Positions 1-64,000 of a DNA stretch of 64,000 nt are shown here, piece after piece. Numbering within the stretch: position 1 is the stretch's first letter; each line of letters opens with the position of its first letter. The translations under genes were made by a program, and so were the position numbers. Origin of the DNA: Micromonospora echinospora (GTDB lineage Bacteria; Actinomycetota; Actinomycetes; Mycobacteriales; Micromonosporaceae); the NCBI RefSeq assembly GCF_900091495.1, contig NZ_LT607413.1:5905001-5969000 (forward strand). Reading direction: 5' to 3'. The notes beneath the pieces were generated by a model. That model made no database searches and was not told the origin of the DNA. It worked only from the letters and a program-made list of their open reading frames with translations.

Positions 1-53
1 CCGCCGCCGTGGGTGCGGTCGGCCTCCATGCCCTGAAGGTCCAGAAGCGTCAT
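1..53 (-). CDS. Class III lanthipeptide precursor, N-terminal leader only (cut by window edge)
   Basis: Only the first 17 codons are inside the window. The peptide begins MTLLDLQGMEADRTHGGG, which closely follows the leader of SapB-type class III lanthipeptide precursors (RamS begins MNLFDLQSME); the LDLQ box is what LanKC enzymes recognise in this class. The ATG overlaps the TGA of the upstream LanKC gene (ATGA), and a strong GGGAGGTG ribosome site lies about 8 bases before it. The order synthetase then precursor, translationally coupled, supports a substrate-enzyme pair. The core with its Ser/Thr/Cys residues lies outside the window, so the ring pattern cannot be judged. Confidence 0.85.
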   Translation of the reverse strand, partial: MTLLDLQGMEADRTHGG

Positions 54-2704
54 GTCAAATCACCTCCCCCCGAGGTCTCGGTCGTCAGGCTCGCCCCCGT
101 TGGTGAGGGGAGTTCGGGTGCGCCGGCCAGCGGCGCGAGGAAGGGCAGCGTCAGCGGTTCGTCGTGCCGCGCCGCGCCCAGGGCGAACAGCACACCGGCG
201 GTGCCGGTGGCGAGGTCCATCGAGAGCCGCAGCAGCTTCTCGCCGGGGAAGGCCACCCCGTCGGCGTACGGCATGGCGTGCCAGGCCAGCCGCCGCAGCT
301 GCGCGTCGAGTTCCTGCCGCTGCTCGGGCGTGCGGGCGGTCGCCGCGAGGTAGGCGACGATTCCCGCCCGGCCCGCGAAGAGGCCGCTCTGCGCGTACAT
401 CGGGGACCGGGCCGCCTGGTACGCCGCAGCGCTCGCCCGGGCGAACCCGTCGTCGTGGCGGTGCGTCAGGTACTGGTCGATGGCCAGCCCCACACCGACG
501 CCGCCCTGTCCGAGGTAGGGCATGGTCCGCCAGCCCTCGTTGACCTCAAGGGCGCCGTTCGGGCGTACCACGCACCGACGCAGGTCCTGGCGCAGGGCCG
601 TGGCGGCGTGCTCCAGCAGCGTCGCGTCCCCGGTCAGCTCGTACAGGCGCACCAGCATCAGCGCCGGCCCGCTCCGACCGCGCAGCAGCCCGGCGTACGG
701 GTGCACACCACCGCTGATGTCCGGTCCGGGGTCGTCGGCGAGCCGGTCGACCACCCGTTCGGCGGCCTGCCACGCGGCGTCGCGCAGCCCGGACTCCCCG
801 GTGCGTCCGGCCAGGTCGGCCAGGTTGAGCGCCACTCCTGACAGGCCACTGAGCAGGCTGTGGTCCAGCCGGTCCCAGGGCTCCCGGAGGCAGATCTCGA
901 CCACGTCCAGCGCGTCCTGCCGGCGGCCTAGCCGCTCCAGCGCGTACGCGACCCCGTGCAGCCCGTCGTAGAAGCCGAGCCGGGTGCCGGAGACCGGGTT
1001 CTTCGCCCGCCGGACCAGCCACTCCTCGTGTTCCGGCCGGCGGCCCGCCCCGGTCTGCGCCAGGGTGTGCAGCACCCCGGCCGCGCCGTACGCGAGGTTG
1101 AGCCCGCCGCTGCGGAACTGCTCGATGTCACCGGGGAAGAGCCGGTCGTTCCGGTCCGGGGTGGCGCTGGCGAGGATCGCCCGGGCGAGCCGGTCCCGGA
1201 CGGTCGGCCAGTCGTCGGCGGCCAGGTCCGGCACGGGCACGCCGGTCGGTACGGAGCCGGCGCCGGTCGCACCCGTCGCGTCGGACCCGGTCTCCGCGGC
1301 GAACGCGGCGGTGATCTCGTCGACCGCCGGGTCGAGGAAGGAGCGGGGGACCGGGAAGTTCTCGGCGATGACGTCGGCCAGGTGCGCGGCCTTCGCCGGG
1401 GAGAGCCGGACCAGCTGGGTCAACGGGAGGAACAGCGCCAGGCGGAGGCAGGCCAGGGCGTACCGGTCGGCGGCCTTGCCCCGGACGTGGCGGGGCGCGG
1501 CGAAACCCTGGTTACGCAGGCCCGGCCGGTGGCTGTCGTCCTCGGCGGCGGCGACCTCGAAGTCGATGAGGGCGATCCGGTCGTCCGGTCGCACCATGAT
1601 GTTGGACATGTGCAGGTCGCCGTAGACCACGCCCCGGTCGTGGATCGCCTGCACGGCGGTCTCGACCTGGGTGTAGACGTCCCGCGCCCACCGGGTGTAC
1701 GCCGCCAGCTTCTCCTCGGTGGCGTCGGCGACGACCAGCGGGTGCCGGTTGGCGAGCACCTTGTTCAGCGGGCGTCCCTCGACGAACTCCAGCGCGAGGA
1801 ACCGGTGCTCGCCGAGGGTGAACTCGTCGTGCAGCCGGGGCAGCTGCGGCAGGTCGGCGAGCCGGCGCAGCATCGCCGCCTCCCGCTCCAGCCGGGCGAC
1901 CGCGTCGGTTCCGTCGGAGTCCAGGCCGGCCAGGGGGCGGGCCTCCTTGAGCACCACCTGCGCGTCGTCGCGGGTGTCCCGCCCCACGTAGAGGCCGCCG
2001 CCGTTGGAGAAGTGGATGACCTTCTCGATCCGGTAGGGCACCTCGTTGGTGCTGGTCGCGCTCCGGGCGGCCAGGTGCGGGGCGAGGAAGTCGGGCAGGG
2101 TCACCCAGGACGGCACGTGGAAGACCGGGTCGCGCCGGTCCGGCACCAGGGTGCCGGTGTCGTCGGCGATCGCCGGGACGGTCTGCCCGTCCGGGGTGAG
2201 GCAGTAGCGGGCGGTGAATCCGCCGTAGCGGACGTACACCGGGCCGGTGCCGTAGCGCAGGTCGCTGAGGATGTACGGGCCGGTCTCGCCGACGAGCAGC
2301 TCGTCGAGCTCCTTGCAGGCCAGTTCCAGTTCCGCCTCGTCACGCGGGTAGATGGTGACGAACTTGCCGCTGGCGGCGCGGGGGGCGTACTTCGAGTTGC
2401 GCAGCAGGACGATGCGCGGGCTGCGGAGGAACTTGAACGCCAGGCCACGCGGCACGCAGTACGACCAGACCGCGTCGAGCACTCGCTCGGCGTTGTCGAC
2501 ACCGGCCGAGACGTGGATCTTCCAGCCCTGCGGGGGCAGCGAGCCGCCCTCCGGGGCGTAGTTCATCCAGTCGCTGGTGGCGTCGGAGGTCCAGCCGTCC
2601 GGGGTGGGACGCCCGGTCACGAAGGTGTGCCCGTCGGTGGCGTTGCCGAGGGAGTCGTAGAACAACCGGTCCGTGACACAGAAGCTGTCGTAGCGCTCGT
2701 CCAC
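50..2704 (-). CDS. Class III lanthipeptide synthetase LanKC (lyase-kinase-cyclase)
   Basis: This 884-residue protein has the three-part layout of class III LanKC enzymes, which phosphorylate Ser/Thr of a precursor, eliminate phosphate and form lanthionine or labionin rings. Residues about 1-200 form the lyase region. About 215-470 form a protein kinase domain with the catalytic GDLHMSN loop near residue 362 and a DFE metal-binding triplet near 380 (DFG in most kinases). About 510-870 form a LanC-like toroid with repeated GxxG(V/I)A segments. The Cys-His-Gly zinc motif of class I, II and IV cyclases is absent, which is typical of class III. The GTG at 2704 was chosen because a full GGAAGGAGGT site lies 6 bases upstream; an in-frame start 51 bases earlier has none. 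The stop overlaps the start of the precursor gene. Confidence 0.93.
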   Translation of the reverse strand: MDERYDSFCVTDRLFYDSLGNATDGHTFVTGRPTPDGWTSDATSDWMNYAPEGGSLPPQGWKIHVSAGVDNAERVLDAVWSYCVPRGLAFKFLRSPRIVLLRNSKYAPRAASGKFVTIYPRDEAELELACKELDELLVGETGPYILSDLRYGTGPVYVRYGGFTARYCLTPDGQTVPAIADDTGTLVPDRRDPVFHVPSWVTLPDFLAPHLAARSATSTNEVPYRIEKVIHFSNGGGLYVGRDTRDDAQVVLKEARPLAGLDSDGTDAVARLEREAAMLRRLADLPQLPRLHDEFTLGEHRFLALEFVEGRPLNKVLANRHPLVVADATEEKLAAYTRWARDVYTQVETAVQAIHDRGVVYGDLHMSNIMVRPDDRIALIDFEVAAAEDDSHRPGLRNQGFAAPRHVRGKAADRYALACLRLALFLPLTQLVRLSPAKAAHLADVIAENFPVPRSFLDPAVDEITAAFAAETGSDATGATGAGSVPTGVPVPDLAADDWPTVRDRLARAILASATPDRNDRLFPGDIEQFRSGGLNLAYGAAGVLHTLAQTGAGRRPEHEEWLVRRAKNPVSGTRLGFYDGLHGVAYALERLGRRQDALDVVEICLREPWDRLDHSLLSGLSGVALNLADLAGRTGESGLRDAAWQAAERVVDRLADDPGPDISGGVHPYAGLLRGRSGPALMLVRLYELTGDATLLEHAATALRQDLRRCVVRPNGALEVNEGWRTMPYLGQGGVGVGLAIDQYLTHRHDDGFARASAAAYQAARSPMYAQSGLFAGRAGIVAYLAATARTPEQRQELDAQLRRLAWHAMPYADGVAFPGEKLLRLSMDLATGTAGVLFALGAARHDEPLTLPFLAPLAGAPELPSPTGASLTTETSGGGDLT

Positions 2705-2817
2705 CGTCTGACCTCCTTCCGTGTCCCGGGCCGGTCCTCGTTTCCGGCGATGCAATGAGTCTCGTGGACGGGACAGTGTCGGTTCCAGTGCGCTTAGTCA
2801 CGACGCCGGGTGCGCAG

Positions 2818-2858
2818 CGCACGGGTACTCATGACAAAAGTCAGACGACACCCGTGCG
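2818..2858. promoter_or_regulatory. Nested palindromes upstream of the LanKC operon, candidate operator
   Basis: Two inverted repeats share a centre near 2838. The inner one is TGAC-AAAA-GTCA at 2832-2843. The outer arms are CGCACGGGT (2818-2826) and ACCCGTGCG (2850-2858). They lie about 115-155 bases upstream of the LanKC GTG, between it and the kynureninase terminator. Gapped palindromes of this shape are typical of LuxR-type response-regulator sites, but I cannot name the regulator. A structural role in RNA is an alternative. Confidence 0.4.
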
Positions 2859-2866
2859 ACACGCAG

Positions 2867-2896
2867 GAGCCGCCCGGCGCGGACGCCGGGCGGCTC
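2867..2896 (-). terminator. Hairpin terminator of kynureninase
   Basis: A perfect 13-bp stem, GAGCCGCCCGGCG with its complement, closes a 4-base CGGA loop. It begins 24 bases beyond the kynureninase stop. There is no immediate T-run, which is common for actinobacterial terminators. It separates kynureninase from the LanKC operon, both on the minus strand. Confidence 0.75.
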
Positions 2897-2920
2897 GGAT
2901 GGTCGGGGTGTCGTCGCAGG

Positions 2921-4183
2921 TCAGGTGACCCGTGGCGGCTCCACCGGGAGGTGTTCGTGTCCGCCGCGCGTCACCAGGTCGCGCAGCCGTTCCATGCCGT
3001 CCCAGACGTCGACGTAGCGGGTGTAGAGAGGGGCGGGGCCGAGCCGCAGACGGTCGGGCACCCGGAAGTCACCCACCACCTTCGCCTCGCTGATGAGTGC
3101 CTGGGAGATCCGCAGCGCGTCCGGGTGGGCCAGGCAGATGTGGCTGCCCCGGCGCTGCGGGTCGCGCGGCGAGGCCAGCGTGAAACCGAGCGGCGTGAGC
3201 CAGGCGTCGGCGAGCTCCACCATCAACTCGCCGAGGCCGACGCCCTTGGCGCGTACCTGGTCGATGCCCGCCTCGGCGAACACGTCCAGCGCCGGGTCGA
3301 GGGCGGCCAGCGACAGGATCGGCGGGGTGCCGACCAGGAACCGGTCGATGTCCGGGGCGGGGTCGTACTCCGCTCCCATCCGGAACTGGTCGCGCTGGCC
3401 GAACCAGCCCCAGATCGGCTGGCGCAGCCGGGCCTGCAACTCCTCGCGGACGTAGAGGAAGGCCGGGGCGCCCGGGCCGCCGTTGAGGTACTTGTAGGTG
3501 CAGCCGACGGCGAGGTCCGCGCCGGAGGCGGTCAGATCGACGGGCACCGACCCGGCCGCGTGCGACAGGTCCCACAGGACGTACGCCCCGACCTCGCGGG
3601 CCGCCGCGTTCACCGCGGCCAGGTCGAGCAGGGTGCCGGAGCGGTAGGAGACCGCCGAGAGCACGACCAGCGCCACCTGGTCGTCCAGGGCCCGGCGGAC
3701 GTCGTCCGGGTCGAGCCCCTCGTCGAGGTGCGAGGCGATGGTCCGCACGGTGAGGCCCCGCTGCGCGGCGAGCCCCTGGAGGAGGTACCGGTCGGTGGGG
3801 AACTCCTCGGCGTCGACCAGGATGGTGTGCCGGCCGGGGTTGGCGTCCAGCGCGGCGGCGGCGAGCTTGTAGAGGTTCACCGACGTCGAGTCGGAGACGA
3901 CCACCTCGCCGGGACGCGCGCCGAGCACGTGCGCGGCGAGCCGGTCGCCGAGCCGGCGACCCCAGTCGATCCAGGTCGACCAGGAGCGGACCAACTCCGT
4001 GCCCCAGTCCTGCCAGGCGAGTCGGGCCAGGGCGTCCGGTGTCGCCGCCGGGAGCCGTCCCAGGGAGTTGCCGTCGAGGTAGACCAGCTCCGGGTCGGTG
4101 ATCACGAAGCGGTCGCGCAACCCGGCGAGGACGTCGGCCGCGTCCCGTTCCTCGGCCGCCCGACGGGACAGGTCCCCACGCAT
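2921..4183 (-). CDS. kynU: Kynureninase
   Basis: This 420-residue fold-type I PLP enzyme hydrolyses L-kynurenine (or 3-hydroxykynurenine) to anthranilate (or 3-hydroxyanthranilate) and alanine in tryptophan breakdown. The N-terminus has the family motif YLDGNSLG near residue 40, and the PLP lysine lies in CTYKYLNGGPGAPAF. Length matches the family. The ATG at 4183 has a GAGGGGAG site about 7 bases upstream; the longer open frame beyond it is not needed. No other kyn genes are adjacent, so its role (catabolism, or anthranilate supply for a secondary metabolite) is open. It is divergent from the carboxypeptidase gene at 4334. Confidence 0.93.
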   Translation of the reverse strand: MRGDLSRRAAEERDAADVLAGLRDRFVITDPELVYLDGNSLGRLPAATPDALARLAWQDWGTELVRSWSTWIDWGRRLGDRLAAHVLGARPGEVVVSDSTSVNLYKLAAAALDANPGRHTILVDAEEFPTDRYLLQGLAAQRGLTVRTIASHLDEGLDPDDVRRALDDQVALVVLSAVSYRSGTLLDLAAVNAAAREVGAYVLWDLSHAAGSVPVDLTASGADLAVGCTYKYLNGGPGAPAFLYVREELQARLRQPIWGWFGQRDQFRMGAEYDPAPDIDRFLVGTPPILSLAALDPALDVFAEAGIDQVRAKGVGLGELMVELADAWLTPLGFTLASPRDPQRRGSHICLAHPDALRISQALISEAKVVGDFRVPDRLRLGPAPLYTRYVDVWDGMERLRDLVTRGGHEHLPVEPPRVT

Positions 4184-4333
4184 CGTCCGCTCCCCTCGTC
4201 CACGCCACGAGCCGGGCCACCATAACCGATCGACCGGCGACGTCCGCCGAGGCCATCCGCGCGGCGACCCGGGGCGCGGTCGCCCGGCGGGTAGCCGCTC
4301 CCGGCCGCCGACGTCCCGGTAACCTGCTGGTCC

Positions 4334-5623
4334 ATGACCGGATCGGCGACGCGGGGCGCGGCAGCCGTCGTCGGGGCCCTCGTCCTCGGCGTCGCCACGG
4401 CGGTCCCGGTGCCCGCCGCCGGGGCGGCCTCCACGCCGACTGCCGCCCTGCCGAGCGCCACCGGACGGCCCGTCGGGGCCGGAGCCCCGCCGCCAGCGGT
4501 GCCGTGCCCGAGGCAGCCCGCCCCGGCGGTCTCCCGGCCACCCCGACCGGTGCCGCCGCCGGTCGCGCCGGCCGAGCGGGCCGTGGGCGGGACGGCGCTG
4601 GCCACCTCCGGGCTGGTCGTACCGGCCGGGTCGTCGCCGCCACCGAGGGTGACCGCCACCTCCTGGCTGGTCGCGGACCTGGACACCGGGGCGGTGCTGG
4701 GCGGGTGCGGCCCGCACGAGCCGGGCACCCCGGCGAGCGTGCAGAAGCTGCTGCTCGCGGCCACGCTGCTGCCCAGCCTGGACCCGCGGCGGGTGGTCAC
4801 GGTGACCCGCGCCGACCTCGACATCGAGCCGGGCAGTTCGGCGGTCGGGCTGGTCGAGGGCGGCCGTTACCCGGTCGAACTGCTCTGGCTCGGACTGCTG
4901 CTCCAGTCCGGCAACGACACCGCCAACGTGCTCGCCCGGCTGGGCGGCGGCGCGCAGGGCGCGGCCGGCGGGGTCCGCGCGATGAACGAGCGGGCCCACC
5001 GGCTCGGCGCGTACCAGACCCGCGCGGTGACCCCGTCCGGACTGGACGGCCCCGGCCAATTCACCAGCGCGTACGACCTGGCGCTGATCGCCCGGGTCTG
5101 CTTCGCCGACCCGACGTTCCGGCGGTACGCGCTCACCCGGCAGGCCCAGGTCCCGGCTCAGGGGCGGCTGGCGCGGGGCTTCCAGATCCAGAACGAGAAC
5201 CCGCTCGTGGACCGCTATCCGGGGGCGCTCGGCGGCAAGACCGGCTTCACCGACCTGGCCCGGCACACCTACGTCGGCGCGGCCGAGCGCGACGGTCGCC
5301 GGCTCGTCGTGACGTTGCTCGGGGCCGAGCCCCGGCCGCTGCGCGGCTGGCAGCAGGGGGCCGCGCTGCTCGACTGGGGGTTCTCGCTGCCCCGGAACGC
5401 CACGGTCGGCCGTCTGGTCGACCCGGGCGAGCCGGTGCCCGGTGCCACGCCGGCCGGTGTCCCGGCCACCGCCCCGGCCGTCGCCGCCGCTCCTGCCGCA
5501 GGCACGTCGGGCGGGTTCCGGTGGCCGGGTGTGGCGGGGGTCGGCCTGGCGCTGCTCGGGGCGATTCTGGCCGTCGTGACGCTGCGCCGTCGCCGGGGTG
5601 ACCGGACGTCCGCCGACGGGTGA
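4334..5623 (+). CDS. D-alanyl-D-alanine carboxypeptidase (DacA/PBP5 type, peptidase S11)
   Basis: This 429-residue exported enzyme trims the terminal D-alanine from peptidoglycan stem peptides. The N-terminus is a signal sequence followed by a Pro/Ala-rich stretch to about residue 110. All three penicillin-binding motifs are present: SVQK with the nucleophile near residue 135, SGN near 193 and KTG near 302. A C-terminal hydrophobic helix ending in RRRRGDR is a likely membrane anchor with the catalytic domain outside. The gene is divergent from kynureninase and converges on the BON gene 12 bases away. Confidence 0.93.
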   Translation: MTGSATRGAAAVVGALVLGVATAVPVPAAGAASTPTAALPSATGRPVGAGAPPPAVPCPRQPAPAVSRPPRPVPPPVAPAERAVGGTALATSGLVVPAGSSPPPRVTATSWLVADLDTGAVLGGCGPHEPGTPASVQKLLLAATLLPSLDPRRVVTVTRADLDIEPGSSAVGLVEGGRYPVELLWLGLLLQSGNDTANVLARLGGGAQGAAGGVRAMNERAHRLGAYQTRAVTPSGLDGPGQFTSAYDLALIARVCFADPTFRRYALTRQAQVPAQGRLARGFQIQNENPLVDRYPGALGGKTGFTDLARHTYVGAAERDGRRLVVTLLGAEPRPLRGWQQGAALLDWGFSLPRNATVGRLVDPGEPVPGATPAGVPATAPAVAAAPAAGTSGGFRWPGVAGVGLALLGAILAVVTLRRRRGDRTSADG

Positions 5624-5635
5624 CCCGGGGCGCGG

Positions 5636-5935
5636 TCAGCGTCGTGGTCGCTGCCGGTTGGTGAGCCGGAGGGTGTTGCAGACGTCGGCGACGCCGTGGA
5701 CGCCCCAGGCCAGTTCCCCGGCGGTGAGCCGGACGTCCGGACTCTCCACGGTGCCGCCGAGGATGACCACCCGGTTCTGCACCTCGACGACGATCCGCTG
5801 ACGGCGGGTGAGCCGGTTGCCGTTGAGCCGTTGCGTCACCTCGGCGGCGATGCGCCTGTCGTCGTTCCCCGGTGGCGTCGGGGACGGCTCGGAGGGACGG
5901 GCGTCGTCGTCGGGGAACGGCCAGGGCAGGACCAC
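5636..5935 (-). CDS. BON-domain protein
   Basis: This small protein of 99 residues has an acidic, proline-rich N-terminus (about 1-25) followed by one BON domain with the characteristic VVILGGTVES strand. BON domains bind phospholipid or act in osmotic and envelope stress proteins; no signal peptide is seen here. The GTG at 5935 has an AAGGAG site 7 bases upstream. It sits just downstream of the STAS-domain gene on the same strand (59-base gap), so the two may be co-transcribed. Confidence 0.75.
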   Translation of the reverse strand: MVLPWPFPDDDARPSEPSPTPPGNDDRRIAAEVTQRLNGNRLTRRQRIVVEVQNRVVILGGTVESPDVRLTAGELAWGVHGVADVCNTLRLTNRQRPRR

Positions 5936-5993
5936 GGGACTGCTCCTTGTGGACGGGTGGGGACGGGCGGGTGGTGGTTGCCGCCGGTCCGGG

Positions 5994-6611
5994 TCAGGGG
6001 TGCCCGCACGGCACCGCCGCCCGCCCTGCGGGGGAGGAGGTGGACCGGAGGCCGGCCAGGTGGGCCACCGCCTCGTCCCGGCTGGCGAAGGTCGGGACGA
6101 CGGTGTCCAGCCGCATGGTGCGCAGGACGGCGCGGACGAACGCCGACGGGGCGGCGAGGCAGAGCGTGGCACCCCGCTCGCGGGCCTCCCGTTGGGCCCG
6201 GACCAGCAGGCCCAGGCCGGTGGAGTCGACGAGGTGCACCCGACTCAGGTCCACCACCACGTCGCCGCCCATGTCCGCGGCGTGGCGCAGGGCGGCGCGG
6301 AGGGTGTCGCCGGTGTCCAGGTCGACGTCGCCGGTGGAGGTGACGACCGTGACGTCCTCGACATGGTCGATGCCCAGGACGCCACCGGGGCCGTGGGCGT
6401 CGCAGCCCGTCCGCTCGTCGGCCCCGGGCAGCAGGCTGCAGTGCGGGCAGCGGTGCGGCCCGGAGGCGAACGGCGAACCCGTCCAGCCGAGGTCGGTGAC
6501 CAGCGTCCAGACGACCTCGGCGTCGGGCAGCACGCAGGCGAGCCCGGTGGTGGACTCGCCACAGGTGTCGCAGATCAGAGTCATCAGCCGGTCTTCGGAC
6601 ACTACGGTCAT
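5994..6611 (-). CDS. STAS-domain protein with N-terminal zinc-ribbon-like region
   Basis: The 205-residue product has two parts. Residues about 10-65 contain CDTC and CPHC pairs that could bind zinc. Residues about 95-195 form a STAS domain, the fold of anti-sigma-factor antagonists such as SpoIIAA, with the motif HLVDSTGLGLLV in which the Ser is the usual phosphorylation site. Such proteins release sigma factors by binding anti-sigma kinases. No partner kinase gene is adjacent. The ATG follows a GGAGGAG site by 11 bases. The cysteine-rich part is unusual for a simple antagonist. Confidence 0.82.
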   Translation of the reverse strand: MTVVSEDRLMTLICDTCGESTTGLACVLPDAEVVWTLVTDLGWTGSPFASGPHRCPHCSLLPGADERTGCDAHGPGGVLGIDHVEDVTVVTSTGDVDLDTGDTLRAALRHAADMGGDVVVDLSRVHLVDSTGLGLLVRAQREARERGATLCLAAPSAFVRAVLRTMRLDTVVPTFASRDEAVAHLAGLRSTSSPAGRAAVPCGHP

Positions 6612-6848
6612 CCTGCTGTCGTCTCCTCCGGATCGGGGTGCGGGCACCGACCACCCCACCCTGCCGCCGGGGATTGGCGACCTCCGCGCGGATCCATGAC
6701 AGTTCCGTGACGATCCGCCCTCGCCGCCGCCCGGCCGAACGGTCGATCTATTGACATGTGTCACTGCCGTGGCAAGATTGCCAGATCCACGCCGAACAGG
6801 CTCCACCATCCGGGGAAACCCGACGGTCCGGCGAAGGCGGGAACGGTT

Positions 6849-7808
6849 GTGCAGGTGACAGCGGCGTACCGGACGATGCTGCGGATCCGGGTCCTCGAGG
6901 AGAGGATCATCGAGTCCGCCAACCGGGGTGAGATCGTGGGCTTCGTGCACCCGTACACCGGGCAGGAGGCGGTCGCGGCCGGGGTGCTCGCGGCCCGCCG
7001 TCCGGACGAGTGGGTGGTCAGCTTCTACCGCTGTCACGGGCACGCGGTGGCCGCCGGCCTACCGCTGGACGGGATCGTCCGGGAGATCCTCGGGCGCGCG
7101 GGCGGCCTCTGCGGGGGCAAGGGCGGCTCGATGCACCTGGCCGACCGGTCCCGCCACTTCCTCGGTGCCAGCTCGATCGTCGGCAGCCAGCTCTCCATCG
7201 CCGCCGGGGTGGCGATGGCGGAGAAGACCACCGGCGCCGGCCGGGCCACCGTGGTCTTCTGCGGTGACGGCGCGCTCGGCACCGGCGTCAGTTTCGAGAC
7301 CCTCACCATCGCGGCCACCCTCGGTCTGCCCCTCGTGCTGGTCTGCGAGGACAACGGCTGGCAGGACCACACCCGCAGCGACCTCGTCCGGCACCGGACC
7401 CCGACCGAACTGGTGGCCGGACTCGGCATCGACCACGTGGAGGTCGACGGCAACGACGTCGAGGCGGTCCACCGGGCCGCCGGGACGTTGCTGGCCCGGT
7501 GCCGGCGCGACCGCCGTCCCCAGGTGCTGGTGGCCCGTACCTACCTGCGGCACTACCACGCGCAGGTCGGTGGTGCCCGCCCCGCCGAGTACCGGCCGGC
7601 TGACGAGGTCGCGTACTGGCTGGCACGTGACCCGCTCGACATCGCCGCCGCCCGCGCCGACCTGACCGAGGACCGGCGGACCGGGCTCCACACGGAGACG
7701 GTCCGCGAGATCGACGAGGTCTTCGCCGCCGCGCTGGCCGCCCCACCACCGGATCCGGCGACGGCGGCCGGGAACGTCACCACGGAACCCGTGGCGGTGA
7801 CCCGGTGA
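6849..7808 (+). CDS. TPP-dependent 2-oxo acid dehydrogenase/acetoin dehydrogenase, E1 alpha subunit
   Basis: The 319-residue product matches E1 alpha subunits of pyruvate/acetoin dehydrogenases, which bind thiamine diphosphate and decarboxylate a 2-oxo acid. The TPP motif GDG begins near residue 139 and its Asn comes about 30 residues later (CEDNGW). RCHGHAVAAG near residue 65 and GGKGGSMH near 95 are family hallmarks. The GTG at 6849 gives the usual N-terminus; a longer frame starts at 6756 but adds unconserved sequence. The stop overlaps the start of E1 beta (GTGA). No E2 or E3 gene follows, so a free-standing carboligase or decarboxylase role is possible. Confidence 0.88.
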   Translation: MQVTAAYRTMLRIRVLEERIIESANRGEIVGFVHPYTGQEAVAAGVLAARRPDEWVVSFYRCHGHAVAAGLPLDGIVREILGRAGGLCGGKGGSMHLADRSRHFLGASSIVGSQLSIAAGVAMAEKTTGAGRATVVFCGDGALGTGVSFETLTIAATLGLPLVLVCEDNGWQDHTRSDLVRHRTPTELVAGLGIDHVEVDGNDVEAVHRAAGTLLARCRRDRRPQVLVARTYLRHYHAQVGGARPAEYRPADEVAYWLARDPLDIAAARADLTEDRRTGLHTETVREIDEVFAAALAAPPPDPATAAGNVTTEPVAVTR

Positions 7809-8797
7809 CCCGGCGTCACCCGGTGGGCACGGCCGTGCGGTCGGCGTTGACCGAACAACCCGACCTGCACATGTTCTGCACCTACCAGCAGCCCGACCTG
7901 GTCGACCTCTTCGGTCCCGACCGGATGGTCCGGCTGCCGATCGCCGAGAACGCGATGGTCGGTATGGCCGTCGGCATGGCGCTCGTCGGGCGGCGCGTCC
8001 TGGTCAGCATCGCCCGCGTCGCCTTCCTCTTCACTGCCTTCGACCCCCTGGTCAACCAGGCCACCAAGTGGCGGTACATGTCCGACGGGCAGTTCTCCGT
8101 GCCGTTGGTGATCCGGGGGCTGACCCGGGGCGACGAGCACCTCGGCGCGCAGCACGAGCACAGCGCCCACTCGATGCTCAGCCAGATCCCCGGCCTGGTC
8201 GTCGCCGTGCCGAGTTCGCCCAACTCGGCAGCCGGGCTGCTCGCCACCGCGCTGCGGCACCCCGACCCGGTCGTGGTGCTGGAGTCACCGCGTCTGTACA
8301 CGCCGGACTGGGCGGACCTGCCCGAACCGGAGGCCACCCCGGCGCCCCTGCCGTTCGGGGTGGCGGGCCGGGCCCTGGCCGGACGTGACCTGACCCTGGT
8401 CGGTATCGGCAACACGGTCGCGCTGTGCCTGCGCGCCGCCCGTCGGCTCGCCGGCCACGGACTGCGCTGCCAGGTGGTCGACCTGCGCACCGCCGCGCCG
8501 CTGGACCGGGACGGCACCGCCGGCCTGGTGGCCGGGGCGGGTCCGGTGGTGCTGGTGGACGAGGAACCCCGCGCCTCCTCCCTGCTCTGCGACCTCGGCC
8601 TGCACCTGGTCCAGGTGGGGGCGGTCGAACCGGACCGGCTGGCCTTCGTGTGCGGCGCGGCGGTGCCCGCTCCCGCCAGCCCGGTGCTGCTGGCGCCCCT
8701 GCTGCCGACGGTCGACGACGTCGTCGGGTCAGCGCTCGCCCTCACCCGGCGGCGGTACGCGGCCACGGGTGGGACGTCGACCGCCGGCTCGCACTGA
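7805..8797 (+). CDS. TPP-dependent 2-oxo acid dehydrogenase, E1 beta subunit
   Basis: This 330-residue partner of the upstream gene carries the transketolase-type pyrimidine-binding domain. IAENAMVGMAVGMAL holds the Glu that activates the TPP aminopyrimidine, GAQHEHSAHSML lies in the active-site loop, and a C-terminal transketolase domain follows. In this family alpha and beta form a heterotetramer. The GTG overlaps the stop of E1 alpha by four bases. The next gene is a class III aminotransferase. A set of E1 alpha, E1 beta and aminotransferase without E2/E3 suggests making an amino compound from a decarboxylated keto intermediate, which is inference only. Confidence 0.87.
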   Translation: MTRRHPVGTAVRSALTEQPDLHMFCTYQQPDLVDLFGPDRMVRLPIAENAMVGMAVGMALVGRRVLVSIARVAFLFTAFDPLVNQATKWRYMSDGQFSVPLVIRGLTRGDEHLGAQHEHSAHSMLSQIPGLVVAVPSSPNSAAGLLATALRHPDPVVVLESPRLYTPDWADLPEPEATPAPLPFGVAGRALAGRDLTLVGIGNTVALCLRAARRLAGHGLRCQVVDLRTAAPLDRDGTAGLVAGAGPVVLVDEEPRASSLLCDLGLHLVQVGAVEPDRLAFVCGAAVPAPASPVLLAPLLPTVDDVVGSALALTRRRYAATGGTSTAGSH

Positions 8798-8849
8798 CCG
8801 GCGTGGGCCGGGCGGCCCGCCGGGACCGGCACCAACTGGGAGGAACAGG

Positions 8850-10136
8850 ATGACGTCGGATTTTCCCGCGGACTACGCGGTGTGGCACGGCCTGTCGCCG
8901 ATGACGGACTTCTTCCGCGACGCGGACCCGGGCCAGTTCCTGGTGGAGGGCGACGGCAACCACGTCATCGACGCGGCCGGCCGCCGCTACCTGGACGCGC
9001 GGTCGTCCATGTGGAACCTGACCCTGGGACACTCCTGCGAGCCGGTGAAGGAGGCGATGCGCCGGCAGTTGGACACGCTCCCCTCGGGCACCGTCATGCG
9101 GTACGAACAGCCGCCCGTGGTGGCCGTGGAGTACGCCGCCCGCCTGGCCGCGCTGATGCCGGCCCCGCTACGGCACGTCCGGTTCGGCAACACCGGCAGC
9201 CAGATGACCGAGGCCGCGGCGATGCTCTCCCGCTTCCACCGCCGGGTGACCGGGCAGCCGGACCGGCGGTACGTCGTCGCCGTCCACAACGGCTACCACG
9301 GCACCGGGCCGCTGGCCACCGCGCTGACCGGCGAGCCGATCCTGCACGAGTGGTCCGCCCCGCTGGACGCGTACGTCCGCCACGTCACCGCGCCGACACT
9401 GCCGGAGATCCTCGCCCTCGTCGAGGAGATCGGCGTGGAGCGGGTCACCGCGGTCGTCGTGGAGCCGGTGCTCGGCAGCGACATCGGGGCCGTCTCGCTG
9501 CCCTTCCTGGAGTCGCTGGTCGCCGAGTGCCGGGCCCGGGACGTCCACCTCGTCGTGGACGAGGTGACCACCGGCGCCGGACGTACCGGCACCATGACGG
9601 TGAGCGAGCGGCTCGCGGTCGCCCCGGACATGGTCGTGCTCGGCAAGGGGCTGAGCGCCGGGTACTTCCCGCTGGCCGCGCTCGTGGTGGGCACGCCGAT
9701 CTTCGACGCGCTCGCCGACCCGCCGTTGCGGCTGGGCTTCCCGAACGGGTCCACCACCGACGGGCACCCGATCGGGATGGCCGCCGGCCTCGCCGTGCTG
9801 GACGTGCTCACCGCGCCCGGGTTCCTGGCGGGGATCCGGGAGACCGGCCGGCACCTGGTCGAGCTGCTCACCGGCCTGGCCGGCGAGCCGGGGGCGGGCC
9901 CGGTGGTGGGCGAGGGGATGATGCTGAGGTTGGAACTGGCCCACGACGACGGCACGCCCTGGTCGGTCCGGGAGGTGAACCGGTTCCGGCTGACCTGCCG
10001 CGACCACGGCCTGCTGACCAGCTACGCGCCGGGGTTCCTGCCGCTGATGCCGCCGCTGACCCTCTCCCGCGCCGAGTGCGGGGAACTGGTCGACCTGCTC
10101 CGGGCCGCGCTGCGCGCCCACAAGGTGGAGCGCTGA
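8850..10136 (+). CDS. Class III PLP-dependent aminotransferase (glutamate-1-semialdehyde aminomutase-like)
   Basis: The 428-residue product belongs to the class III aminotransferase family. HLVVDEVTTGAGRTG contains the Asp that binds the PLP ring nitrogen, and VVLGKGLSAGY contains the Schiff-base Lys. The N-terminal DARSSMWNLTLGHS and FGNTGSQMTEAA segments resemble glutamate-1-semialdehyde aminomutase-like enzymes rather than ornithine or 4-aminobutyrate transaminases. The ATG was chosen because GGGAGGAAC lies 7 bases upstream. It is probably in one operon with the E1 genes. It ends 10 bases from the convergent MFS exporter gene with no visible terminator between them. Confidence 0.87.
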   Translation: MTSDFPADYAVWHGLSPMTDFFRDADPGQFLVEGDGNHVIDAAGRRYLDARSSMWNLTLGHSCEPVKEAMRRQLDTLPSGTVMRYEQPPVVAVEYAARLAALMPAPLRHVRFGNTGSQMTEAAAMLSRFHRRVTGQPDRRYVVAVHNGYHGTGPLATALTGEPILHEWSAPLDAYVRHVTAPTLPEILALVEEIGVERVTAVVVEPVLGSDIGAVSLPFLESLVAECRARDVHLVVDEVTTGAGRTGTMTVSERLAVAPDMVVLGKGLSAGYFPLAALVVGTPIFDALADPPLRLGFPNGSTTDGHPIGMAAGLAVLDVLTAPGFLAGIRETGRHLVELLTGLAGEPGAGPVVGEGMMLRLELAHDDGTPWSVREVNRFRLTCRDHGLLTSYAPGFLPLMPPLTLSRAECGELVDLLRAALRAHKVER

Positions 10137-10146
10137 GACGATCAGG

Positions 10147-11550
10147 TCAGTGCCGCGCGGCCCGGTCGCCCGTGGGCTCACCGCCCGTCGGCTCACCGGC
10201 GGCTGGGCCGGCAGGAGGGCCGGGCTGGGAACGGGTGTCGGGTGGGTTCGCGTCCGGGCGACGCCCGATCCGCCCGGTGACGGTGGCCGTGCCGGCGAGG
10301 GCGAGCAGAGCGAAGCCGGTGAGGGTCCCCGGCAGCCCCCAGACGTCGGCGGCGACGCCACCGACGAGCGCCCCCACCGGTACGGCCAGGATGGACACCG
10401 TCCGGCTGAACGCGATGACCCGGCCGAGCCGCTCGGCGGGCACCAGTTGTTGCTGGAGCGTGGCCGACGCCACCGCCCAGACCGTCGCGCAGTACCCGAA
10501 GATCAGCTCGTAGACGACGAAGAGCAGGAGCGGGGCGGCCAGGGAGGCGGCCGGGATGAGCAGCAGCGAGCCCGCCGCGACCGGGGCGAACAGGGCGATC
10601 GAGCGGTCCAGCCCGAACCGGCCGACCACCCGCCGGGCGGTGGCCACGGCGGCCAGCGCGGCGGCGCTGTTCACCCCCCAGAGTGCCCCGACCTGGAACG
10701 GGCTCAGCTCCAGCGTTCGGTAGGCGTAGAGGGTGTAGAGGGCGCCGAGGCCGGCGCCGCCGACGTTCAGCGCGGCGGTGGCGAGGGCCAGCCGGCCCAG
10801 CAGCGGGATCTCCCGGAAGGTGCCCAGTCCCTTCCGCAGTGAGGTCCGCAGGTCCGCCGCCGAGCGGCGCAGCGCGGCCCACCGGGACACCGGCGCGGTG
10901 ACCGCCGGCTGCTCGGGGGCGCTCCGGTCGGCCCCCCGCAGCCGGCTGAACACGACCGCGGAGGCGAGGTAGCTCACCGTGTCGACGGCGATGGCGAGCG
11001 CCGCGCCGAGGGCCTGCACGAGCAGCCCGCCGATCGCCGGCCCGGCGATCTGGCCGGCGGCGCGGGCCCCGGCGAGGGAGGCGTTGGCACCGACCAGCCG
11101 GTCGGCGGGCACCAACCGGGGCAGCACCGCGTTGATCGAGATGTCGGTGACCCCGGAGAGGATGCCGGAGCACGCCGCGACCACCACCAGGTACGGCAGG
11201 CTGAGCACGTCGAGCAGGTACATCGCCGGCACCGACGCCACGACGAGCGCGTGCAGCAGGTCGTTGGCGACCAGCAGCCGGCGGGGTGAGCGGACGCTGT
11301 CGATGAGGACGCCGACCAGCGGCGCGGTCAGTCCCCGGGCGCCGTACTCCAGGGCGAAGATCAGCGCCGCCGCGACCGGCCCGGCGTCCAGCAGCAGCAC
11401 GGCCAGGGTGGGCAGCGCCAGCGCGGTGACGTGGGTGCCGGTGAGGCTGACGAGCTGCGCCACCACCAGCGGGCGGAGGGCGGACCGGCCGGGGGAGGGA
11501 GCCGTCGACACGGGGCGCACCGGACCTTCCGAGGCGGTGGACCCGGTCAC
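10147..11550 (-). CDS. MFS transporter (EntS-like), likely product exporter of the RiPP operon
   Basis: The 467-residue protein has about 12 hydrophobic segments and the layout of drug/siderophore exporters of the EntS group, with the cytoplasmic GVLIDSVRSPRRLL loop after the second helix. The C-terminal 45 residues are Pro/Gly-rich and probably disordered. The GTG start overlaps the TGA of the P450 gene (GTGA), so the two are translationally coupled. As last gene of the radical-SAM RiPP operon, export of the finished peptide and self-protection are the likely jobs. Confidence 0.87.
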   Translation of the reverse strand: MTGSTASEGPVRPVSTAPSPGRSALRPLVVAQLVSLTGTHVTALALPTLAVLLLDAGPVAAALIFALEYGARGLTAPLVGVLIDSVRSPRRLLVANDLLHALVVASVPAMYLLDVLSLPYLVVVAACSGILSGVTDISINAVLPRLVPADRLVGANASLAGARAAGQIAGPAIGGLLVQALGAALAIAVDTVSYLASAVVFSRLRGADRSAPEQPAVTAPVSRWAALRRSAADLRTSLRKGLGTFREIPLLGRLALATAALNVGGAGLGALYTLYAYRTLELSPFQVGALWGVNSAAALAAVATARRVVGRFGLDRSIALFAPVAAGSLLLIPAASLAAPLLLFVVYELIFGYCATVWAVASATLQQQLVPAERLGRVIAFSRTVSILAVPVGALVGGVAADVWGLPGTLTGFALLALAGTATVTGRIGRRPDANPPDTRSQPGPPAGPAAGEPTGGEPTGDRAARH

Positions 11551-12749
11551 CAGGTGACCGGCAGCTCGCGGGGCCCACGCAGGACGGTGCCGGTCTTCCA
11601 GGACACGCTACCGGGCGGTACGGCCAGACGGAGGGTGGGCATCCGGTCGCGCAACACGCCGATCACCTCCTGCAGCTCCATCGTGGCCAGTCGCGCGCCG
11701 AGGCAGCGGTGCGGCCCCCACCCGAACGCCAGGTGAGGTTCCGGATCGTCTCGGTCGAGCCGGAAGGTGTCCGCGTCCGGGAACGCCTCCTCGTCCCGGT
11801 TGGCCGAGATGGTGGAGACGAAGACCGCCTCGCCGGCCCGGACGGTCACCCCGTCGAACGGGACGTCCTCGATCGCCACCCGGCCCAGCCCGGTGCCGCC
11901 GCTGAGCGGGACGAACCGCAGCAGTTCCTCGACCACGGTCGGCAGCCGCGCCGGCTCCGCGCGCAGCGTCGCCCACAGGTCGGGCCGGGTCAGCAGCAGG
12001 TACGTCGAGGAGGCGATGTGACCGGCGACGGTCTCGAACCCGTTGACCAGCAGGGTCGCCCCGAAGGCGAGCAGCTCCCGCTCGGTGAGGCGGCTGCCCG
12101 CGTCCCGGGCCTGCACCAGCGCGCTGAGCAGGTCGTCGGCGGGTTGCTCGCGGCGCTGCCGGATCAGCTCCCGGAGGTAGGTGTCCAGCGCGTCAACCAC
12201 CGCCCGGAACTCCTCGGCGGTGACCTTCCGCAGAGCGGCCAGGGACTCGGTCCACCGGCGGAACTCGGTGCGGTCGGCCAGCGGCACGCCGAGCATCCGG
12301 CAGATCACGGTCATCGGCAACGGCAGGGCGAGGGCCTGGGTCAGGTCGGCCGGCGGTCCCTGCCGGACCATGTCGTCGACGAGCTGGTCGGCCACCTCGC
12401 GTACGTACGGCCGCAGCTCGTCGAGCCGTCGTTCGGTGAAGGCCACCGCCACCAGCCGGCGCAGCCGGCTGTGCTCGGGTCGGTCCACGTCCATGATGGT
12501 GCTGGCGACGGGCGGGACGGCGGTCTGCCGGGGCACGTCCGGGGCCGTCGCGGCGGCCCGGCTGAAGCGGGGGTCGGTCAGCACCTTGCGGACGTCCCGG
12601 TAGCGGGTGGCCAGCCACGCCTCGCCGGCGTACGGCAGCCGGACCCGGATCAGCGTGCCGCCGCGCCGTGCCTCGTCCAGCCGGGGGCTGATGCGGAGCT
12701 CGGCGTAGTCGAGGAACGGGTAGTCGGGCGCCTGGTCGGTGGGACGCAC
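11547..12749 (-). CDS. Cytochrome P450
   Basis: The 400-residue soluble bacterial P450 has the haem-binding motif FGWGPHRCLG with the cysteine ligand near residue 349, the ExxR pair as EELLR, and an I-helix segment NGFETVAG in which Glu-Thr stands in the oxygen-activation position. The HSRLRRL motif is also present. It probably oxidises the RiPP or an intermediate; substrate cannot be told from sequence. No ferredoxin gene is adjacent. The GTG has an AAGGAG site 7 bases upstream. It lies 67 bases after the DUF5825-like gene and overlaps the MFS gene. Confidence 0.92.
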   Translation of the reverse strand: MRPTDQAPDYPFLDYAELRISPRLDEARRGGTLIRVRLPYAGEAWLATRYRDVRKVLTDPRFSRAAATAPDVPRQTAVPPVASTIMDVDRPEHSRLRRLVAVAFTERRLDELRPYVREVADQLVDDMVRQGPPADLTQALALPLPMTVICRMLGVPLADRTEFRRWTESLAALRKVTAEEFRAVVDALDTYLRELIRQRREQPADDLLSALVQARDAGSRLTERELLAFGATLLVNGFETVAGHIASSTYLLLTRPDLWATLRAEPARLPTVVEELLRFVPLSGGTGLGRVAIEDVPFDGVTVRAGEAVFVSTISANRDEEAFPDADTFRLDRDDPEPHLAFGWGPHRCLGARLATMELQEVIGVLRDRMPTLRLAVPPGSVSWKTGTVLRGPRELPVTW

Positions 12750-12816
12750 CGCGCTGCTCCTTCCGGGTTCGTCCGCGCGCGTGCCGGACGCGGGTCGACG
12801 CCGACGCGGCGGGCGG

Positions 12817-13392
12817 TCAGATGGCCAGGTACGGCACCGGCCAGTGCCGCAGCCGGTAGGGCAGGACCAGCAGCCGCTGGTCGACCCGGAGCAGGAGCCC
12901 GGCCTCGGCGACCGTGTCGACCAGCTCCCGGGCCTCCGGCGCCAGGTCGTCCACGGTGCGTGCCTCGGCCATGGCGAGGAAGTGGTCGGCGCCCTCGTCG
13001 ATGGTGATCCGGGCGTCCTCGCTCTCCGGGCGGACGTCCTTGATCGAGACGAAGCCGGGGCCGCGCCGGTAGAAGAAACTGCCGTAGCGGTAGCCGGCGG
13101 TCCACGACCTGGCGTGGGCGGCGCTGTCCGCGTCCACCCCGCCGGAGGGCGGGACCAGGTGCACGTGGGTGTGCAGCGGGAAGCACGGCAGTCCGGCGAG
13201 CCGCCAGCGCAGCCGTACCGCGTGGCTGGTGACGTCGCGCAGGTAGCGCAGCAGCTCCAGGTCCTCGGCCGGGGACCGGCCGAAGTGGAGCACGGTGTCC
13301 GCGTCCACCGTGCGGTAGGTGAGCTCCGGCGTGACCGGCGGGAGGTCCGAAGCTCGGACAGCGGCGGTGTCGGGCGGGTTCGTCGTCGGCAT
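12817..13392 (-). CDS. DUF5825-like protein, companion of RiPP radical SAM C-methyltransferase
   Basis: The 191-residue product has no catalytic motif that I recognise. It begins with a Pro/Ala-rich leader, then has a charged alpha/beta segment with HTHVHLVPPSGG and a run RSWTAGYRYGSFFYRRGPGF. I assign it to the DUF5825 group because that family is repeatedly found beside radical SAM C-methyltransferases of this kind and the general character fits; this is from memory and unsearched. The start lies 2 bases after the radical SAM stop, so they are tightly coupled and a shared function (precursor binding or enzyme partner) is likely. Confidence 0.65.
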   Translation of the reverse strand: MPTTNPPDTAAVRASDLPPVTPELTYRTVDADTVLHFGRSPAEDLELLRYLRDVTSHAVRLRWRLAGLPCFPLHTHVHLVPPSGGVDADSAAHARSWTAGYRYGSFFYRRGPGFVSIKDVRPESEDARITIDEGADHFLAMAEARTVDDLAPEARELVDTVAEAGLLLRVDQRLLVLPYRLRHWPVPYLAI

Positions 13393-13394
13393 GG

Positions 13395-15239
13395 TCACCC
13401 CACCTTGATCGGAATGGCGTTGGTGGCGAGGCCGATCCACTGTCCGTTCTCGACGAAGACCAGGCCTCGCGTGACGAACCCGGCCAGGATCTCGCGCACC
13501 TGGGCCTGGTCGGCGGCGAAGCCGGCGGCGGTCACCTCCCGGTGCAGCGCGGGCAGGGTCCGGCCCGGCTCGGCCGCCCGGTACACCGCCCGGTGCAGCG
13601 GGTCGGTGACCCGGTGGTCGGTGGCGGGCCACCCCACCCGACGGTCCTCGAAGACGGTCGCGTCCGGTTCCTCGATCCGGAGCAGGGTGCTGTCCGGATA
13701 TCCGGTGTTCCACGCGTCGAGCAGGTCCCGCAGGCGCTTCGCCTCGGCCTCGGAGATGCCGGCCGGGTCGGTGTCGAAGAGGTAGACCATGTCGTGCAGG
13801 TCCGCCTCGGGCAGGGCGTACACGTGCCGGTACGCCTGCGCGGTGCGCCGGTTCGGGAAGCCCAGGGCGGGGTTCTCGAAGTAGGGGCTGAACCGTTCCA
13901 GCAGGATCCGGGACGCCCCGGCCGGCGGTTGCAGGTGCATCAGCGCCGGGATCTGCCGCAGCACGGGCTCGTAGTCCTCGGCGCGTTCCTCCGGGAAGCC
14001 GTAGAGCCAGTTCCAGGTGACGGTGAGGCCGGCGGACTCGCAGTCGCGCAGGGTGCGGACGTTGCGCGTCCCGGCCACCCCCTTGTCCATGATCTTGAGG
14101 ACCGGCGACACCAGGCTCTCGATGCCGGGCTGGACGTGACTGACCCGGGCCGTCCGGAAGATCTCGATCTCGGCCGGCTTCAGGTTGGACTTCACCTCGT
14201 AGTGCAGTCGCAGGTCCCAGTCGAGTTCGGCCAGCCGGGGCAGCACCGTGGTGAAGAAGCTGTTCGCGATGATGTTGTCGACCATGATCAGGTCGAGGGT
14301 GCGGTGCCGGCCGGTCAGCTCGCCGATCTCCTGGATCACGGCCTCCGGGCTCTTGGCCCGGAAGGTCATCAGCGTGCCGTTGAGCCCGCAGAAGGTGCAG
14401 TGGTGCTTCTCGCCCCACCAGCAGCCCCGGGCGGTCTCCAGCACGAGCTTCGGCTCGATGTGGGCGTTGACCGGGGAGATCTCCATCCGGGTGAACCAGT
14501 CGTCGAAGTCGGGGACCGGCACCTGCGTCATCGGCAGCGGCGACGCCTGCGGGTTCTGGTGTGCCACCCCGGCGTCGTCCCGCCAGCACAGTCCGGGCAC
14601 GGTGCGCAGGGTCTCCGGCGTGGCGCCGTCGGCGAGGACGCGCAGCAGCGCCGGAAACGACTTCTCTCCTTCGCCCCGCAACACGAGGTCGACGAAGGGG
14701 TAGTTGCGGTGCAGCGCCACGCCCATCGGCCCGTCGCAGTTGCCGCCGCCGAAGACGATCGTCACGTCCGGTCGGCGGGCCTTGATGCGCCGGGCCACGG
14801 CCAGGCTCGGCACGTTCTGCATGAAGGTGGTGCTGAAGCCGACCACGCGGGGGTGTCGCGCCAGCACCTCGTCGGTGACCAGTTCGACGAAGTCGGCGGC
14901 GTGCGTGCGCATCCGGCTGACCGGTGCGATGTCCAGGCCCCGTTCCGCCGCGTAGACCTGCAACGTCTCCACCCCGAAGTCGGGGTCGTCGTGCAGGGCG
15001 CCGGTGAAGACCCAGTCGCCCAGCCCGTCGAAGAGGCCCTCCTCGGCGACCGCCGTGTACTCCTGCGGACCCAGGTCGCCGCCGGTACGGGCCATCAGGA
15101 ACTCCGCCCAGCGCAGGTTCGCATGGTACGTCTCCGGGGCGGGCAGGCCAGCCCGGGTCGCCGCGGCGCGGAGCAGACCGAGCGGCAGCGAGGGTGACTC
15201 CAGCGACTGCCACGGCATCGCGACCAGGCAAACGGACAC
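13395..15239 (-). CDS. RiPP maturation B12-binding radical SAM C-methyltransferase
   Basis: The 614-residue protein starts with a cobalamin-binding-type domain (about 1-220, with GFSTTFMQNVPS and FGGGNCDGPMG), followed by a radical SAM domain. The cluster motif is CWWGEKHHCTFC, a CX7CX2C spacing near residues 272-283 instead of the usual CX3CX2C. This spacing and the GLNG that follows are hallmarks of the RiPP-associated radical SAM C-methyltransferases. Such enzymes add methyl groups to unactivated carbons of peptide residues using two SAM and methylcobalamin. The GTG at 15239 follows an AAAGGAG site by 9-10 bases. It lies directly downstream of the two short precursor genes. Confidence 0.9.
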   Translation of the reverse strand: MSVCLVAMPWQSLESPSLPLGLLRAAATRAGLPAPETYHANLRWAEFLMARTGGDLGPQEYTAVAEEGLFDGLGDWVFTGALHDDPDFGVETLQVYAAERGLDIAPVSRMRTHAADFVELVTDEVLARHPRVVGFSTTFMQNVPSLAVARRIKARRPDVTIVFGGGNCDGPMGVALHRNYPFVDLVLRGEGEKSFPALLRVLADGATPETLRTVPGLCWRDDAGVAHQNPQASPLPMTQVPVPDFDDWFTRMEISPVNAHIEPKLVLETARGCWWGEKHHCTFCGLNGTLMTFRAKSPEAVIQEIGELTGRHRTLDLIMVDNIIANSFFTTVLPRLAELDWDLRLHYEVKSNLKPAEIEIFRTARVSHVQPGIESLVSPVLKIMDKGVAGTRNVRTLRDCESAGLTVTWNWLYGFPEERAEDYEPVLRQIPALMHLQPPAGASRILLERFSPYFENPALGFPNRRTAQAYRHVYALPEADLHDMVYLFDTDPAGISEAEAKRLRDLLDAWNTGYPDSTLLRIEEPDATVFEDRRVGWPATDHRVTDPLHRAVYRAAEPGRTLPALHREVTAAGFAADQAQVREILAGFVTRGLVFVENGQWIGLATNAIPIKVG

Positions 15240-15307
15240 GTCATCGTCTCCTTTCTCGGGCCGGCCGGGTGGGCCCGGGTGGGCCGGCTTCCACCCGGGC
15301 CACTCGA

Positions 15308-15397
15308 TCACTTCTGGGTCTGGGGCCGGTTCAGCGGCACCAGGTACTTGCAGACGCCGTGCGTCGGCGCCTTCACCTTGACGACCGTGATCTTCAT
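15308..15397 (-). CDS. Short RiPP precursor peptide A (29 aa)
   Basis: This very short gene reads MKITVVKVK then a THGVCKY box, ending ...RPQTQK before TGA. It is supported by a strong GGAAGGGAGGTG site 7 bases before the ATG, by position between the diiron gene and the radical SAM gene, and by near identity with peptide B (first nine residues identical, THGV shared). At 29 residues leader and core are not clearly separable; a conserved N-terminal nine-residue block may be the recognition element and the residues from THGV onward the modified part. One Cys (residue 16), one Tyr and two Pro are present. I know of no characterised family with this sequence. Confidence 0.8.
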   Translation of the reverse strand: MKITVVKVKAPTHGVCKYLVPLNRPQTQK

Positions 15398-15554
15398 CGG
15401 AATCACCTCCCTTCCTGGGGCAGCGCTGTCAACGGATGGCGGGGGCCGGGTTGCCCTGCTCCCGCCGCGCGAGAACGCAGTGCTTGGAGACGCCGTGGGT
15501 CGACGTCTTCACCTTGACGACGGTGATCTTCATGGAGATCACCTCCCTTCCTGG
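15347..15554 (-). repeat. Tandem duplication covering ribosome site and 5' half of both precursor genes
   Basis: The 72-base block 15347-15418 is repeated at 15483-15554 (offset 136). The segments 15371-15418 and 15507-15554 differ at only a few of 48 positions. The repeat includes the last codons of the diiron gene, the ribosome site, the start codon and the first 17 or so codons, and ends inside the peptide. The 3' halves of the two peptides are unrelated. The pattern shows duplication of the leader with divergence of the C-terminal part. Confidence 0.85.
15429..15533 (-). CDS. Short RiPP precursor peptide B (34 aa)
   Basis: This is a paralogue of peptide A. It begins MKITVVKVK, has STHGVSKHCV in the centre and a basic, proline-containing tail ending PAPAIR. 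The Cys is at residue 19 here, where peptide A has Leu; position 16 is Ser, where peptide A has Cys. The ATG lies 5 bases after the diiron gene, and its GGAAGGGAGGTGA ribosome site is built from the last codons and stop of that gene, so the two are tightly coupled. The identical start of both peptides and their location beside the maturation enzymes are the evidence for precursor function. Confidence 0.82.
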   Translation of the reverse strand: MKITVVKVKTSTHGVSKHCVLARREQGNPAPAIR

Positions 15555-16297
15555 AACTCGATGTGGATGCCGGCGGCGGCGAGCCGGGCCCGGTGCCGCC
15601 GGTGGAACCAGGCCTGGACGCTCGCGGGCTCCCGGCCGGTGTGGGTGGCAAGGGCGACCGCGACCTCGTTCAGGCCGGTCAGTCCGATGCCGATGTCGTG
15701 CCACTCCTGGGCGTGTTCCGCCCACTCCTCGCGTCCCCGGGGGGTGCGGGTCTCCCGGGCCAGGAAGTTCAGCCCGATCGCGATGTGCCGGATCTCGTCG
15801 CGGCGGACGTGGTGGTACAGCCGCCCCAGCGGGTCGCCCGCGAAGACCTCGCCGAGCAGGATGAACTCGTCGGCCGCCAGCCCCTCCAGCATGGTGTGCA
15901 CCAGGGCCCGTCCCATGTACGGCAGGCTGGTCAGCCCGTCGTCGAGGGGCTGCATCGTCTCCTGGGCGTCGGCCGGTTCACCGCCGACCAGCTTGGCGTA
16001 CCGGTAGAAGGCGTCGGCGTGCCGGGCCTCGTCGGCGGTGGCGAGAGCCAGGCTGAACCGTAGCGGCGCGTCCTCGGTCTCGGCGGCGAGCGTCGCCGCG
16101 GCCACCAGCCCGGCCTGTTCGGCGTAGTAGCCGGCGGAGGCGACCCGCCAGGCGCGTTCGGCACGTGCCGGGTCGTCGCTGAACCGTCCCTCCCGGAGCA
16201 CGTCCTCGATACGCCAGGGGGTCCGGTCCCGGGTGACCTGGAAGATCCGGTACGCCACCTCGTCGGCGTCGAGGTCGTCCGGTCGCAGCAGGGTCAT
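15539..16297 (-). CDS. Ferritin-like diiron enzyme, first gene of the RiPP operon
   Basis: The 252-residue helical protein carries two carboxylate-histidine motifs of ferritin-like diiron proteins: DEARH with Glu residues in the helix before it, and DEIRHI in the second half, with EGLAADEFILL supplying a further Glu. Spacing and length resemble diiron oxygenases of the AurF/ribonucleotide-reductase-like kind and exclude bacterioferritin. It may hydroxylate, N-oxygenate or desaturate the precursor or a precursor-derived product. The stop codon is part of the ribosome site of precursor B. The gene faces the LuxR regulator across a 496-base gap. Confidence 0.82.
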   Translation of the reverse strand: MTLLRPDDLDADEVAYRIFQVTRDRTPWRIEDVLREGRFSDDPARAERAWRVASAGYYAEQAGLVAAATLAAETEDAPLRFSLALATADEARHADAFYRYAKLVGGEPADAQETMQPLDDGLTSLPYMGRALVHTMLEGLAADEFILLGEVFAGDPLGRLYHHVRRDEIRHIAIGLNFLARETRTPRGREEWAEHAQEWHDIGIGLTGLNEVAVALATHTGREPASVQAWFHRRHRARLAAAGIHIEFQEGR

Positions 16298-16793
16298 GAG
16301 CGCCTCCGTGCGGTGCCGGGTGAGCCGGCCGGTCCGTCGTGGCCGCCGTCCGGCGCGACGGTGGGATGCGGGCGGACGGGAACCGGGTGTCGGCGGTCGG
16401 GTGGGTTTCCGGTCACCGTGGTCCGCCCCCTCGGGTCGATCGAGCCGATCGGGATCGTGGGGACCGGTGGGCGGTCGCTACGTCCTGCCCGTGAGCTTCA
16501 TCGCTCGTCGGGGGCGGTGGCAGGGCAGCCGGCCACCCATATTTCGTCCCCTCCCGGTGCCGGTCGGGGGACCGGGCGGGGCGTCGGGGGTGCCGAACCC
16601 GGTCGGGGCGCACCGAAATCGCTGCTGGTCCGGCCTCGGGGCGGTCACCGGCGGATCCGTGCGCCGGGGCGGACAATCTGGGTGGTCGCTACCCATCGTC
16701 GGGCCCCGGGCACTCTCGGCATCCGCTCGTCGACGGCGGGTTGCCCTCCGGACCCCGTGGACCCACCCCCTCAAGATTGATATCTTTCTATTC
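16298..16793. other. Divergent intergenic region between RiPP operon and regulator
   Basis: This 496-base gap has no convincing gene; the open frames crossing it lack ribosome sites and show no family resemblance. It must hold the promoter of the minus-strand RiPP operon and that of the LuxR regulator. The only clear signal is the AT-rich stretch at its right end, described separately. I could not pick out a second copy of that motif near the RiPP operon start. Confidence 0.6.
16773..16786 (+). promoter_or_regulatory. AT-rich palindrome and probable -10 element of a leaderless transcript
   Basis: AAGAT-TGAT-ATCTT is a perfect inverted repeat in an AT-rich island just before the regulator gene. 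The overlapping TATCTT (16781-16786) lies 7 bases before the ATG at 16794, the distance expected if transcription begins at the ATG. No ribosome site precedes that ATG, which fits a leaderless message. The palindrome would overlap the core promoter and could be an autoregulatory operator. Confidence 0.5.
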
Positions 16794-19721
16794 ATGCCGA
16801 TGGGGGTGACGCGGCTGGTGGGCCGCACCGACGAGGTGCGCACCCTGGCCCGGACCCTGACCTCCACCCGCGACGGAGACGGTCGGGCGGTGTTCCTGGT
16901 CGGCGAACCGGGCATCGGCAAGTCCCGGCTGGCCGCCGCGACCCGCGACCTCGCGTCCGCCACCGGGACGAGGGTGCTGCACGGTCGCTGCGGCGCGGTC
17001 GGCCCGGCCATCCCGCTGCGACCGCTGCGCGAGGCGCTGCTCTCGGTGACCGCCGTTCTCCCCCCGGCCGACCTCGCCGTGCTGGGGCCGTACCGGTCGG
17101 CGTTGGCCCGGCTGGTGCCGGACTGGGCCGTCGGCGACCCGCCCGGGCCGCAGCCGTCCGACCACGACCTGCTGGCCCTCGCCGAAGGGGTGCTCCGCCT
17201 CACCGGGCTGGCCGGCCGGGACCGGGGCTGTCTGCTCGTGCTGGAGGACCTGCACGACGCCGACGACCCCACCCTGGCCGTGCTCGACTACCTCGTCGAC
17301 AACGTCGGCCGGCAGCCGACCACGCTGCTCGGCACCCTCCGCGCCGACGCCGGACCGGCGCTGGACCTGGTCCGCGCCGCCGCCCGGCGCGGCGCCTGCC
17401 GCCTCGTGCCGCTGGGCCCACTCGACCCGGACGACCTGCGCCGGCTGGCCGGCGTCCGGCTGGACACGCACCCCGACGAACTGCCGCAACCCGCGATCGA
17501 CCTGCTCTGGGCGGGCAGCGGCGGCAACCCGGGCGTCGCCGAGGACACCCTCGGTGAGCTGGTCGACGCCGGCGTGCTGCGGCCCACCCCCACCGGGTGG
17601 CGGGTCGGACGTGAGCGGGTCGACGACCCGGCGGCCCTGCCCACCCTGACCCGCCCGGTCGACCGGCTCGCCCCGGCTCGGCGGGAACTGCTGTCGCTGG
17701 GGGCGACCCTCGGGCCGGTCTTCCTGGTCGCCGTCCTGTGCCAGGCCACCGGCCGGCCCGAACGGGAGGTGCACGAGGACCTGGCAGACGCCACAGCCGC
17801 CCGGTTCGTCCGACCGGACGGTCCGGAGCCGGACCGGTACCGTTTCGTCCACCCGGTGCTCGGCGGCGCGCTGCTCGCCCGCCTGGACCCGGCCGCGCGG
17901 CGTCGGCTCGCCCGACGGGCCGCCGACGCGGTGACGGTTGTCCACCGGGGACTACCCGGCCCCCACGTCCGGACAGCCGCCGACCTGTGGCTCCGGGCGG
18001 GCGACCCGGCCGCCGCCGGCCGTCTCCTCGCCGAGGCGGGGCGGCGCGCCGTCGACCGGGGCGCCGCCGAGGAGGCCGTGGAGCTGCTCCAACGGGCCGG
18101 CGACCTGCTCGCCGACGCCGAGGCCGCCCACCGCGCGACCGTGCTGGAGTCCCTGATCAACGCGCTGACCGAGGCCGGGGCCGCCGGCCGCGCGCTCGGT
18201 CACGCCGCCGCGCTCGGCGACCTCGCCGACCGACTCGATCCGCGGCACCGGGCCCGCCTGCACACCGCGCTCGCCTGGGCGGCGACCACCGCCGGTCTGG
18301 CCGGCGACGCCCGGCGCCACGTCGAGTTGGCCCGCGCGCTGCTCGGCCCCGACGCCACCGAGCCGGACACCGCCCCGGTCGACGTCGTCGCCGCCCACCT
18401 GACGGCCTGCGGCGGCGGACCGGACCGGGTCGCCGAGGCCGAGGCCGCCGCCCGGCGGGTCGAGACGGTGGCCCGCGCCGCCGGCCTGCCGGCCGTCGCC
18501 TGGCGGGCCGACCTCCTGCTCGGCGAGCTGACCCGACCCCGGGACCCGGCCGAGGCCACCGACCACCTGAACCGGGCCTGGTCGGTCGCGGTCCGGCAGC
18601 CCGCTCCGGTCTGGGAGATCCACTCCCTGGTCCGGCTCGGCGACGACGACGCGCTGCGCACCGGCGACCTGAACCGGCTGGAACGGGCCCACCGCACAGC
18701 GGCCCGCGTCGGCGCGCTGCACGCCCGCCACGAGGCGGAGACGCGACTCGCCCTGCACGCCGTCCTCCAGGGCCGGTTCACCGCCGCCGACCTGCTCACC
18801 GAGCGGGTGCTCGCCGCCGCCACCCGCCACCGGTCGCCACGCGCCGCCCGCCACGCCCTGCTGCTGCGCGCCACCGCCGCCGCCCACCGGGGACGCCACC
18901 GGGCGATGACCGACGCGCTCATCGGGTTCCGCCGCCACGGCGGCGACGCCGACCGGTACGCCCCCTGGACGCACGGACTGATCCGGCTCTTCGCCGCCCT
19001 GCTGCGCGAGGACCGTCCCCGGGCGCTGCACGAGTCCACACGCGCCGCGCGGGCCGACCGGGACCATCCGACGGTATGCCCCCTCGCCGGCCGGCACGGG
19101 CTGGACCTGCTGCTGCGCACGGTGACCGACACCGACGACCCGCCCGCCGCGCCGGCCGACGACCCGCCCGGCCGCCTCCGCTGGAACCAGCAGTTCCGGC
19201 TCTTCGCCCACGCGGTCCGGCACGGCCGCGCCGGCCGCGCGGACGAGGCGACGGACGCGGTGCGGGAGGCGGTACGGGTCGCCGCGCCGTACCCGGTGGC
19301 CGGGCACCTCGGCCTCCGCCTCGTCGGCGAGGCCGCCCTGACCGACGGCTGGGGCGAGCCGGTCGAGTGGCTGCGCGCCGCCGAGGACCACTTCCACCGC
19401 ACCGACGTGCCGGCGGTCGCCGCCGCCTGCCGGAGCCTGCTGCGCCGGGCCGGCTCCCGCCCGTTGCAGCGCCGCGCCGGCGTCGAGGAGATCCCCGGCG
19501 TGCTGCGCGCCGCCGGCGTGACACCCCGGGAGTACGAGGTGCTCCTCCTGCTCGCCGGCCGGCTCAGCAACCGGGAGATCGCCGACCGGCTGCACCTGTC
19601 CGCGCGGACCGTGGAGAAGCACGTGGCGAGCCTGATCACCAAGACCGGCCAACCGGACCGGATCGCCGTGGGACGGCTCGCCGCGACCGGTGCCCCACCG
19701 GGCGCCGCCGCCCAGGTGTAG
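16794..19721 (+). CDS. LuxR-family ATPase regulator (LAL type), likely cluster-situated activator
   Basis: The 975-residue product has the layout of large ATP-binding LuxR regulators. It has an N-terminal ATPase with Walker A GEPGIGKSRL near residue 43 and Walker B LLVLEDLHDAD, a long Ala-rich helical (TPR-like) middle, and a C-terminal LuxR helix-turn-helix (PREYEVLLLLAGRLSNREIA then TVEKHV) in the last 70 residues. Such proteins often activate natural-product operons. It is transcribed away from the RiPP operon from a shared intergenic region. The ATG at 16794 was chosen over the upstream frame because the family N-terminus (LVGRTDEV) begins right after it; a second ATG at 16800 is possible. 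Confidence 0.9.
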   Translation: MPMGVTRLVGRTDEVRTLARTLTSTRDGDGRAVFLVGEPGIGKSRLAAATRDLASATGTRVLHGRCGAVGPAIPLRPLREALLSVTAVLPPADLAVLGPYRSALARLVPDWAVGDPPGPQPSDHDLLALAEGVLRLTGLAGRDRGCLLVLEDLHDADDPTLAVLDYLVDNVGRQPTTLLGTLRADAGPALDLVRAAARRGACRLVPLGPLDPDDLRRLAGVRLDTHPDELPQPAIDLLWAGSGGNPGVAEDTLGELVDAGVLRPTPTGWRVGRERVDDPAALPTLTRPVDRLAPARRELLSLGATLGPVFLVAVLCQATGRPEREVHEDLADATAARFVRPDGPEPDRYRFVHPVLGGALLARLDPAARRRLARRAADAVTVVHRGLPGPHVRTAADLWLRAGDPAAAGRLLAEAGRRAVDRGAAEEAVELLQRAGDLLADAEAAHRATVLESLINALTEAGAAGRALGHAAALGDLADRLDPRHRARLHTALAWAATTAGLAGDARRHVELARALLGPDATEPDTAPVDVVAAHLTACGGGPDRVAEAEAAARRVETVARAAGLPAVAWRADLLLGELTRPRDPAEATDHLNRAWSVAVRQPAPVWEIHSLVRLGDDDALRTGDLNRLERAHRTAARVGALHARHEAETRLALHAVLQGRFTAADLLTERVLAAATRHRSPRAARHALLLRATAAAHRGRHRAMTDALIGFRRHGGDADRYAPWTHGLIRLFAALLREDRPRALHESTRAARADRDHPTVCPLAGRHGLDLLLRTVTDTDDPPAAPADDPPGRLRWNQQFRLFAHAVRHGRAGRADEATDAVREAVRVAAPYPVAGHLGLRLVGEAALTDGWGEPVEWLRAAEDHFHRTDVPAVAAACRSLLRRAGSRPLQRRAGVEEIPGVLRAAGVTPREYEVLLLLAGRLSNREIADRLHLSARTVEKHVASLITKTGQPDRIAVGRLAATGAPPGAAAQV

Positions 19722-19748
19722 CCGGCCCCGGGCGGGGTAGCCCGCGGC

Positions 19749-21167
19749 GTGGAACTGGTGGAGGAGTCGGCGTACCGGTTCCGGATCGACCGGCACGGTC
19801 CGATGCGGGTGCCCGGCGTGGTCTTCGCCGCGCGGGCGCTCCTGCCCGACCTCGGCGAGGACCGGTCCCTGGAGCAGGTGGCGAACGTCGCCACCCTGCC
19901 CGGCATCGTCGGCGCCGCCTACGCCATGCCCGACGTGCACTGGGGGTACGGCTTCCCCATCGGGGGCGTCGCGGCCACCGACGTGGCCGCCGGCGGGGTG
20001 GTCTCCCCGGGCGGCGTGGGCTTCGACATCTCCTGCGGGGTACGGCTGCTCGCCGCCGACCTCTCCCGCGACGAGTTCCCCCGGCTCCGGGAGGCGCTGC
20101 TGGACGGCCTGGACGCGGCCGTTCCCCGGGGGATGGGCCGGGGCGCGGTGTGGCACCTCGGCGACCGTGCCGAACTGGACGCCGTGCTGCGGGGCGGCTC
20201 CCGGTACGCCGTCGAGCGGGGCCACGGCGTCGAGGCGGACCTGGCGCGCTGCGAGGACCACGGAGCGGTCGGCGACGCCGACCCGGCCCAGGTCAGCGAC
20301 CGGGCGGTGCAGCGGGGGCAGGGTCAGGTGGGCAGCCTCGGTTCCGGCAACCACTTCCTGGAGGTGCAGGCGGTCGACGAGGTGTACGACGAGCCGGTGG
20401 CCACGGCGTTCGGACTGCGGACCGGCCAGGTCTGCGTGATGGTGCACAGTGGCTCGCGGGGCCTGGGCCACCAGGTCTGCACCGACCACGTCCGGTCGAT
20501 GGAGCAGGTCATGCCCGGTTACGGCATCGAGGTGCCGGACCGTCAGCTGGCGTGCGCCCCGGTGGACTCCCCGGCGGGTCGGGCGTACCTGGGGGCGATG
20601 GCCGCCGCGGCGAACTACGCCCGCGCCAACCGTCAGCTGCTCGCCGAGGCCGCCCGTCGGGTCTTCACGCGGGTCGCCGGTGCTCGCCTCGACCTGGTCT
20701 ACGACGTCTCGCACAACCTCGCCAAGATCGAGGATCATCCGGTCGACGGGGCGACCCGCCGGCTCTGCGTGCACCGCAAGGGGGCCACCCGGGCGTTCCC
20801 GCCCGGACACCCGGACCTTCCCGCCGACCTGCGCCCGGTGGGGCAGCCGGTGTTGATCCCCGGCTCGATGGGCACCCCCTCGTACGTGCTGACCGGGGTG
20901 GCCGGCGCGCCGGCGTTCGCCTCCACCTGCCACGGCGCGGGCCGGGTGCGCAGCCGGAAGGAGGCCACGAAGACGGTCCGGGGCCAGGACCTGCGCCGTG
21001 ACCTGGCGGCCCGGGGCGTCGCGGTGCGCGGCACCTCCTGGCGTGGCCTGGCCGAGGAGATGCCGGAGGCGTACAAGGACGTCACGGCGGTGGTCGACGC
21101 CGCCGAGGGAGCCGGCCTGTGCCGCCGGGTGGCCCGGCTGGTGCCGCTCGGCGTGGTCAAGGGCTGA
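19749..21167 (+). CDS. rtcB: RNA-splicing ligase RtcB
   Basis: The 472-residue product is RtcB, the GTP- and manganese-dependent ligase that joins RNA 3'-phosphate or 2',3'-cyclic phosphate ends to 5'-OH ends. Conserved blocks appear in order: [27 protein letters not shown] with the metal-binding Cys, [30 protein letters not shown], the HRKGATRA block, [10 protein letters not shown] and CHGAGR with the His that becomes guanylylated. It begins with GTG 27 bases after the regulator stop. Its activator archease is encoded convergently just downstream, which supports a functioning pair. Confidence 0.95.
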
Positions 21168-21250
21168 CCCGCCCGCCGGCCCCCGTCCTTCCGGTCGTCG
21201 TGGTCGACGGTCGACCCGCCGGCCACCCGGCGGCCGGCGGGCCCGGACCG

Positions 21251-21679
21251 TCACACGTCCATGGTCACCGCGCAGGACCAGCCCGCCGACACCCGGTCGA
21301 ACCGCAGCCCGTGCAGCGACACCGCCTTCGGCACCGCGCCGACCAGCTCCACGTCGTCGGTGGCCACCGTCCGCCACCGCACCCGTAGGCCACCGTCGCC
21401 GGCGTCGGTCACCTCGACCTCCACCGGCAACGTCCCCTCGGTCTCCAGGCGGAAGACGACCTCGTCGAGGACGGCCACCAGCAGGTCCTCGTCGCTCCCC
21501 GGCGGCACGTCGAACCCGGCGGTGCCGGTCGGCGCGGCCCCACCGGGGTCGGCGAAGCTCTCCACCAGGGCGGCGACCGCCTCGGCCAGACACCCCTCCC
21601 GGGTCGGCGCCCACGCCTCCACCCGTACGTCGGCGGTGTGCGGCACCCGTCGGTGTCCCCGGGCCGGTCCTGCGTCCAT
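21251..21679 (-). CDS. Archease, RtcB activator
   Basis: The 142-residue protein has the archease features: HTADVRVEAWA at the N-terminus with the metal-binding Asp, LLVAVLDEVVFRLETEG in the middle, and the C-terminal PKAVSLHGL segment with the conserved His. Archease speeds guanylylation of RtcB and allows multiple turnover. It is convergent with rtcB (84-base gap), so regulation is separate though the functional link is clear. No ribosome site is obvious before the ATG. Confidence 0.9.
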   Translation of the reverse strand: MDAGPARGHRRVPHTADVRVEAWAPTREGCLAEAVAALVESFADPGGAAPTGTAGFDVPPGSDEDLLVAVLDEVVFRLETEGTLPVEVEVTDAGDGGLRVRWRTVATDDVELVGAVPKAVSLHGLRFDRVSAGWSCAVTMDV

Positions 21680-21838
21680 GCCCCGATCATGCCCGGACCC
21701 GGTCGTCCCGCGCGGCGTACCGGCCGTTTGCGGACGGGCCACCGTCGGCCGACCCGCCGGCCGGCGTCGCGCCGTGCCGGCCCGTCGCGTGACCCGGCCG
21801 GGACGCCGGGGCCGGGCGGGCCCGCGTACGGTGCCCCG

Positions 21839-22444
21839 GTGAAGGTCACCAAGTTCACCCACGCCTGCGTCCGCCTCGAACACGAGGGGCGGGTGCTGGT
21901 CATCGACCCGGGCACCTGGAGCGAACCGCGCGCCCTGGCCGGCGCGGACGCCGTCCTGGTCACCCACGAGCACACCGACCACATCGACGTGCTCCGGCTG
22001 GCCGGGCTCGGTGTCCCGGTGCACGTGCCGGCGCAGGCCCACCTGGGCGACCTCGCCCCGCTGCCGGTGACCCGGGTCGAGTCCGGGGAACGCTTCACCG
22101 CCGCCGGGTTCACGGTGACCGCCCACGGCGGCCGGCACGCCACCATCCACGACGGACAACCCGACTGCGCCAACCTCGGCTACCTGGTCGACGACCGCCT
22201 CTACCACCCGGGCGACTCGCTGCACGTCCCGGACGTCCCGGTGGAGACCCTGCTCGTACCGGCGCAGGCGTCGTGGCTGAAACTCACCGAGGCGATCGAC
22301 TTCGCCCACGCGGTGGCCCCGGAGCGGATCTTCCCGATCCACGACGCCCAGCTCAACGAGCGCGGCATGGCCAGCGTCGACGGATGGTTCGGCGAGACGC
22401 TGGGCGGGCGCTACCGCCGCCTCGCGCCGGGCGAGAGCGCCTGA
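21839..22444 (+). CDS. Metallo-beta-lactamase-fold hydrolase (UlaG-like)
   Basis: The 201-residue protein is a small MBL-fold enzyme with the THEHTDHID metal motif near residue 41, a second metal His in GGRHATIH, a GDSLHVPD metal Asp and a terminal IHDAQL His. The order resembles the UlaG/RomA-like branch. The substrate is unknown. The GTG start gives MKVTKFTHACVRLE, the usual first strand of that branch. It is divergent from archease across 159 bases. Confidence 0.85.
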   Translation: MKVTKFTHACVRLEHEGRVLVIDPGTWSEPRALAGADAVLVTHEHTDHIDVLRLAGLGVPVHVPAQAHLGDLAPLPVTRVESGERFTAAGFTVTAHGGRHATIHDGQPDCANLGYLVDDRLYHPGDSLHVPDVPVETLLVPAQASWLKLTEAIDFAHAVAPERIFPIHDAQLNERGMASVDGWFGETLGGRYRRLAPGESA

Positions 22445-22578
22445 CCGCGTCGACCACGGTCCATCACCGTACGGTGACGGGTCGTGTCCGTTCGCCGTTG
22501 ACCCGGTCGACCGTGCTGGTTACTGTCCGGTAGTGCCGGTCCGTCGACCGGTGGTCACGTCTCGTGAACGGAGCGGGC

Positions 22579-24066
22579 ATGGCAGTGGACCACGTCGACG
22601 TGCTCATCGTCGGTGCCGGCCTCTCCGGCGTCGGGGCCGCCTGCCACCTGCGCCGCGCCCTCCCCGAGAAGACCGTGGCGATCCTTGAGGGCCGCGACGC
22701 CATCGGGGGCACCTGGGACCTCTTCCGCTACCCCGGCGTCCGCTCCGACTCCGACATGTTCACCCTCGGGTACTCGTTCCGCCCGTGGACCGATCCGAGG
22801 GCCATCGCCGACGGCGACTCGATCCGCCGGTACGTCCGCGAGACCGCCCGCGAGTACGGCGTCGACGCGCTGATCCGGTTCCGGCACCGCGTGGTGTCCG
22901 CCGAGTGGTCCAGCGCCGACGCCCGCTGGACGGTCCGGGCGCACCGCGCCGACACCGCCGAGACGGTCGTCCTCACCTGCCGTTTCCTCTACGCGTGCGC
23001 CGGCTACTACCGCTACGACGAGGGATGGACCCCGCACTTCCCGGGCGCCGGGGAGTTCACCGGCCGGATCGTGCACCCCCAGCACTGGCCCGACGACCTC
23101 GACCCCACCGGCCAGCGGGTGGTGGTGGTCGGCAGTGGCGCCACCGCGGTCACCCTCGTCCCGGCGCTGGCCGACCGCGCCGCCCACGTCACCATGCTGC
23201 AACGCTCACCCGGATACGTGGTCTCGCTGCCGTCGCGGGACCGGCTCGCCGACGCGCTGCGCCGCCGGCTGCCCGCCCACCTCGCCTACTCGCTGGTGCG
23301 CTGGAAGAACGTCCTGGCCTCTACAGCGATGTTCCAGTTCAGCCGCCGCGCCCCCCGGCTGGCCCGGTCCGTGCTGCGGCGCGGCGTGCGCCGTCAACTG
23401 CCCGCCGGCTACGACGTCGACCGGCACTTCTCGCCCCGGTACGACCCCTGGGACCAGCGGCTCTGCGTGGTCCCCGACGGTGACCTCTTCGCCGCCGTCC
23501 GGTCCGGCCGCGCCGAGGTGGTCACCGACACGGTCGAGACGTTCACCGCGACCGGCATCCGCCTGGCCTCCGGCCGTGACCTGCCGGCCGACGTGATCGT
23601 CACCGCCACCGGGCTTAATTTGCTCGCCGTCGGCGGCATCGAGCTGACCGTCGACGGCGACCGGGTCGACCTGGCCCGCACCGTCGCCTACAAGGGCATG
23701 ATGCTCTCCGGCGTGCCGAACTTCGCGATGACCCTCGGCTACACCAACGCCTCCTGGACGCTCAAGGCCGATCTCGTCGCCGGGTACGTCTGCCGGCTGC
23801 TGCGCCACATGGACCGGCGCGGTCACCAGGTCTGCACCCCGCTCGCCCCGGACACCGACCGGCTGGAACCCATCATCGACCTGCGCTCCGGCTACGTGCT
23901 GCGCAGCGTCGACGCGCTGCCCAAGCAGGGTCCCGCCGCGCCGTGGCGGCTGCACCAGAACTATCCCCGGGACGTGGTGACGATGCGGCACGGCCCGGTC
24001 GACGACGGGGTGCGCTTCTCGCGGGCCACCGCGCCGGTCGCCGCCGGGGGAGCGTCCCGTGCGTGA
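22579..24066 (+). CDS. Flavin-containing (Baeyer-Villiger type) monooxygenase
   Basis: The 495-residue enzyme binds FAD through VLIVGAGLSGVGAA and NADPH through VVVVGSGATAVTL near residue 190. It carries FTGRIVHPQHWP, which fits the FxGxxxHxxxWP signature of flavin monooxygenases and Baeyer-Villiger enzymes. It resembles EthA/MymA-like proteins of actinobacteria that oxidise ketones or other lipophilic substrates. The ATG at 22579 has a GGAG site; an in-frame GTG lies 15 bases earlier. Its end overlaps the next gene by 8 bases. Confidence 0.9.
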   Translation: MAVDHVDVLIVGAGLSGVGAACHLRRALPEKTVAILEGRDAIGGTWDLFRYPGVRSDSDMFTLGYSFRPWTDPRAIADGDSIRRYVRETAREYGVDALIRFRHRVVSAEWSSADARWTVRAHRADTAETVVLTCRFLYACAGYYRYDEGWTPHFPGAGEFTGRIVHPQHWPDDLDPTGQRVVVVGSGATAVTLVPALADRAAHVTMLQRSPGYVVSLPSRDRLADALRRRLPAHLAYSLVRWKNVLASTAMFQFSRRAPRLARSVLRRGVRRQLPAGYDVDRHFSPRYDPWDQRLCVVPDGDLFAAVRSGRAEVVTDTVETFTATGIRLASGRDLPADVIVTATGLNLLAVGGIELTVDGDRVDLARTVAYKGMMLSGVPNFAMTLGYTNASWTLKADLVAGYVCRLLRHMDRRGHQVCTPLAPDTDRLEPIIDLRSGYVLRSVDALPKQGPAAPWRLHQNYPRDVVTMRHGPVDDGVRFSRATAPVAAGGASRA

Positions 24067-24910
24067 CCTGGTCTTCACCGACGGCACCGCGGTGGTCACC
24101 GGTGCGGCCGGGGGCATCGGCGCGGCCCTCGCCCACGGCCTGGCCCGCCGGGGCAGCCACCTCGTCCTGCTCGACCGGGACGGCGACCGGCTCGCCGAGG
24201 TGGCCGCCGCCGTGCGGGCCGCGCACCCCGCCCTCCGGGTCGACACCCACGTGGTCGACCTGGCCGACGCCGGGGCCACCGCGCGGGTCGCCGAGACGGT
24301 ACGCGCCGCGTACCCGGGCATCCGTCTGCTGGTCAACAACGCCGGTGTCGCCCTGGGCGGCCGGTTCGACGAGGTGACCCTGGAGGAGTTCTCCTGGGTG
24401 ATCGACATCAACTTCCGCGCGGTGGTGCAGTTGACCCACGCGCTGCTGCCCACCCTGAAGGCCGAACCCGGTTCGCACCTGGTCAACATCTCCAGCCTCT
24501 TCGGCCTGATCGCCCCGCCGGGCCAGGCCGCCTACTCGGCCAGCAAGTTCGCCGTCCGGGGCTTCACCGAGGCGCTGCGGCACGAACTGGGCCCCGACGG
24601 CGTCGGCGTCACCTGCGTGCACCCGGGCGGCATCCGCACCCGCATCGCCGCCAGCGCCCGCATCGGCAGCGGCGTCGACCCCGACGAGTACGAGGCCGGC
24701 CGCCGCCGGTTCGAGAAGCTGCTCACCATCGACCCGGCCCGGGCCGCCGAGGTCATCCTCGACGGCGTGCGCCGCCGCCGGGGCCGGGTGCTGATCGGCT
24801 GGTCGGCGACCCTGCCCGACCTGATGGCCCGGATCCTGCCCGCCTCCTACGGCCGGCTGCTCGCCCTCGGCGACCGGCGTTCCGCCGCGCCCCGGCGGGA
24901 GCGGGCATGA
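24059..24910 (+). CDS. Short-chain dehydrogenase/reductase
   Basis: The 283-residue protein is a classical SDR with the cofactor motif TGAAGGIGAA near the N-terminus, NNAG, a catalytic Ser in NISSLFG and YSASK with the Tyr-Lys pair. It overlaps the monooxygenase before it and the hydrolase after it (ATGA), so the three are one translation-coupled operon. The set monooxygenase, SDR and hydrolase recalls the mycobacterial mymA operon, where such enzymes process envelope or lipid carbonyls; that equivalence is inference. Confidence 0.9.
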   Translation: MRDLVFTDGTAVVTGAAGGIGAALAHGLARRGSHLVLLDRDGDRLAEVAAAVRAAHPALRVDTHVVDLADAGATARVAETVRAAYPGIRLLVNNAGVALGGRFDEVTLEEFSWVIDINFRAVVQLTHALLPTLKAEPGSHLVNISSLFGLIAPPGQAAYSASKFAVRGFTEALRHELGPDGVGVTCVHPGGIRTRIAASARIGSGVDPDEYEAGRRRFEKLLTIDPARAAEVILDGVRRRRGRVLIGWSATLPDLMARILPASYGRLLALGDRRSAAPRRERA

Positions 24911-25740
24911 CCGCCACCTGGCTCACCGTCGCCGGCCGTCGGGTCCGCTACCGGGTCGACGGGGCCGGGCCGCCGGTGGTGCTGCTGCACGGCATCAGCC
25001 GCAGCCTCGACGACTGGACCGAGCAACACCACCTGCTCCGCGACCGGTTCCGGGTCCACTCCCTCGACCTTCCCGGCTACGGCCACAGCGCGCCGCTGTC
25101 CGTACCGCACACCCTGCCGGCGCTGGCCGACGCGGTGGCGGGGTTCTGCGACGCGGTCGGGATCGCCGGCCCGGCGCACCTGGCCGGCAACTCCCTCGGC
25201 GGGGCCGTCGCCATGCAGCTCGCGGTCCGCGACCCGGCCCGGGTGTCCAGCCTGGTGCTGGTCAACAGCGCCGGCTTCGGCCGGGAGGTGGCCCTCGCGC
25301 TGCGGATCCTGGCCATCCGCCCGCTCGGGCGGGTGCTGCTGCGGCCGAACCGGCTCACCGCCCGCCGGGTGACCCGGTCGCTGTTCCACGACCCGGTCCA
25401 CGCCACCGAGGCCCGGGTCGCGCACGCGCTCGCCATGGCGCGCGAGCCGCACGCCGCCCGGGTGATGCTGGAGACCCTGCGCAGCCTCGGCGGGCTGCGC
25501 GGCGTCCACCCGCAGTGGCGGGCCGACCTGCTGGACGCGGTGGCCGCGCTGCCGCTGCCCGTCCTGGTCACCTGGGGCGACCGGGACCTGATCCTGCCCG
25601 TCACGCACCTCACGGCGGCCCGTGCCCGACTGCCCCACGCCCGAACCCACCTCTTCACCGGCTGCGGCCACCTGCCGCAGGTGGAGTGCGCCGAGGAGTT
25701 CAGCCGCGTGGTCGCCGACTTCTGGACCACCCCCGGCTGA
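24907..25740 (+). CDS. Alpha/beta hydrolase
   Basis: The 277-residue hydrolase shows the oxyanion motif LLHGISRS, the nucleophile elbow GNSLGG near residue 99, an acid in TWGDRDLI and the catalytic His in GCGHLPQVE. It is the last gene of the monooxygenase-SDR-hydrolase operon and starts inside the SDR stop codon. It may hydrolyse the ester or lactone made by the monooxygenase, which is inference from order. Confidence 0.9.
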   Translation: MTATWLTVAGRRVRYRVDGAGPPVVLLHGISRSLDDWTEQHHLLRDRFRVHSLDLPGYGHSAPLSVPHTLPALADAVAGFCDAVGIAGPAHLAGNSLGGAVAMQLAVRDPARVSSLVLVNSAGFGREVALALRILAIRPLGRVLLRPNRLTARRVTRSLFHDPVHATEARVAHALAMAREPHAARVMLETLRSLGGLRGVHPQWRADLLDAVAALPLPVLVTWGDRDLILPVTHLTAARARLPHARTHLFTGCGHLPQVECAEEFSRVVADFWTTPG

Positions 25741-25887
25741 CCGGCCGGTGGCGCCCCTGCCCGTCGGCTCGTCCGGGGCCGTTCCCGGGTGTTCTGGGCC
25801 GGGGCGGGGACACCGGAGTAGGTTGCCAGGTGGACATGATCCACGAACCCGTGGCGCGGCGGCGCGACGGAGAACGAGGGGGAGAGC

Positions 25888-26973
25888 GTGAGCCAGGAAG
25901 TGCGGGGAGTGATCTCCCGACGCAAGGGCGCACCGGTCGAGGTCGCCACGATCGTCGTGCCGGATCCGGGGCCCGGGGAGGCCGTCGTCCGCGTCCAGTC
26001 CTGCGGGGTGTGCCACACCGACCTGCACTACCGGGAGGGTGGCATCAACGACGACTTCCCGTTCCTGCTTGGTCACGAGGCCGCCGGCATCGTCGAACAG
26101 GTGGGGGAGGGGGTCACCGGGGTCGCCCCCGGCGACTTCGTGGTGCTCAACTGGCGGGCGGTCTGCGGCGACTGCCGCGCCTGCCGCCGGGGCCGCCCGT
26201 GGTACTGCTTCAACACCCACAACGCGAGCCGCAAGATGACCCTCACCGACGGCACCGAACTCACCCCGGCGCTGGGCATCGGCGCGTTCGCCGAGAAGAC
26301 CCTGGTCCACGCCGGACAGTGCACGAAGGTCGACCCGGCGGCCCGGCCGGCCGCCGTGGGCCTGCTCGGCTGCGGCGTGATGGCCGGGCTCGGCGCGGCG
26401 ATGAACACCGGCGGGGTCGGCCGGGGTGACTCGGTCGCGGTGATCGGCTGCGGCGGCGTCGGCGACGCGGCGGTCGCCGGTGCGGTGCTGGCCGGCGCGA
26501 CGACGATCGTCGCCGTCGACCGCGACCCCCGCAAGCTCGACTGGGCCCGGAAGTTCGGGGCCACGCACACCGTCGACGCCTCCGCCGAGGACCCGGTCGA
26601 GGCGATCCGGGCGGTCACCGGCGGCTTCGGTGCCGACGTGGTGATCGACGCGGTGGGCCGCCCGGAGACCTGGAAGCAGGCCTTCTACGCCCGCGACCTC
26701 GCCGGCACGGTCGTGCTGGTCGGGGTGCCCACTCCCGAGATGACCGTCGAGCTGCCGCTGCTGGACGTCTTCGGCCGGGGCGGGGCCCTCAAGTCGAGCT
26801 GGTACGGCGACTGCCTGCCCAGCCGGGACTTCCCGCTGCTGACCGAGCTCTACCTCCAGGGGCGGCTCGACCTCGACGCGTTCGTCACCGAGGAGATCGG
26901 CCTGGACCAGGTCGAGGCGGCCTTCGGCCGGATGCACGCCGGCGACGTGCTCCGCTCGGTGGTGGTCCTCTGA
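25888..26973 (+). CDS. S-(hydroxymethyl)mycothiol dehydrogenase
   Basis: The 361-residue zinc alcohol dehydrogenase has the catalytic zinc ligands in [10 protein letters not shown] and GHEAAG, a structural-zinc block ([15 protein letters not shown]), and an NAD site with [11 protein letters not shown]. The overall sequence, notably [11 protein letters not shown], matches MscR, the mycothiol- and NAD-dependent formaldehyde dehydrogenase that also acts as S-nitrosomycothiol reductase. It supports an actinobacterial host using mycothiol. The GTG has a GAGGGGGAG site. The stop overlaps the start of the MBL-fold gene. Confidence 0.92.
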
Positions 26974-27602
26974 TGGCGGCCCGGATCGACCACGCCGTCA
27001 CCAGCGGCACGTTCTCCCTCGACGGCCAGACCTTCGACGTGGACAACAACGTCTGGGTGGTCGGCGACGACAGCGAGTGCGTCGTGCTCGACGCCCCGCA
27101 CGACGTCGAGGCGATCCTGCGGACCGTCGCCGGGCGACGGGTCCGGGCGATCCTGGCCACCCACGCCCACGACGACCACGTCCGGGTGGCCCCGGAGCTG
27201 AGCCGGGCGACGGGCGCGCCGGTCCTGCTGCACCCCGCCGACCGGGTGCTCTGGGACATGGTCCATCCGGACGTGCCGCCCGGCGGTGAACTGCGCGACG
27301 GCGACACGGTCGAGGTCGCCGGCACCACCCTGCGCGTGCTGCACACCCCCGGCCACAGCCCGGGCGCGTGCAGTTTCCACGCTCCCGACCTCACGGCGGT
27401 CTTCACCGGCGACACCCTCTTCGCCGGTGGTCCCGGGGCGACCGGGCGGTCGTTCAGCGACTTCGGCACGATCATCGACTCGATCCGGGACCGGCTGCTG
27501 ACCCTCCCGCCGGAGACGACCGTGCACACCGGCCACGGCGACAGCACCAGCATCGGCGCCGAGGCCCCCCACCTGCCCGAGTGGCTCGCCCGCGGCCACT
27601 GA
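26973..27602 (+). CDS. MBL-fold hydrolase paired with mycothiol-dependent formaldehyde dehydrogenase
   Basis: The 209-residue glyoxalase-II-like protein has THAHDDH near residue 58, a His in TPGHSPGACS, the bridging Asp in FTGDTLF and a final His in HTGHGDSTSIG. Translational coupling with mscR (TGATG overlap) suggests it acts in the same route, possibly hydrolysing the S-formylmycothiol product; this role is an inference from gene order. A terminator lies immediately after its stop codon. Confidence 0.88.
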   Translation: MAARIDHAVTSGTFSLDGQTFDVDNNVWVVGDDSECVVLDAPHDVEAILRTVAGRRVRAILATHAHDDHVRVAPELSRATGAPVLLHPADRVLWDMVHPDVPPGGELRDGDTVEVAGTTLRVLHTPGHSPGACSFHAPDLTAVFTGDTLFAGGPGATGRSFSDFGTIIDSIRDRLLTLPPETTVHTGHGDSTSIGAEAPHLPEWLARGH

Positions 27603-27625
27603 ACCCCTCCGGTTGAGGGTTTTTT
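27602..27625 (+). terminator. Rho-independent terminator with T-run
   Basis: AACCCCTC and GAGGGTT pair around a short CGGTT loop (one base bulged), followed by six T. It begins at the stop codon of the MBL-fold gene. It ends the monocistronic or two-gene mycothiol operon and directly abuts the long inverted repeat. Confidence 0.75.
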
Positions 27626-27679
27626 GGTAGCAGGGGACCCTTGTTACGCAAAAAGCGGTAACAAGGGTCCCCTGCTACC
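27626..27679. repeat. Perfect 22-bp inverted repeat, REP-like element
   Basis: The left arm starts GGTAGCAGGGGACCC and ends TTGTTAC (27626-27647). The right arm (27658-27679) is its exact complement, and the 10-base loop is GCAAAAAGCG, which can pair further. The element is more AT-rich than its surroundings and lies between a terminator and the next gene. From memory, similar 'caggggacccttgttac' palindromes recur in Micromonosporaceae genomes, which would make it a dispersed repeat; only this copy was noticed in the window. Confidence 0.85.
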
Positions 27680-27777
27680 ACCCCAGCCCGCGCCGCACAC
27701 CCCAGCGCGGCGGGGTGGGGAGGCGCGGGCGGAAAACCGGGGGCGGGGTGGCGGGTGCGTTGCAGATACTCGGCGGC

Positions 27778-28908
27778 GTGGATGTTTCCTCCTCCCGGAC
27801 GGCCGGGGCGGCTGCGGCGTACGCGCCGCTGACCCGCGCGCAACGCGCGGCGCTGGACCACGTCCGCGCGGTCGCCCGGCGCGACCGACCCGCCGTCCTG
27901 ACCTCGATCGCCCGCGTGCTGGCCGGCTGTGACGTGCCCGGGGAGCCGGCACAGGTGATCGAGGCGATCGCCGAGGGCGGTGGGCTGACGGTGAACTTCC
28001 ACCCCGACCGGCTGTTGGCCGACGGCCGGAGCGTGGCCGAGGCGCTGACCGAGGAGGGCGTCTACCGCAGCCAGTTCGAGACCGGCATCTCCAACGGCGG
28101 GTTGACCGCGTACCCGGGCGGCGACCGGGACCGTTGGGAGGCGGCGCTCTTCGGCGGCGCGTACCAGGCCACCGGGGTACGCCTCGCCGAGCGACCGATC
28201 TACGGCGGTCTCGACCTGCTCGGGCACCCGGAGGGAGCCTGCCCCCGTTTCGGCTCGTGCCACCTGCGGCTGCGTCCCACGGTGCTCGCCCGGACCACGT
28301 TCTGCTTCGGCGACAGCCATCTGGGTCCGACGGTGGTCGGCACGACCGACGCCTTCGAGCCGGTGCTCGCCGCGCTGCTGCACGACACCGACGAGCGGGG
28401 CGGCTGCCTCGGGATGGCCGGCATGGACAGCGTCACCCTGCTGCGGACCCTGCTCGCTCGTCGCCATCGGGTCGGCTGGACGCCGGGGGAGCCGGCCCGG
28501 TCCCTCGACGACTACGTCGAGGCCCAGGTCCACGGCGGTGTCGACCTGGGCCGCGATGTCGAGGCGCTGGTGGCCGACCCGTCCTTCCAGGGCACCGCGT
28601 GCGGGGCGACGCTGGCGGGTCTCGCCCGCCGGTACGGGTTCCCGCTGTACTGGCACCGAGGGTTCGCCCTGCCCGTCGACCGGGTCGACCCGGAGTTCCG
28701 GGGACCGGCGATCCCGCCGTTGGCCGCCCGGGTGCTCGACCGGTTCGGCCGGCCGGGCGCACCCGTCGACGCGGCGTTGATCGGCCGGGCCGCCGCGTCG
28801 GTGGTCACCGAACCCGGGCAGTGGGCCGACCGGGGACCGGCAGCGGTGACCCTCCAGCACCTCAAGCAACTCTGGCACGTCGTCGTGCGGTTCGGTGAGG
28901 CGTACTGA
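27778..28908 (+). CDS. DUF3626 family protein
   Basis: The 376-residue product has the strongly conserved central block of DUF3626, including GVYRSQFETGISNGG and AYPGGDRDRWE, then IYGGLDLLGHPEGACPRFG with an even spread of His, Asp and Glu residues that could form a metal or catalytic site. The biochemical function of this family is unknown to me. It stands alone between the inverted repeat and the transglycosylase-like gene. The GTG start at 27778 is uncertain, since no strong ribosome site is present and the N-terminal 30 residues are low in conserved features. Confidence 0.72.
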   Translation: MDVSSSRTAGAAAAYAPLTRAQRAALDHVRAVARRDRPAVLTSIARVLAGCDVPGEPAQVIEAIAEGGGLTVNFHPDRLLADGRSVAEALTEEGVYRSQFETGISNGGLTAYPGGDRDRWEAALFGGAYQATGVRLAERPIYGGLDLLGHPEGACPRFGSCHLRLRPTVLARTTFCFGDSHLGPTVVGTTDAFEPVLAALLHDTDERGGCLGMAGMDSVTLLRTLLARRHRVGWTPGEPARSLDDYVEAQVHGGVDLGRDVEALVADPSFQGTACGATLAGLARRYGFPLYWHRGFALPVDRVDPEFRGPAIPPLAARVLDRFGRPGAPVDAALIGRAAASVVTEPGQWADRGPAAVTLQHLKQLWHVVVRFGEAY

Positions 28909-29097
28909 GTGGTGTGGTAACCCCGCACCTGATGTCCGGTTCGACGGCGTGACGCGGCCCGCAGCCGACCACCCAGGCGACAATTCCGGAATGACGGACA
29001 CCGCAAGCTGGTTGTCCCCCGTACCCCTGGATCCAAACCCCGTCGGGTACGGCAGGACCCCCGTCCGGCACGTCCACCGATCGAAAGGGCAACCATC

Positions 29098-29811
29098 GTG
29101 AAGTCGCACTTCACTCGATGGCTCCCCGCCATCGCGAAGACCTCGAACCGCAGGACAGCCCTCACCCTCGCCGGTGTGGTCGCACTGGGTGGCCTGGCTC
29201 TCGCCCCGGCCGCGTACCCCGGCCCGCTGACCGGCGGCCCGCACCCGGACGCGGTGGCCGCCATCGACCTGGCCACCGGCAAGAACCGTGCCCCGGAGAG
29301 CACGGACGCCGTCACCCCGACGGAGACCGTCCGCGCCGACGCGGCGGAACCGGACGAGCCGTCCCAGAAGCCCGACGTCGACCGCCTCGTCCCGCACGGC
29401 GTGCAGGGCGCGCAGTCGCGCATCACGCTCGACGACGCGCAGCTCGCCAACGCCAGAGCCATCGTCGAGACCGCCAAGGAGACCGGCGTCGGCGAACGGG
29501 GCGCCGTGATCGGCGTCGCCACCGCATTGCAGGAGTCGAAGCTCTACAACCTCGGCCACCTCGGTGCGGTCAACGACCACGACTCGCAGGGACTGTTCCA
29601 GCAGCGTCCGTCGACCGGCTGGGGATCGCCCGAGCAGATCACCGACCCCGAGTACGCCTCGACCGCGTTCTTCGAGGCGCTCAAGGACGTCCGTGGTTGG
29701 CAGGAGGCCCCGCTGACCGTGGCCGCGCAGACCGTGCAGGTCTCGGCCTACCCGTTCGCGTACGCGCAGTGGGAGGAGCAGGCCGCGGAGGTCGTCCAGC
29801 GGGTCTGGTGA
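29098..29811 (+). CDS. Secreted lytic transglycosylase-like protein, copy 1
   Basis: The 237-residue protein has a signal peptide (about 1-40), a low-complexity spacer and a C-terminal domain of about 120 residues. That domain contains ATALQESKLYNLGH, NDHDSQGLFQQRPSTGWG, a layout like the Glu-containing motifs of SLT-type transglycosylases (ES...GLFQ). The likely role is cleaving cell-wall glycan strands, with the Glu of QESKL as the acid. The paralogue lies at 31960. A 10-bp palindrome ATTCCGGAAT sits about 110 bases upstream of the GTG and a GAAAGGG ribosome site just before it. Exact family name uncertain. Confidence 0.72.
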   Translation: MKSHFTRWLPAIAKTSNRRTALTLAGVVALGGLALAPAAYPGPLTGGPHPDAVAAIDLATGKNRAPESTDAVTPTETVRADAAEPDEPSQKPDVDRLVPHGVQGAQSRITLDDAQLANARAIVETAKETGVGERGAVIGVATALQESKLYNLGHLGAVNDHDSQGLFQQRPSTGWGSPEQITDPEYASTAFFEALKDVRGWQEAPLTVAAQTVQVSAYPFAYAQWEEQAAEVVQRVW

Positions 29812-29825
29812 CCTGACACCCCCCG

Positions 29826-29863
29826 GTCCGGCCGGGCCCCTCACCCGAGGGGCCCGGCCGGAC
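29826..29863. terminator. Bidirectional hairpin terminator
   Basis: A 17-bp perfect stem beginning GTCCGGCCGGGCCCC closes a 4-base ACCC loop. It lies between the convergent transglycosylase-like gene and phoD, whose ends are 58 bases apart, so it can end both. Confidence 0.85.
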
Positions 29864-29869
29864 GTGTCC

Positions 29870-31498
29870 TCAGGGCAGTGGGCCGTACTCCTGACGCAGC
29901 CGGGCCGACCCGGTCGCCACCGACCAGCCCGCCACCCAGGCGCTGCCGCTGGTGGGGTCGGTCCGCTCGGACAGGTGGTACCAGTCCATCCGGCAGTGCT
30001 GCGGGGTCACCTCCACGACGCCGTAGCCGTGGCCGTCCAACTCCGTCCACCGCACGTGCGGATTGGTCGAGCGGATCAGGGTCGCCCCGAGCGCGCTGAG
30101 CGCGTTGTTCGCCGGCAGGCCCAGGAAGTCGTTGACGTTGTCGCTGGTGACCGAGGGGACGACGAACTCGGCGGCGGCCGGCCCGGACAGCGCGGTCGAC
30201 CGGGTGGTCACCTCGTTCGCCCAGGAGAAGTGGATGTCGCCGGTCAGGAACACCACGTCCCGCGTGCCGGTGGCCCGCAGGTGGTCGACCAGCTCGTTGC
30301 GGTCGGCGTTGTAGCCGTCCCACTGGTCCGGGTTGAGCGCCGCGCCGTTCTCGGGGATGCCGAGCAGCTCGCGCAGCGGGCCGAGCAACCAGGCCGGCAG
30401 CGCGCCCAGGTTGAGCCGGGCCATCATCACCGGGTTGCCGACCAGCTTCCAACGGGCCGTCGAACCGGCCAGGCCCGCCTTCAACCAGGCCATCTGCGCG
30501 TCCCCGGTGATCGTGCGCGCCGGGTCGTCCACCGCCGTGCCGGAGGCCTGCCGCGACCGGTACGACCGCAGGTCCAGCATGGACAGCTCGGCGAGCTGCC
30601 CGAACCGCAGCCGCCGGTGGATGGCCCCGTCCGCGCCGGCCCGCACCGGCATCCACTCGAAGTACGCCTGCCGCGCGGCGGCCAGCCGTGTCGTGTAGTC
30701 CCCCTCCGTGCCCGGGGTGTGGTTCTCCGCCCCACCGGACCACTGGTCGTTGGCGACCTCGTGGTCGTCCCAGGTGATCACCCAGGGCACCGCGGCGTGC
30801 AGGGCCTGGAGGTCCGGGTCGGTCTTGTAGAGGGCGTGCCGGATCCGGTAGTCGGCGAGGGTGAGCGTCTCGTGTGCCGGCTGCACCGGGCGGACCACCG
30901 TGCCGCCCGCGTCGAACTGGCCCGTACCGTACTCGTACAGGTAGTCCCCGAGGTGGACCACCAGGTTCAGGTCGTCCCGGGCGGCCAGGTGCCGGTATGC
31001 GGAGAACCAGCCGGCCTCCCAGTTCGCGCAGGAGACGACGCCCAGCCGCAGCCGGTCCACGGCCGCGTCCGGCGGGGGCGCGGTCGTCGTGCGACCGACC
31101 GTCGACCAGGTGCCGCCGTATCCGAACCGGTACCAGTAGGTGGTGGCCGGGGCCAGACCGGTCACCTCCACCTTGACCGTGTGGTCCCGCACCGGCCCGG
31201 TGGATGTCACGCCCTCGGCCGTCGTGTCCTGGAAGTCCGGGTCGGCGGCGACCTGCCAGGACACCTGCACGTCCGGTCCCTTCCCGGAGCCCGGTAGGGC
31301 CTCGTCGGTGGGGGTTAGCCGGGTCCAGAGCAGGATGCCGTCGGGGAGCGGGTCACCGGAGGCGACCCCGTGCCGGAAGGCGCCACCGGCCGCGTGGGCG
31401 GGAGCCGTCGTGGCCAGCACCGCGCCGGCGAGGACGGCGGTACCGGTGGTGGCACCGGCGACGCGCAGCAGCGTACGGCGGTCGAGGGTGTTCGTCAT
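29870..31498 (-). CDS. phoD: Alkaline phosphatase D, Tat-exported
   Basis: The 542-residue protein starts with a twin-arginine signal (DRRTLLRVAG, then a hydrophobic stretch ending APAHA). An N-terminal beta domain with HGVASGDPLPDGILLWTR follows, and then the PhoD metallophosphatase domain with HLGDYLYEYG, TWDDHEVAND and LTGDIHFSW metal ligands. PhoD releases phosphate from phosphodiesters and monoesters outside the cell, usually with iron and calcium. Expression under phosphate limitation is expected, but I did not identify PHO boxes in the upstream gap. Confidence 0.94.
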   Translation of the reverse strand: MTNTLDRRTLLRVAGATTGTAVLAGAVLATTAPAHAAGGAFRHGVASGDPLPDGILLWTRLTPTDEALPGSGKGPDVQVSWQVAADPDFQDTTAEGVTSTGPVRDHTVKVEVTGLAPATTYWYRFGYGGTWSTVGRTTTAPPPDAAVDRLRLGVVSCANWEAGWFSAYRHLAARDDLNLVVHLGDYLYEYGTGQFDAGGTVVRPVQPAHETLTLADYRIRHALYKTDPDLQALHAAVPWVITWDDHEVANDQWSGGAENHTPGTEGDYTTRLAAARQAYFEWMPVRAGADGAIHRRLRFGQLAELSMLDLRSYRSRQASGTAVDDPARTITGDAQMAWLKAGLAGSTARWKLVGNPVMMARLNLGALPAWLLGPLRELLGIPENGAALNPDQWDGYNADRNELVDHLRATGTRDVVFLTGDIHFSWANEVTTRSTALSGPAAAEFVVPSVTSDNVNDFLGLPANNALSALGATLIRSTNPHVRWTELDGHGYGVVEVTPQHCRMDWYHLSERTDPTSGSAWVAGWSVATGSARLRQEYGPLP

Positions 31499-31959
31499 GG
31501 TCTATGTCCTACTGGCCACCCCCTCGACTCCGCTGCCCCTGGCGTCAACGTTCGTCTATTTTTTGGCGTGGGTTCCCGTTTGCGTCGTCTGGCGGGAACG
31601 ACATCCCCCGGGGGCGCCGCCCCTCGGGAGCGCCTGCCCGGTCTGTGCCCGTTTGTGGCGGGTGTCGGGGTCGCTTTGGTCGGGTTGGCGGTCGGGGAAT
31701 GGTGGGGGTGGGCCGGTGGTTGTACCGGGTCGACGGCCGAGGAAGGCGCCCTGCTGGTGGGTGGGGTGCGCGGGCCTGGTCGGTGGAATGCCGGCGGGTG
31801 GCGGGTCGTTGTACATGGTTCGCCGGCGTGGACGGGCAGCGTGAGGGCCTTCCGCCGGTGCGAGTGATCCCCTTCTGACTTTTGTTCGGGTGCCTGACGG
31901 TGCTCGTGTGCCCGGTGTCCCCTACGCCGGGGTGTCGATCCCCCGATTGGAGTTCCCCC
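31499..31959. other. 461-base divergent gap between phoD and the second transglycosylase-like gene
   Basis: No convincing gene is present; several open frames cross it without ribosome sites or recognisable motifs. It contains a T6 tract around 31559-31564 and a GT-rich stretch. Near the right end is CTGACTTTTGT, which also occurs on the minus strand in front of the LanKC operon. A long 5' leader for the wall-hydrolase gene is possible. I looked for, and did not find, the conserved core of the c-di-AMP (ydaO) riboswitch that often precedes such genes. Confidence 0.5.
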
Positions 31960-32553
31960 ATGAACACGATGCTGCGTAAGACTGTTCTCGGTGTGGCTGG
32001 TCTGGCGTTCGCCGGTGGTGTGGTCGGTGGTCCGGTCGGCACCGTGCTGGACGGCCCCGCCCAGGCTGCCCCGGCCACCCCTGTGGCCGTGGTGCAGGCG
32101 GAGAAGCCGGATGCCGGGAAGCTGATGCCGAATGGTGTGCCGGGCGGGCAGTCGCGGATTCCGCTGGACGCCGAGCAGACGGCGAACGTGAAGGCGATCG
32201 TCGCGGCGACGAAGAAGGCCGGGATGGACGAGCGGGCTGCCGTGGTCGCGATCGCGACGAGTCTGCAGGAGTCGAAGCTGGAGAACCTGGGTCATCTGGG
32301 TGACCGCAACGACCACGACTCGCAGGGCCTGTTCCAGCAGCGTCCGTCGTCGGGTTGGGGCACGGTCGAGCAGATCACCGACCCGGAGTACTCGACGACG
32401 GCGTTCCTGAAGGGCCTGAAGCAGGTCGAGGGTTGGAAGGACATGCCGCTGACCCGGGCCGCGCAGACGGTGCAGGTGTCGGCGTACCCCGACCACTACG
32501 CGCAGTGGGAGAAGCAGGCCGCCGACCTGGTCGCCGAGCACTGGAACAGCTGA
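31960..32553 (+). CDS. Secreted lytic transglycosylase-like protein, copy 2
   Basis: The 197-residue protein has a signal peptide (cleaved near AQAAPA) and the same domain as the protein at 29098. It has TSLQESKLENLGHLG, DRNDHDSQGLFQQRPSSGWG, then ITDPEYSTTAFL and TVQVSAYPDHYAQWE. The spacer is shorter than in copy 1. The mature domains are very similar, so the two arose by duplication around phoD. The ATG at 31960 gives a normal signal peptide. A terminator follows. Confidence 0.74.
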   Translation: MNTMLRKTVLGVAGLAFAGGVVGGPVGTVLDGPAQAAPATPVAVVQAEKPDAGKLMPNGVPGGQSRIPLDAEQTANVKAIVAATKKAGMDERAAVVAIATSLQESKLENLGHLGDRNDHDSQGLFQQRPSSGWGTVEQITDPEYSTTAFLKGLKQVEGWKDMPLTRAAQTVQVSAYPDHYAQWEKQAADLVAEHWNS

Positions 32554-32568
32554 CCCTGATCACACGTC

Positions 32569-32604
32569 GTGGGCCGGCACCCCGAACCCGGGGTGCCGGC
32601 CCAC
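32569..32604. terminator. Bidirectional hairpin terminator
   Basis: GTGGGCCGGCACCCC pairs perfectly over 15 bases with its complement around a 6-base GAACCC loop. It is placed between the transglycosylase-like gene and the convergent efflux gene. Confidence 0.85.
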
Positions 32605-32622
32605 ACGCGTCCCCACCCGAGG

Positions 32623-34086
32623 TCAGCGTCCGGTCCGCCGGTGTCGGTGCACGTCGAGCAGCGCGGCGACAAGGGCCAGCGAGATGACGCCGACGGCGAG
32701 CAGAAGCGAGTCCCGGAACGCCACCGACCAGTCTCCGTCGGTGTCGCTCAGGGCGGAGAAGAACGCCGCGCCGACGGCGGCGATGCCGGCCGCTGAGCCG
32801 ATCCGCTGCCCGGTCTGGAGCATGCCGGCGGCGCTGCCGGCTTCCCGTACCGGCACCTCGGCGAGGGTGAGGGTCTGGTTCGGTGTGATCACCAGTCCGC
32901 TGCCGATCCCCGCGACCAGCAACGGCAGCGCCGTCGCCAGGGGAGCCGGGACGTCCGGCAGGAACCGCAGGGCGAGCACGACCGCACCCAGCCCGACGAC
33001 GACGGTGAGCAGGCCGACCGTGACCAGCGGGCGTCCGTACCGGTTGACGACCCGGCCGCCGAACGCGGACGCGGCGGCCGACCCCAACGCGAACGGCGTG
33101 ATCGCCAGACCGGCCAGCAGCGCGGAGTAGCCGAGCCCGTTCTGTAGGAAGAGCGTGAAGACGAAGAACAGCGCCGTGAAGCCGCCGAAGTAGACCAGCG
33201 CGATCACCGACCCGAGGGCGTACGAGCGCAGCCGGAACAACTCCAGGTCGAACAGGGGTTCACCGCGTCGGGCGTACCAGCGTTCCCAGAACCCGAACGC
33301 ACCCAGCGTGGCGAGCCCGGCGACCACCAGCAGCCACCGGCTCAGGCCCTGCCACTGTTCCCGCTGCACCAGCGGCAGCAGCACCAGCACCACCCCGACG
33401 CCGAGCAGCAGAACGCCCACCGGGTCGAGCTGCCGTGCTCCGGTGCCCTCCCGCCGGACGGGTGCCGGCAGCAGCCGCCAACCCAGCACCACGGCGGCGA
33501 TCCCCACCGGCACGTTGACGAAGAACACCCACCGCCAGCCGTGCTCCTCACCGCCGACGGCGATGAGTAGCCCACCCAGCAACGGGCCGATCGCGGTGGA
33601 GATTCCGATCGTCGCGCCGAGCAGGCCGAACGGCCGGCCCCGCTCGGGACCGTGGAACAACTCCTGGATCAGCCCGGTGACCTGCGGGTTGACCAGGCCG
33701 GCGGCGGCTCCCTGCAACAACCGGGCAGCGATCAGCCAGGTCGGCGAGGGGGCGAGCCCGGCCAGCGCGCTGGTCAGTGTGAACAGCGCGATGCCGACGA
33801 CGAAGGCGTTGCGTCGGCCCCGGGCGTCCCCGAGCCGGCCCGCCGGCACCAGGACCAGCCCGAACGTCAGCGCGTACCCGGAGAGGACCCACTGGAGGTC
33901 GCTGGGGCTCGCGCCGAGCGTCCGGTCGATCGACGGGACGGCGACGTTGACGATGCTGACGTCGAGCAGGGTCATGAACGCCGCGACCAGCCCGACCGCG
34001 AGCGCCTGCCACCGGCGGCGTTCCTCGCCGCGTGGAGGGGACGGCGACCGGTTCACACCGGGCCCCGACGAGGGATGATCACGCAC
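32623..34086 (-). CDS. MFS drug efflux transporter (DHA2/EmrB-QacA type)
   Basis: The 487-residue protein has about 14 predicted membrane helices, the number typical of the DHA2 family. It has TLLDVSIVNVAVPSI in helix 1 and the GRLGDARGRR loop motif after helix 2. Substrates of the family include dyes, antibiotics and quaternary amines. The GTG start overlaps no neighbour. No TetR repressor is adjacent; the small winged-helix gene 48 bases upstream on the same strand could be its regulator. Confidence 0.9.
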   Translation of the reverse strand: MRDHPSSGPGVNRSPSPPRGEERRRWQALAVGLVAAFMTLLDVSIVNVAVPSIDRTLGASPSDLQWVLSGYALTFGLVLVPAGRLGDARGRRNAFVVGIALFTLTSALAGLAPSPTWLIAARLLQGAAAGLVNPQVTGLIQELFHGPERGRPFGLLGATIGISTAIGPLLGGLLIAVGGEEHGWRWVFFVNVPVGIAAVVLGWRLLPAPVRREGTGARQLDPVGVLLLGVGVVLVLLPLVQREQWQGLSRWLLVVAGLATLGAFGFWERWYARRGEPLFDLELFRLRSYALGSVIALVYFGGFTALFFVFTLFLQNGLGYSALLAGLAITPFALGSAAASAFGGRVVNRYGRPLVTVGLLTVVVGLGAVVLALRFLPDVPAPLATALPLLVAGIGSGLVITPNQTLTLAEVPVREAGSAAGMLQTGQRIGSAAGIAAVGAAFFSALSDTDGDWSVAFRDSLLLAVGVISLALVAALLDVHRHRRTGR

Positions 34087-34134
34087 CCCCGACCGCTACC
34101 CGGCTCCGGTCGGCGCAAACAGCCCTCGCCTTCG

Positions 34135-34371
34135 TCACGCCATCTGCCGCGCGCACCAGCGGGGCCCGAAGTCGAGCCCGGCCATCGGCGAGTCCTCCCG
34201 GTGCAGCAGGTTCTTCTCCGACAGCATCCGCAGCGGTGCGACGATCTCCTCCTCGGTCAGTCCGGACTCCTCGGCGATGACCGCCGGATACGGCACCTGT
34301 CCCCGCGCCTCCAGCGCGTAGACCGCCTGGTAGACCCGTTCCTCCAGCTCCGAGAGCGGGACCTGCTGCAT
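34135..34371 (-). CDS. Small winged-helix-like protein
   Basis: The 78-residue protein is predicted to be mostly helical with LEERVYQAVYALEAR, then IAEESGLTEEEIVAPLRML, a helix-turn-helix pattern, and a short LLHREDS wing. The tail has FGPRWCARQMA. It may be a small DNA-binding protein. The start is secure: AAGGAGG lies 6 bases before the ATG. It lies upstream of, and in the same direction as, the efflux gene. Confidence 0.65.
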   Translation of the reverse strand: MQQVPLSELEERVYQAVYALEARGQVPYPAVIAEESGLTEEEIVAPLRMLSEKNLLHREDSPMAGLDFGPRWCARQMA

Positions 34372-34508
34372 GACGTCCTCCTTCGACCGCCGCCCCGCAC
34401 GGGGCGGGTGTGCCCAGCGCCGGTTACCCGCCTCACCGGCGACGATGCCCACCCGTCCGGGCGGTTCCTGCGCCGGCTCCGGGCCGGCCGTGCCCTAGGC
34501 TGCCTGGC

Positions 34509-35651
34509 GTGACCGTCTGGGACTGTGCTGTCATCGGAGCCGGCCCGGCCGGGCTTTCCGCCGCGTACGCCGCCGCTCGCGCCGGCCTGCGGACCCTGGT
34601 CGTCGAGCGGGCTGCCCATCCCCGCTACAAGACCTGCGGTGGCGGACTGATCGGCACCTCGCTCGCCACGGTCACCGACCGGATCGACGTGCCCGCCGAC
34701 GACCGGGTCGACCGGGTCACCTTCACCCGCGACGGCCGGCGGGAGTTCACCCGACGGCACACCGCGCCGCTGGTCACGATGGTCCGCCGGGAGGAGTTCG
34801 ACCTGCGGCTGCGCCGGGCCGCGACCGACGCCGGCGCCGAGGTACGGGAACGCGCGCCGGTGCGCGCCGTGAAGCAGGACCCGGACGCGGTCCGCCTGCG
34901 GCTGGCCGACGGCGACACGGTCACCGCCCGGTACGCGGTCGGCGCGGACGGCTCCTCCGGCGTCACCGCCCGCCACGTGGGTGTCCGGCACCGGCAGGTC
35001 GACCTGGGGTTGGAACGGGAACTGCCGGTGTCGCCCGTGGAGCAGGAGCGCTGGCGGGGTCGGGTCCTGCTCGACTGGGGGCCGATCCCCGGGTCGTACG
35101 CCTGGGTGTTCCCGAAGGGCGACCGCCTGACCGTCGGTGTCATCGCGGCCCGGGGCGAGGGGGAGCGGACCCGCGCCTACCTGCGGTCGTTCGTCGAGCG
35201 GCTCGGCCTGAGCGGGGTGGAACCGGCACACGACTCGGGCCACCTGACCCGCTGCCGCGCCGACGACGCGCCGCTGCGGCGGGGCCGGGTGCTGGTCGCC
35301 GGGGACGCCGCCGGCCTGCTGGAGCCCTGGAGCCGCGAGGGCATCAGCTACGCGCTGCGCTCCGGCGCGCTGGCCGGCGCGGCGGTGGCCGCCGGAGACC
35401 TCGACGGGTACGTGCGCGCGGTGCACGCCGACCTGGTGCCGTCGATGCGCGCCGGCCACCGGCTGCTGGACGTCTTCGCCCGCCGTCCGGAGGTGTTCCA
35501 CGCGCTGCTGGCCACCCCGCCCGGCTGGGGGATGTTCGTCCGCTTCTGTCAGGGGCGGGCCAGCTTCGACGAGACCCTGTCCCGGGCGCCGGTGCGGGCC
35601 GCGCTGGCCCTGCTGGACCGCCTTCCGGCTACCCCGGCTCGGGCGGGCTGA
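34509..35651 (+). CDS. Geranylgeranyl reductase family flavoprotein
   Basis: The 380-residue FAD enzyme has VIGAGPAGLSAAYAAARAG at the N-terminus, KTCGGGL near residue 45 (typical of geranylgeranyl reductases), YAVGADGSSG in the middle and VAGDAAGLLEPWSREGISYAL, the conserved FAD-pyrophosphate block of this family. Members saturate isoprenoid double bonds, for example in menaquinone or lipid side chains. No isoprenoid genes are adjacent. The GTG start is set by the FAD motif. Confidence 0.88.
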   Translation: MTVWDCAVIGAGPAGLSAAYAAARAGLRTLVVERAAHPRYKTCGGGLIGTSLATVTDRIDVPADDRVDRVTFTRDGRREFTRRHTAPLVTMVRREEFDLRLRRAATDAGAEVRERAPVRAVKQDPDAVRLRLADGDTVTARYAVGADGSSGVTARHVGVRHRQVDLGLERELPVSPVEQERWRGRVLLDWGPIPGSYAWVFPKGDRLTVGVIAARGEGERTRAYLRSFVERLGLSGVEPAHDSGHLTRCRADDAPLRRGRVLVAGDAAGLLEPWSREGISYALRSGALAGAAVAAGDLDGYVRAVHADLVPSMRAGHRLLDVFARRPEVFHALLATPPGWGMFVRFCQGRASFDETLSRAPVRAALALLDRLPATPARAG

Positions 35652-35762
35652 CCGGCGTCCCGGCCGCTGTCGCACCTCGACTGGCCGGCCTCGCATCGGC
35701 GGCAGAGGGCAACGGCAGAGGCAGGGTGGCGGTGGTGAAAGACGTCACTCGACGGTCTCGTG

Positions 35763-35808
35763 AACCACGAGGCCCTCCCGGACGTGAGTCAGGTGGGAGT
35801 TCGTGGTT
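35763..35808. repeat. Inverted repeat upstream of kinase gene
   Basis: AACCACGA (35763-35770) is complementary to TCGTGGTT (35801-35808) with 30 bases between, in a 235-base gap. Function unknown; it might be an operator for the kinase gene or part of its leader RNA. Confidence 0.35.
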
Positions 35809-35886
35809 GCGGTACGGAGTTCCACGTCGCTCCCTGGCTTACCGATGACCGGAAGCCGTTCGCCGGATACCCGACAAGGAGGAATG

Positions 35887-36333
35887 ATGCCCGCCCTTGT
35901 TATCACCCGTGGCCTGCCCGGCTCCGGTAAGACCACCTACGCCAAGCGGTGGGTGGCCGAGGATCCCGAGCGCCGCTTCCGCGTGAACCGCGATGACCTG
36001 CGGGCCATGGCCCACGGCCACAGGGTCGGTGTGCGGTGGCAGGAGGATGCGGTGACCACCGCGCAGAAAGCGCAGGTGCTCGCGCTGCTGCGCGCGGGCC
36101 TGAGTGTGATCGCTGACGACACGAACTTGCCGGACGCGTCGGTGGAGGAGTGGCGGCGGCTCGCCGAGCAGGCCGAGGCGCACCTGGTGGCGGTCGACCT
36201 GCGGGACGTGCCGGTGGAAACCTGCATCGCCCGAGATACGGCCCGTGGTGCCGCCGGTGGCCGGCTGGTGGGTGGGGACGTCATCCGCCGGATAGCCGAT
36301 GAGGGCCGGTGCAGGGTGCTCGACGCCGGGTAG
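35887..36333 (+). CDS. P-loop kinase, polynucleotide-kinase-like (AAA_33)
   Basis: The 148-residue protein has Walker A GLPGSGKTTYA at residue 8, the RVNRDDLR segment characteristic of T4-polynucleotide-kinase-like kinases and VIADDTNLP as the second acidic motif. The family phosphorylates 5'-OH ends or small molecules; nothing here shows the substrate. Two ATGs are adjacent after AAGGAGGA; the second is better spaced. An RNA 5'-kinase would complement RtcB, which needs 5'-OH ends, but they are 15 kb apart and no link is shown. Confidence 0.82.
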   Translation: MPALVITRGLPGSGKTTYAKRWVAEDPERRFRVNRDDLRAMAHGHRVGVRWQEDAVTTAQKAQVLALLRAGLSVIADDTNLPDASVEEWRRLAEQAEAHLVAVDLRDVPVETCIARDTARGAAGGRLVGGDVIRRIADEGRCRVLDAG

Positions 36334-36428
36334 CTGGGACAGGGCGCCGGGACACGCCCGCTGTTTCCGGACGCTGCCGCCGGGTAGGGGCAGAACAGGA
36401 CCCGCCCGGTGAGCGCGAGGAGACGGCA

Positions 36429-37325
36429 GTGAGCGAGAACCAGTACACCCAGCAGGACCCGACCCAGCAGTACGCGCAGGGCCAGCCCGAACAGCAGCAG
36501 TCCCCGCCGGGCACGACGGGCGAGATGCGACCGAAGCCCGACCACGGCGAGGAGTCGTACCGGGGGAGTGGCCGGCTGGAGGGCAAGCGAGCGCTGATCA
36601 CCGGCGGTGACTCGGGTATCGGCCGTGCGGTCGCCATCGCCTTCGCCCGGGAGGGCGCCGACGTGCTCATCTCCTACCTCGGCGAGGAGGAGGACGCGGA
36701 CGCCCGTGACACGGTCCGGCTGGTCGAGAAGGCCGGCCGGCGCGGCGTCGCCGTGCGGGGTGACATCACCGACGAGGCGGCCTGCCAGTCGCTGGTCGAC
36801 CGGGCGCTGTCCGACCTCGGTGGCCTCGACATCCTGGTGAACAACGCCGCCTACCAGATGGCCCAGGACAAGGGCATCCTCGGGATCAGCAGCGAGCAGT
36901 TCGACCGGGTGCTCAAGACGAACCTGTACGCGATGTTCTGGCTCTGCAAGGCCGCCGTGCCGCACCTGCCGGAGGGCGGGGCGATCATCAACACGTCGTC
37001 GATCCAGGCGTACCAGCCGTCGCCGCAGCTGCTGGACTACGCGACGACCAAGGCGGGGATCGCGAACTTCACCAAGGCGCTCGCCGAGGACCTCGCCGAC
37101 CAGGGCATCCGGGTGAACGCGGTGGCGCCCGGCCCGATCTGGACCCCGTTGATCCCGGCCACCATGCCGGAGAAGAAGGTCGAGTCGTTCGGCGAGGACA
37201 CCCCGATGGGCCGGGCCGGACAGCCGGCGGAGCTGGCCCCGGCGTTCGTCTTCTTCGCCTCGCAGGAGTCGAGCTTCATCACCGGCGAGGTGCTCGGCGT
37301 CACCGGCGGCAAGCCCATCAGCTGA
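36429..37325 (+). CDS. Short-chain dehydrogenase, general-stress type (YhdF/Gsp39-like)
   Basis: The 298-residue SDR has a Gln-rich N-terminal tail of about 45 residues (QDPTQQYAQGQPEQQQ), the MRPKPDHGEESYRGSGRLEGK segment typical of this subfamily, the cofactor site TGGDSGIGRAV, NNAA, NTSSIQAY and the YATTK catalytic pair. Members in Bacillus are general-stress proteins of unknown substrate. The GTG has a GAGGAG site 8 bases upstream. A hairpin follows 9 bases after its stop. Confidence 0.9.
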   Translation: MSENQYTQQDPTQQYAQGQPEQQQSPPGTTGEMRPKPDHGEESYRGSGRLEGKRALITGGDSGIGRAVAIAFAREGADVLISYLGEEEDADARDTVRLVEKAGRRGVAVRGDITDEAACQSLVDRALSDLGGLDILVNNAAYQMAQDKGILGISSEQFDRVLKTNLYAMFWLCKAAVPHLPEGGAIINTSSIQAYQPSPQLLDYATTKAGIANFTKALAEDLADQGIRVNAVAPGPIWTPLIPATMPEKKVESFGEDTPMGRAGQPAELAPAFVFFASQESSFITGEVLGVTGGKPIS

Positions 37326-37334
37326 CGGTGCGTA

Positions 37335-37371
37335 GCCGGGTGGCCGGGCGGGTTCAGCGCGGCCACCCGGC
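37335..37371. terminator. Hairpin terminator overlapping the end of the convergent gene
   Basis: GCCGGGTGGCC (37335-37345) pairs perfectly with GGCCACCCGGC (37361-37371) around a 15-base loop. The right arm encodes the last residues of the minus-strand nucleotidyltransferase, so one hairpin can serve both genes. Confidence 0.7.
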
Positions 37372-38013
37372 GAGGCGTTCCCGCAGCCGGCGGACCTGGT
37401 CGGCGTCCAGCCCGTACCGGGCGAACCGTCGCTCGGGCAGCCGGTCCAGGTAGCGGCCGGCGGCGGCCACGTCCTCCGGGTCCAACGCCGGGTCGAGCTG
37501 CCGGGCCAGCTCCAGCAGTTCCGCCACCGGGTAGTGGTCCAGCGCGGCGGCGACGTCGATGTAGTCCCGTACCTCCCGGCGGTTGACCAACGCCGCCGTC
37601 TTGCTCGCCACCAGGTCACGGACGTCCATCACCGGTCCCAGGTCCATGACCACGGGGCTGCGGTACCGGTCGAGGCGGGCCAGGGTCAGCCGGAGCTGCC
37701 GCCCGTCCCGGGTGACCACGAAGTCCTTCAGGTCCTGGTCGAATCCGGCGAACAGGTCGGCCAGCTCGCTGTCCGGGTCGGCGTCGGCCACTGCGAAGCC
37801 GGCCCGCTCCAGCGCGGTGCGGACCTCCGCCGCCGCAGCAGCCGCCGCACCTTCGACGTCGGCGAACAGGTCGACGTCCTCGGTGGGTCGGGTGACCAGC
37901 CCGTGTGCCGCCCAGGCGACCCCGCCGCCGAGCACGAACCGGTGCGGACCGGCCGCGGCGAGGGCCACCCGGGCGACCTCTCGGTAGAACTCGTTGAGGT
38001 GGGTGGTGCTCAC
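37354..38013 (-). CDS. AbiEii/DUF6036-like nucleotidyltransferase, possible toxin
   Basis: The 219-residue protein has the nucleotidyltransferase signature LGGGVAWAAHGLVTRPTEDVDLF, shown here as its two parts GGGVAWAAHG and RPTEDVDLF, where the two Asp bind metal. A later MDVRDLVASKTAAL and RREVRDYIDVAAAL match AbiEii-type proteins, whose members act as toxins that nucleotidylate targets. The GTG overlaps the stop of the upstream gene (GTGA), the arrangement of a two-gene module. Toxin activity is inference; the fold is well supported. Confidence 0.8.
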   Translation of the reverse strand: MSTTHLNEFYREVARVALAAAGPHRFVLGGGVAWAAHGLVTRPTEDVDLFADVEGAAAAAAAEVRTALERAGFAVADADPDSELADLFAGFDQDLKDFVVTRDGRQLRLTLARLDRYRSPVVMDLGPVMDVRDLVASKTAALVNRREVRDYIDVAAALDHYPVAELLELARQLDPALDPEDVAAAGRYLDRLPERRFARYGLDADQVRRLRERLAGWPR

Positions 38014-38351
38014 GCGGTACGCAGACAGCGGTGCCGGCTCTCCCACGCCTGCCGGACGCCCCGGGGGAGGTTGAGCCGGCGCCAGACCAGCCGCAGCGTC
38101 CGGCCGTTGATGAGCTGCCGCAGGTCCTCGCAGCGGGTGGTCTCGCGCAGGACGTTCTCGTACATCCAGAGCAGGTCGTCCGGGTCGCCGAGGTCGAAGG
38201 TGCGCTCGGTGTTCCACATCAACCGGAGCGGCAGCTCGACCAGGCCGTGACTCGGGCCGGTCAGCTCGGTGAGGGTGCGCGCGACCACGGCCGGACGCCC
38301 CGGGCGGGCCAGGAACGCCACGCCGGCCGAGGTGGGGGAAAGGCCCTGCAT
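38010..38351 (-). CDS. Partner of the nucleotidyltransferase, unknown function
   Basis: The 113-residue basic protein has LPLRLMWNTERTFDLGDPDDLLWMYENVLRETT in its centre, quoted here only as LMWNTERTFDL and DLLWMYENVL, and ends in an Arg-rich tail (VWRRLNLPRGVRQAW). It has no motif I recognise. Tight coupling to the nucleotidyltransferase makes it a candidate antitoxin. The ATG at 38351 is tentative because no clear ribosome site is present; an in-frame start 39 bases earlier is possible. Confidence 0.6.
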   Translation of the reverse strand: MQGLSPTSAGVAFLARPGRPAVVARTLTELTGPSHGLVELPLRLMWNTERTFDLGDPDDLLWMYENVLRETTRCEDLRQLINGRTLRLVWRRLNLPRGVRQAWESRHRCLRTA

Positions 38352-38544
38352 GGAGTCAGGGTAACCCCCGTCCCCGGCGTCACGTGCCATCCGGCGGCCG
38401 ACCGACCTTGTTACCTATCTTCCTAGGATGCCTTAGCGGTGGTGCGGTCGCCCACAGGAAGCAAAACGACTCGCACCCGGTCGCACCCGCCGCCGGGTTG
38501 CCCTAGGGTCAGCAGAGAGACACGGCGAGGGGAGGTGGCGGTCG

Positions 38545-41500
38545 GTGGGACTGCGGACCTTCCTCGCGGGCTGGCCGGTGTACCGGCAGCTCACCGGCAC
38601 CGACCCGCTCGGTCGGGGCGCTGCCGCGCAGTCCGCCCGTTCGCGGGCGCTCACGCCGCGCACCGAGACGGCCGACCGGGTGGCCCGGTCGGTGTGTCCG
38701 TACTGCGCGGTGGGGTGCGGTCAGCGGGTGTTCGTCACGGACGAGCAGGTGACCCAGATCGAGGGGGACCCGGACAGCCCGATCTCGCGGGGGCGGCTGT
38801 GCCCGAAGGGGTCGGCCAGCAAGTCCCTGGTGACCAGTCCGCTGCGGCAGACCAAGGTCCGGTACCGGCGTCCGTACGCCACCGAGTGGGAGGACCTGGA
38901 GCTCGACACCGCGTTGGACATGATCGCCGACCGGATCCTCGCCGCGCGCGAGGAGACCTGGGAGGACGCCGACGCCGAGGGCCGTCCGTTGAACCGGACG
39001 CTGGGCATCTCCAGCCTGGGTGGGGCGACGCTGGACAACGAGGAGAACTACCTCATCAAGAAGTTGTTCACCGCGATGGGGGCGCTCCAGATCGAGAACC
39101 AGGCGCGTATTTGACACTCCGCCACGGTCCCCGGTCTGGGGGCCAGCTTCGGTCGCGGTGGTGCGACGGACTTCCAGCAGGACGTCGCCAACGCTGACGT
39201 CATCGTCATCCAGGGCTCGAACATGGCCGAGGCCCACCCGGTGGGGTTCCAGTGGGTGATGGAGGCGAAGCGGCGCGGCGCCAAGGTGTTCCACGTCGAT
39301 CCCCGGTTCACCCGGACGAGTGCGCTCGTGGACACGTACCTGCCGATCCGGGTGGGGACGGACATCGCGCTGCTCGGTGGGGTGGTCCGGTACATCCTGG
39401 AGAACGAGCTGGACTTCCGGGAGTACGTGTTGGCGTACACCAACGCGGCGACGATCGTGAGCGAGGACTTCGTCGACGCGGAGGACGGTGACGGGTTCTT
39501 CTCCGGGTTCGACGCGGAGACCGGCGCGTACGTCCAGGACAGTTGGCAGTACGCCGGGCACGAGGACGACTCGGGTGCCGGGCACACCGCGCGGGAGCGG
39601 GACAGCGCGGCGGGGTTGGAGCACGAGTCGCACGGCGCGCCGGTGGACGGTCAGGTCCAGCGGGACGAGACGTTGCGGCATCCGCGCTGCGTGTACCAGA
39701 TCCTGAAGCGGCACTTCGCGCGGTACACCCCGGAGATGGTGGAGCGGGTGTGTGGGATTCCGCAGGAGAAGTTCCTGGAGTTGGCGCGGGCGTGGACGGA
39801 GAACTCGGGTCGGGAGCGGACCGGGTGTCTGATCTATTCAGTGGGGTGGACGCAGCACAGCGTGGGGGTGCAGTACATCCGGACCGGGGCGATCATCCAG
39901 TTGTTGCTGGGTAACGTGGGTCGTCCGGGTGGTGGGGTGCTGGCGTTGCGGGGGCACGCGAGCATTCAGGGGTCGACGGACATTCCGACGTTGTTCAATT
40001 TGCTGCCGGGTTATCTGCCGATGCCGCGGCATGACGCGCATGTGACGTTCGACGACTGGGTGGGGAGCATCGCGCATCCGGGGCAGAAGGGGTTCTGGGG
40101 TAACGCGCGGGCGTACGCGGCGAGTTTGTTGAAGGCGTACTGGGGGGACGCGGCGACGCCGGAGAACGACTTCTGTTACGGGTACCTTCCGCGTCTGACC
40201 GGTGACCATGGGACGTATCAGCAGGTGTTGAACATGATCGACGGGAAGGTGAAGGGGTACTTCCTGTTGGGTCAGAATCCGGCGGTGGGTTCGGCGCACG
40301 GTCGGGCGCAGCGGTTGGGGATGGCGAACCTGGACTGGTTGGTGGTTCGGGATCTTTTCCTGATCGAGAGTGCGACGTTCTGGCGGAATTCCCCGGAGGT
40401 GGAGACCGGGGAGATCGTGCCGGAGGAGTGCCGGACGGAGGTGTTCTTCCTGCCGGCGGCGTCGCATGTGGAGAAGGAGGGCACGTTCACCCAGACGCAG
40501 CGGTTGTTGCAGTGGCGGGAGAAGGCGGTGGATCCGCCGGGCGACTGTCGGTCGGAGTTGTGGTTCTTCTACCACCTGGGGCGGAAGCTGCGGGAGAAGC
40601 TGGCCGGGTCGGCGTTGCCCCGGGATCGGGCGCTGCTGGATCTGACCTGGGACTATCCGACGCAGGGGCCGGACGCGGAGCCGAGCGCGGAGGCGGTGCT
40701 GCGGGAGATCAACGGGTTCGAGGTGGGGTCGGGTCGGTTGTTGTCGTCGTTCACGGAGGCGGCTGACGACGGGTCGACGGCCATCGGGTGTTGGATCTAC
40801 AGCGGGGTGTTCGCGGACGGGGTGAACCAGGCGGCGCGGCGTCGGTCGCGGCACGAGCAGGACTGGGTGGCGGCGGAGTGGGGTTGGGCGTGGCCGGCGA
40901 ATCGGCGGACGTTGTACAACCGGGCTTCGGCGGATCCGGAGGGTCGGCCGTGGAGTGAGCGGAAGCGGTACGTGTGGTGGGACGCGGACGCGGGGGAGTG
41001 GACGGGGTACGACGTGCCGGACTTCGAGCGGACGAAGCCGCCGTCGTACCGGCCGCCGGAGGGGGCGAGTGGGCCGGCGGCGATCGCGGGTGACGACCCG
41101 TTCGTGATGCAGGGGGACGGTAAGGGCTGGTTGTACGCGCCGAGTGGGGTGGTGGACGGGCCGTTGCCGACGCATTTCGAGCCGGCGGAGTCGCCGGTGC
41201 GCAACGCGTTGTACGGGCAGCAGGCGAATCCGACGCGGAAGGTGTACGGGCACTGGGTGAATTCGGTGAATCCGTCGCCGCCGCAGGCGCATGCCGAGGT
41301 GTTTCCGTATGTGTTCACGGTGAGCCGGTTGACGGAGCATCACACGGCGGGTGGGATGAGCCGGACGGTGGGGCCGTTGGCGGAGTTGCAGCCGGAGATG
41401 TTCGTGGAGGTGTCGCCGGAGTTGGCGGCCGAGCGGGGGTTGGCGCATCTGGGGTGGGCGCATCTGGTCTCGGGTCGGGCGGTGATCGAGGCGCGGGTGT

Positions 41501-41817
41501 TGGTGACGGACCGGTTGACGCCGTTGCGGGTGGAGGGCCGGGTGGTGCATCAGGTGTGGTTGCCGTACCACTTCGGGTCGGAGGGTCTGGTGACGGGTGA
41601 TTCGGCGAACGATCTGTTCGGGATCACGTTGGATCCGAATGTGTTGATCCAGGAGAGCAAGGTCGGGACGTGTGACGTGCGGGCGGGTCGGCGGCCGAGG
41701 GGCGCGGCGTTGCGGGACCTGTTGGCCGAGTATCGGCGGCGGGCGGGTTTGTCACCGGATGCGGGTGGTCGGCGGCGACCGCCCGATTCCTCGCCCGGTC
41801 TCGGACGGGGAGTGTGA
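38545..41817 (+). CDS. fdhA: Formate dehydrogenase alpha subunit, selenocysteine-containing
   Basis: The gene reads through an in-frame TGA at 39112-39114 (residue 190) to give 1090 residues. The context NQARI-U-HSATVPGLG...FGRGG aligns with E. coli FdnG (NQARV-U-H...), so TGA encodes selenocysteine, the molybdenum/tungsten ligand. The N-terminus has the [4Fe-4S] motif CPYCAVGCGQ, then CPKG. The molybdopterin domain follows with QGSNMAEAHPVGFQW, GNVGRPGGGVLALRG and the C-terminal HWVNSVN...SRLTEHHTAGGMSR. The protein oxidises formate to CO2 with electrons going to FdhB and the membrane subunit. The GTG start has GGGGAGG upstream. Its stop overlaps fdhB. Confidence 0.95.
39112..39146 (+). promoter_or_regulatory. 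Bacterial SECIS element after the fdhA UGA
   Basis: Directly after UGA the RNA can fold GGUCCCC against GGGGGCC with the apical loop GGUCU at 39133-39137. In E. coli fdhF the SelB-binding loop is also GGUCU and lies 18 bases after UGA, the same distance as here. The hairpin explains how SelB and tRNA-Sec are recruited at this codon. Confidence 0.85.
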
Positions 41818-42860
41818 TCGTGGACGCCAACAGCCTTTTCGGGCCGCTGGACCCGGCGCCGGACGCGGGTTGGACGGACGCTCCGCCCCGGATGGGGTTC
41901 TTCACCGACACGAGCGTGTGTATCGGCTGCAAGGCGTGTGAGGTGGCCTGCAAGGAGTGGAACGGGGTGCCCGGGTCGGGCCTGGACCTGTTGGGTATGT
42001 CGTACGACAACACGGGGGCGTTGACCGCGAACTCGTGGCGGCATGTGGCGTTCGTGGAGCAGCCGCGTCGGGGCGGCCCGGGGCTGTCGGCGTTCGCGGG
42101 TACGCCGACCGGGGGGTCGGCGGAGGCGGAGAGCGCCCGGGTGGCGGCGGGGTCGTCGTCCGACGTGGGCACCGAGCCGGGGTTGCCGGTGGGTTCGCCG
42201 GAGGCGGCCGGTTGGATGGCGGAGGGGCCGCGGTTTTTGGGGATGCCGGGGTCGCAGCCGCCGGGGCGGAGCGGTGACGTGGGCGGGCGGTCGGACGTCC
42301 GCTGGCTGATGATGTCGGATGTGTGCAAGCACTGCACGCACGCCGCCTGTCTGGATGTGTGCCCGACCGGGTCGCTGTTTCGGACGGAGTTCGGGACGGT
42401 GGTGGTGCAGGAGGACATCTGCAACGGGTGTGGGTACTGCATCCCGGCGTGTCCGTACGGGGTGATCGACCAGCGTCGGGGCGACGGCCGGGCGTGGAAG
42501 TGCACGCTGTGTTATGACCGGATCGGGGCGGGGTCGACCCCGGCCTGCGCGCAGGCGTGCCCGACGGAGTCGATCCAGTACGGGCCGTTGGCGGAGTTGC
42601 GGGAGCGGGCGGCCGAGCGGGTGGCGGTGCTGCATGAGCGGGGGGTGCGGGAGGCCCGGCTGTACGGGCACGATCCGGGTGACGGGGTGGGCGGTGACGG
42701 TGCGTTCTTCCTGTTGCTGGATGAGCCGGAGGTGTACGGGTTGCCGCCGGATCCGGTGGTGACGACGCGGGATCTGCCCCGGATGTGGCGACGGGCGGGG
42801 GTGGCGGCGTTGGCGATGGCGGCGGCGGTGGTGGCGGCGTTCGCCGGTGGCCGGTCGTGA
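41814..42860 (+). CDS. fdhB: Formate dehydrogenase iron-sulfur subunit
   Basis: The 348-residue electron-transfer subunit has four cysteine clusters: CIGCKACEVAC, CKHCTHAACLDVCP, CNGCGYCIPACP and CTLCYDR...CAQACP, enough for four [4Fe-4S] centres as in FdnH/FdoH. A Gly/Ser/Pro-rich insert of about 60 residues follows the first cluster and is unusual. A C-terminal hydrophobic helix probably anchors it. The GTG overlaps the fdhA stop and its own stop overlaps the next gene, so the subunits are made together. Confidence 0.94.
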   Translation: MIVDANSLFGPLDPAPDAGWTDAPPRMGFFTDTSVCIGCKACEVACKEWNGVPGSGLDLLGMSYDNTGALTANSWRHVAFVEQPRRGGPGLSAFAGTPTGGSAEAESARVAAGSSSDVGTEPGLPVGSPEAAGWMAEGPRFLGMPGSQPPGRSGDVGGRSDVRWLMMSDVCKHCTHAACLDVCPTGSLFRTEFGTVVVQEDICNGCGYCIPACPYGVIDQRRGDGRAWKCTLCYDRIGAGSTPACAQACPTESIQYGPLAELRERAAERVAVLHERGVREARLYGHDPGDGVGGDGAFFLLLDEPEVYGLPPDPVVTTRDLPRMWRRAGVAALAMAAAVVAAFAGGRS

Positions 42861-44020
42861 GCGGGCAGGATCAGCCGGTCGGGGCGTTGTTCCGGCGGTT
42901 CCGGGAGCGGTTGGCGGCGGCGCGGACCGCCGACGGGAGGCGGCTGGCGGGTGCCGGGGATGCCGCTGGGGAGCGGTTGGCGACCACGCGGGGCGCTGGA
43001 GGCGTGCGGGCAGGTGCCGGGGGAGGGGCCGACCGGGTGCCGGGGGCGGGGCGTCGGGGGCGGCGGGGTGGTGAGGAGCTGGCGGTGCCGCCGGTGGAGT
43101 TCACCTCGTACTACGGTCGGCCGATCGTGAAGGCGCCGGTGTGGCGGTGGGACATTCCGGCGTATCTGTTCACCGGGGGGTTGGCGGCGGGGTCGTCGTT
43201 GCTGGCGGTGGGGGGTCAGGTGACGGGTCGGCCGGCGTTGCGGCGGGCGGGTCGGCTGGCCGCGTTGGGTGCGGTGGGGGCGAGCACGGTGTTCCTGGTG
43301 CACGATCTGGGTCGGCCGGCGCGGTTCCATCACATGTTGCGGGTGGCGAAGGTGACGTCGCCGATGTCGGTGGGGACGTGGATTCTGGCGGTGTTCGGGC
43401 CGGCGGCGGGGGTGGCGGCGGTGGCGGAGGCCGCGCCGTGGTTGCCGTCGCGGGGGGTGCCGGGGTTGGCGCGTCGGGTGTTGCCGCCGGTGGGGCGGGG
43501 TGCCGGGTGGGTGGCGGCGGTGACGGCGCCGGCGTTGGCGACGTACACGGGGGTGTTGTTGGCGGACACGGCGGTGCCGTCGTGGCATGAGGCGTATCCG
43601 GAGTTGCCGGTGGTGTTCGCGGGCAGCGCGTTGGCCAGTGGCGCGGGGGTGGGGTTGTTGGCGGCGCCGGTGCGGCAGGCGGGGCCGGCGCGTCGGTTGG
43701 CGGTGGCGGGCGCGGCGGTGGAGTTGGCTGCGGTGCACCGGTTGGAGACGCGGCTGGGGCTGCTGGGTGAGCCGTACCGGGTGGGTCGGGCGGGTCGGCT
43801 GCTGCGGGCGAGCCGAGTGTTGACGGCGGCCGGGGCGGTGGGCGCGCTGGTGGGTCGGCGTAGTCGGGTGCTGTCGGCGGTTTCCGGGGTGGCGTTGCTG
43901 GCGGGGTCGGTGGCGACCCGGTTCGGGATCTTCCATGGTGGGGTGGCGTCGGCCCGGGATCCGAGGTACACGGTGGTGCCGCAGCGGGAGCGTCTGGATC
44001 GGCGGGCGGCCGGCGGGTAG
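42857..44020 (+). CDS. nrfD: NrfD-type polysulfide reductase/formate dehydrogenase membrane subunit
   Basis: The 387-residue protein has an Arg/Gly-rich N-terminal region of about 75 residues, then FTSYYGRPIVKAPVWRWDIPAYLF, shown here as TSYYGRP and WRWDIPAYLF, the NrfD family start, and about eight hydrophobic segments. FLVHDLGRPARFHHMLRV is a conserved loop. It takes the place of the cytochrome-b FdnI subunit and hands electrons to menaquinone. The gene symbol is a family name. It overlaps fdhB by four bases and ends 71 bases before tRNA-Sec. Confidence 0.88.
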   Translation: MSGQDQPVGALFRRFRERLAAARTADGRRLAGAGDAAGERLATTRGAGGVRAGAGGGADRVPGAGRRGRRGGEELAVPPVEFTSYYGRPIVKAPVWRWDIPAYLFTGGLAAGSSLLAVGGQVTGRPALRRAGRLAALGAVGASTVFLVHDLGRPARFHHMLRVAKVTSPMSVGTWILAVFGPAAGVAAVAEAAPWLPSRGVPGLARRVLPPVGRGAGWVAAVTAPALATYTGVLLADTAVPSWHEAYPELPVVFAGSALASGAGVGLLAAPVRQAGPARRLAVAGAAVELAAVHRLETRLGLLGEPYRVGRAGRLLRASRVLTAAGAVGALVGRRSRVLSAVSGVALLAGSVATRFGIFHGGVASARDPRYTVVPQRERLDRRAAGG

Positions 44021-44091
44021 GGCCCGTGCCTTTTGCGTGACGGGTGGCTCCGGCCGCGTGGGTGTTCGGGTGTTGTGGTTTAGTGCCGGGT

Positions 44092-44187
44092 GGAGGCGTT
44101 CAGGTGGCTGGTGCCCCTCCCGGTCTTCAAAACCGGTGTGGCCCGGGATCCGGGTCAGGCGGGTTCGATTCCCGTCCGTCTCCGCCA
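44092..44187 (+). tRNA. selC: tRNA-Sec (anticodon TCA)
   Basis: The acceptor stem pairs GGAGGCG with CGTCTCC. The anticodon stem CCGGT/ACCGG holds the loop CTTCAAA with anticodon TCA at 44127-44129. The variable arm is long (GGCCCGG paired with CCGGGTC). The T-loop is TTCGATT, and a 3' CCA is encoded (44185-44187). A UGA-reading tRNA with an extended variable arm is selenocysteine-specific. The eighth acceptor pair does not form. The location between the fdh operon and selA fits. Confidence 0.93.
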
Positions 44188-44205
44188 GCTTTCACGGGGC
44201 GGGTG

Positions 44206-45504
44206 GTGGGTGTGGGGGCGGTTGATCCGCGGCGTCGGGTGCCGCGTACGGATGTGGTGCTGGCGGATCCCCGGGTGGCCGCGGCGGTCGAGGTGTGGGG
44301 CCGGGAGCGGGTCAAGGCGGCGGTGGTCGGGGCGCAGCGGCGGGCGCGGGCCGGGGAGATCGACCCGGCGGAGGTGCCGGCGGCGGCGGTGGCCGCGTTG
44401 CCGGCGGGGCTGCCGCGGCGGGTGGTGAACGCGACCGGCGTGGTGCTGCACACGAACCTGGGGCGGGCGGCGCTGGGCGCCCCGGCGGTCGGGGCGGTGG
44501 TGGCCGCGGCGGGGCACACGGACGTGGAGTTGGATCTGCGGTCGGGCCGGCGGGCGCGGCGGGGCCGGGATGCGCTGGAGGCGTTGGCGGCGGCGGTGCC
44601 GGCGGCCGGCGGGGTGTACGTGGTGAACAACGGTGCGGCGGCGCTGGTGTTGGCGGCGACGGCGTTGGCGGCGGGCCGGGAGATCGTGGTCAGCCGGGGT
44701 GAGCTGGTGGAGATCGGCGACGGGTTCCGGTTGCCGGATCTGCTGGTGAGTACGGGGGCGCGGCTGCGGGAGGTGGGCACCACCAATCGGACGTCGGTGG
44801 CGGACTACGCGGCGGCGGTGGGTCCGGAGACGGGTTTCGTGTTGAAGGTGCATCCGTCGAACTTCGTGGTGTCGGGGTTCACCGCGTCGGTGTCGGTGGC
44901 GGAGTTGGTGCCGTTGGGGGTGCCGGTGGTGGTGGACATCGGGTCGGGGTTGTTGGCGCCGGATCCGGTGTTGCCGGCGGAGCCGGATGCGGCGGGCGCG
45001 TTGCGGGCGGGGGCGGCGCTGGTCACGGCCAGCGGGGACAAGCTTCTGGGTGGTCCGCAGGCGGGGTTGCTGTTGGGCTCGGCGGAGGTGGTGGAGCGGC
45101 TGCGCCGGCATCCGTTGGCGCGGGCGTTGCGGGTGGACAAGTTGACGTTGGCGGCGTTGGCGGCGACGCTGCGGGATCCGGAGACGCCGACCTGGCAGGC
45201 GCTGCGGGCGGATGCGGCGGGGTTGCGGGCGCGGGCGGTCCGGTTGCGGGATCGGCTGGTGGCCGTCGGGTGTCCCGCCGAGGTGACGGAGTGCGTGTCG
45301 GTGGTCGGTGGTGGTGGCGCGCCGGGGGTGGAGTTGCCGTCGTGGGGGGTGGCGTTGCCGGAGCGGTTCGCGGAGCCTTTGCGGATGGGTGATCCGCCGG
45401 TGCTGGGGCGGGTGGTGCGGGGCCGGTTGCTGTTGGATCTGCGGTGTGTGCCGGAGTCGGCGGACGAGACGGTGTGGGCTGCGGTGGCGCGGGTGGCCGG
45501 CTGA
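44206..45504 (+). CDS. selA: L-seryl-tRNA(Sec) selenium transferase
   Basis: The 432-residue PLP enzyme converts Ser-tRNA-Sec to Sec-tRNA-Sec using selenophosphate. It has RVVNATGVVLHTNLGRA near the N-terminus, shown by NATGVVLHTNLGR, then VVNNGAAALVL, GELVEIGDGFRLPDLL and TNRTSVADY. The catalytic Lys is in SGDKLLGGPQAG near residue 279. It follows tRNA-Sec and ends one base before selB. Several in-frame GTG codons (44203, 44206, 44212) compete as start; no ATG is available. Confidence 0.94.
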   Translation: MGVGAVDPRRRVPRTDVVLADPRVAAAVEVWGRERVKAAVVGAQRRARAGEIDPAEVPAAAVAALPAGLPRRVVNATGVVLHTNLGRAALGAPAVGAVVAAAGHTDVELDLRSGRRARRGRDALEALAAAVPAAGGVYVVNNGAAALVLAATALAAGREIVVSRGELVEIGDGFRLPDLLVSTGARLREVGTTNRTSVADYAAAVGPETGFVLKVHPSNFVVSGFTASVSVAELVPLGVPVVVDIGSGLLAPDPVLPAEPDAAGALRAGAALVTASGDKLLGGPQAGLLLGSAEVVERLRRHPLARALRVDKLTLAALAATLRDPETPTWQALRADAAGLRARAVRLRDRLVAVGCPAEVTECVSVVGGGGAPGVELPSWGVALPERFAEPLRMGDPPVLGRVVRGRLLLDLRCVPESADETVWAAVARVAG

Positions 45505-45505
45505 C

Positions 45506-47263
45506 ATGTGGGTGGTGGCGACCGCCGGGCACGTGGATCACGGTAAGTCGACGTTGGTGCGGGCGTTGACGGGAATGGAACCGGACCGGTGGGCCGAGGA
45601 GCGGCGCCGGGGCATGACGATCGACCTGGGGTTCGCGTGGACGTCGTTGCCGTCGGGGGCGACGGTGGCGTTCGTGGACGTGCCGGGGCATGAGCGGTTC
45701 GTGCCGAACATGCTGGCCGGGGTGGGGCCGGTGCCGGCGGCGCTGCTGGTGGTGGCGGCGGATGAGGGGTGGATGCCGCAGTCAGCGGAGCATCTGGCCG
45801 TGTTGGATGCGCTGGGGGTGTCGTTCGGGTTGGTGGCGGTGACCCGGGCGGATCTGGCGGATCCGGGGCCGGTGGTGGCGCGGGTGCGGGCGGAGGTGGC
45901 CGGCACGTCGTTGGGTGCGGTGGAGGTGGTGCCGGTCAGCGCGGTGACGGGGGTGGGGTTGCCGGCGTTGCGGGCGGCGTTGGATCGGTTGGGGGCGCGG
46001 TTGCCGGTGCCGGTGGTCGACGGGCCGGTGCGGTTGTGGGTGGATCGGTGTTTCACGGTGCGGGGTGCCGGCACGGTGGTGACGGGCACGCTGCGGGCGG
46101 GGCGGCTGCGGGTGGGTGACGAGGTGGTGGTGGCCGCCGATGGCACCCGGGTGCGGGTGCGGGGCCTGCACAGCCTGGGGACGGCCCGGGACGAGGTGGC
46201 GGCGGTGGCGCGGGTGGCGGTGAACCTGCGGGGGGTGGCGCGGGAGCGGGTGGCGCGGGGCGACGCCCTGGTGACGCCGGAGGCGTTCGGCCGTACCGAG
46301 CTGGTGGACGTGCGGGTCTCGGGTGCGCTGGTGGCGGACCTGCCGGGGGCGGTGATGCTGCATGTCGGGTCGGCGGCGGTGCCGGTGCGGGTGCGGCCGT
46401 TGGGGCCGGATACGGCCCGGTTGCGGTTGGCGCGGTCGTTGCCGTTGGTGGTGGGGGACCGGGCGGTGTTGCGGGATCCGGGTCGGCGGCTGGTGGCCGG
46501 TGGGGTGACGGTGTTGGATGTGGCGCCGCCGCCGTTGTCGCGTCGGGGTGCGGCGGCGGCGCGGGCGGGGGCGCTGGCGGGTGTGGACGGTCGGGCCGAC
46601 CCGGTGGGGGAGGTGCGGCGTCGGCGGTTGGTGCGGGCGTCGGATCTGGCGCGGATGGGGGTGCCGGTGACGGTCGCGCCGGTGGTGGGTGACTGGCTGG
46701 TCGACCCGGAGCACTGGGCCGGGTTGGGTGCGCGGCTGGTGGCGGAGGTGTCCCGGTACGCGGTGGAGCATCCGTTGGAGTCGGGGGTGCCGGTGGAGGT
46801 GCTGCGCCGGCGGTTGGGGTTGCCGGAGCGGTCGTTGGTGGAGGCGCTGGTGCGGGCGCCGCTGCGGGTGCGTGCGGGCCGGGTGGTGGCGGGGCCGGTG
46901 TCGGTGTTGCCGGAGCCGGTGGCGCGGGCGGTGGACCGGCTGGCGGTGGAGCTGCGGTCGCGGCCGTTCCGGGCGCCGGAGGCGGACCGGCTGGTGGAGT
47001 TGGGGTTGGGGGCGCGGGAGGTCGGGGCGGCGGTGCGGGCGGGGGTGCTGCTGCGGTTGGCGGGCACTGTGGTCTTGCTGCCGGGGGCGGTGGAGGAGGC
47101 GGTGCGGGTGTTGGCGGGGTTGCCGCAGCCGTTCACGTTGAGCGCGGCCCGGCAGGCGTTGGACACGACCCGTCGGGTGGCGGTGCCGTTGCTGGAGTTG
47201 CTGGACAGTCGGGGGTTGACGCGCCGGTTGCCGGGGGACGTGCGGACGGTGGTGTCGCGCTGA
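45506..47263 (+). CDS. selB: Selenocysteine-specific elongation factor SelB
   Basis: The 585-residue GTPase delivers Sec-tRNA-Sec to SECIS-bearing ribosomes. It has G1 AGHVDHGKST near residue 7, GMTIDLGFAW, G3 DVPGHERFVPNM and a TRAD sequence at G4 where SelB has TKxD. EF-Tu-like domains II and III follow, and then a C-terminal region (about 400-585) made of winged helices that bind the SECIS hairpin. It begins 2 bases after the selA stop. It completes a set able to decode the UGA in fdhA, apart from selenophosphate synthetase, which is not in the window. Confidence 0.94.
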   Translation: MWVVATAGHVDHGKSTLVRALTGMEPDRWAEERRRGMTIDLGFAWTSLPSGATVAFVDVPGHERFVPNMLAGVGPVPAALLVVAADEGWMPQSAEHLAVLDALGVSFGLVAVTRADLADPGPVVARVRAEVAGTSLGAVEVVPVSAVTGVGLPALRAALDRLGARLPVPVVDGPVRLWVDRCFTVRGAGTVVTGTLRAGRLRVGDEVVVAADGTRVRVRGLHSLGTARDEVAAVARVAVNLRGVARERVARGDALVTPEAFGRTELVDVRVSGALVADLPGAVMLHVGSAAVPVRVRPLGPDTARLRLARSLPLVVGDRAVLRDPGRRLVAGGVTVLDVAPPPLSRRGAAAARAGALAGVDGRADPVGEVRRRRLVRASDLARMGVPVTVAPVVGDWLVDPEHWAGLGARLVAEVSRYAVEHPLESGVPVEVLRRRLGLPERSLVEALVRAPLRVRAGRVVAGPVSVLPEPVARAVDRLAVELRSRPFRAPEADRLVELGLGAREVGAAVRAGVLLRLAGTVVLLPGAVEEAVRVLAGLPQPFTLSAARQALDTTRRVAVPLLELLDSRGLTRRLPGDVRTVVSR

Positions 47264-47323
47264 CCGGGGTGGGTTGGTGGATTCCGGGGGTGGGGTGGTC
47301 GGGCCGGTGGTTACGGTGGGCGC

Positions 47324-47521
47324 ATGGACCCTTCGGCGGTCTGGCGGGACCGGTTGCACCGGTGGCGGATCGAGGCGTATCAGGCTCCTGATCTGCGGTT
47401 CGCGATCGTCGCGACGAACGGGCCGACGGAGTCCGCGCCGGTGTGGCTGTTCGGGATGCCGGCGTTGGCGCGTTGGTTGATGACCCATTCGATCGAGTTG
47501 GGTGATCTGGAGCGGGACTGA
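47324..47521 (+). CDS. Small conserved-looking hypothetical protein
   Basis: The 65-residue product is rich in Trp and Arg near the start (VWRDRLHRWRIEAY) and has a hydrophobic core APVWLFGMPALARWLM. It shows no motif I recognise. The ATG follows a GTGGGCGC sequence. It shares the direction of selB and lies 60 bases behind it, so co-transcription is possible. Confidence 0.55.
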   Translation: MDPSAVWRDRLHRWRIEAYQAPDLRFAIVATNGPTESAPVWLFGMPALARWLMTHSIELGDLERD

Positions 47522-47597
47522 CCGGTGGGGGCACCCGGACGGGTGACCCGCTCCGGTATTTCCTTTTCGCACTTTTCGTGTGGTTACTGTCGGTGGG

Positions 47598-47783
47598 GTG
47601 AAGGACCGAGGACTGCGGACGTTCGTGACCGTGCTGGCCGGTCTGGTGGTGCTCTACTTCGGCAGCGCGGGACGGGATCCGGGCGAGGACGGCCGGGTGT
47701 CCAACGGGGTGATCGCGTTGGCGTTGGTGGCGGCGCTGCTGGTGTGGAACCTGACCAAGCCGGGTGGCTCCGCGGCCAAGTAG
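47598..47783 (+). CDS. Small two-helix membrane protein
   Basis: The 61-residue product has two hydrophobic helices, TFVTVLAGLVVLYFG and VIALALVAALLVW, separated by an acidic loop (RDPGEDGR) and ends in a Lys-containing tail. Function unknown. The GTG at 47598 is preferred; an in-frame start 18 bases earlier would extend it. Confidence 0.55.
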   Translation: MKDRGLRTFVTVLAGLVVLYFGSAGRDPGEDGRVSNGVIALALVAALLVWNLTKPGGSAAK

Positions 47784-47855
47784 GCCGGGGGGCGTCCCGA
47801 GCCGTGCCCGGGGGCGACGGTCGCGGCCCCTTCCCGCCGCCGAATCCGACGGCTG

Positions 47856-48512
47856 TCACCGGCGACCGGTGGCGGCCCGGGTCACCTCGGCGGGAGACTC
47901 CTCACCCAGGGCCACCCGCACCAGCGCGGAGGTGAGCCGGCCGACGTCGCCCGGGCCGACCAGCGCCGCCAGGTCCTTCGCGGACCCGGGCAGGCCCAGC
48001 CGGTTCGCGCCCGCCAGGGCCCGCCGGTCGGCGAAGGGCCGCACGTCCGTCCACACCGTCTGCACCTCGCGTAGGAAGATGTCCGCGCCGGCAGGGCCGA
48101 TCCCCGGGAACGCGGTGAGCAGCCGCCGTAACGCCGCCGGTTCCCCGTCGGCGGCGGCGTGCAGCCGCCGCAGGTCCCCCCGCCAGCGGTCCAGGCACAG
48201 CCGCGCCCCGGTGCCGAGCATCGTCGCGGTCCGCTCGTCGTAGCGGCGGTAGTGGCCGCGTCCCAACGCGTCGACCCGTTCCTGCCAGGTGGCGGCCTCC
48301 ATCCGCTGCGGGGTCCGCCATCCGGCGGCGAACAGTTCCCGGGCGGCGGCGACCGCCACCTGCGCGCGGATCCGGGTGCTGAGCAGGGTGGCCAGCACCA
48401 GCAGCTGGTAGAGGGCGGCGGGCCGGTCGGCCAGCCGGATCCCGGCCTGTTCGGCGTAGGTGCGGGGTTGGCGGCGCAGCAGGGCCCGCGCCACCGCGTG
48501 TTCGTCGCTCAC
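47856..48512 (-). CDS. HhH-GPD-type DNA repair protein (endonuclease III-like)
   Basis: The 218-residue helical protein resembles the endonuclease III superfamily. QLLVLATLLSTRIRAQVA matches the helix before the hairpin-helix-hairpin, and LLTAFPGIGPAGADIFLREVQ is the HhH, here without the catalytic Lys usual in bifunctional glycosylases. An Asp follows in VWTDVRPFAD. No C-terminal [4Fe-4S] cysteines are present. It may be a monofunctional glycosylase or DNA-binding relative. The GTG start is the best fit. Confidence 0.75.
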   Translation of the reverse strand: MSDEHAVARALLRRQPRTYAEQAGIRLADRPAALYQLLVLATLLSTRIRAQVAVAAARELFAAGWRTPQRMEAATWQERVDALGRGHYRRYDERTATMLGTGARLCLDRWRGDLRRLHAAADGEPAALRRLLTAFPGIGPAGADIFLREVQTVWTDVRPFADRRALAGANRLGLPGSAKDLAALVGPGDVGRLTSALVRVALGEESPAEVTRAATGRR

Positions 48513-48533
48513 CTGCGGGATGTACCCGGGGTA

Positions 48534-48571
48534 CGGCGGATCAGCCCCGCCCGGGTGGGGCTGATCCGCCG
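48534..48571. promoter_or_regulatory. 15-bp perfect inverted repeat between divergent genes
   Basis: CGGCGGATCAGCCCC (48534-48548) is exactly complementary to 48557-48571 with an 8-base spacer. It starts 22 bases upstream of the HhH-gene start codon and lies before the small gene at 48739. Being at 5' ends, it is not a terminator of either gene; an operator or a leader hairpin is more likely. Confidence 0.6.
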
Positions 48572-48738
48572 GATCGGGCACGGGTCCTCGCCGACGGCGT
48601 GGCTCTGGCCTGCCGGTCCGTGCCTGAACCGCCGGCCGCCGGTGGGGACGGGTCGGGAGGCCGCATGGGCCCGCCGGGCCCGGGTAACCGGTGGCGGCGG
48701 CGTTTCGCCGTGCACCACCGGACCGGAAGGAGACCTTC

Positions 48739-48942
48739 GTGTCGAACCCACAGCAGCCGGAGTTGCGGCGCAACGCCCGGAACGACGCGGTGCAGGACGC
48801 CAAGGGACCCGGTGTGAGCGGGCATCCGCTTGGCGGTTCCCGCACCGGCGACCGGGGCCGGCCGGTGCCGCGCGGGCAGACGTCACCGTACGGGCCGGCC
48901 GGTGAGCAGGTCGCCGACGACGACAGCGACGCCCGGGGCTAA
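48739..48942 (+). CDS. Small hydrophilic hypothetical protein
   Basis: The 67-residue product is strongly hydrophilic and rich in Gly, Arg, Pro and Asp (NPQQPELRRNARNDAVQDAK at the start), probably disordered. It has a good AAGGAG site 6 bases before the GTG, so translation is likely. It ends overlapping the convergent membrane-protein gene by 4 bases. Function unknown. Confidence 0.6.
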   Translation: MSNPQQPELRRNARNDAVQDAKGPGVSGHPLGGSRTGDRGRPVPRGQTSPYGPAGEQVADDDSDARG

Positions 48943-49406
48943 CACCGGCAGGGCGGCCGCAGCCGGTACCAGGTGGCGGCGGCCGCCACGCCGTACGCCA
49001 GGTGCGGCACGATGTCGGCCACCCAGTCGGCGCGGCTCCACCGGCGCGGGTCGGTCACCCGCAGGGCGGTCATCGTCGCGTCGGACATCGCCATCACGGT
49101 CGCGCCGAGCAGTCCGACGGCCACCGGCGGGGTCAGTGGACGGCGATGGGCCGCCACGGCGTACAGGGCGCCGACGCCGACGCCCAGGCCGTAGCCGAGC
49201 AGCGGCCCGAGGCCGGCGCGCCGGTTGGCGGCCGGTTCCCCGCCGCCCAGGTCGACGTGCGCGGCCCCGGCCAGCCGACCGGCGGTCTCGTCCGGGGTGC
49301 TGCTGGCCGGGCGGCCCCGCAGCACCATGTCCAGGTAGCTGACCATGTTGAGGGCGACGCTGCCGACCGCTCCGGCGATCATCCCGTCGGCCGCCACCCG
49401 CCTCAT
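48939..49406 (-). CDS. Hypothetical membrane protein
   Basis: The 155-residue protein has three or four hydrophobic segments (about residues 8-28, 68-85, 93-110 and 132-147) and no recognisable catalytic motif. It begins with an ATG that overlaps the stop of the upstream small gene, so the two are coupled. The C-terminus overlaps the convergent small gene by 4 bases. Confidence 0.65.
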   Translation of the reverse strand: MRRVAADGMIAGAVGSVALNMVSYLDMVLRGRPASSTPDETAGRLAGAAHVDLGGGEPAANRRAGLGPLLGYGLGVGVGALYAVAAHRRPLTPPVAVGLLGATVMAMSDATMTALRVTDPRRWSRADWVADIVPHLAYGVAAAATWYRLRPPCRC

Positions 49407-49612
49407 CGTGGATCACCCGGTTCCCGTTCGGCTTTGGGGCCGAACGTCCGCTCGCCGCGCACCACGCCCCGCTGTCCCCGATCCTCCTGGAGGATCCGGT
49501 TGGCGGTGTCGTTGGCCTCGTCGTCGGCGGCCCGCCCGGAGTCCTCGACGAGCTTGCGGAGTCGGGCCCGTTCCTTGTCGTACGCGTTGCTGCCCGGTCG
49601 TGGTCCCGGCAT
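49403..49612 (-). CDS. Small charged hypothetical protein
   Basis: The 69-residue product is highly charged and helical (NAYDKERARLRKLVEDSGRA then DEANDTANRILQEDRG). It resembles small actinobacterial cytoplasmic proteins of unknown function. It is coupled by an ATGA overlap to the membrane protein downstream. Confidence 0.6.
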   Translation of the reverse strand: MPGPRPGSNAYDKERARLRKLVEDSGRAADDEANDTANRILQEDRGQRGVVRGERTFGPKAEREPGDPR

Positions 49613-49703
49613 GCCCCCGCCTCCCTGTGCGTCGTCCTGGCCGTTGGCGTACGCCGTGTACCCGCCGCGGCACCGGCCATGCCGTCCGGGCGGGGGCGCG
49701 AGG

Positions 49704-50585
49704 TCAGTGTGGGGCGCGGACCACGACGACCGGGCAGTCGCTGTGGTGCAGCACCGACTGGCTCACCGACCCGAGGAGCAGGCCGGTCAGTTCACCCCGG
49801 CCCCGTGCCCCCACCACCAGCAGTTGCGCCTGCCGGGACGCCTCCGTCAACGCCGGGCCGGATCGGGCGTGGACCACCTGCGGGGTCACCGGCACCTGCG
49901 GGTGACGTTCGGCCAGTCCGGCCAGGGACTCGGCGAGCACCCGCTCCTCCTCGGCGCGCAGGGTTTCCTCGTCGTGCACCAGGGGTTGCATGTCGCCCGG
50001 CCGGGTGGAGACGGGATGCCGGTAGGCGTGCACGGCCAGCAGGCCGGTGCCCCGCCACGCCGCCTGCTCGGCGGCGACCTGCACGGCGAGCCGGGACAGG
50101 TCGGAGCCGTCCACCCCGACGGCCACCGGGCCGGTCGTCCGGTCGGCACCCCGGGCCACCAGCACGGGGCAGTCGGCGTACGCGGCGACCTGGATCGCCA
50201 CGGATCCGACCAGCAGCGAGGTGAACCCGCCCAGGCCCCGGTCGCCGACGACGACCATGGTGGCGGTGAGGGACTCGCCGAGCAGCACCGCGGCGGCGGC
50301 GCCGTCGATGATCTCCCCGGTGGTGGGCAGGTCCGCCACGGTCGCCCGGGCCTCGTCGACGGCCTCGCCGACGATCCGGTGGGCCTGCTGCCGTAGTCCG
50401 CTGCCGGGTGGTCCGCCGGCCGGTGGGGCGCCGCTGACGCGCAGCAGCGGCCAGATGAACGCGTGCACCACGCGCAGCGGCCGGCCTCGCCGGTCGGCCT
50501 CGACGGCGGCCAGGCGTGTCGCGCGCAGTCCCTGCGGCGACCCGTCCACCCCGACCACCACCGCCGCGCCGTCCGCCGAGTTCAC
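49704..50585 (-). CDS. Tandem universal stress protein (two UspA domains)
   Basis: The 293-residue protein has two Usp domains (about 1-145 and 150-293). Each starts with a VGVDGS strand, and each has the ATP-binding pattern GDRGLGG...GSVAIQV or GARGRGE...GSVSQSV followed by the CPVL/VVR end. Such two-domain proteins of actinobacteria bind ATP and respond to hypoxia or stationary phase. The GTG follows a GGAAGGGGG site. Its start region faces the methyltransferase gene. Confidence 0.92.
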   Translation of the reverse strand: MNSADGAAVVVGVDGSPQGLRATRLAAVEADRRGRPLRVVHAFIWPLLRVSGAPPAGGPPGSGLRQQAHRIVGEAVDEARATVADLPTTGEIIDGAAAAVLLGESLTATMVVVGDRGLGGFTSLLVGSVAIQVAAYADCPVLVARGADRTTGPVAVGVDGSDLSRLAVQVAAEQAAWRGTGLLAVHAYRHPVSTRPGDMQPLVHDEETLRAEEERVLAESLAGLAERHPQVPVTPQVVHARSGPALTEASRQAQLLVVGARGRGELTGLLLGSVSQSVLHHSDCPVVVVRAPH

Positions 50586-50750
50586 CGCCGTGCCCCCTTC
50601 CGCGCGCCGTCCGACCCCGGCACGCCGTCGGGGCGCGGCGGGGTCGCCCACCTCGGCCAGTATCACGGCCGGGCCCGGTGCGCCGTGGCGATACCGGTCA
50701 GGACGCCGGTCGGTACGCTGTCGGCGACCACTGTGGAGGGGGACGAGACG

Positions 50751-51497
50751 ATGGCCGAGCCGACCGCACCGAGCACCGCCCGGATGATCGACTTCTGGCT
50801 CGGTGGGAGCGACCACTTCCCGGTGGACGTGGCCGCCGCGCGCGCCTTCGAGCAGGCGTACGGGCCGTGCGCGCCGGTGTTCCGGTCCCTGCGGGCGTTC
50901 CTCGGCCGGGCGGTGCGGCACATTGCCGACGCCGGGGTGGATTCCTTCCTGGTCTTCGGCGCGGGCGTGCCCACCCGCGGCAACGTCCACGAGATCGTGC
51001 CGGAGGCGAGCGTCCTCTACACCGACGTGGATCCGGTGGCCGTCGAGATCGGCCAGCGCATGCTCGCCGGCCACGACCGGGTGGGCTACGGCTTCGTCGA
51101 CGCCACCGACGTCGGCGGCATCGACCCGGTGTTGCGGCAGCGGTACCTGCCCGGCTGGGGTGAGCGGCCGGTGGGGTTGGTCTTCCTCGGGCTGGCCGCG
51201 TTCCTCGACGACGACACCCTGGCCCGCACCCTCGACGACCTGTACGAGGCGGTGGCGCCGGGCAGCCGGCTCGCCGTCGACTTCGACACCGAGGAACTCG
51301 CCGGCCACCCGGAGGCCCTGGCGATGATGGGCCCGGCGTTCCGGATGCGGCCCCCGGAGTCGTTCGCCGGCCTGCTGGGGCGGTGGCAGCCGACCGCCGA
51401 CGGGATCGTGCCGGTGGCCCGGTGGCGGCCGGACGGCGACCCTGTGGCGGTGCCCGACGCGTTCTACGGGGCGGTGGCGGTCAAGCCCGCCGGGTGA
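50751..51497 (+). CDS. SAM-dependent methyltransferase (DUF574 family)
   Basis: The 248-residue protein begins PSTARMIDFWLGGSDHFPVD, the signature start of the actinobacterial DUF574 methyltransferases, and has FLVFGAGVPT and VLYTDVDPVAV in the Rossmann part. The glycine motif is FGAGVPT, where most methyltransferases have GxGxG. The substrate is unknown. The ATG has GGAGGGGG upstream. Many paralogues are usual in Micromonosporaceae and Streptomyces. Confidence 0.85.
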   Translation: MAEPTAPSTARMIDFWLGGSDHFPVDVAAARAFEQAYGPCAPVFRSLRAFLGRAVRHIADAGVDSFLVFGAGVPTRGNVHEIVPEASVLYTDVDPVAVEIGQRMLAGHDRVGYGFVDATDVGGIDPVLRQRYLPGWGERPVGLVFLGLAAFLDDDTLARTLDDLYEAVAPGSRLAVDFDTEELAGHPEALAMMGPAFRMRPPESFAGLLGRWQPTADGIVPVARWRPDGDPVAVPDAFYGAVAVKPAG

Positions 51498-51569
51498 CCG
51501 CGGGCGAAGCGCCCGGGACGTCCTCCGTATGCTTGCTTGCCGTACGGCAACAGTTTCTCGGAGGAACCC

Positions 51570-52754
51570 ATGCCGCAGGCGCCCGCACCGGTGTCGCGCG
51601 CGTTACGACAGGCCCCACCCGACCGGCTGGTGGAGGTCGCCGACCGGCTTGTCCGCTCGTCGACCGGCGCCCTGCGGACGGACGTCTTCATCGCCGACTA
51701 CCGGATCACCGGCCTGTGGCCGGTGCTCGATCCGACGCTGTCCGGCGTCGGCCCGCTGCACGGCAAGGGCGGCGCTCCCCGCTGCTTCCGCAGCCAGCAG
51801 CCGGTCGTCGACGACGCCGGGGAGGGCCGCTGCCAGCTGTGGCTGCCTCTGACGGTGTGGGGGGAACGGCTCGGGGTGCTGCTGGTGGAGCTGGCCGAGC
51901 CGCCGGGACCGGACCTGCTCGCCTGGACCGGTGAGGTCGCCGGGGACCTGGCGGTGGCGTTGCGGGCCGCCGACCGGGAGACCGACCGGTACCGCCGGGT
52001 GCGGCGGCGGGAGCGGCTGACGCTGGCCGCCGAGATGCAGTGGGACCTGCTGCCCGGACGCAGCCTCGACCATTCCGCGTTCCTGCTGGCCGGGCAGCTC
52101 GAACCGGCGTACTCCGTCGGCGGGGACCACTTCGACTGGTCGTTGGACGCCGACCGGCTGACCGTGACGGTGCTCAACGGCACGGGCAGTGGCCTGCCCG
52201 CCGCCCTGCTGACCTCGGTGACCGTGAACGCGATGCGTAACGCCCGCCGCTCCGGCGGGAGCCTCGTCGAGCAGGCCGAACTGGCCTCCGACACGCTCTT
52301 CTACCAGCACCGGGGCAGCCGGCACGTGGCCACCCTGCTGCTGGAGGTGGACGTGCCCACCGGGCGGGTGCGGGCCGTCGACGCCGGCTCGCCGCATCTG
52401 CTGCGGGCCCGCGCCGGAGTGGTGCAGCGGATCCCGCTGGAGCAGCAGCTGCCCCTGGGCATGTTCCCCGACACCCGCTACGACGTGCAGGAGTTCGACC
52501 TGGAACCGGGGGACCGGCTGTTCGCGGTCAGCGACGGGGTCTACGCGGCGGAGCCGGACGGCGCGGAGCCGTACGGGCGTCGGGCGATGACCCGCGCGAT
52601 GCGGTCGACACGGCTGCAACCGGCGGCCGAGGCGGTTGGTACGGTGATGCGCGAACTGCACGCCTACCACGCTGACGCCGATCTGCGCGATGATGCGGTG
52701 GTCGTGTGCCTCGACTGGCGGGGAATCCCACGCCGGGACGGGCGGGAGCAGTAG
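51570..52754 (+). CDS. PP2C-type serine phosphatase (SpoIIE domain) with sensor region
   Basis: The 394-residue protein has an N-terminal GAF-like sensor region (about 1-150) and a SpoIIE/PP2C phosphatase domain (about 160-385) with AEMQWDLLPGR, YSVGGDHFDW (metal Asp), DAGSPHLLRA and a final DDAVVVCLD. Such enzymes dephosphorylate STAS anti-sigma antagonists; the STAS protein at 5994 is a possible but unproven target. An AGGAGG-type site lies before the ATG at 51570. Confidence 0.9.
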   Translation: MPQAPAPVSRALRQAPPDRLVEVADRLVRSSTGALRTDVFIADYRITGLWPVLDPTLSGVGPLHGKGGAPRCFRSQQPVVDDAGEGRCQLWLPLTVWGERLGVLLVELAEPPGPDLLAWTGEVAGDLAVALRAADRETDRYRRVRRRERLTLAAEMQWDLLPGRSLDHSAFLLAGQLEPAYSVGGDHFDWSLDADRLTVTVLNGTGSGLPAALLTSVTVNAMRNARRSGGSLVEQAELASDTLFYQHRGSRHVATLLLEVDVPTGRVRAVDAGSPHLLRARAGVVQRIPLEQQLPLGMFPDTRYDVQEFDLEPGDRLFAVSDGVYAAEPDGAEPYGRRAMTRAMRSTRLQPAAEAVGTVMRELHAYHADADLRDDAVVVCLDWRGIPRRDGREQ

Positions 52755-52802
52755 CCGAACGTGTGGGAGCGACCCGCACGGGACAATCGCAGGGGACATC
52801 GG

Positions 52803-53276
52803 GTGGAGCGACCTCCGAATCTGGCCGCGGCGGTCGAGGCTGCGGCCGGGGCTCTCGTCGGTGTGCTGGAGTCGGCCGCTTCCCGACACAGTGTGTCGGT
52901 GCCGCCGACCCAGCTGCGTGTGCTGTCGATCATCACGGAGCGGCCGGGGACCAACGTCAACCGGTTGGCCGAGCTGCTCGACGTCGTGCCGTCGTCGGCG
53001 AGCCGGCTCTGTGACCGGCTGGAGGCGACCGGGCTGGTGCGTCGGGTGGCCGACCCCCGGGACCGCCGTGAGGTGCACCTGGTGCCGACCCCGGCGGCGG
53101 AGGACCTGCTGCGGGAGATCAAGGAACGGCGGCACCGGGCGGTGCAGGCGGTCCTGGACCGGATGCCGAGCAGGGCGCAGCACGAGCTGCTGCTGGCCCT
53201 GCTGGCGTTCGGGCAGGCGGCGGCGCTCGGTGAACCGGTTCCCGCGCAGCGCGACCCGGCGGCCCGGACGGCCTGA
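52803..53276 (+). CDS. MarR-family transcriptional regulator
   Basis: The 157-residue protein has the MarR winged helix: LRVLSIITERPGTNVNRLAELL, quoted as VLSIITERPG and NRLAELLDV, the recognition helix VVPSSASRLCDRLEATG and the wing RRVADPRDRREVHL with the conserved Asp-Arg. It is followed by a gap leading to pgsA. The GTG at 52803 has an AGGGGA site; a longer frame begins at 52761. Ligand and targets are unknown. Confidence 0.85.
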   Translation: MERPPNLAAAVEAAAGALVGVLESAASRHSVSVPPTQLRVLSIITERPGTNVNRLAELLDVVPSSASRLCDRLEATGLVRRVADPRDRREVHLVPTPAAEDLLREIKERRHRAVQAVLDRMPSRAQHELLLALLAFGQAAALGEPVPAQRDPAARTA

Positions 53277-53580
53277 CCGGCCCCGCGCCCCATCCCGTCA
53301 TCCTAGGACGGCCGAGAGAGGGTGTCGTCGGACGCCCCATCCCTCGGCGGACCCCACCGCACACCCCGCTCCAACGACCGGCACCACGGGCGGGAGACGG
53401 GGGCCGGATATAGTGGCACCGCGAATCAGCGGCCCATGATCACCACGGGCCCGGGTTCACGTCAGCGCCCCCGAGACGGGGCAGAGGGTGCCGGCGACCG
53501 CCGGCCCGGCAGCGGGCACGTCCCGCCGCAGCGCCCCGACCACCGGCCGGGCGTCGGACCGTGTCGCGGAGGGAGGTTCG

Positions 53581-54222
53581 GTGTCGCGTCGGCAGGACAG
53601 GGCGGGGCAGGACCAGCCCTCCGGGGACACCGTCGACCGGTCGACGGACGTCGGCTCGCGGGTGTGGACCCTGCCGAACCTGATCAGCTTCGTCCGGCTG
53701 CTCGGGGTGCCGCTCTTCCTCTACCTGTTCCTCGCCGTCGAAGCCGACGTCGCCGCGATCGTGGTGCTGGCCATCGGCGGCACCACCGACTGGGTCGACG
53801 GATGGGTGGCCCGCCGGCTGCGTCAGGTGAGCCGGCTGGGGGAGCTGCTCGACCCGTTCGCCGACCGTCTCTACATCCTCGCCACCCTGCTCGCGTTCAC
53901 CGCGCGGGAGGTGGTGCCGTGGCAGTTCACCGCCGCGCTGCTCGGCCGGGAACTGCTGCTGCTCGGCGCCCTCGCGGTGCTGCGCCGCCACGGCTACGGC
54001 CCACCGCCGGTGCACTACGTGGGCAAGACGGCCACGTTCGTGCTGCTGGCCGCCTTCCCGATCCTGCTGCTGGCGGCGACCACCGCGGACGTGGCGACGG
54101 CCGCCGCCGCGATCGGTTGGGGTCTGGCCTGGTGGGGTTTGGTGCTCTACTGGGTGGCCGGGGCGTTCTACGTGGTGCAGGCCGGTCAGCTGGTGCGGCG
54201 CAGTCGCGGAGCCGGGGCATGA
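53581..54222 (+). CDS. pgsA: CDP-alcohol phosphatidyltransferase (PgsA family)
   Basis: The 213-residue membrane enzyme has the full CDP-alcohol signature DGWVARRLRQ then LGELLDPFADR (DGxxAR...GxxxDxxxD) and about five hydrophobic helices. It transfers phosphatidyl groups from CDP-diacylglycerol to an alcohol such as glycerol 3-phosphate. Position corresponds to M. tuberculosis pgsA2 (Rv1822), whose exact substrate is debated. GGAGGGAGG precedes the GTG. Its stop overlaps the next start (ATGA). Confidence 0.9.
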   Translation: MSRRQDRAGQDQPSGDTVDRSTDVGSRVWTLPNLISFVRLLGVPLFLYLFLAVEADVAAIVVLAIGGTTDWVDGWVARRLRQVSRLGELLDPFADRLYILATLLAFTAREVVPWQFTAALLGRELLLLGALAVLRRHGYGPPPVHYVGKTATFVLLAAFPILLLAATTADVATAAAAIGWGLAWWGLVLYWVAGAFYVVQAGQLVRRSRGAGA

Positions 54223-55190
54223 CCGACACCCCACGCGACGGGGGCGAGCGCCACCGGCATGACAGCGCCGGCCGTGGTGACCGGGTCTTCGCGCCGGACT
54301 TCCTCACCGAGCTGTTCCGTAACCCCCTCGACCACGGTTACGCCGACGCGGCGGCCCGACGACGGGTGGACCCGCCGTCGCCGGCCCGGGTCCGCTCGGG
54401 GCGGGCGGTCAGTGCGGTGGTGCTGGTGGCGTTGGGGTTCCTGTTCGCGGTGGCGTACCGGCAGACCGTGGCGGAGGAACCCGACCGCAGTCAGGCCCGG
54501 TCGGGGCTGGTGAGCCAGATCCGGGAGCGGCAGGAGGAGACCGACCGGTTGACCCTGCGCGCCGAGCAGCTGCGCGAGGAGGTCACCCGGCAGCGGGACG
54601 CGGCGTTGACCCGTAGCGCCGCCGCCCGGCTGCGGGACCTGGAGGCGACGACCGGGCTGGGCCGGGTCCGGGGCGACGGTGTGGTGGTGCAGCTGGCCGA
54701 CGCCTCCGGCAACCAGGACGCGGTCACCGGCGCCGGTGGTCCCGGCCCGGGTCGGGTGCTGTACCGGGACCTGCAACTGGTGGCGAACGCGTTGTGGGCG
54801 GCGGGCGCGGAGGCGATCGCGGTCAACGACCAGCGGCTGACGTCGACGTCGACGATCCGTTCGGCCGGCGAGGCGATCCTGGTGGACTTCCGGCCGGTGA
54901 CGGGTCCGTACCGGGTGTCGGCGATCGGGCCGGACGACATGCGCCGCCGGTTCGAGGCGAGCACCGCCGCGGCGCTGCTGCGGCGGGTCGCCGACGAGAC
55001 CGGGTTGTCGTTCGGGTCGCGGGAGGCCGAGGACCTGACGTTGCCGGAGGCGGCCACCGACTCGCAGTTGCGCTTCGCCACTCCGCCGCCGTCGCCGTCC
55101 CCGTCGTCGCCGGCGGCGGGTTCTTCCAGTGTTCCCCGGCCGTCCGGGTCGGGAACGTCGTCTCCCAGCCCCTCCGGAGGTGGCCGATGA
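54219..55190 (+). CDS. DUF881 family membrane protein 1
   Basis: The 323-residue protein has a cytoplasmic N-terminus, one membrane helix near residue 65-80 (VVLVALGFLFAVAY), a coiled coil (about 95-145) and a DUF881 domain with GDGVVVQLAD and ELGAEAIAVNDQRLTSTSTIR-like segment (AGAEAIAVNDQRLT). A Ser/Pro-rich tail ends it. It corresponds in order to Rv1823. Function is unknown; the fold suggests an extracellular ligand or peptidoglycan-linked role. Confidence 0.88.
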   Translation: MTDTPRDGGERHRHDSAGRGDRVFAPDFLTELFRNPLDHGYADAAARRRVDPPSPARVRSGRAVSAVVLVALGFLFAVAYRQTVAEEPDRSQARSGLVSQIRERQEETDRLTLRAEQLREEVTRQRDAALTRSAAARLRDLEATTGLGRVRGDGVVVQLADASGNQDAVTGAGGPGPGRVLYRDLQLVANALWAAGAEAIAVNDQRLTSTSTIRSAGEAILVDFRPVTGPYRVSAIGPDDMRRRFEASTAAALLRRVADETGLSFGSREAEDLTLPEAATDSQLRFATPPPSPSPSSPAAGSSSVPRPSGSGTSSPSPSGGGR

Positions 55191-55519
55191 TCGCGGTGTT
55201 GGCGTTGATCGCCGGTGTGGTGCTCGGGGTGTACCTGGACCCCACCGTTCCCGCCGGCCTGCAGCCGTATCTGCCGATCGCCGTGGTAGCGGCGTTGGAC
55301 GCGGTCTTCGGCGGGGTGCGCGCGAAGCTGGACCGGATCTTCGACGACAAGCAGTTCGTCGTGTCGTTCATCTCCAACGTGCTGGTCGCCGGGTTGATCG
55401 TGTATCTGGGTGACCAGTTGGGTGTGGGCGGTCAGCTCTCCACCGGGGTGGTGGTCGTGCTGGGCGTGCGGATCTTCGGAAACGTGGCGGCGATCCGCCG
55501 GCACCTGTTCCGGGCGTAG
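55187..55519 (+). CDS. sbp: Small basic protein Sbp (DUF1290)
   Basis: The 110-residue membrane protein has about three hydrophobic helices and the conserved block ALDAVFGGVRAKLDRIFDDKQF, quoted as DAVFGGVRAKLD and FDDKQFVVSF. It corresponds to Rv1824 and to Bacillus sbp near cell-division genes. Function unknown. It overlaps the DUF881 gene before it by four bases (ATGA). Confidence 0.9.
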   Translation: MIAVLALIAGVVLGVYLDPTVPAGLQPYLPIAVVAALDAVFGGVRAKLDRIFDDKQFVVSFISNVLVAGLIVYLGDQLGVGGQLSTGVVVVLGVRIFGNVAAIRRHLFRA

Positions 55520-55530
55520 GTTGGTGGGCG

Positions 55531-56481
55531 ATGAGCGACGAGCAGAGCGACACCGGCACCGGGTGGCCCGAGCCGACCGGGCCGTCCCGGCCCACCGGTC
55601 CGGCGGCGGAGCCGGATCCGCGTCCCGACGCCCCCGATCCGGACGAGACCGCGCCGCTGCGGGGCGAACCGCGCCGCGAGGAGCCCGGCCCCGACGGCGG
55701 TCGTCCCGACGGTGACGAGGCGACCGTCGACCTGACCCGGCAGGCCACGGCCGGTGAGGACGCGCCGCCGGCCGCGCCGGCGAAGAAGCGGATGAGCTCC
55801 GCGTCGGTGATGATCGCGGTGCTGTTGGCACTGCTGGGCTTCACCCTGGTGGTGCAGTTGAAGACCACGTCGACCGATCCGACCCTGTCGGCGGCCCGCC
55901 AGGAGGACCTGGTGCGGATCCTCTCCGACCTGGACGCCCGGGAGAACCGGCTGCGGCAGGACATCGCCGAGCTGGAGGAGAGCCAGCGGCAGCTGGCCTC
56001 GGGCGCGCAGGGGCGGGAGGCGGCGTTGGAGGAGGCCGCGCGGCGCGCCGACGAGCTGGGCATCCTGGCGGGGACGTTACCGGCGACCGGGCCGGGGCTG
56101 ACGGTCCGGATCAGCGGCGGGGGCAAGTCGATCCCGGCGAGTCGGATCCTCGACGCGGTGCAGGAGCTGCGGGGCGCGGGCGCGGAGGCGATGCAGATCT
56201 CCGGTGGGGTCGGGTCGCCGGCCCGGATCATCGCGTCGACGTACTTCCTCGACGGTGAGGGCGGTGGCTTGGTCGTCGACGGCCGGCGGATGACCGGGCC
56301 GTATGCGATCACGGTGATCGGTGATCCGGCGACGATGCGAACCGCCTTGAACATTCCCGGCGGGGTGGCCGCATCGATCAGGGGTGACGGCGGTAACGTG
56401 AGCTTTGAGGATCGTGAGGTTGCCGAGGTTTCGGCGCTGCACGAACCGATCACGTTGGAACACGCCCGTCCGGTCTCCTGA
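55531..56481 (+). CDS. DUF881 family membrane protein 2
   Basis: The 316-residue protein has an acidic, Pro-rich cytoplasmic N-terminus (about 1-85), a membrane helix (about 90-108), a coiled coil to about 165 and a DUF881 domain with GPGLTVRISGG and GAEAMQISGGVGSPARI. It corresponds to Rv1825, an interactor of the cell-wall machinery in mycobacteria. The sequence between the helix and domain is rich in Glu and Arg. Confidence 0.88.
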   Translation: MSDEQSDTGTGWPEPTGPSRPTGPAAEPDPRPDAPDPDETAPLRGEPRREEPGPDGGRPDGDEATVDLTRQATAGEDAPPAAPAKKRMSSASVMIAVLLALLGFTLVVQLKTTSTDPTLSAARQEDLVRILSDLDARENRLRQDIAELEESQRQLASGAQGREAALEEAARRADELGILAGTLPATGPGLTVRISGGGKSIPASRILDAVQELRGAGAEAMQISGGVGSPARIIASTYFLDGEGGGLVVDGRRMTGPYAITVIGDPATMRTALNIPGGVAASIRGDGGNVSFEDREVAEVSALHEPITLEHARPVS

Positions 56482-56491
56482 CCGGTGGGTG

Positions 56492-56513
56492 GCGCCGGGT
56501 TCACCCCCGGCGC
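56492..56513. terminator. Short hairpin after DUF881 gene 2
   Basis: GCGCCGGG and CCCGGCGC form an 8-bp stem around TTCACC, 10 bases after the stop. No T-run follows. It may attenuate transcription into gcvH rather than end it. Confidence 0.45.
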
Positions 56514-56549
56514 GCCGATTGGTCAGCACGAGGACGAAGGACGCGTCTG

Positions 56550-56930
56550 GTGATTCCTGAGGACCTGCGATACACCGCCGAGCACGAGTGGGTGGCGGGT
56601 GACGGCAGCGGCCCGGTCCGGGTCGGCATCACCCACTATGCCCAGGACGCGTTGGGTGACATCGTGTACGTCCAGTTGCCGGACGAGGGTGCGGTGGTGG
56701 CGGCCGGTGATCCACTGGGCGAGATCGAGTCGACCAAGAGCGTGTCGGAGATCTACGCACCGGTGAGCGGGACGGTGACGGCGCGCAACGAGGCGCTCGG
56801 CGACACCCCCGAGGTGATCAACACCGACCCGTACGGTGCGGGTTGGTTGTTGGAGATCCGGCCGGACGATCCGGGTGCGGTGGCGGGTCTGCTGGCCCCG
56901 GCCGCGTACCAGGATCTCATCGGGGGCTGA
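56550..56930 (+). CDS. gcvH: Glycine cleavage system H protein
   Basis: The 126-residue lipoyl carrier shuttles the aminomethyl group between P, T and L proteins. YTAEHEWV opens the fold, and the lipoyl Lys is residue 63 in EIESTKSVSEIYAPVSG. The C-terminal NTDPYGAGWLLEI is also conserved. It corresponds to Rv1826. The P protein gene is 6.6 kb downstream behind a glycine riboswitch; no riboswitch precedes gcvH itself. Confidence 0.95.
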   Translation: MIPEDLRYTAEHEWVAGDGSGPVRVGITHYAQDALGDIVYVQLPDEGAVVAAGDPLGEIESTKSVSEIYAPVSGTVTARNEALGDTPEVINTDPYGAGWLLEIRPDDPGAVAGLLAPAAYQDLIGG

Positions 56931-57147
56931 GTCCTCTGATCCGGATCGTGCGGTGTTCCCGCGCGTCCGGTTGCCCTGCATTTCGGCGCTGGCTAGGCTC
57001 GCCCAGTCGACCGAGAAACCAAATAGTTGAGCGTCGTGGAGAATTGCCTTCCCGGGCCCGGGGAGCCAGCCGCCGGGTGTTCCTGAGCCCGGCGGCCAAC
57101 ACCGGTCTCCACCCGACGCCGACCGAACAGATCCGTGAGGTGGTCCC

Positions 57148-57600
57148 ATGACGCGCCCAGACGACGAGTTCCCCCCACTCGACGTCACGTCGACGCTCAA
57201 TCTCGGTTCGCTCGACGAAGTTCTCGAGGGTCCGGACACCGACGTGGTGCCGAGCCGGATGTCCGGTTCACTGCCGCCGGGTATGGCGTTGCTGGTGGTC
57301 CGTCGCGGTCCGAACGCCGGCGCCCGGTTCCTGCTGGATCACGACGTGACGACGAGTGGCCGGCACCCGGACAGTGACATCTTCCTCGACGACGTGACGG
57401 TGTCCCGGCGGCACGCCGAGTTCCACCGCGACAGCGGCACGTTCACCGTGCGGGACGTGGGGAGCCTGAACGGCACGTACGTCAACCGGGAGCGGGTGGA
57501 GGCGGCGACGCTGAGCAACGGTGACGAGGTGCAGATCGGTAAGTTCCGGGTCGTGTTCATCGCCGGTCCGCGCCCGGAGGAGGAGGCCGGCCGGGGGTGA
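57148..57600 (+). CDS. garA: FHA-domain signalling protein, GarA/OdhI-like
   Basis: The 150-residue protein has an N-terminal tail of about 45 residues holding the phospho-threonine region (DVTSTLNLGSLDE) and a C-terminal FHA domain with GRHPDSDIFL, SRRHAEF and GSLNGTYVN. GarA, when unphosphorylated by PknB/PknG-type kinases, inhibits 2-oxoglutarate dehydrogenase and glutamate dehydrogenase. The classical ETTS motif is not identical here, which leaves the kinase site open. It corresponds to Rv1827. Its stop overlaps the MerR gene. Confidence 0.88.
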   Translation: MTRPDDEFPPLDVTSTLNLGSLDEVLEGPDTDVVPSRMSGSLPPGMALLVVRRGPNAGARFLLDHDVTTSGRHPDSDIFLDDVTVSRRHAEFHRDSGTFTVRDVGSLNGTYVNRERVEAATLSNGDEVQIGKFRVVFIAGPRPEEEAGRG

Positions 57601-58358
57601 ACGAGCCTGCGGCCTCCATGCCGCCCGGGGCGGCCCGGTCCCAACCGCTGATGAGCATCGGCGAGGTACTGGCCCAGTTGCGGGTGGAGTTTCCCGACAC
57701 CACGATTTCGAAGCTGCGGTTCCTCGAGGCCGAGGGCCTGGTGGAGCCGCAGCGCACACCGGCGGGTTATCGGAAGTACAGCTGGGACGACGTGGCCCGG
57801 CTGCGGTTCGTGCTGACGGCGCAGCGGGATCAGTACCTGCCCTTGCGGGTGATCCGTGAGCAGTTGGCCGAGTGGGACTCCTCGCCGGACGGCGCGGGCC
57901 GGCCGCGACCGACGTTGGTCGCGGTGGGCCCGGGCGGTGAGGTGCCCCACCGCGCGCCGGCGGATCCGGAGCAGGTCGAGTCCGCGTCGGTGCGGCTGAG
58001 CCGCACCGACCTGGTGGCCCGCAGCGGGATCGAGGAGTCCACCCTGGGTGAGCTGGAACGGCTCGGTGTGGTGGTGTCGAGTCCGCCCGGCTGGTACGAC
58101 GGGGACGCTCTGATCATCGCGCGGGCGGTGGCGGGGCTGGCGGCGTACGGGCTGGAGCCCCGGCATCTGCGGGCCTTCCGGACGGCGGCGGACCGGGAAG
58201 CGGGTTTGTTCGCGCAGTTGCTGTTGCCGTTGGCGCGGCAGAGCGATCCGGCGGCGCGGGCCCGGGCGGCGGAGACCGCCCGGGAGTTGGTGGCGTTGTC
58301 GCAGCAGTTGCACGCGGCGTTGGTCCGGGTGGGGCTGCGGTCGACGCTGGGTCGCTGA
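57597..58358 (+). CDS. ftsR: MerR-family regulator, FtsR-like (Rv1828 type)
   Basis: The 253-residue protein has an N-terminal MerR winged helix (MSIGEVLAQLRVEFPDTTIS, then KLRFLEAEGLVEPQRTPAGYRKY in the wing, seen as LRFLEAEGL and GYRKYSW) and a long C-terminal region. It matches the FtsR/Rv1828 group, which controls ftsZ and is the MerR partner of GarA in the conserved block. The GTG overlaps the garA stop. The symbol follows the family. Confidence 0.82.
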   Translation: MNEPAASMPPGAARSQPLMSIGEVLAQLRVEFPDTTISKLRFLEAEGLVEPQRTPAGYRKYSWDDVARLRFVLTAQRDQYLPLRVIREQLAEWDSSPDGAGRPRPTLVAVGPGGEVPHRAPADPEQVESASVRLSRTDLVARSGIEESTLGELERLGVVVSSPPGWYDGDALIIARAVAGLAAYGLEPRHLRAFRTAADREAGLFAQLLLPLARQSDPAARARAAETARELVALSQQLHAALVRVGLRSTLGR

Positions 58359-58528
58359 GGGATGGCGGCAGAGATCTGCTCCAGGGAGCGTGCCGTAGGC
58401 TTCCTGGGGTAATCCCTCCCCGGTGCGGGTGCGGCGGGCGTGGTGCGCGCGGGACGCTCGTCTCGGGGTCCGTGTACCGTGCAGGGAAGGTGCGGTGCGG
58501 CGTAGGTGACAACGACACGGAGGCGGCG

Positions 58529-58993
58529 GTGCGCGAGCTGAGCGTGGTCGGAGTTCGGGTGGAGCTGCCCACCAATCAGCCGATCGTCCTGCTCAGAGAG
58601 GTTGAGGGGGACCGCTACCTGCCGATCTGGATCGGCGCGGTCGAGGCGACGGCGATCGCCTACGAGCAGCAGGGCGTCAAGACGGCCCGGCCGTTGACGC
58701 ACGACCTGCTGCGCGACGTGCTGGCGGCGTTGAAGGCGCCGTTGCGGGCGGTGGAGATCACCGAACTGAAGGAGAACGTCTTCTACGCCGATCTGCTGAT
58801 CGGTGACGGGGTGCGGGTGTCGGCGCGGCCGAGCGACTCGATCGCGTTGGCGTTGCGGGTCGGCGCGCCGATTCGTTGTGCCGAGCAGGTCCTCAGCGAG
58901 GCGGGGATCGTGATTCCCGACGAGCAGGAGGACGAGGTGGAGAAGTTCCGGGAGTTCCTGGAGCAGGTCCGTCCGGAGGACTTCGCCGGCTGA
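58529..58993 (+). CDS. Bifunctional nuclease family protein (DUF151)
   Basis: The 154-residue protein has the family pattern LPIWIGAVEATAIAY near residue 30, LTHDLLRDVL and the acidic VSARPSDSIALALR motif near residue 95. The family was reported to have DNase and RNase activity in plants; the bacterial role is not settled. It corresponds to Rv1829. The GTG at 58529 lies after a GGAGGCGG site; a longer frame starts at 58472. Confidence 0.88.
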   Translation: MRELSVVGVRVELPTNQPIVLLREVEGDRYLPIWIGAVEATAIAYEQQGVKTARPLTHDLLRDVLAALKAPLRAVEITELKENVFYADLLIGDGVRVSARPSDSIALALRVGAPIRCAEQVLSEAGIVIPDEQEDEVEKFREFLEQVRPEDFAG

Positions 58994-59190
58994 GCCGGTC
59001 GGAACCGGGGGTGTTCCCGCCGAGTGTCGGTGGAGTTGCCCGTCGTCACGGTCCGTGATATGTGGGTGATCGTTCGGCGTGTCGCGACGCGCGTGCCCGG
59101 TAACGTCTGAACCCCGCTATAAGGTTGCCGTGTCGAGGGGTGCACGTCCCGGAAACGACGTGTCACCGCACGGGCGGGGAGGTTGTCGGG

Positions 59191-59775
59191 ATGCACGGGC
59201 CGCGAGATTCAGATCCGGGTACGGCGTCGCAGGGCCTCGGTGAGGTGTCGCCACCGCTGGCGACGGAGGGTGACGACTCGGTGGGCTACCGGGGTGTGAC
59301 CGCCTGCGCGGCGGTGGGCATCAGCTACCGGCAGTTGGACTACTGGGCCCGCACGATGCTGGTGGTGCCGAGCGTGCGGGACGCGTCGGGTTCGGGGACG
59401 CAGCGGCTCTACTCCTTCCGCGACCTGGTGGTGTTGAAGGTCGTGAAGCGGTTGCTGGACGCCGGGGTGTCCCTGCAGAACATCCGGAAGGCGATCGAGG
59501 CGTTGCGGTCGCGTGGGGTCGGTGACCTGGCGGGCATCACGTTGATCTCCGACGGGACGACGGTGTACGAGTGTCGTTCCCCGGAGGAGGTGGTCGACCT
59601 GTTGCAGGGCGGCCAGGGGGTGTTCGGCATCGCGATCGGTGGCGCCTTCAAGGAGATCCAGGGGTCGTTGTCGCACCTGCCGGCGGAGCCGGCGGTGCCC
59701 GGGCCGGCGGAGCCGACGGAACCGGCGGCGGGTGACGAACTGGCCGCGCGGCGGGCCCGACGTCGAGCCGGTTGA
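59191..59775 (+). CDS. MerR-family regulator 2 (Rv1830 type)
   Basis: The 194-residue protein has a MerR-like helix-turn-helix region (YRGVTACAAVGISYRQLDYWART, then TQRLYSFRDLVVL) and a C-terminal low-complexity tail rich in Pro, Glu and Ala. It matches the second MerR regulator of the gcvH-garA block (Rv1830). A GGGGAGG site precedes the ATG. Targets unknown; the neighbours suggest control of central nitrogen metabolism or cell division. Confidence 0.85.
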   Translation: MHGPRDSDPGTASQGLGEVSPPLATEGDDSVGYRGVTACAAVGISYRQLDYWARTMLVVPSVRDASGSGTQRLYSFRDLVVLKVVKRLLDAGVSLQNIRKAIEALRSRGVGDLAGITLISDGTTVYECRSPEEVVDLLQGGQGVFGIAIGGAFKEIQGSLSHLPAEPAVPGPAEPTEPAAGDELAARRARRRAG

Positions 59776-59969
59776 CGGGTCCACAGGGCCCGGACCTCCC
59801 GGGACGGGAGAAGAGGGAAGCCGACAGGGTGGGCGCGGGTCGTCCGGGCGGACACGCTATGGTCCGTCACACGGTCAGCCGGCGAGGTCCGAACGGGTCA
59901 TGCCAGCTGGCCGCCCGTTGGTCCGCGTTGCCCTTCGCGTGGATCCCCTCCCTTCTGGAAGGATTGACC

Positions 59970-60365
59970 GTGACGGTTACCGAGCAGTCCGTTCCCTCGC
60001 ACTACGACCGCATCGGCGGCGCGGCGGCCGTCAAGGCCGCCGTCGAGGTGTTCTACGACCGGGTCCTCGCCGACCCGGAGCTGGCCGGCTACTTCGCCGA
60101 CATCGACATGGTGGGGCAGCGCCGGCACCTGGCGTTGATGCTGACCGTCGTCCTGGGTGGCCCGAACGAGTACACCGGCCGGGGACTGGCCGAGGCACAC
60201 CAGCCGCTGGGCATCCCCCAGGCGCACTACGAACTCGTCGGCGCGCACCTGCTGGCCACGTTGACGCAGCTGGGTGTGCCGGAGGACGTGCAGGACCACG
60301 TGCGGGCGGTGCTGGCTCAGGTGCAGGACCAGGTGGTGGCCAGCGGATCCCGTCCGGGCGTCTGA
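59970..60365 (+). CDS. Truncated haemoglobin (group I)
   Basis: The 131-residue 2-over-2 globin has YDRIGGAAAVKAAVEVFYDRVLADP, a group I start seen as RIGGAAAVKAAVE, the helix B/E region with GQRRHLALMLT and proximal His in EAHQPLGI. Group I trHbs bind O2 and NO and can detoxify NO. It is followed two bases later by a second globin gene, so the pair is likely co-transcribed. The GTG has a TGGAAGGA site. Confidence 0.9.
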   Translation: MTVTEQSVPSHYDRIGGAAAVKAAVEVFYDRVLADPELAGYFADIDMVGQRRHLALMLTVVLGGPNEYTGRGLAEAHQPLGIPQAHYELVGAHLLATLTQLGVPEDVQDHVRAVLAQVQDQVVASGSRPGV

Positions 60366-60367
60366 GC

Positions 60368-61543
60368 GTGGACGTCGCACGGCTCAAGCAGAGCTGGAAC
60401 CTGGTCGCCGCGCACGGCGACCAGGTTCCGCTCTACTTCTACTCCGCACTGTTCCTGTCCCATCCCGAGACCCGGCAGATGTTCCCGACGAACATGGCCG
60501 GTCAGCGTGACCGGCTGGTGACCGCGCTGGGCCACATCGTGTCCAACGTGGACCAGGTGGACCGGTTGACCGGGTTCCTGCGGGACCTCGGCGCGGACCA
60601 CCGGAAGTTCGCGGTCCGCCCGGAGCACTATCCGGCGGTGGGTGAGGCGTTGCTGACCACCCTGCGGCACTTCCTCGGTGACCAGTGGACCGAGGAGCTG
60701 GCCCGGGACTGGGCGGGCGCCTACCAGTTGGTGTCCCAGGTGATGATCGACGCGGCGCAGGAGGCGGAGCAGGTCAACCCACCGTGGTGGGTGGCGGAGA
60801 TCGTCGGGCACGAACGGCGCACCTTCGACGTGGCGGTCCTGACGTTGCGTCCGCAGTATCTGCTGCCGTTCACGCCGGGCCAGTCGATCGGGGTGTCCCA
60901 TCCGGCGGTGCGGGCCTGGCGGTACTACTCCCCGGCGAACGCGCCCCGCCCGGACGGCACCATCGAGTTGCACGTGCGGGCCGCCCCGGGCGGGGCGGTG
61001 AGTTCCCGCCTGGTGTACGGGTGCGCTGTGGGCGACCAGATCCACCTGGCGGCTCCGGTGGGGGACCGGTTGACGCTCTGGGCGGCAGGTGGAGCTGACC
61101 TGCTGCTGCTGGCGTCCGGCACCGGCTGGGCGCCGGTCAAGGCCCTGGTGGAGCAGGTGGCCGCGGAGGGCTCCCACCGGCGGGTCGACCTGTACCTTGG
61201 CGCGCGGTCGCGGATGGAGTTCTACGACACCGACACGGTCGACAAGCTCACGGCGGCGTACCCGTGGCTGACGGTGACGCCCGTGGTGGGCGTCGACCCG
61301 CGGCGGCCGGGGGAGCTGATCTACCCGGTGGACCGGGCGGTCGCCGACGGTGACTGGCGGTCCCGGCACGTGTACGTGTGTGGTTCGGACGAGATGGTGG
61401 GGCGTACGGTGCAGACCCTGTCGCGGGCCGGCTTCCACGCCGGTCAGGTGCACCACGAGGGACTGGGCCGGTACTGGTACGGCCCGGCGTGGCGCACGGC
61501 GGTGGAGTCGTCGCCCCAGGACGATTCCGGAGGTGCCCGGTGA
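60368..61543 (+). CDS. Flavohaemoprotein-like globin with ferredoxin-reductase domain
   Basis: The 391-residue protein has an N-terminal globin (about 1-140, proximal-His region DLGADHRKFAV) and a C-terminal FAD/NAD(P)-binding reductase module (about 150-385) with FAD-binding RYYSPAN and the NAD motif LASGTGWAPVKALV. This resembles Hmp-type NO dioxygenases, although the fused domain lacks the close Hmp match and could be a type II flavohaemoglobin. Globin and reductase are in one chain. The DivIVA gene start overlaps its stop. Confidence 0.88.
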   Translation: MDVARLKQSWNLVAAHGDQVPLYFYSALFLSHPETRQMFPTNMAGQRDRLVTALGHIVSNVDQVDRLTGFLRDLGADHRKFAVRPEHYPAVGEALLTTLRHFLGDQWTEELARDWAGAYQLVSQVMIDAAQEAEQVNPPWWVAEIVGHERRTFDVAVLTLRPQYLLPFTPGQSIGVSHPAVRAWRYYSPANAPRPDGTIELHVRAAPGGAVSSRLVYGCAVGDQIHLAAPVGDRLTLWAAGGADLLLLASGTGWAPVKALVEQVAAEGSHRRVDLYLGARSRMEFYDTDTVDKLTAAYPWLTVTPVVGVDPRRPGELIYPVDRAVADGDWRSRHVYVCGSDEMVGRTVQTLSRAGFHAGQVHHEGLGRYWYGPAWRTAVESSPQDDSGGAR

Positions 61544-62250
61544 ACGCGACCCCGATCGGCAGCTACGAGGGTGTGCCGGTGCCCGCGAGCGGGCAGCAGG
61601 TGCGGTTGACCGCGGACCGGGTGCGGCGGTGGGAGTTCGGGACGGCGTCGTTCACCCGTCGCGGCTACGACCACCAGGACGTGGACCGGTTCCGGGTGCA
61701 GGTCGCCGACGAGTTGGACCTGCTGTCCGCGCAGCTCGCGCACCTGCGCGCGGAGAACGAGCGACTCAACGACCGGGTGGAGCTGCACCGGCACGGGGTG
61801 ATCCCGAGCGCCGGGCCGTCGGCGCCGGCGGCCAAGGAGGTGAACCTGCTCTCGGCGGCGCAGCGCGAGGCGGAGCAGATCATCGCCCAGGCGCACGACT
61901 ACGCCCGGCGGGTCGCCGAGTACGCGCGGATGCAGTACGAGAGCTACGTGCAGGCCGCCGCGGAGGAGGCCCGGCAGGAGGCGGAGCGGGCGGTGCAGGA
62001 CTACCGCCGTACGGCCGGGCCGGAGTTCGACGACTCGGTGGCCACCCGGGAGGCCCTGCGGATCTACGGCGAGATGATGATCTCGCACATGCAGGCGGCG
62101 GCCCGGCAGCTCGACGACGGCAGCAGCCAGTTGGCCCGGACGATGGACCGGCTGGTGGGGGCGGCCGGGGTGGGACCGGCGGTGACCGCCCCGGGGGGCG
62201 CCGCCGCGTTGCCGCGGCAGCAGCAACCGCCTCCTCCGCCGCACCGGTGA
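61540..62250 (+). CDS. DivIVA-domain coiled-coil protein
   Basis: The 236-residue protein has an N-terminal DivIVA domain (TASFTRRGYDHQDVDRF matches the conserved F-x-x-x-x-RGYD-x-x-x-VD-x-F pattern) and a coiled coil (about 60-90, LSAQLAHLRAENERLNDR), then an Ala/Glu-rich second helix (AAQREAEQIIAQAHDYARR) and a proline-rich tail. Such proteins organise poles or divisomes in actinobacteria; this one is shorter than Wag31. GGAGG precedes the GTG, which overlaps the globin stop. Confidence 0.85.
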   Translation: MNATPIGSYEGVPVPASGQQVRLTADRVRRWEFGTASFTRRGYDHQDVDRFRVQVADELDLLSAQLAHLRAENERLNDRVELHRHGVIPSAGPSAPAAKEVNLLSAAQREAEQIIAQAHDYARRVAEYARMQYESYVQAAAEEARQEAERAVQDYRRTAGPEFDDSVATREALRIYGEMMISHMQAAARQLDDGSSQLARTMDRLVGAAGVGPAVTAPGGAAALPRQQQPPPPPHR

Positions 62251-62368
62251 CGCGCGGGGGTCGACCCGGACGCGGGTCGGCCCCCGCTCTGGGGTGTCGT
62301 CGCCCCCGCAGCGGCGTGGGCCGGTGGTCGGGTCGCCGCAGGCGGGCCGGCTGAGGCAGCATGGACGG

Positions 62369-63217
62369 GTGACGCAGCAGGTCGACGCGGTGGCGGAGCT
62401 GGTGGCCGCCGGTGGTGTGGTGGTGCTCAGCGGCGCGGGCCTGTCCACCGAGTCGGGGATCCCCGACTACCGGGGCCCCAGCGGGGTGGCGCGCCGGCAC
62501 ACCCCGATGACGTACCAGACGTTCACCGGCGACGCCGCCGCGCGGCGGCGCTACTGGGCGCGTAGCCACCTGGGGTGGCGGCTGATCGTCCGGGCCGCGC
62601 CGAACGACGGGCACCGGGCGGTGGCCCGGTTGCAGCACGCGGGGCTGGTGGACGCGGTGATCACCCAGAACGTCGACGGCCTGCACACCGCGGCGGGCAG
62701 CGCCCGGGTGGTGGAGCTGCACGGCCGCCTCGACGAGGTGGTCTGCCTGGACTGCGGGAACCTCACCTCGCGGGAGGAACTGGACCGGCGGCTCCGCGAG
62801 GCGAACCCGGGTTTCGACGCCGCGGTCACGGCGGTCAACCCGGACGGTGACGTGGACCTTCCCGACGCGGCGGTGGCCGCGTTCCGGGTGGTGGACTGCG
62901 CGTTCTGCCGTACCGGCATGCTCAAACCGGATGTGGTGTTCTTCGGCGAGACGGTGCCGGCGTCCCGGGTGGCCCGCTGTTTCGACCTGGTGGAACGGGC
63001 CCGGCTGCTGCTGGTGCTCGGGTCGTCGTTGACGGTGATGTCGGGTCGCCGGTTCGTGTTGCGGGCGGCGAAACGGGGCGTTCCGGTGGTGATCGTCAAC
63101 CAGGGGCCCACCCGGGGCGACGGGTACGCGGCGCTGACGGTCGACGCGCCGCTGGGCCGGTTCCTGCCCGCCCTGACCGACCGGCTGGTCGCCGCGCCGG
63201 TCGACGTGGTGTCCTGA
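62369..63217 (+). CDS. NAD-dependent deacylase (sirtuin, CobB type)
   Basis: The 282-residue Sir2 enzyme has the NAD loop SGAGLSTESGIPDYRGP near residue 20, TQNVDGLH and the catalytic His in ELHGRLDEVVC. The zinc-binding cysteines are CLDC and CAFC, and LVLGSSLTV lies in the C-terminal NAD region. It removes acyl groups from protein lysines with NAD. No acetyltransferase gene is adjacent. The GTG start is followed directly by the Sir2 fold. Confidence 0.93.
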   Translation: MTQQVDAVAELVAAGGVVVLSGAGLSTESGIPDYRGPSGVARRHTPMTYQTFTGDAAARRRYWARSHLGWRLIVRAAPNDGHRAVARLQHAGLVDAVITQNVDGLHTAAGSARVVELHGRLDEVVCLDCGNLTSREELDRRLREANPGFDAAVTAVNPDGDVDLPDAAVAAFRVVDCAFCRTGMLKPDVVFFGETVPASRVARCFDLVERARLLLVLGSSLTVMSGRRFVLRAAKRGVPVVIVNQGPTRGDGYAALTVDAPLGRFLPALTDRLVAAPVDVVS

Positions 63218-63324
63218 TCCGTCGCTCGGTGTCCTGATTCTCGGCCGGTGTCCTGATCACCGCGTGGGGTACGCCACCGCCGGACATCGCCGACGCTGGT
63301 AGCGTGGACCATGCCGTACCACCC

Positions 63325-63430
63325 ACGGGGGAGAGACCGCACGGGCGACGTCCCGCGGCGGCGCCGAAGGGGCAACCCCTCCCCGGAACCTCTCAGGCAA
63401 AAGGACCTCGTGGGCAGGCACTGTGGAGCG
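63325..63430 (+). promoter_or_regulatory. Glycine riboswitch upstream of gcvP
   Basis: The core of the glycine aptamer is present in order: GGGGGAGAGACC at about 63326-63337, GCCGAAGGGGCAACCCCTCC at about 63363-63382, CTCTCAGGCAAAAGGACC and GGGCAGGCACTGTGGAG, in the 5' leader of gcvP. Only one aptamer is clear; the 60 bases after it (GACAGAGGGGGAGG, then a GGGGG/CCCCC pair at 63449-63478 close to the start codon) look like an expression platform. Glycine would switch on gcvP expression, as is known for this class. Exact ends are approximate. Confidence 0.88.
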
Positions 63431-63491
63431 CTGTGCGGGCGCGACAGAGGGGGAGGCCGATCCGTCGACCTGGCCCCCGGGAGCACAGCCC

Positions 63492-64000
63492 ATGACCGTA
63501 GAGCAGTTCGCCGCCCGTCACATCGGCCCCGACCCGGACAGTGAGCGCCGGATGTTGGAGACGGTGGGTTACGGGTCCGTCGAGGAGTTGATGGACGCGG
63601 CGATCCCCGAGGTGATCCGCTGGCACGGCACCCTGGACCTGCCGGCCCCGGCCAGCGAGCGGGAGGCGATCGCCGAGCTACGGGCCCTCGCCGCGCGGAA
63701 CACCGTCGCGGTGTCGATGATCGGGCTGGGTTACCACGGCACGCACACCCCGGCGGTGATCCGCCGTAACGTGCTGGAGAACCCGGCCTGGTACACCGCC
63801 TACACCCCGTACCAGCCGGAGATCAGCCAGGGCCGGCTGGAGGCGCTGCTGAACTTCCAGACCATGGTGACCGACCTGACCGGCCTGGCCACCGCGAACG
63901 CCTCGATGCTCGACGAGGGCACCGCCGCGGCGGAGGCGATGACCCTGGCCCGCCGTGCCACGAAGACGAAGAGCAACGTGTACGTGGTCGACGCGGACAC
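63492..64000 (+). CDS. gcvP: Glycine dehydrogenase (decarboxylating), P protein, 5' part
   Basis: The gene runs off the right edge; 169 codons are visible. It starts [22 protein letters not shown] and contains [22 protein letters not shown], quoted here as [10 protein letters not shown] and [14 protein letters not shown], and [23 protein letters not shown], all classical for the N-terminal half of the PLP-dependent P protein. It decarboxylates glycine and passes the aminomethyl group to the lipoyl arm of GcvH, encoded at 56550. The glycine riboswitch precedes it. It corresponds to Rv1832. The ribosome site GGGAGCACAGCCC is weak. Confidence 0.95.

Follow-up and report, generated by a model that had tools for sequence, protein, structure and literature searches.

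The gene cluster described here, from Micromonospora echinospora, is in our assessment (probability roughly 0.8) a RiPP cluster built on a micro-precursor peptide that is modified by a B12-dependent radical SAM enzyme and a diiron oxidase. This reading, put forward in a preliminary description of the DNA, is strongly supported by the recurrence of the peptide beside diiron and radical SAM genes in distant genomes. Within the window (the whole 64,000-nt stretch of DNA that was analysed), positions 10147-16297 hold seven minus-strand genes running from the diiron gene to an MFS gene, and the gene coordinates agree with the seven-gene operon initially proposed. Its boundaries, however, had been drawn too narrowly: the conserved cluster spans 6756-16297 and takes in E1alpha, E1beta and aminotransferase genes that had been overlooked.

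15539..16297, minus strand: diiron oxidase of predicted R2lox/RNR-R2 fold, 252 aa (six invariant residues; AF2 model; Foldseek)
15429..15533, minus strand: A1, second micro-ORF, 34 aa, MKITVVKVKTSTHGVSKHCVLARREQGNPAPAIR (GGAGGTGA upstream; diverged copy without CKY)
15308..15397, minus strand: A2, micro-precursor, 29 aa, MKITVVKVKAPTHGVCKYLVPLNRPQTQK (GGAGGTGA upstream; GxC[KRH]Y motif)
13395..15239, minus strand: B12-dependent radical SAM enzyme, predicted C-methyltransferase (TIGR03975, PF02310, PF04055, CX7CX2C; GTG start)
12817..13392, minus strand: DUF5825 protein, putative leader-binding partner (PF19142)
11547..12749, minus strand: cytochrome P450, accessory (PF00067; FGWGPHRCLG)
10147..11550, minus strand: predicted MFS exporter (PF07690, 92.8 bits)
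8850..10136 (start approximate), plus strand: class III aminotransferase (PF00202)
7805..8797, plus strand: thiamine-diphosphate E1beta-like subunit (PF02779/PF02780)
6756..7808 (start approximate), plus strand: thiamine-diphosphate E1alpha-like subunit (PF00676)

Recurrence of the micro-precursor beside the diiron gene

The two micro-ORFs share the MKITVVKVK start and carry the THGVCK and THGVSK centres noted at the outset, each is preceded by the Shine-Dalgarno sequence GGAGGTGA, and a six-frame search of the window found KITVVKVK only at these two starts. Comparison with L114, the window's closest relative, revealed two synonymous and no non-synonymous codon differences in A2, as against one synonymous and eight non-synonymous in A1, a diverged copy found only in these two loci. 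Across the family the precursors are about 21 to 34 residues long, and two copies also occur in L161. Actinomycete members begin with [KTA]I[KT][KRV]V..., in which hydrophobic residues alternate; the motif, containing both His and Cys in most members, is internal and followed by a partly conserved tail of 4 to 14 residues (LVP in several).

A GxC[KRH]Y micro-ORF was detected in 17 of 19 loci with the diiron gene and in none of 97 others (antisense control, 0/116), and two loci recovered through the diiron gene alone both contained the micro-ORF, the radical SAM gene and DUF5825. DNA encoding THGxCKY occurred in 8 of 160 genomes of the genus, as one copy each and always inside the cluster (reversed-pattern control, 0/160), and the diiron gene, present in 8 of 250 family genomes, adjoined the radical SAM gene every time. 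In a tree of the radical SAM enzymes, built without the duplicate loci L187, L118, L119 and L162, identical rows and rows shorter than 520 residues, the co-occurrence falls on two separate branches (Micromonosporaceae with G1004 and G782, and Alicyclobacillus), and the presence or absence of the diiron gene requires six changes. A gene-encoded precursor is thus conserved beside its presumed modifying enzymes, as expected of a RiPP. Since other actinomycetes and Alicyclobacillus show the same pairing of motif and oxidase, this looks like a real, undescribed family of natural-product peptides.

The preliminary description had proposed searching for short ORFs beside homologues of the radical SAM enzyme, and it is this comparison that brought out the related micro-peptides in distant genomes. 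The strict pattern THG[VIA][CST] matched none of 80 loci, because the relatives carry THGTC, THGSC or GTC instead; these variants were recovered by listing the short ORFs upstream of the radical SAM gene (48 of the 80 loci). Lifting the Shine-Dalgarno and distance limits brought up GxC[KHR]Y short ORFs in L010 (at -6459, diiron-less) and L120 (antisense), two stray cases that we take to be chance occurrences. Among 394 genomes drawn evenly from the large class, the diiron search returned the window's own copy only. It found the gene in 2 of 59 genomes in the order of the Alicyclobacillus genome, both already known, and in 6 of 145 in that of the Pyxidicoccus genome, namely the latter's own copy and five weak matches. 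Beside two weaker diiron homologues in a further genome (G741), the window's radical SAM enzyme had no match within about 7 kb.

The initial view that the peptides have no separate leader and core finds no support in the wider family. Some relatives lacking the diiron gene have a similar N-terminus but no GxCKY (10 of 97 loci by a strict test, 18 rows by a looser one), and DUF5825 may contain an RRE-like domain (below). In one Actinoplanes locus, placed among the diiron loci, the MKIKV start is kept while both GxCKY and the diiron gene are absent.

Predicted enzymes of the cluster

The radical SAM enzyme scored 579.8 bits against TIGR03975 (cut-off 281.85), placing it in this curated family, and matched PF04055 and the B12-binding domain PF02310 (32.6 bits, cut-off 32.1). 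Together with its CX7CX2C motif, CWWGEKHHCTFC, which is kept in all 120 matches above 300 bits, these results uphold its description as a radical SAM enzyme with a cobalamin domain. The query began at 15245, two codons before the true start, which left the results unaffected. Among the candidate stretches there were 519 relatives, with several other types of short ORF upstream. Enzymes of this kind can also form cross-links, as does PbsB (PMC12257519).

The adjoining protein belongs to DUF5825 (PF19142, 83.3 bits, cut-off 25; alignment of the window's sequence with those of 46 of the 92 loci found). Foldseek returned no match at E <= 0.001, and a second structural aligner gave a tentative resemblance of the modelled C-terminal domain to RREs such as that of TbiB1, at a sequence identity of 12%; a PqqD-like winged helix that may bind a leader is thus suggested. 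In contrast to TbiB1, a protein of lasso peptide biosynthesis, the putative RRE here has a further domain on its N-terminal side, and its partner is an enzyme of the B12 radical SAM type.

The diiron enzyme had no Pfam match, nor any sequence match in a PDB search at E <= 1. Six residues (E60, E90, H93, E138, E168 and H171) are invariant in 45 aligned sequences, comprising 37 of 100 proteins, seven loci and the window. Its AF2 model (pLDDT 94.3) was matched best by R2lox in Foldseek (E from 1.1e-4; TM normalised to the query, 0.60-0.70). The ligands and the predicted fold thus support the earlier assignment as a ferritin-like diiron enzyme, and the model has the R2-type fold and six-ligand ExxH diiron site of R2lox and ribonucleotide reductase R2. 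Against the R2lox NCBIfam model (cut-off 194 bits), however, the window's enzyme scored 16.4 and the Alicyclobacillus member 33.3, and unlike R2lox the enzyme is associated here with a peptide gene. R2lox carries Val-Tyr ether cross-link residues, and to our knowledge its own natural substrate is unknown.

A P450 gene is present, as the preliminary description held, but as only 6 of 13 close Micromonosporaceae loci carry one, P450 tailoring is not a core step; the MFS gene occurs in all 13, as do the E1alpha and E1beta genes, which L185 has as well. The class III aminotransferase has the daptide family as its best NCBIfam match, scoring 254.4 bits where the cut-off is 450, and we rejected daptide membership; the daptide precursor and the remaining daptide enzymes also differ from those of this cluster.

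Proposed pathway and alternative readings

The analysis establishes gene content, conservation, the co-occurrence of motif and oxidase, and the predicted folds; we infer from there that every enzyme acts on the peptide, and likewise the chemistry, the order of steps, and the binding and removal of a leader. The first ~10 residues would form a short leader that docks, probably as an extra beta-strand, onto the RRE-like domain at the C-terminus of DUF5825, and the bound leader would offer the THG[TSV]CKY segment to the radical SAM enzyme and the diiron oxidase. The former would most likely C-methylate this segment, and the R2lox-like oxidase would oxidise GxC[KRH]Y, perhaps by linking its Cys to its Tyr or by hydroxylating the pair. 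In some strains the P450 could carry out one more oxidation, in Micromonosporaceae the E1alpha/E1beta proteins and the aminotransferase may attach or process a small acyl or amine group, and the MFS protein would export the product. A C-methylated and oxidised peptide would be consistent with the names of the enzyme families.

Alternatively, the peptide could be a carrier on which a small molecule is built, as 3-thiaglutamate is in the pearlins, with the E1 proteins, aminotransferase and P450 acting on the released piece and the rest of the peptide forming no part of the product. The precursor is tiny, and more small-molecule chemistry than RiPP clusters normally show travels with the Micromonosporaceae cluster (E1alpha and E1beta each in 13 of 13 close loci, the aminotransferase in 12 of 13), but the E1 and aminotransferase genes were not found in the examined flanks of L044, L048, L007, L039 and L186, and the conserved site is internal rather than C-terminal, which makes this reading unlikely. 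That the micro-ORFs are attenuators or metal-binding peptides rather than substrates might be suggested by their shortness, their position immediately upstream of an enzyme gene and the His and Cys of their motif. We consider this scarcely likely at all, given the duplicated copies in the window and in L161, the tie of the motif to one oxidase on two distant branches, and an N-terminus conserved in some relatives that have no core.

A further possibility is an ordinary C-methylated peptide of the clavusporin type, whose biosynthesis was reportedly described by Zhang et al. (Nat Chem Biol, 2025), with the diiron enzyme incidental. The Streptomyces clavuligerus locus with a radical SAM homologue is probably the clavusporin locus, an assignment made by inference; like our cluster it contains a short ORF along with an MFS gene, but its radical SAM enzyme, 43.8% identical, belongs to a different branch of the tree, its 39-aa upstream ORF (MQKDVIHNDPLAGDEENRKPSVGITITVPFRNAEDADED) appears unrelated by eye to the micro-precursors and is accompanied by an adjacent alpha/beta hydrolase gene, and no diiron homologue was detected there. 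According to PMC12257519, clavusporin is C-methylated by a B12 radical SAM-DUF5825 pair, and the same pair is present here. Clavusporin-type clusters also have a prolyl oligopeptidase, MpcP, for leader removal (PMC12257519 and PMC12951456), whereas the 16 predicted genes scanned at positions 50-24910 of the window included neither an MpcP-like enzyme nor any other peptidase family, though the genome may encode one elsewhere. With a different short ORF and no such peptidase in the scanned genes, we rejected membership of this type; as the diiron gene moreover tracks the peptide motif, an incidental role for it is very unlikely. Another related system is that of the biphenomycin-like pbs clusters (PMC12257519), in which a B12 radical SAM enzyme acts on the peptide after an iron oxygenase, and relatives with YHxYxY carry a second B12 radical SAM enzyme with DUF5825; the iron enzyme of those clusters, however, is of the MNIO type (DUF692), and their precursors bear FHAFRF or YHxYxY.

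Returning to the diiron-dependent reading, the cluster may, tentatively, represent a new RiPP class of actinomycetes and Bacillota, in which an R2lox-like oxidase would close a C-[KRH]-Y cross-link (or perform an equivalent oxidation) in a 21-32-residue precursor, with the leader in a cryptic DUF5825 RRE and B12-dependent C-methylation of the same peptide. We found no description of the micro-precursor family in the literature searched, which included few subscription papers, or in the accessible parts of PMC12257519 and PMC12951456, and no R2lox in a RiPP context among the matches listed. The finding singles out a well-defined peptide, simple to synthesise, on which an R2lox-like enzyme probably acts, and precursors as short as 21 residues are easily missed by ordinary gene calling. 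The suggested role of DUF5825 in holding the leader would extend to the wider TIGR03975/DUF5825 family.

A minus-strand cluster with two probable micro-precursor genes

The host genome is a single contig of 7.78 Mb, and G071 is the genome carrying the nearest relative of the following cluster.

16297 down to 10147, minus strand: diiron protein, two micro-peptides, B12-dependent radical SAM enzyme (rSAM), DUF5825 protein, P450 and MFS exporter

The operon and twin micro-ORFs reported in the preliminary description were borne out along this whole span, with GGAGGTGA preceding A2 (29 aa) and A1 (34 aa) alike, and both are genes. The same element is visible upstream of 15 of the 21 micro-ORFs compared; in L156-L160 (5 of 21) the GTG shown as the start would be the end of GGAGGTGA, with the real start lying a few codons on, and the L044 micro-ORF is preceded by GGGGGTGA. 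Between A2 and its closest relative, the codon differences are 2 synonymous and 0 non-synonymous. For A1, in which SKHC has replaced CKY, they are 1 and 8, respectively, so it is a fast-changing copy. At L161 the micro-ORF occurs in two copies.

Micro-peptides of relatives
M. phaseoli: MKIKKVAIKKVTHGSCKYHVVLKQQGK
M. qiuiae: MKIKKVSIKKVTHGTCKYAVILK
Locus L156: MTIKKVTIKTPAHGTCKYLVPTRKAEK
Alicyclobacillus shizuokensis: MKKVQIPRKVKQGTCHYMIGS

The rSAM enzyme matches TIGR03975 (579.8 bits; cut-off 281.85) and carries CX7CX2C, as do 120/120 rSAM matches above 300 bits examined. Diiron, DUF5825, MFS, E1alpha and E1beta genes each occur in all 13 close Micromonosporaceae loci (L114-L120, L156-L161), the aminotransferase in 12 (missing from L116) and the P450 in 6. 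A short-chain dehydrogenase follows the DUF5825 or MFS gene at L044, L048 and L186 and lies upstream at L039; L185 has a methyltransferase gene. A scan of 16 genes of the window turned up no peptidase.

Elsewhere in the window, the span 50-5266 holds the gene for a class III lanthionine synthetase, LanKC (NF038151, 1122.6 bits; cut-off 575), beside that for a 781-aa protein with a kynureninase as its C-terminal half (284.5 bits against a cut-off of 246.4); a scan of the gaps at 2700-3000 and 5200-6100 showed no obvious LanA precursor. At 19749-22342, just past the regulator, RtcB RNA ligase and Archease-domain genes adjoin on opposite strands. Across the 8 kb at 40000-48000, GC skew is strongly positive (about 0.3) and AT skew negative, and the rest of the window differs.

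Association of the peptide motif with the diiron gene

The proposal that the cluster makes a RiPP is well supported: among 116 distinct rSAM loci (out of 123, window excluded), a short ORF that has a Shine-Dalgarno sequence, contains GxC[KHR]Y and lies at most 450 bases before the rSAM gene occurred at 17/19 loci with the diiron gene and 0/97 without (Fisher p = 1.7e-18, kinship uncorrected), as against 0/116 in the antisense control. The two exceptions, L007 (AANKY) and L039 (SLVY), keep the tyrosine. The motif and the diiron enzyme occur together; methylation, oxidation and cross-linking of the peptide are predicted.

The rSAM query yielded 17 of the 19 diiron loci. The other two, L185 (peptide GTCRY) and L186 (GVCRY), were the only matches when 346 genomes from a different family were searched with just the diiron gene; both have rSAM and DUF5825 genes, and at L185 E1alpha/E1beta adjoin the cluster. 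Within the window's family the diiron gene was found in 8/250 genomes, adjoining the rSAM gene in 8/8. DNA encoding THGxCKY occurred in 8/160 genus genomes, one copy each, all within this cluster, and the reversed pattern in 0; these are the same eight genomes with an rSAM more than 60% identical. Because the pattern was built from those same loci, this is a measure of specificity, not discovery.

Related enzymes and their short ORFs

PMC12257519 describes C-methylation of clavusporins by a homologous B12-rSAM/DUF5825 pair, and PMC12951456 removal of the clavusporin leader by the prolyl oligopeptidase MpcP. An S. clavuligerus megaplasmid encodes an rSAM (43.8% identity), DUF5825, MFS and alpha/beta hydrolase proteins, which, from name and gene content, we infer to be the clavusporin locus. 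Its unlisted 39-aa ORF is of a different type, and in a quick rSAM tree (117 proteins) its enzyme occupies a branch separate from the window's. The two systems therefore share the enzyme pair, whereas the precursor differs and the window adds an R2lox-like oxidase.

The host genome has a second TIGR03975-like enzyme (L121; G000 6115101-6116942; 49% identity) with DUF5825, a different upstream short ORF, MALKKTKIRPQTSMHALILPPPNRIAAGGKRSTPKDSPS, and no diiron match at the locus. Many Streptomyces loci (many of L008-L041, L051, L065, L072), with no diiron gene, carry a conserved ORF of ~26-28 aa before the rSAM gene, (M/V)EIKKVVVREEE...EKRPTR, whose start codon is often GTG and uncertain; these are probably a sister family of micro-precursors. 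Further types occur at L130, L173 (MRKNVVENDPINGNRDQLRSAGIQVTVTVKIKF), L053-L066, L125 and L167 (60 aa, repeated [DSG]YK[VI] units).

A proposed leader and core in the micro-peptides

The diiron label requires 6 changes on the rSAM tree, and GxCxY accompanies the diiron gene on an actinomycete branch and also, separately, in Alicyclobacillus, whose placement carries a long-branch warning; the distribution is not one simple inheritance. Other branches carry different short ORFs. A strict test found the leader-like start at 16/19 diiron loci and 10/97 others, and a looser pattern included 18 diiron-less Streptomyces rows with ORFs of the EIKKVVVREEE...EKRPTR type. L003 (Actinoplanes), itself a long branch, is placed among the diiron loci, but neither this locus nor the rest of its genome gave a diiron match; the L003 short ORF, MKIKVENVKRPDETRTKKELPRSTGIIPIRSLENK, retains the start but not the core. 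Such persistence of the N-terminus in diiron-less relatives corrects the earlier view that leader and core are not separate, and argues that the micro-peptide consists of a leader plus a core: among these relatives, the N-terminus can persist while the core varies with the diiron gene.
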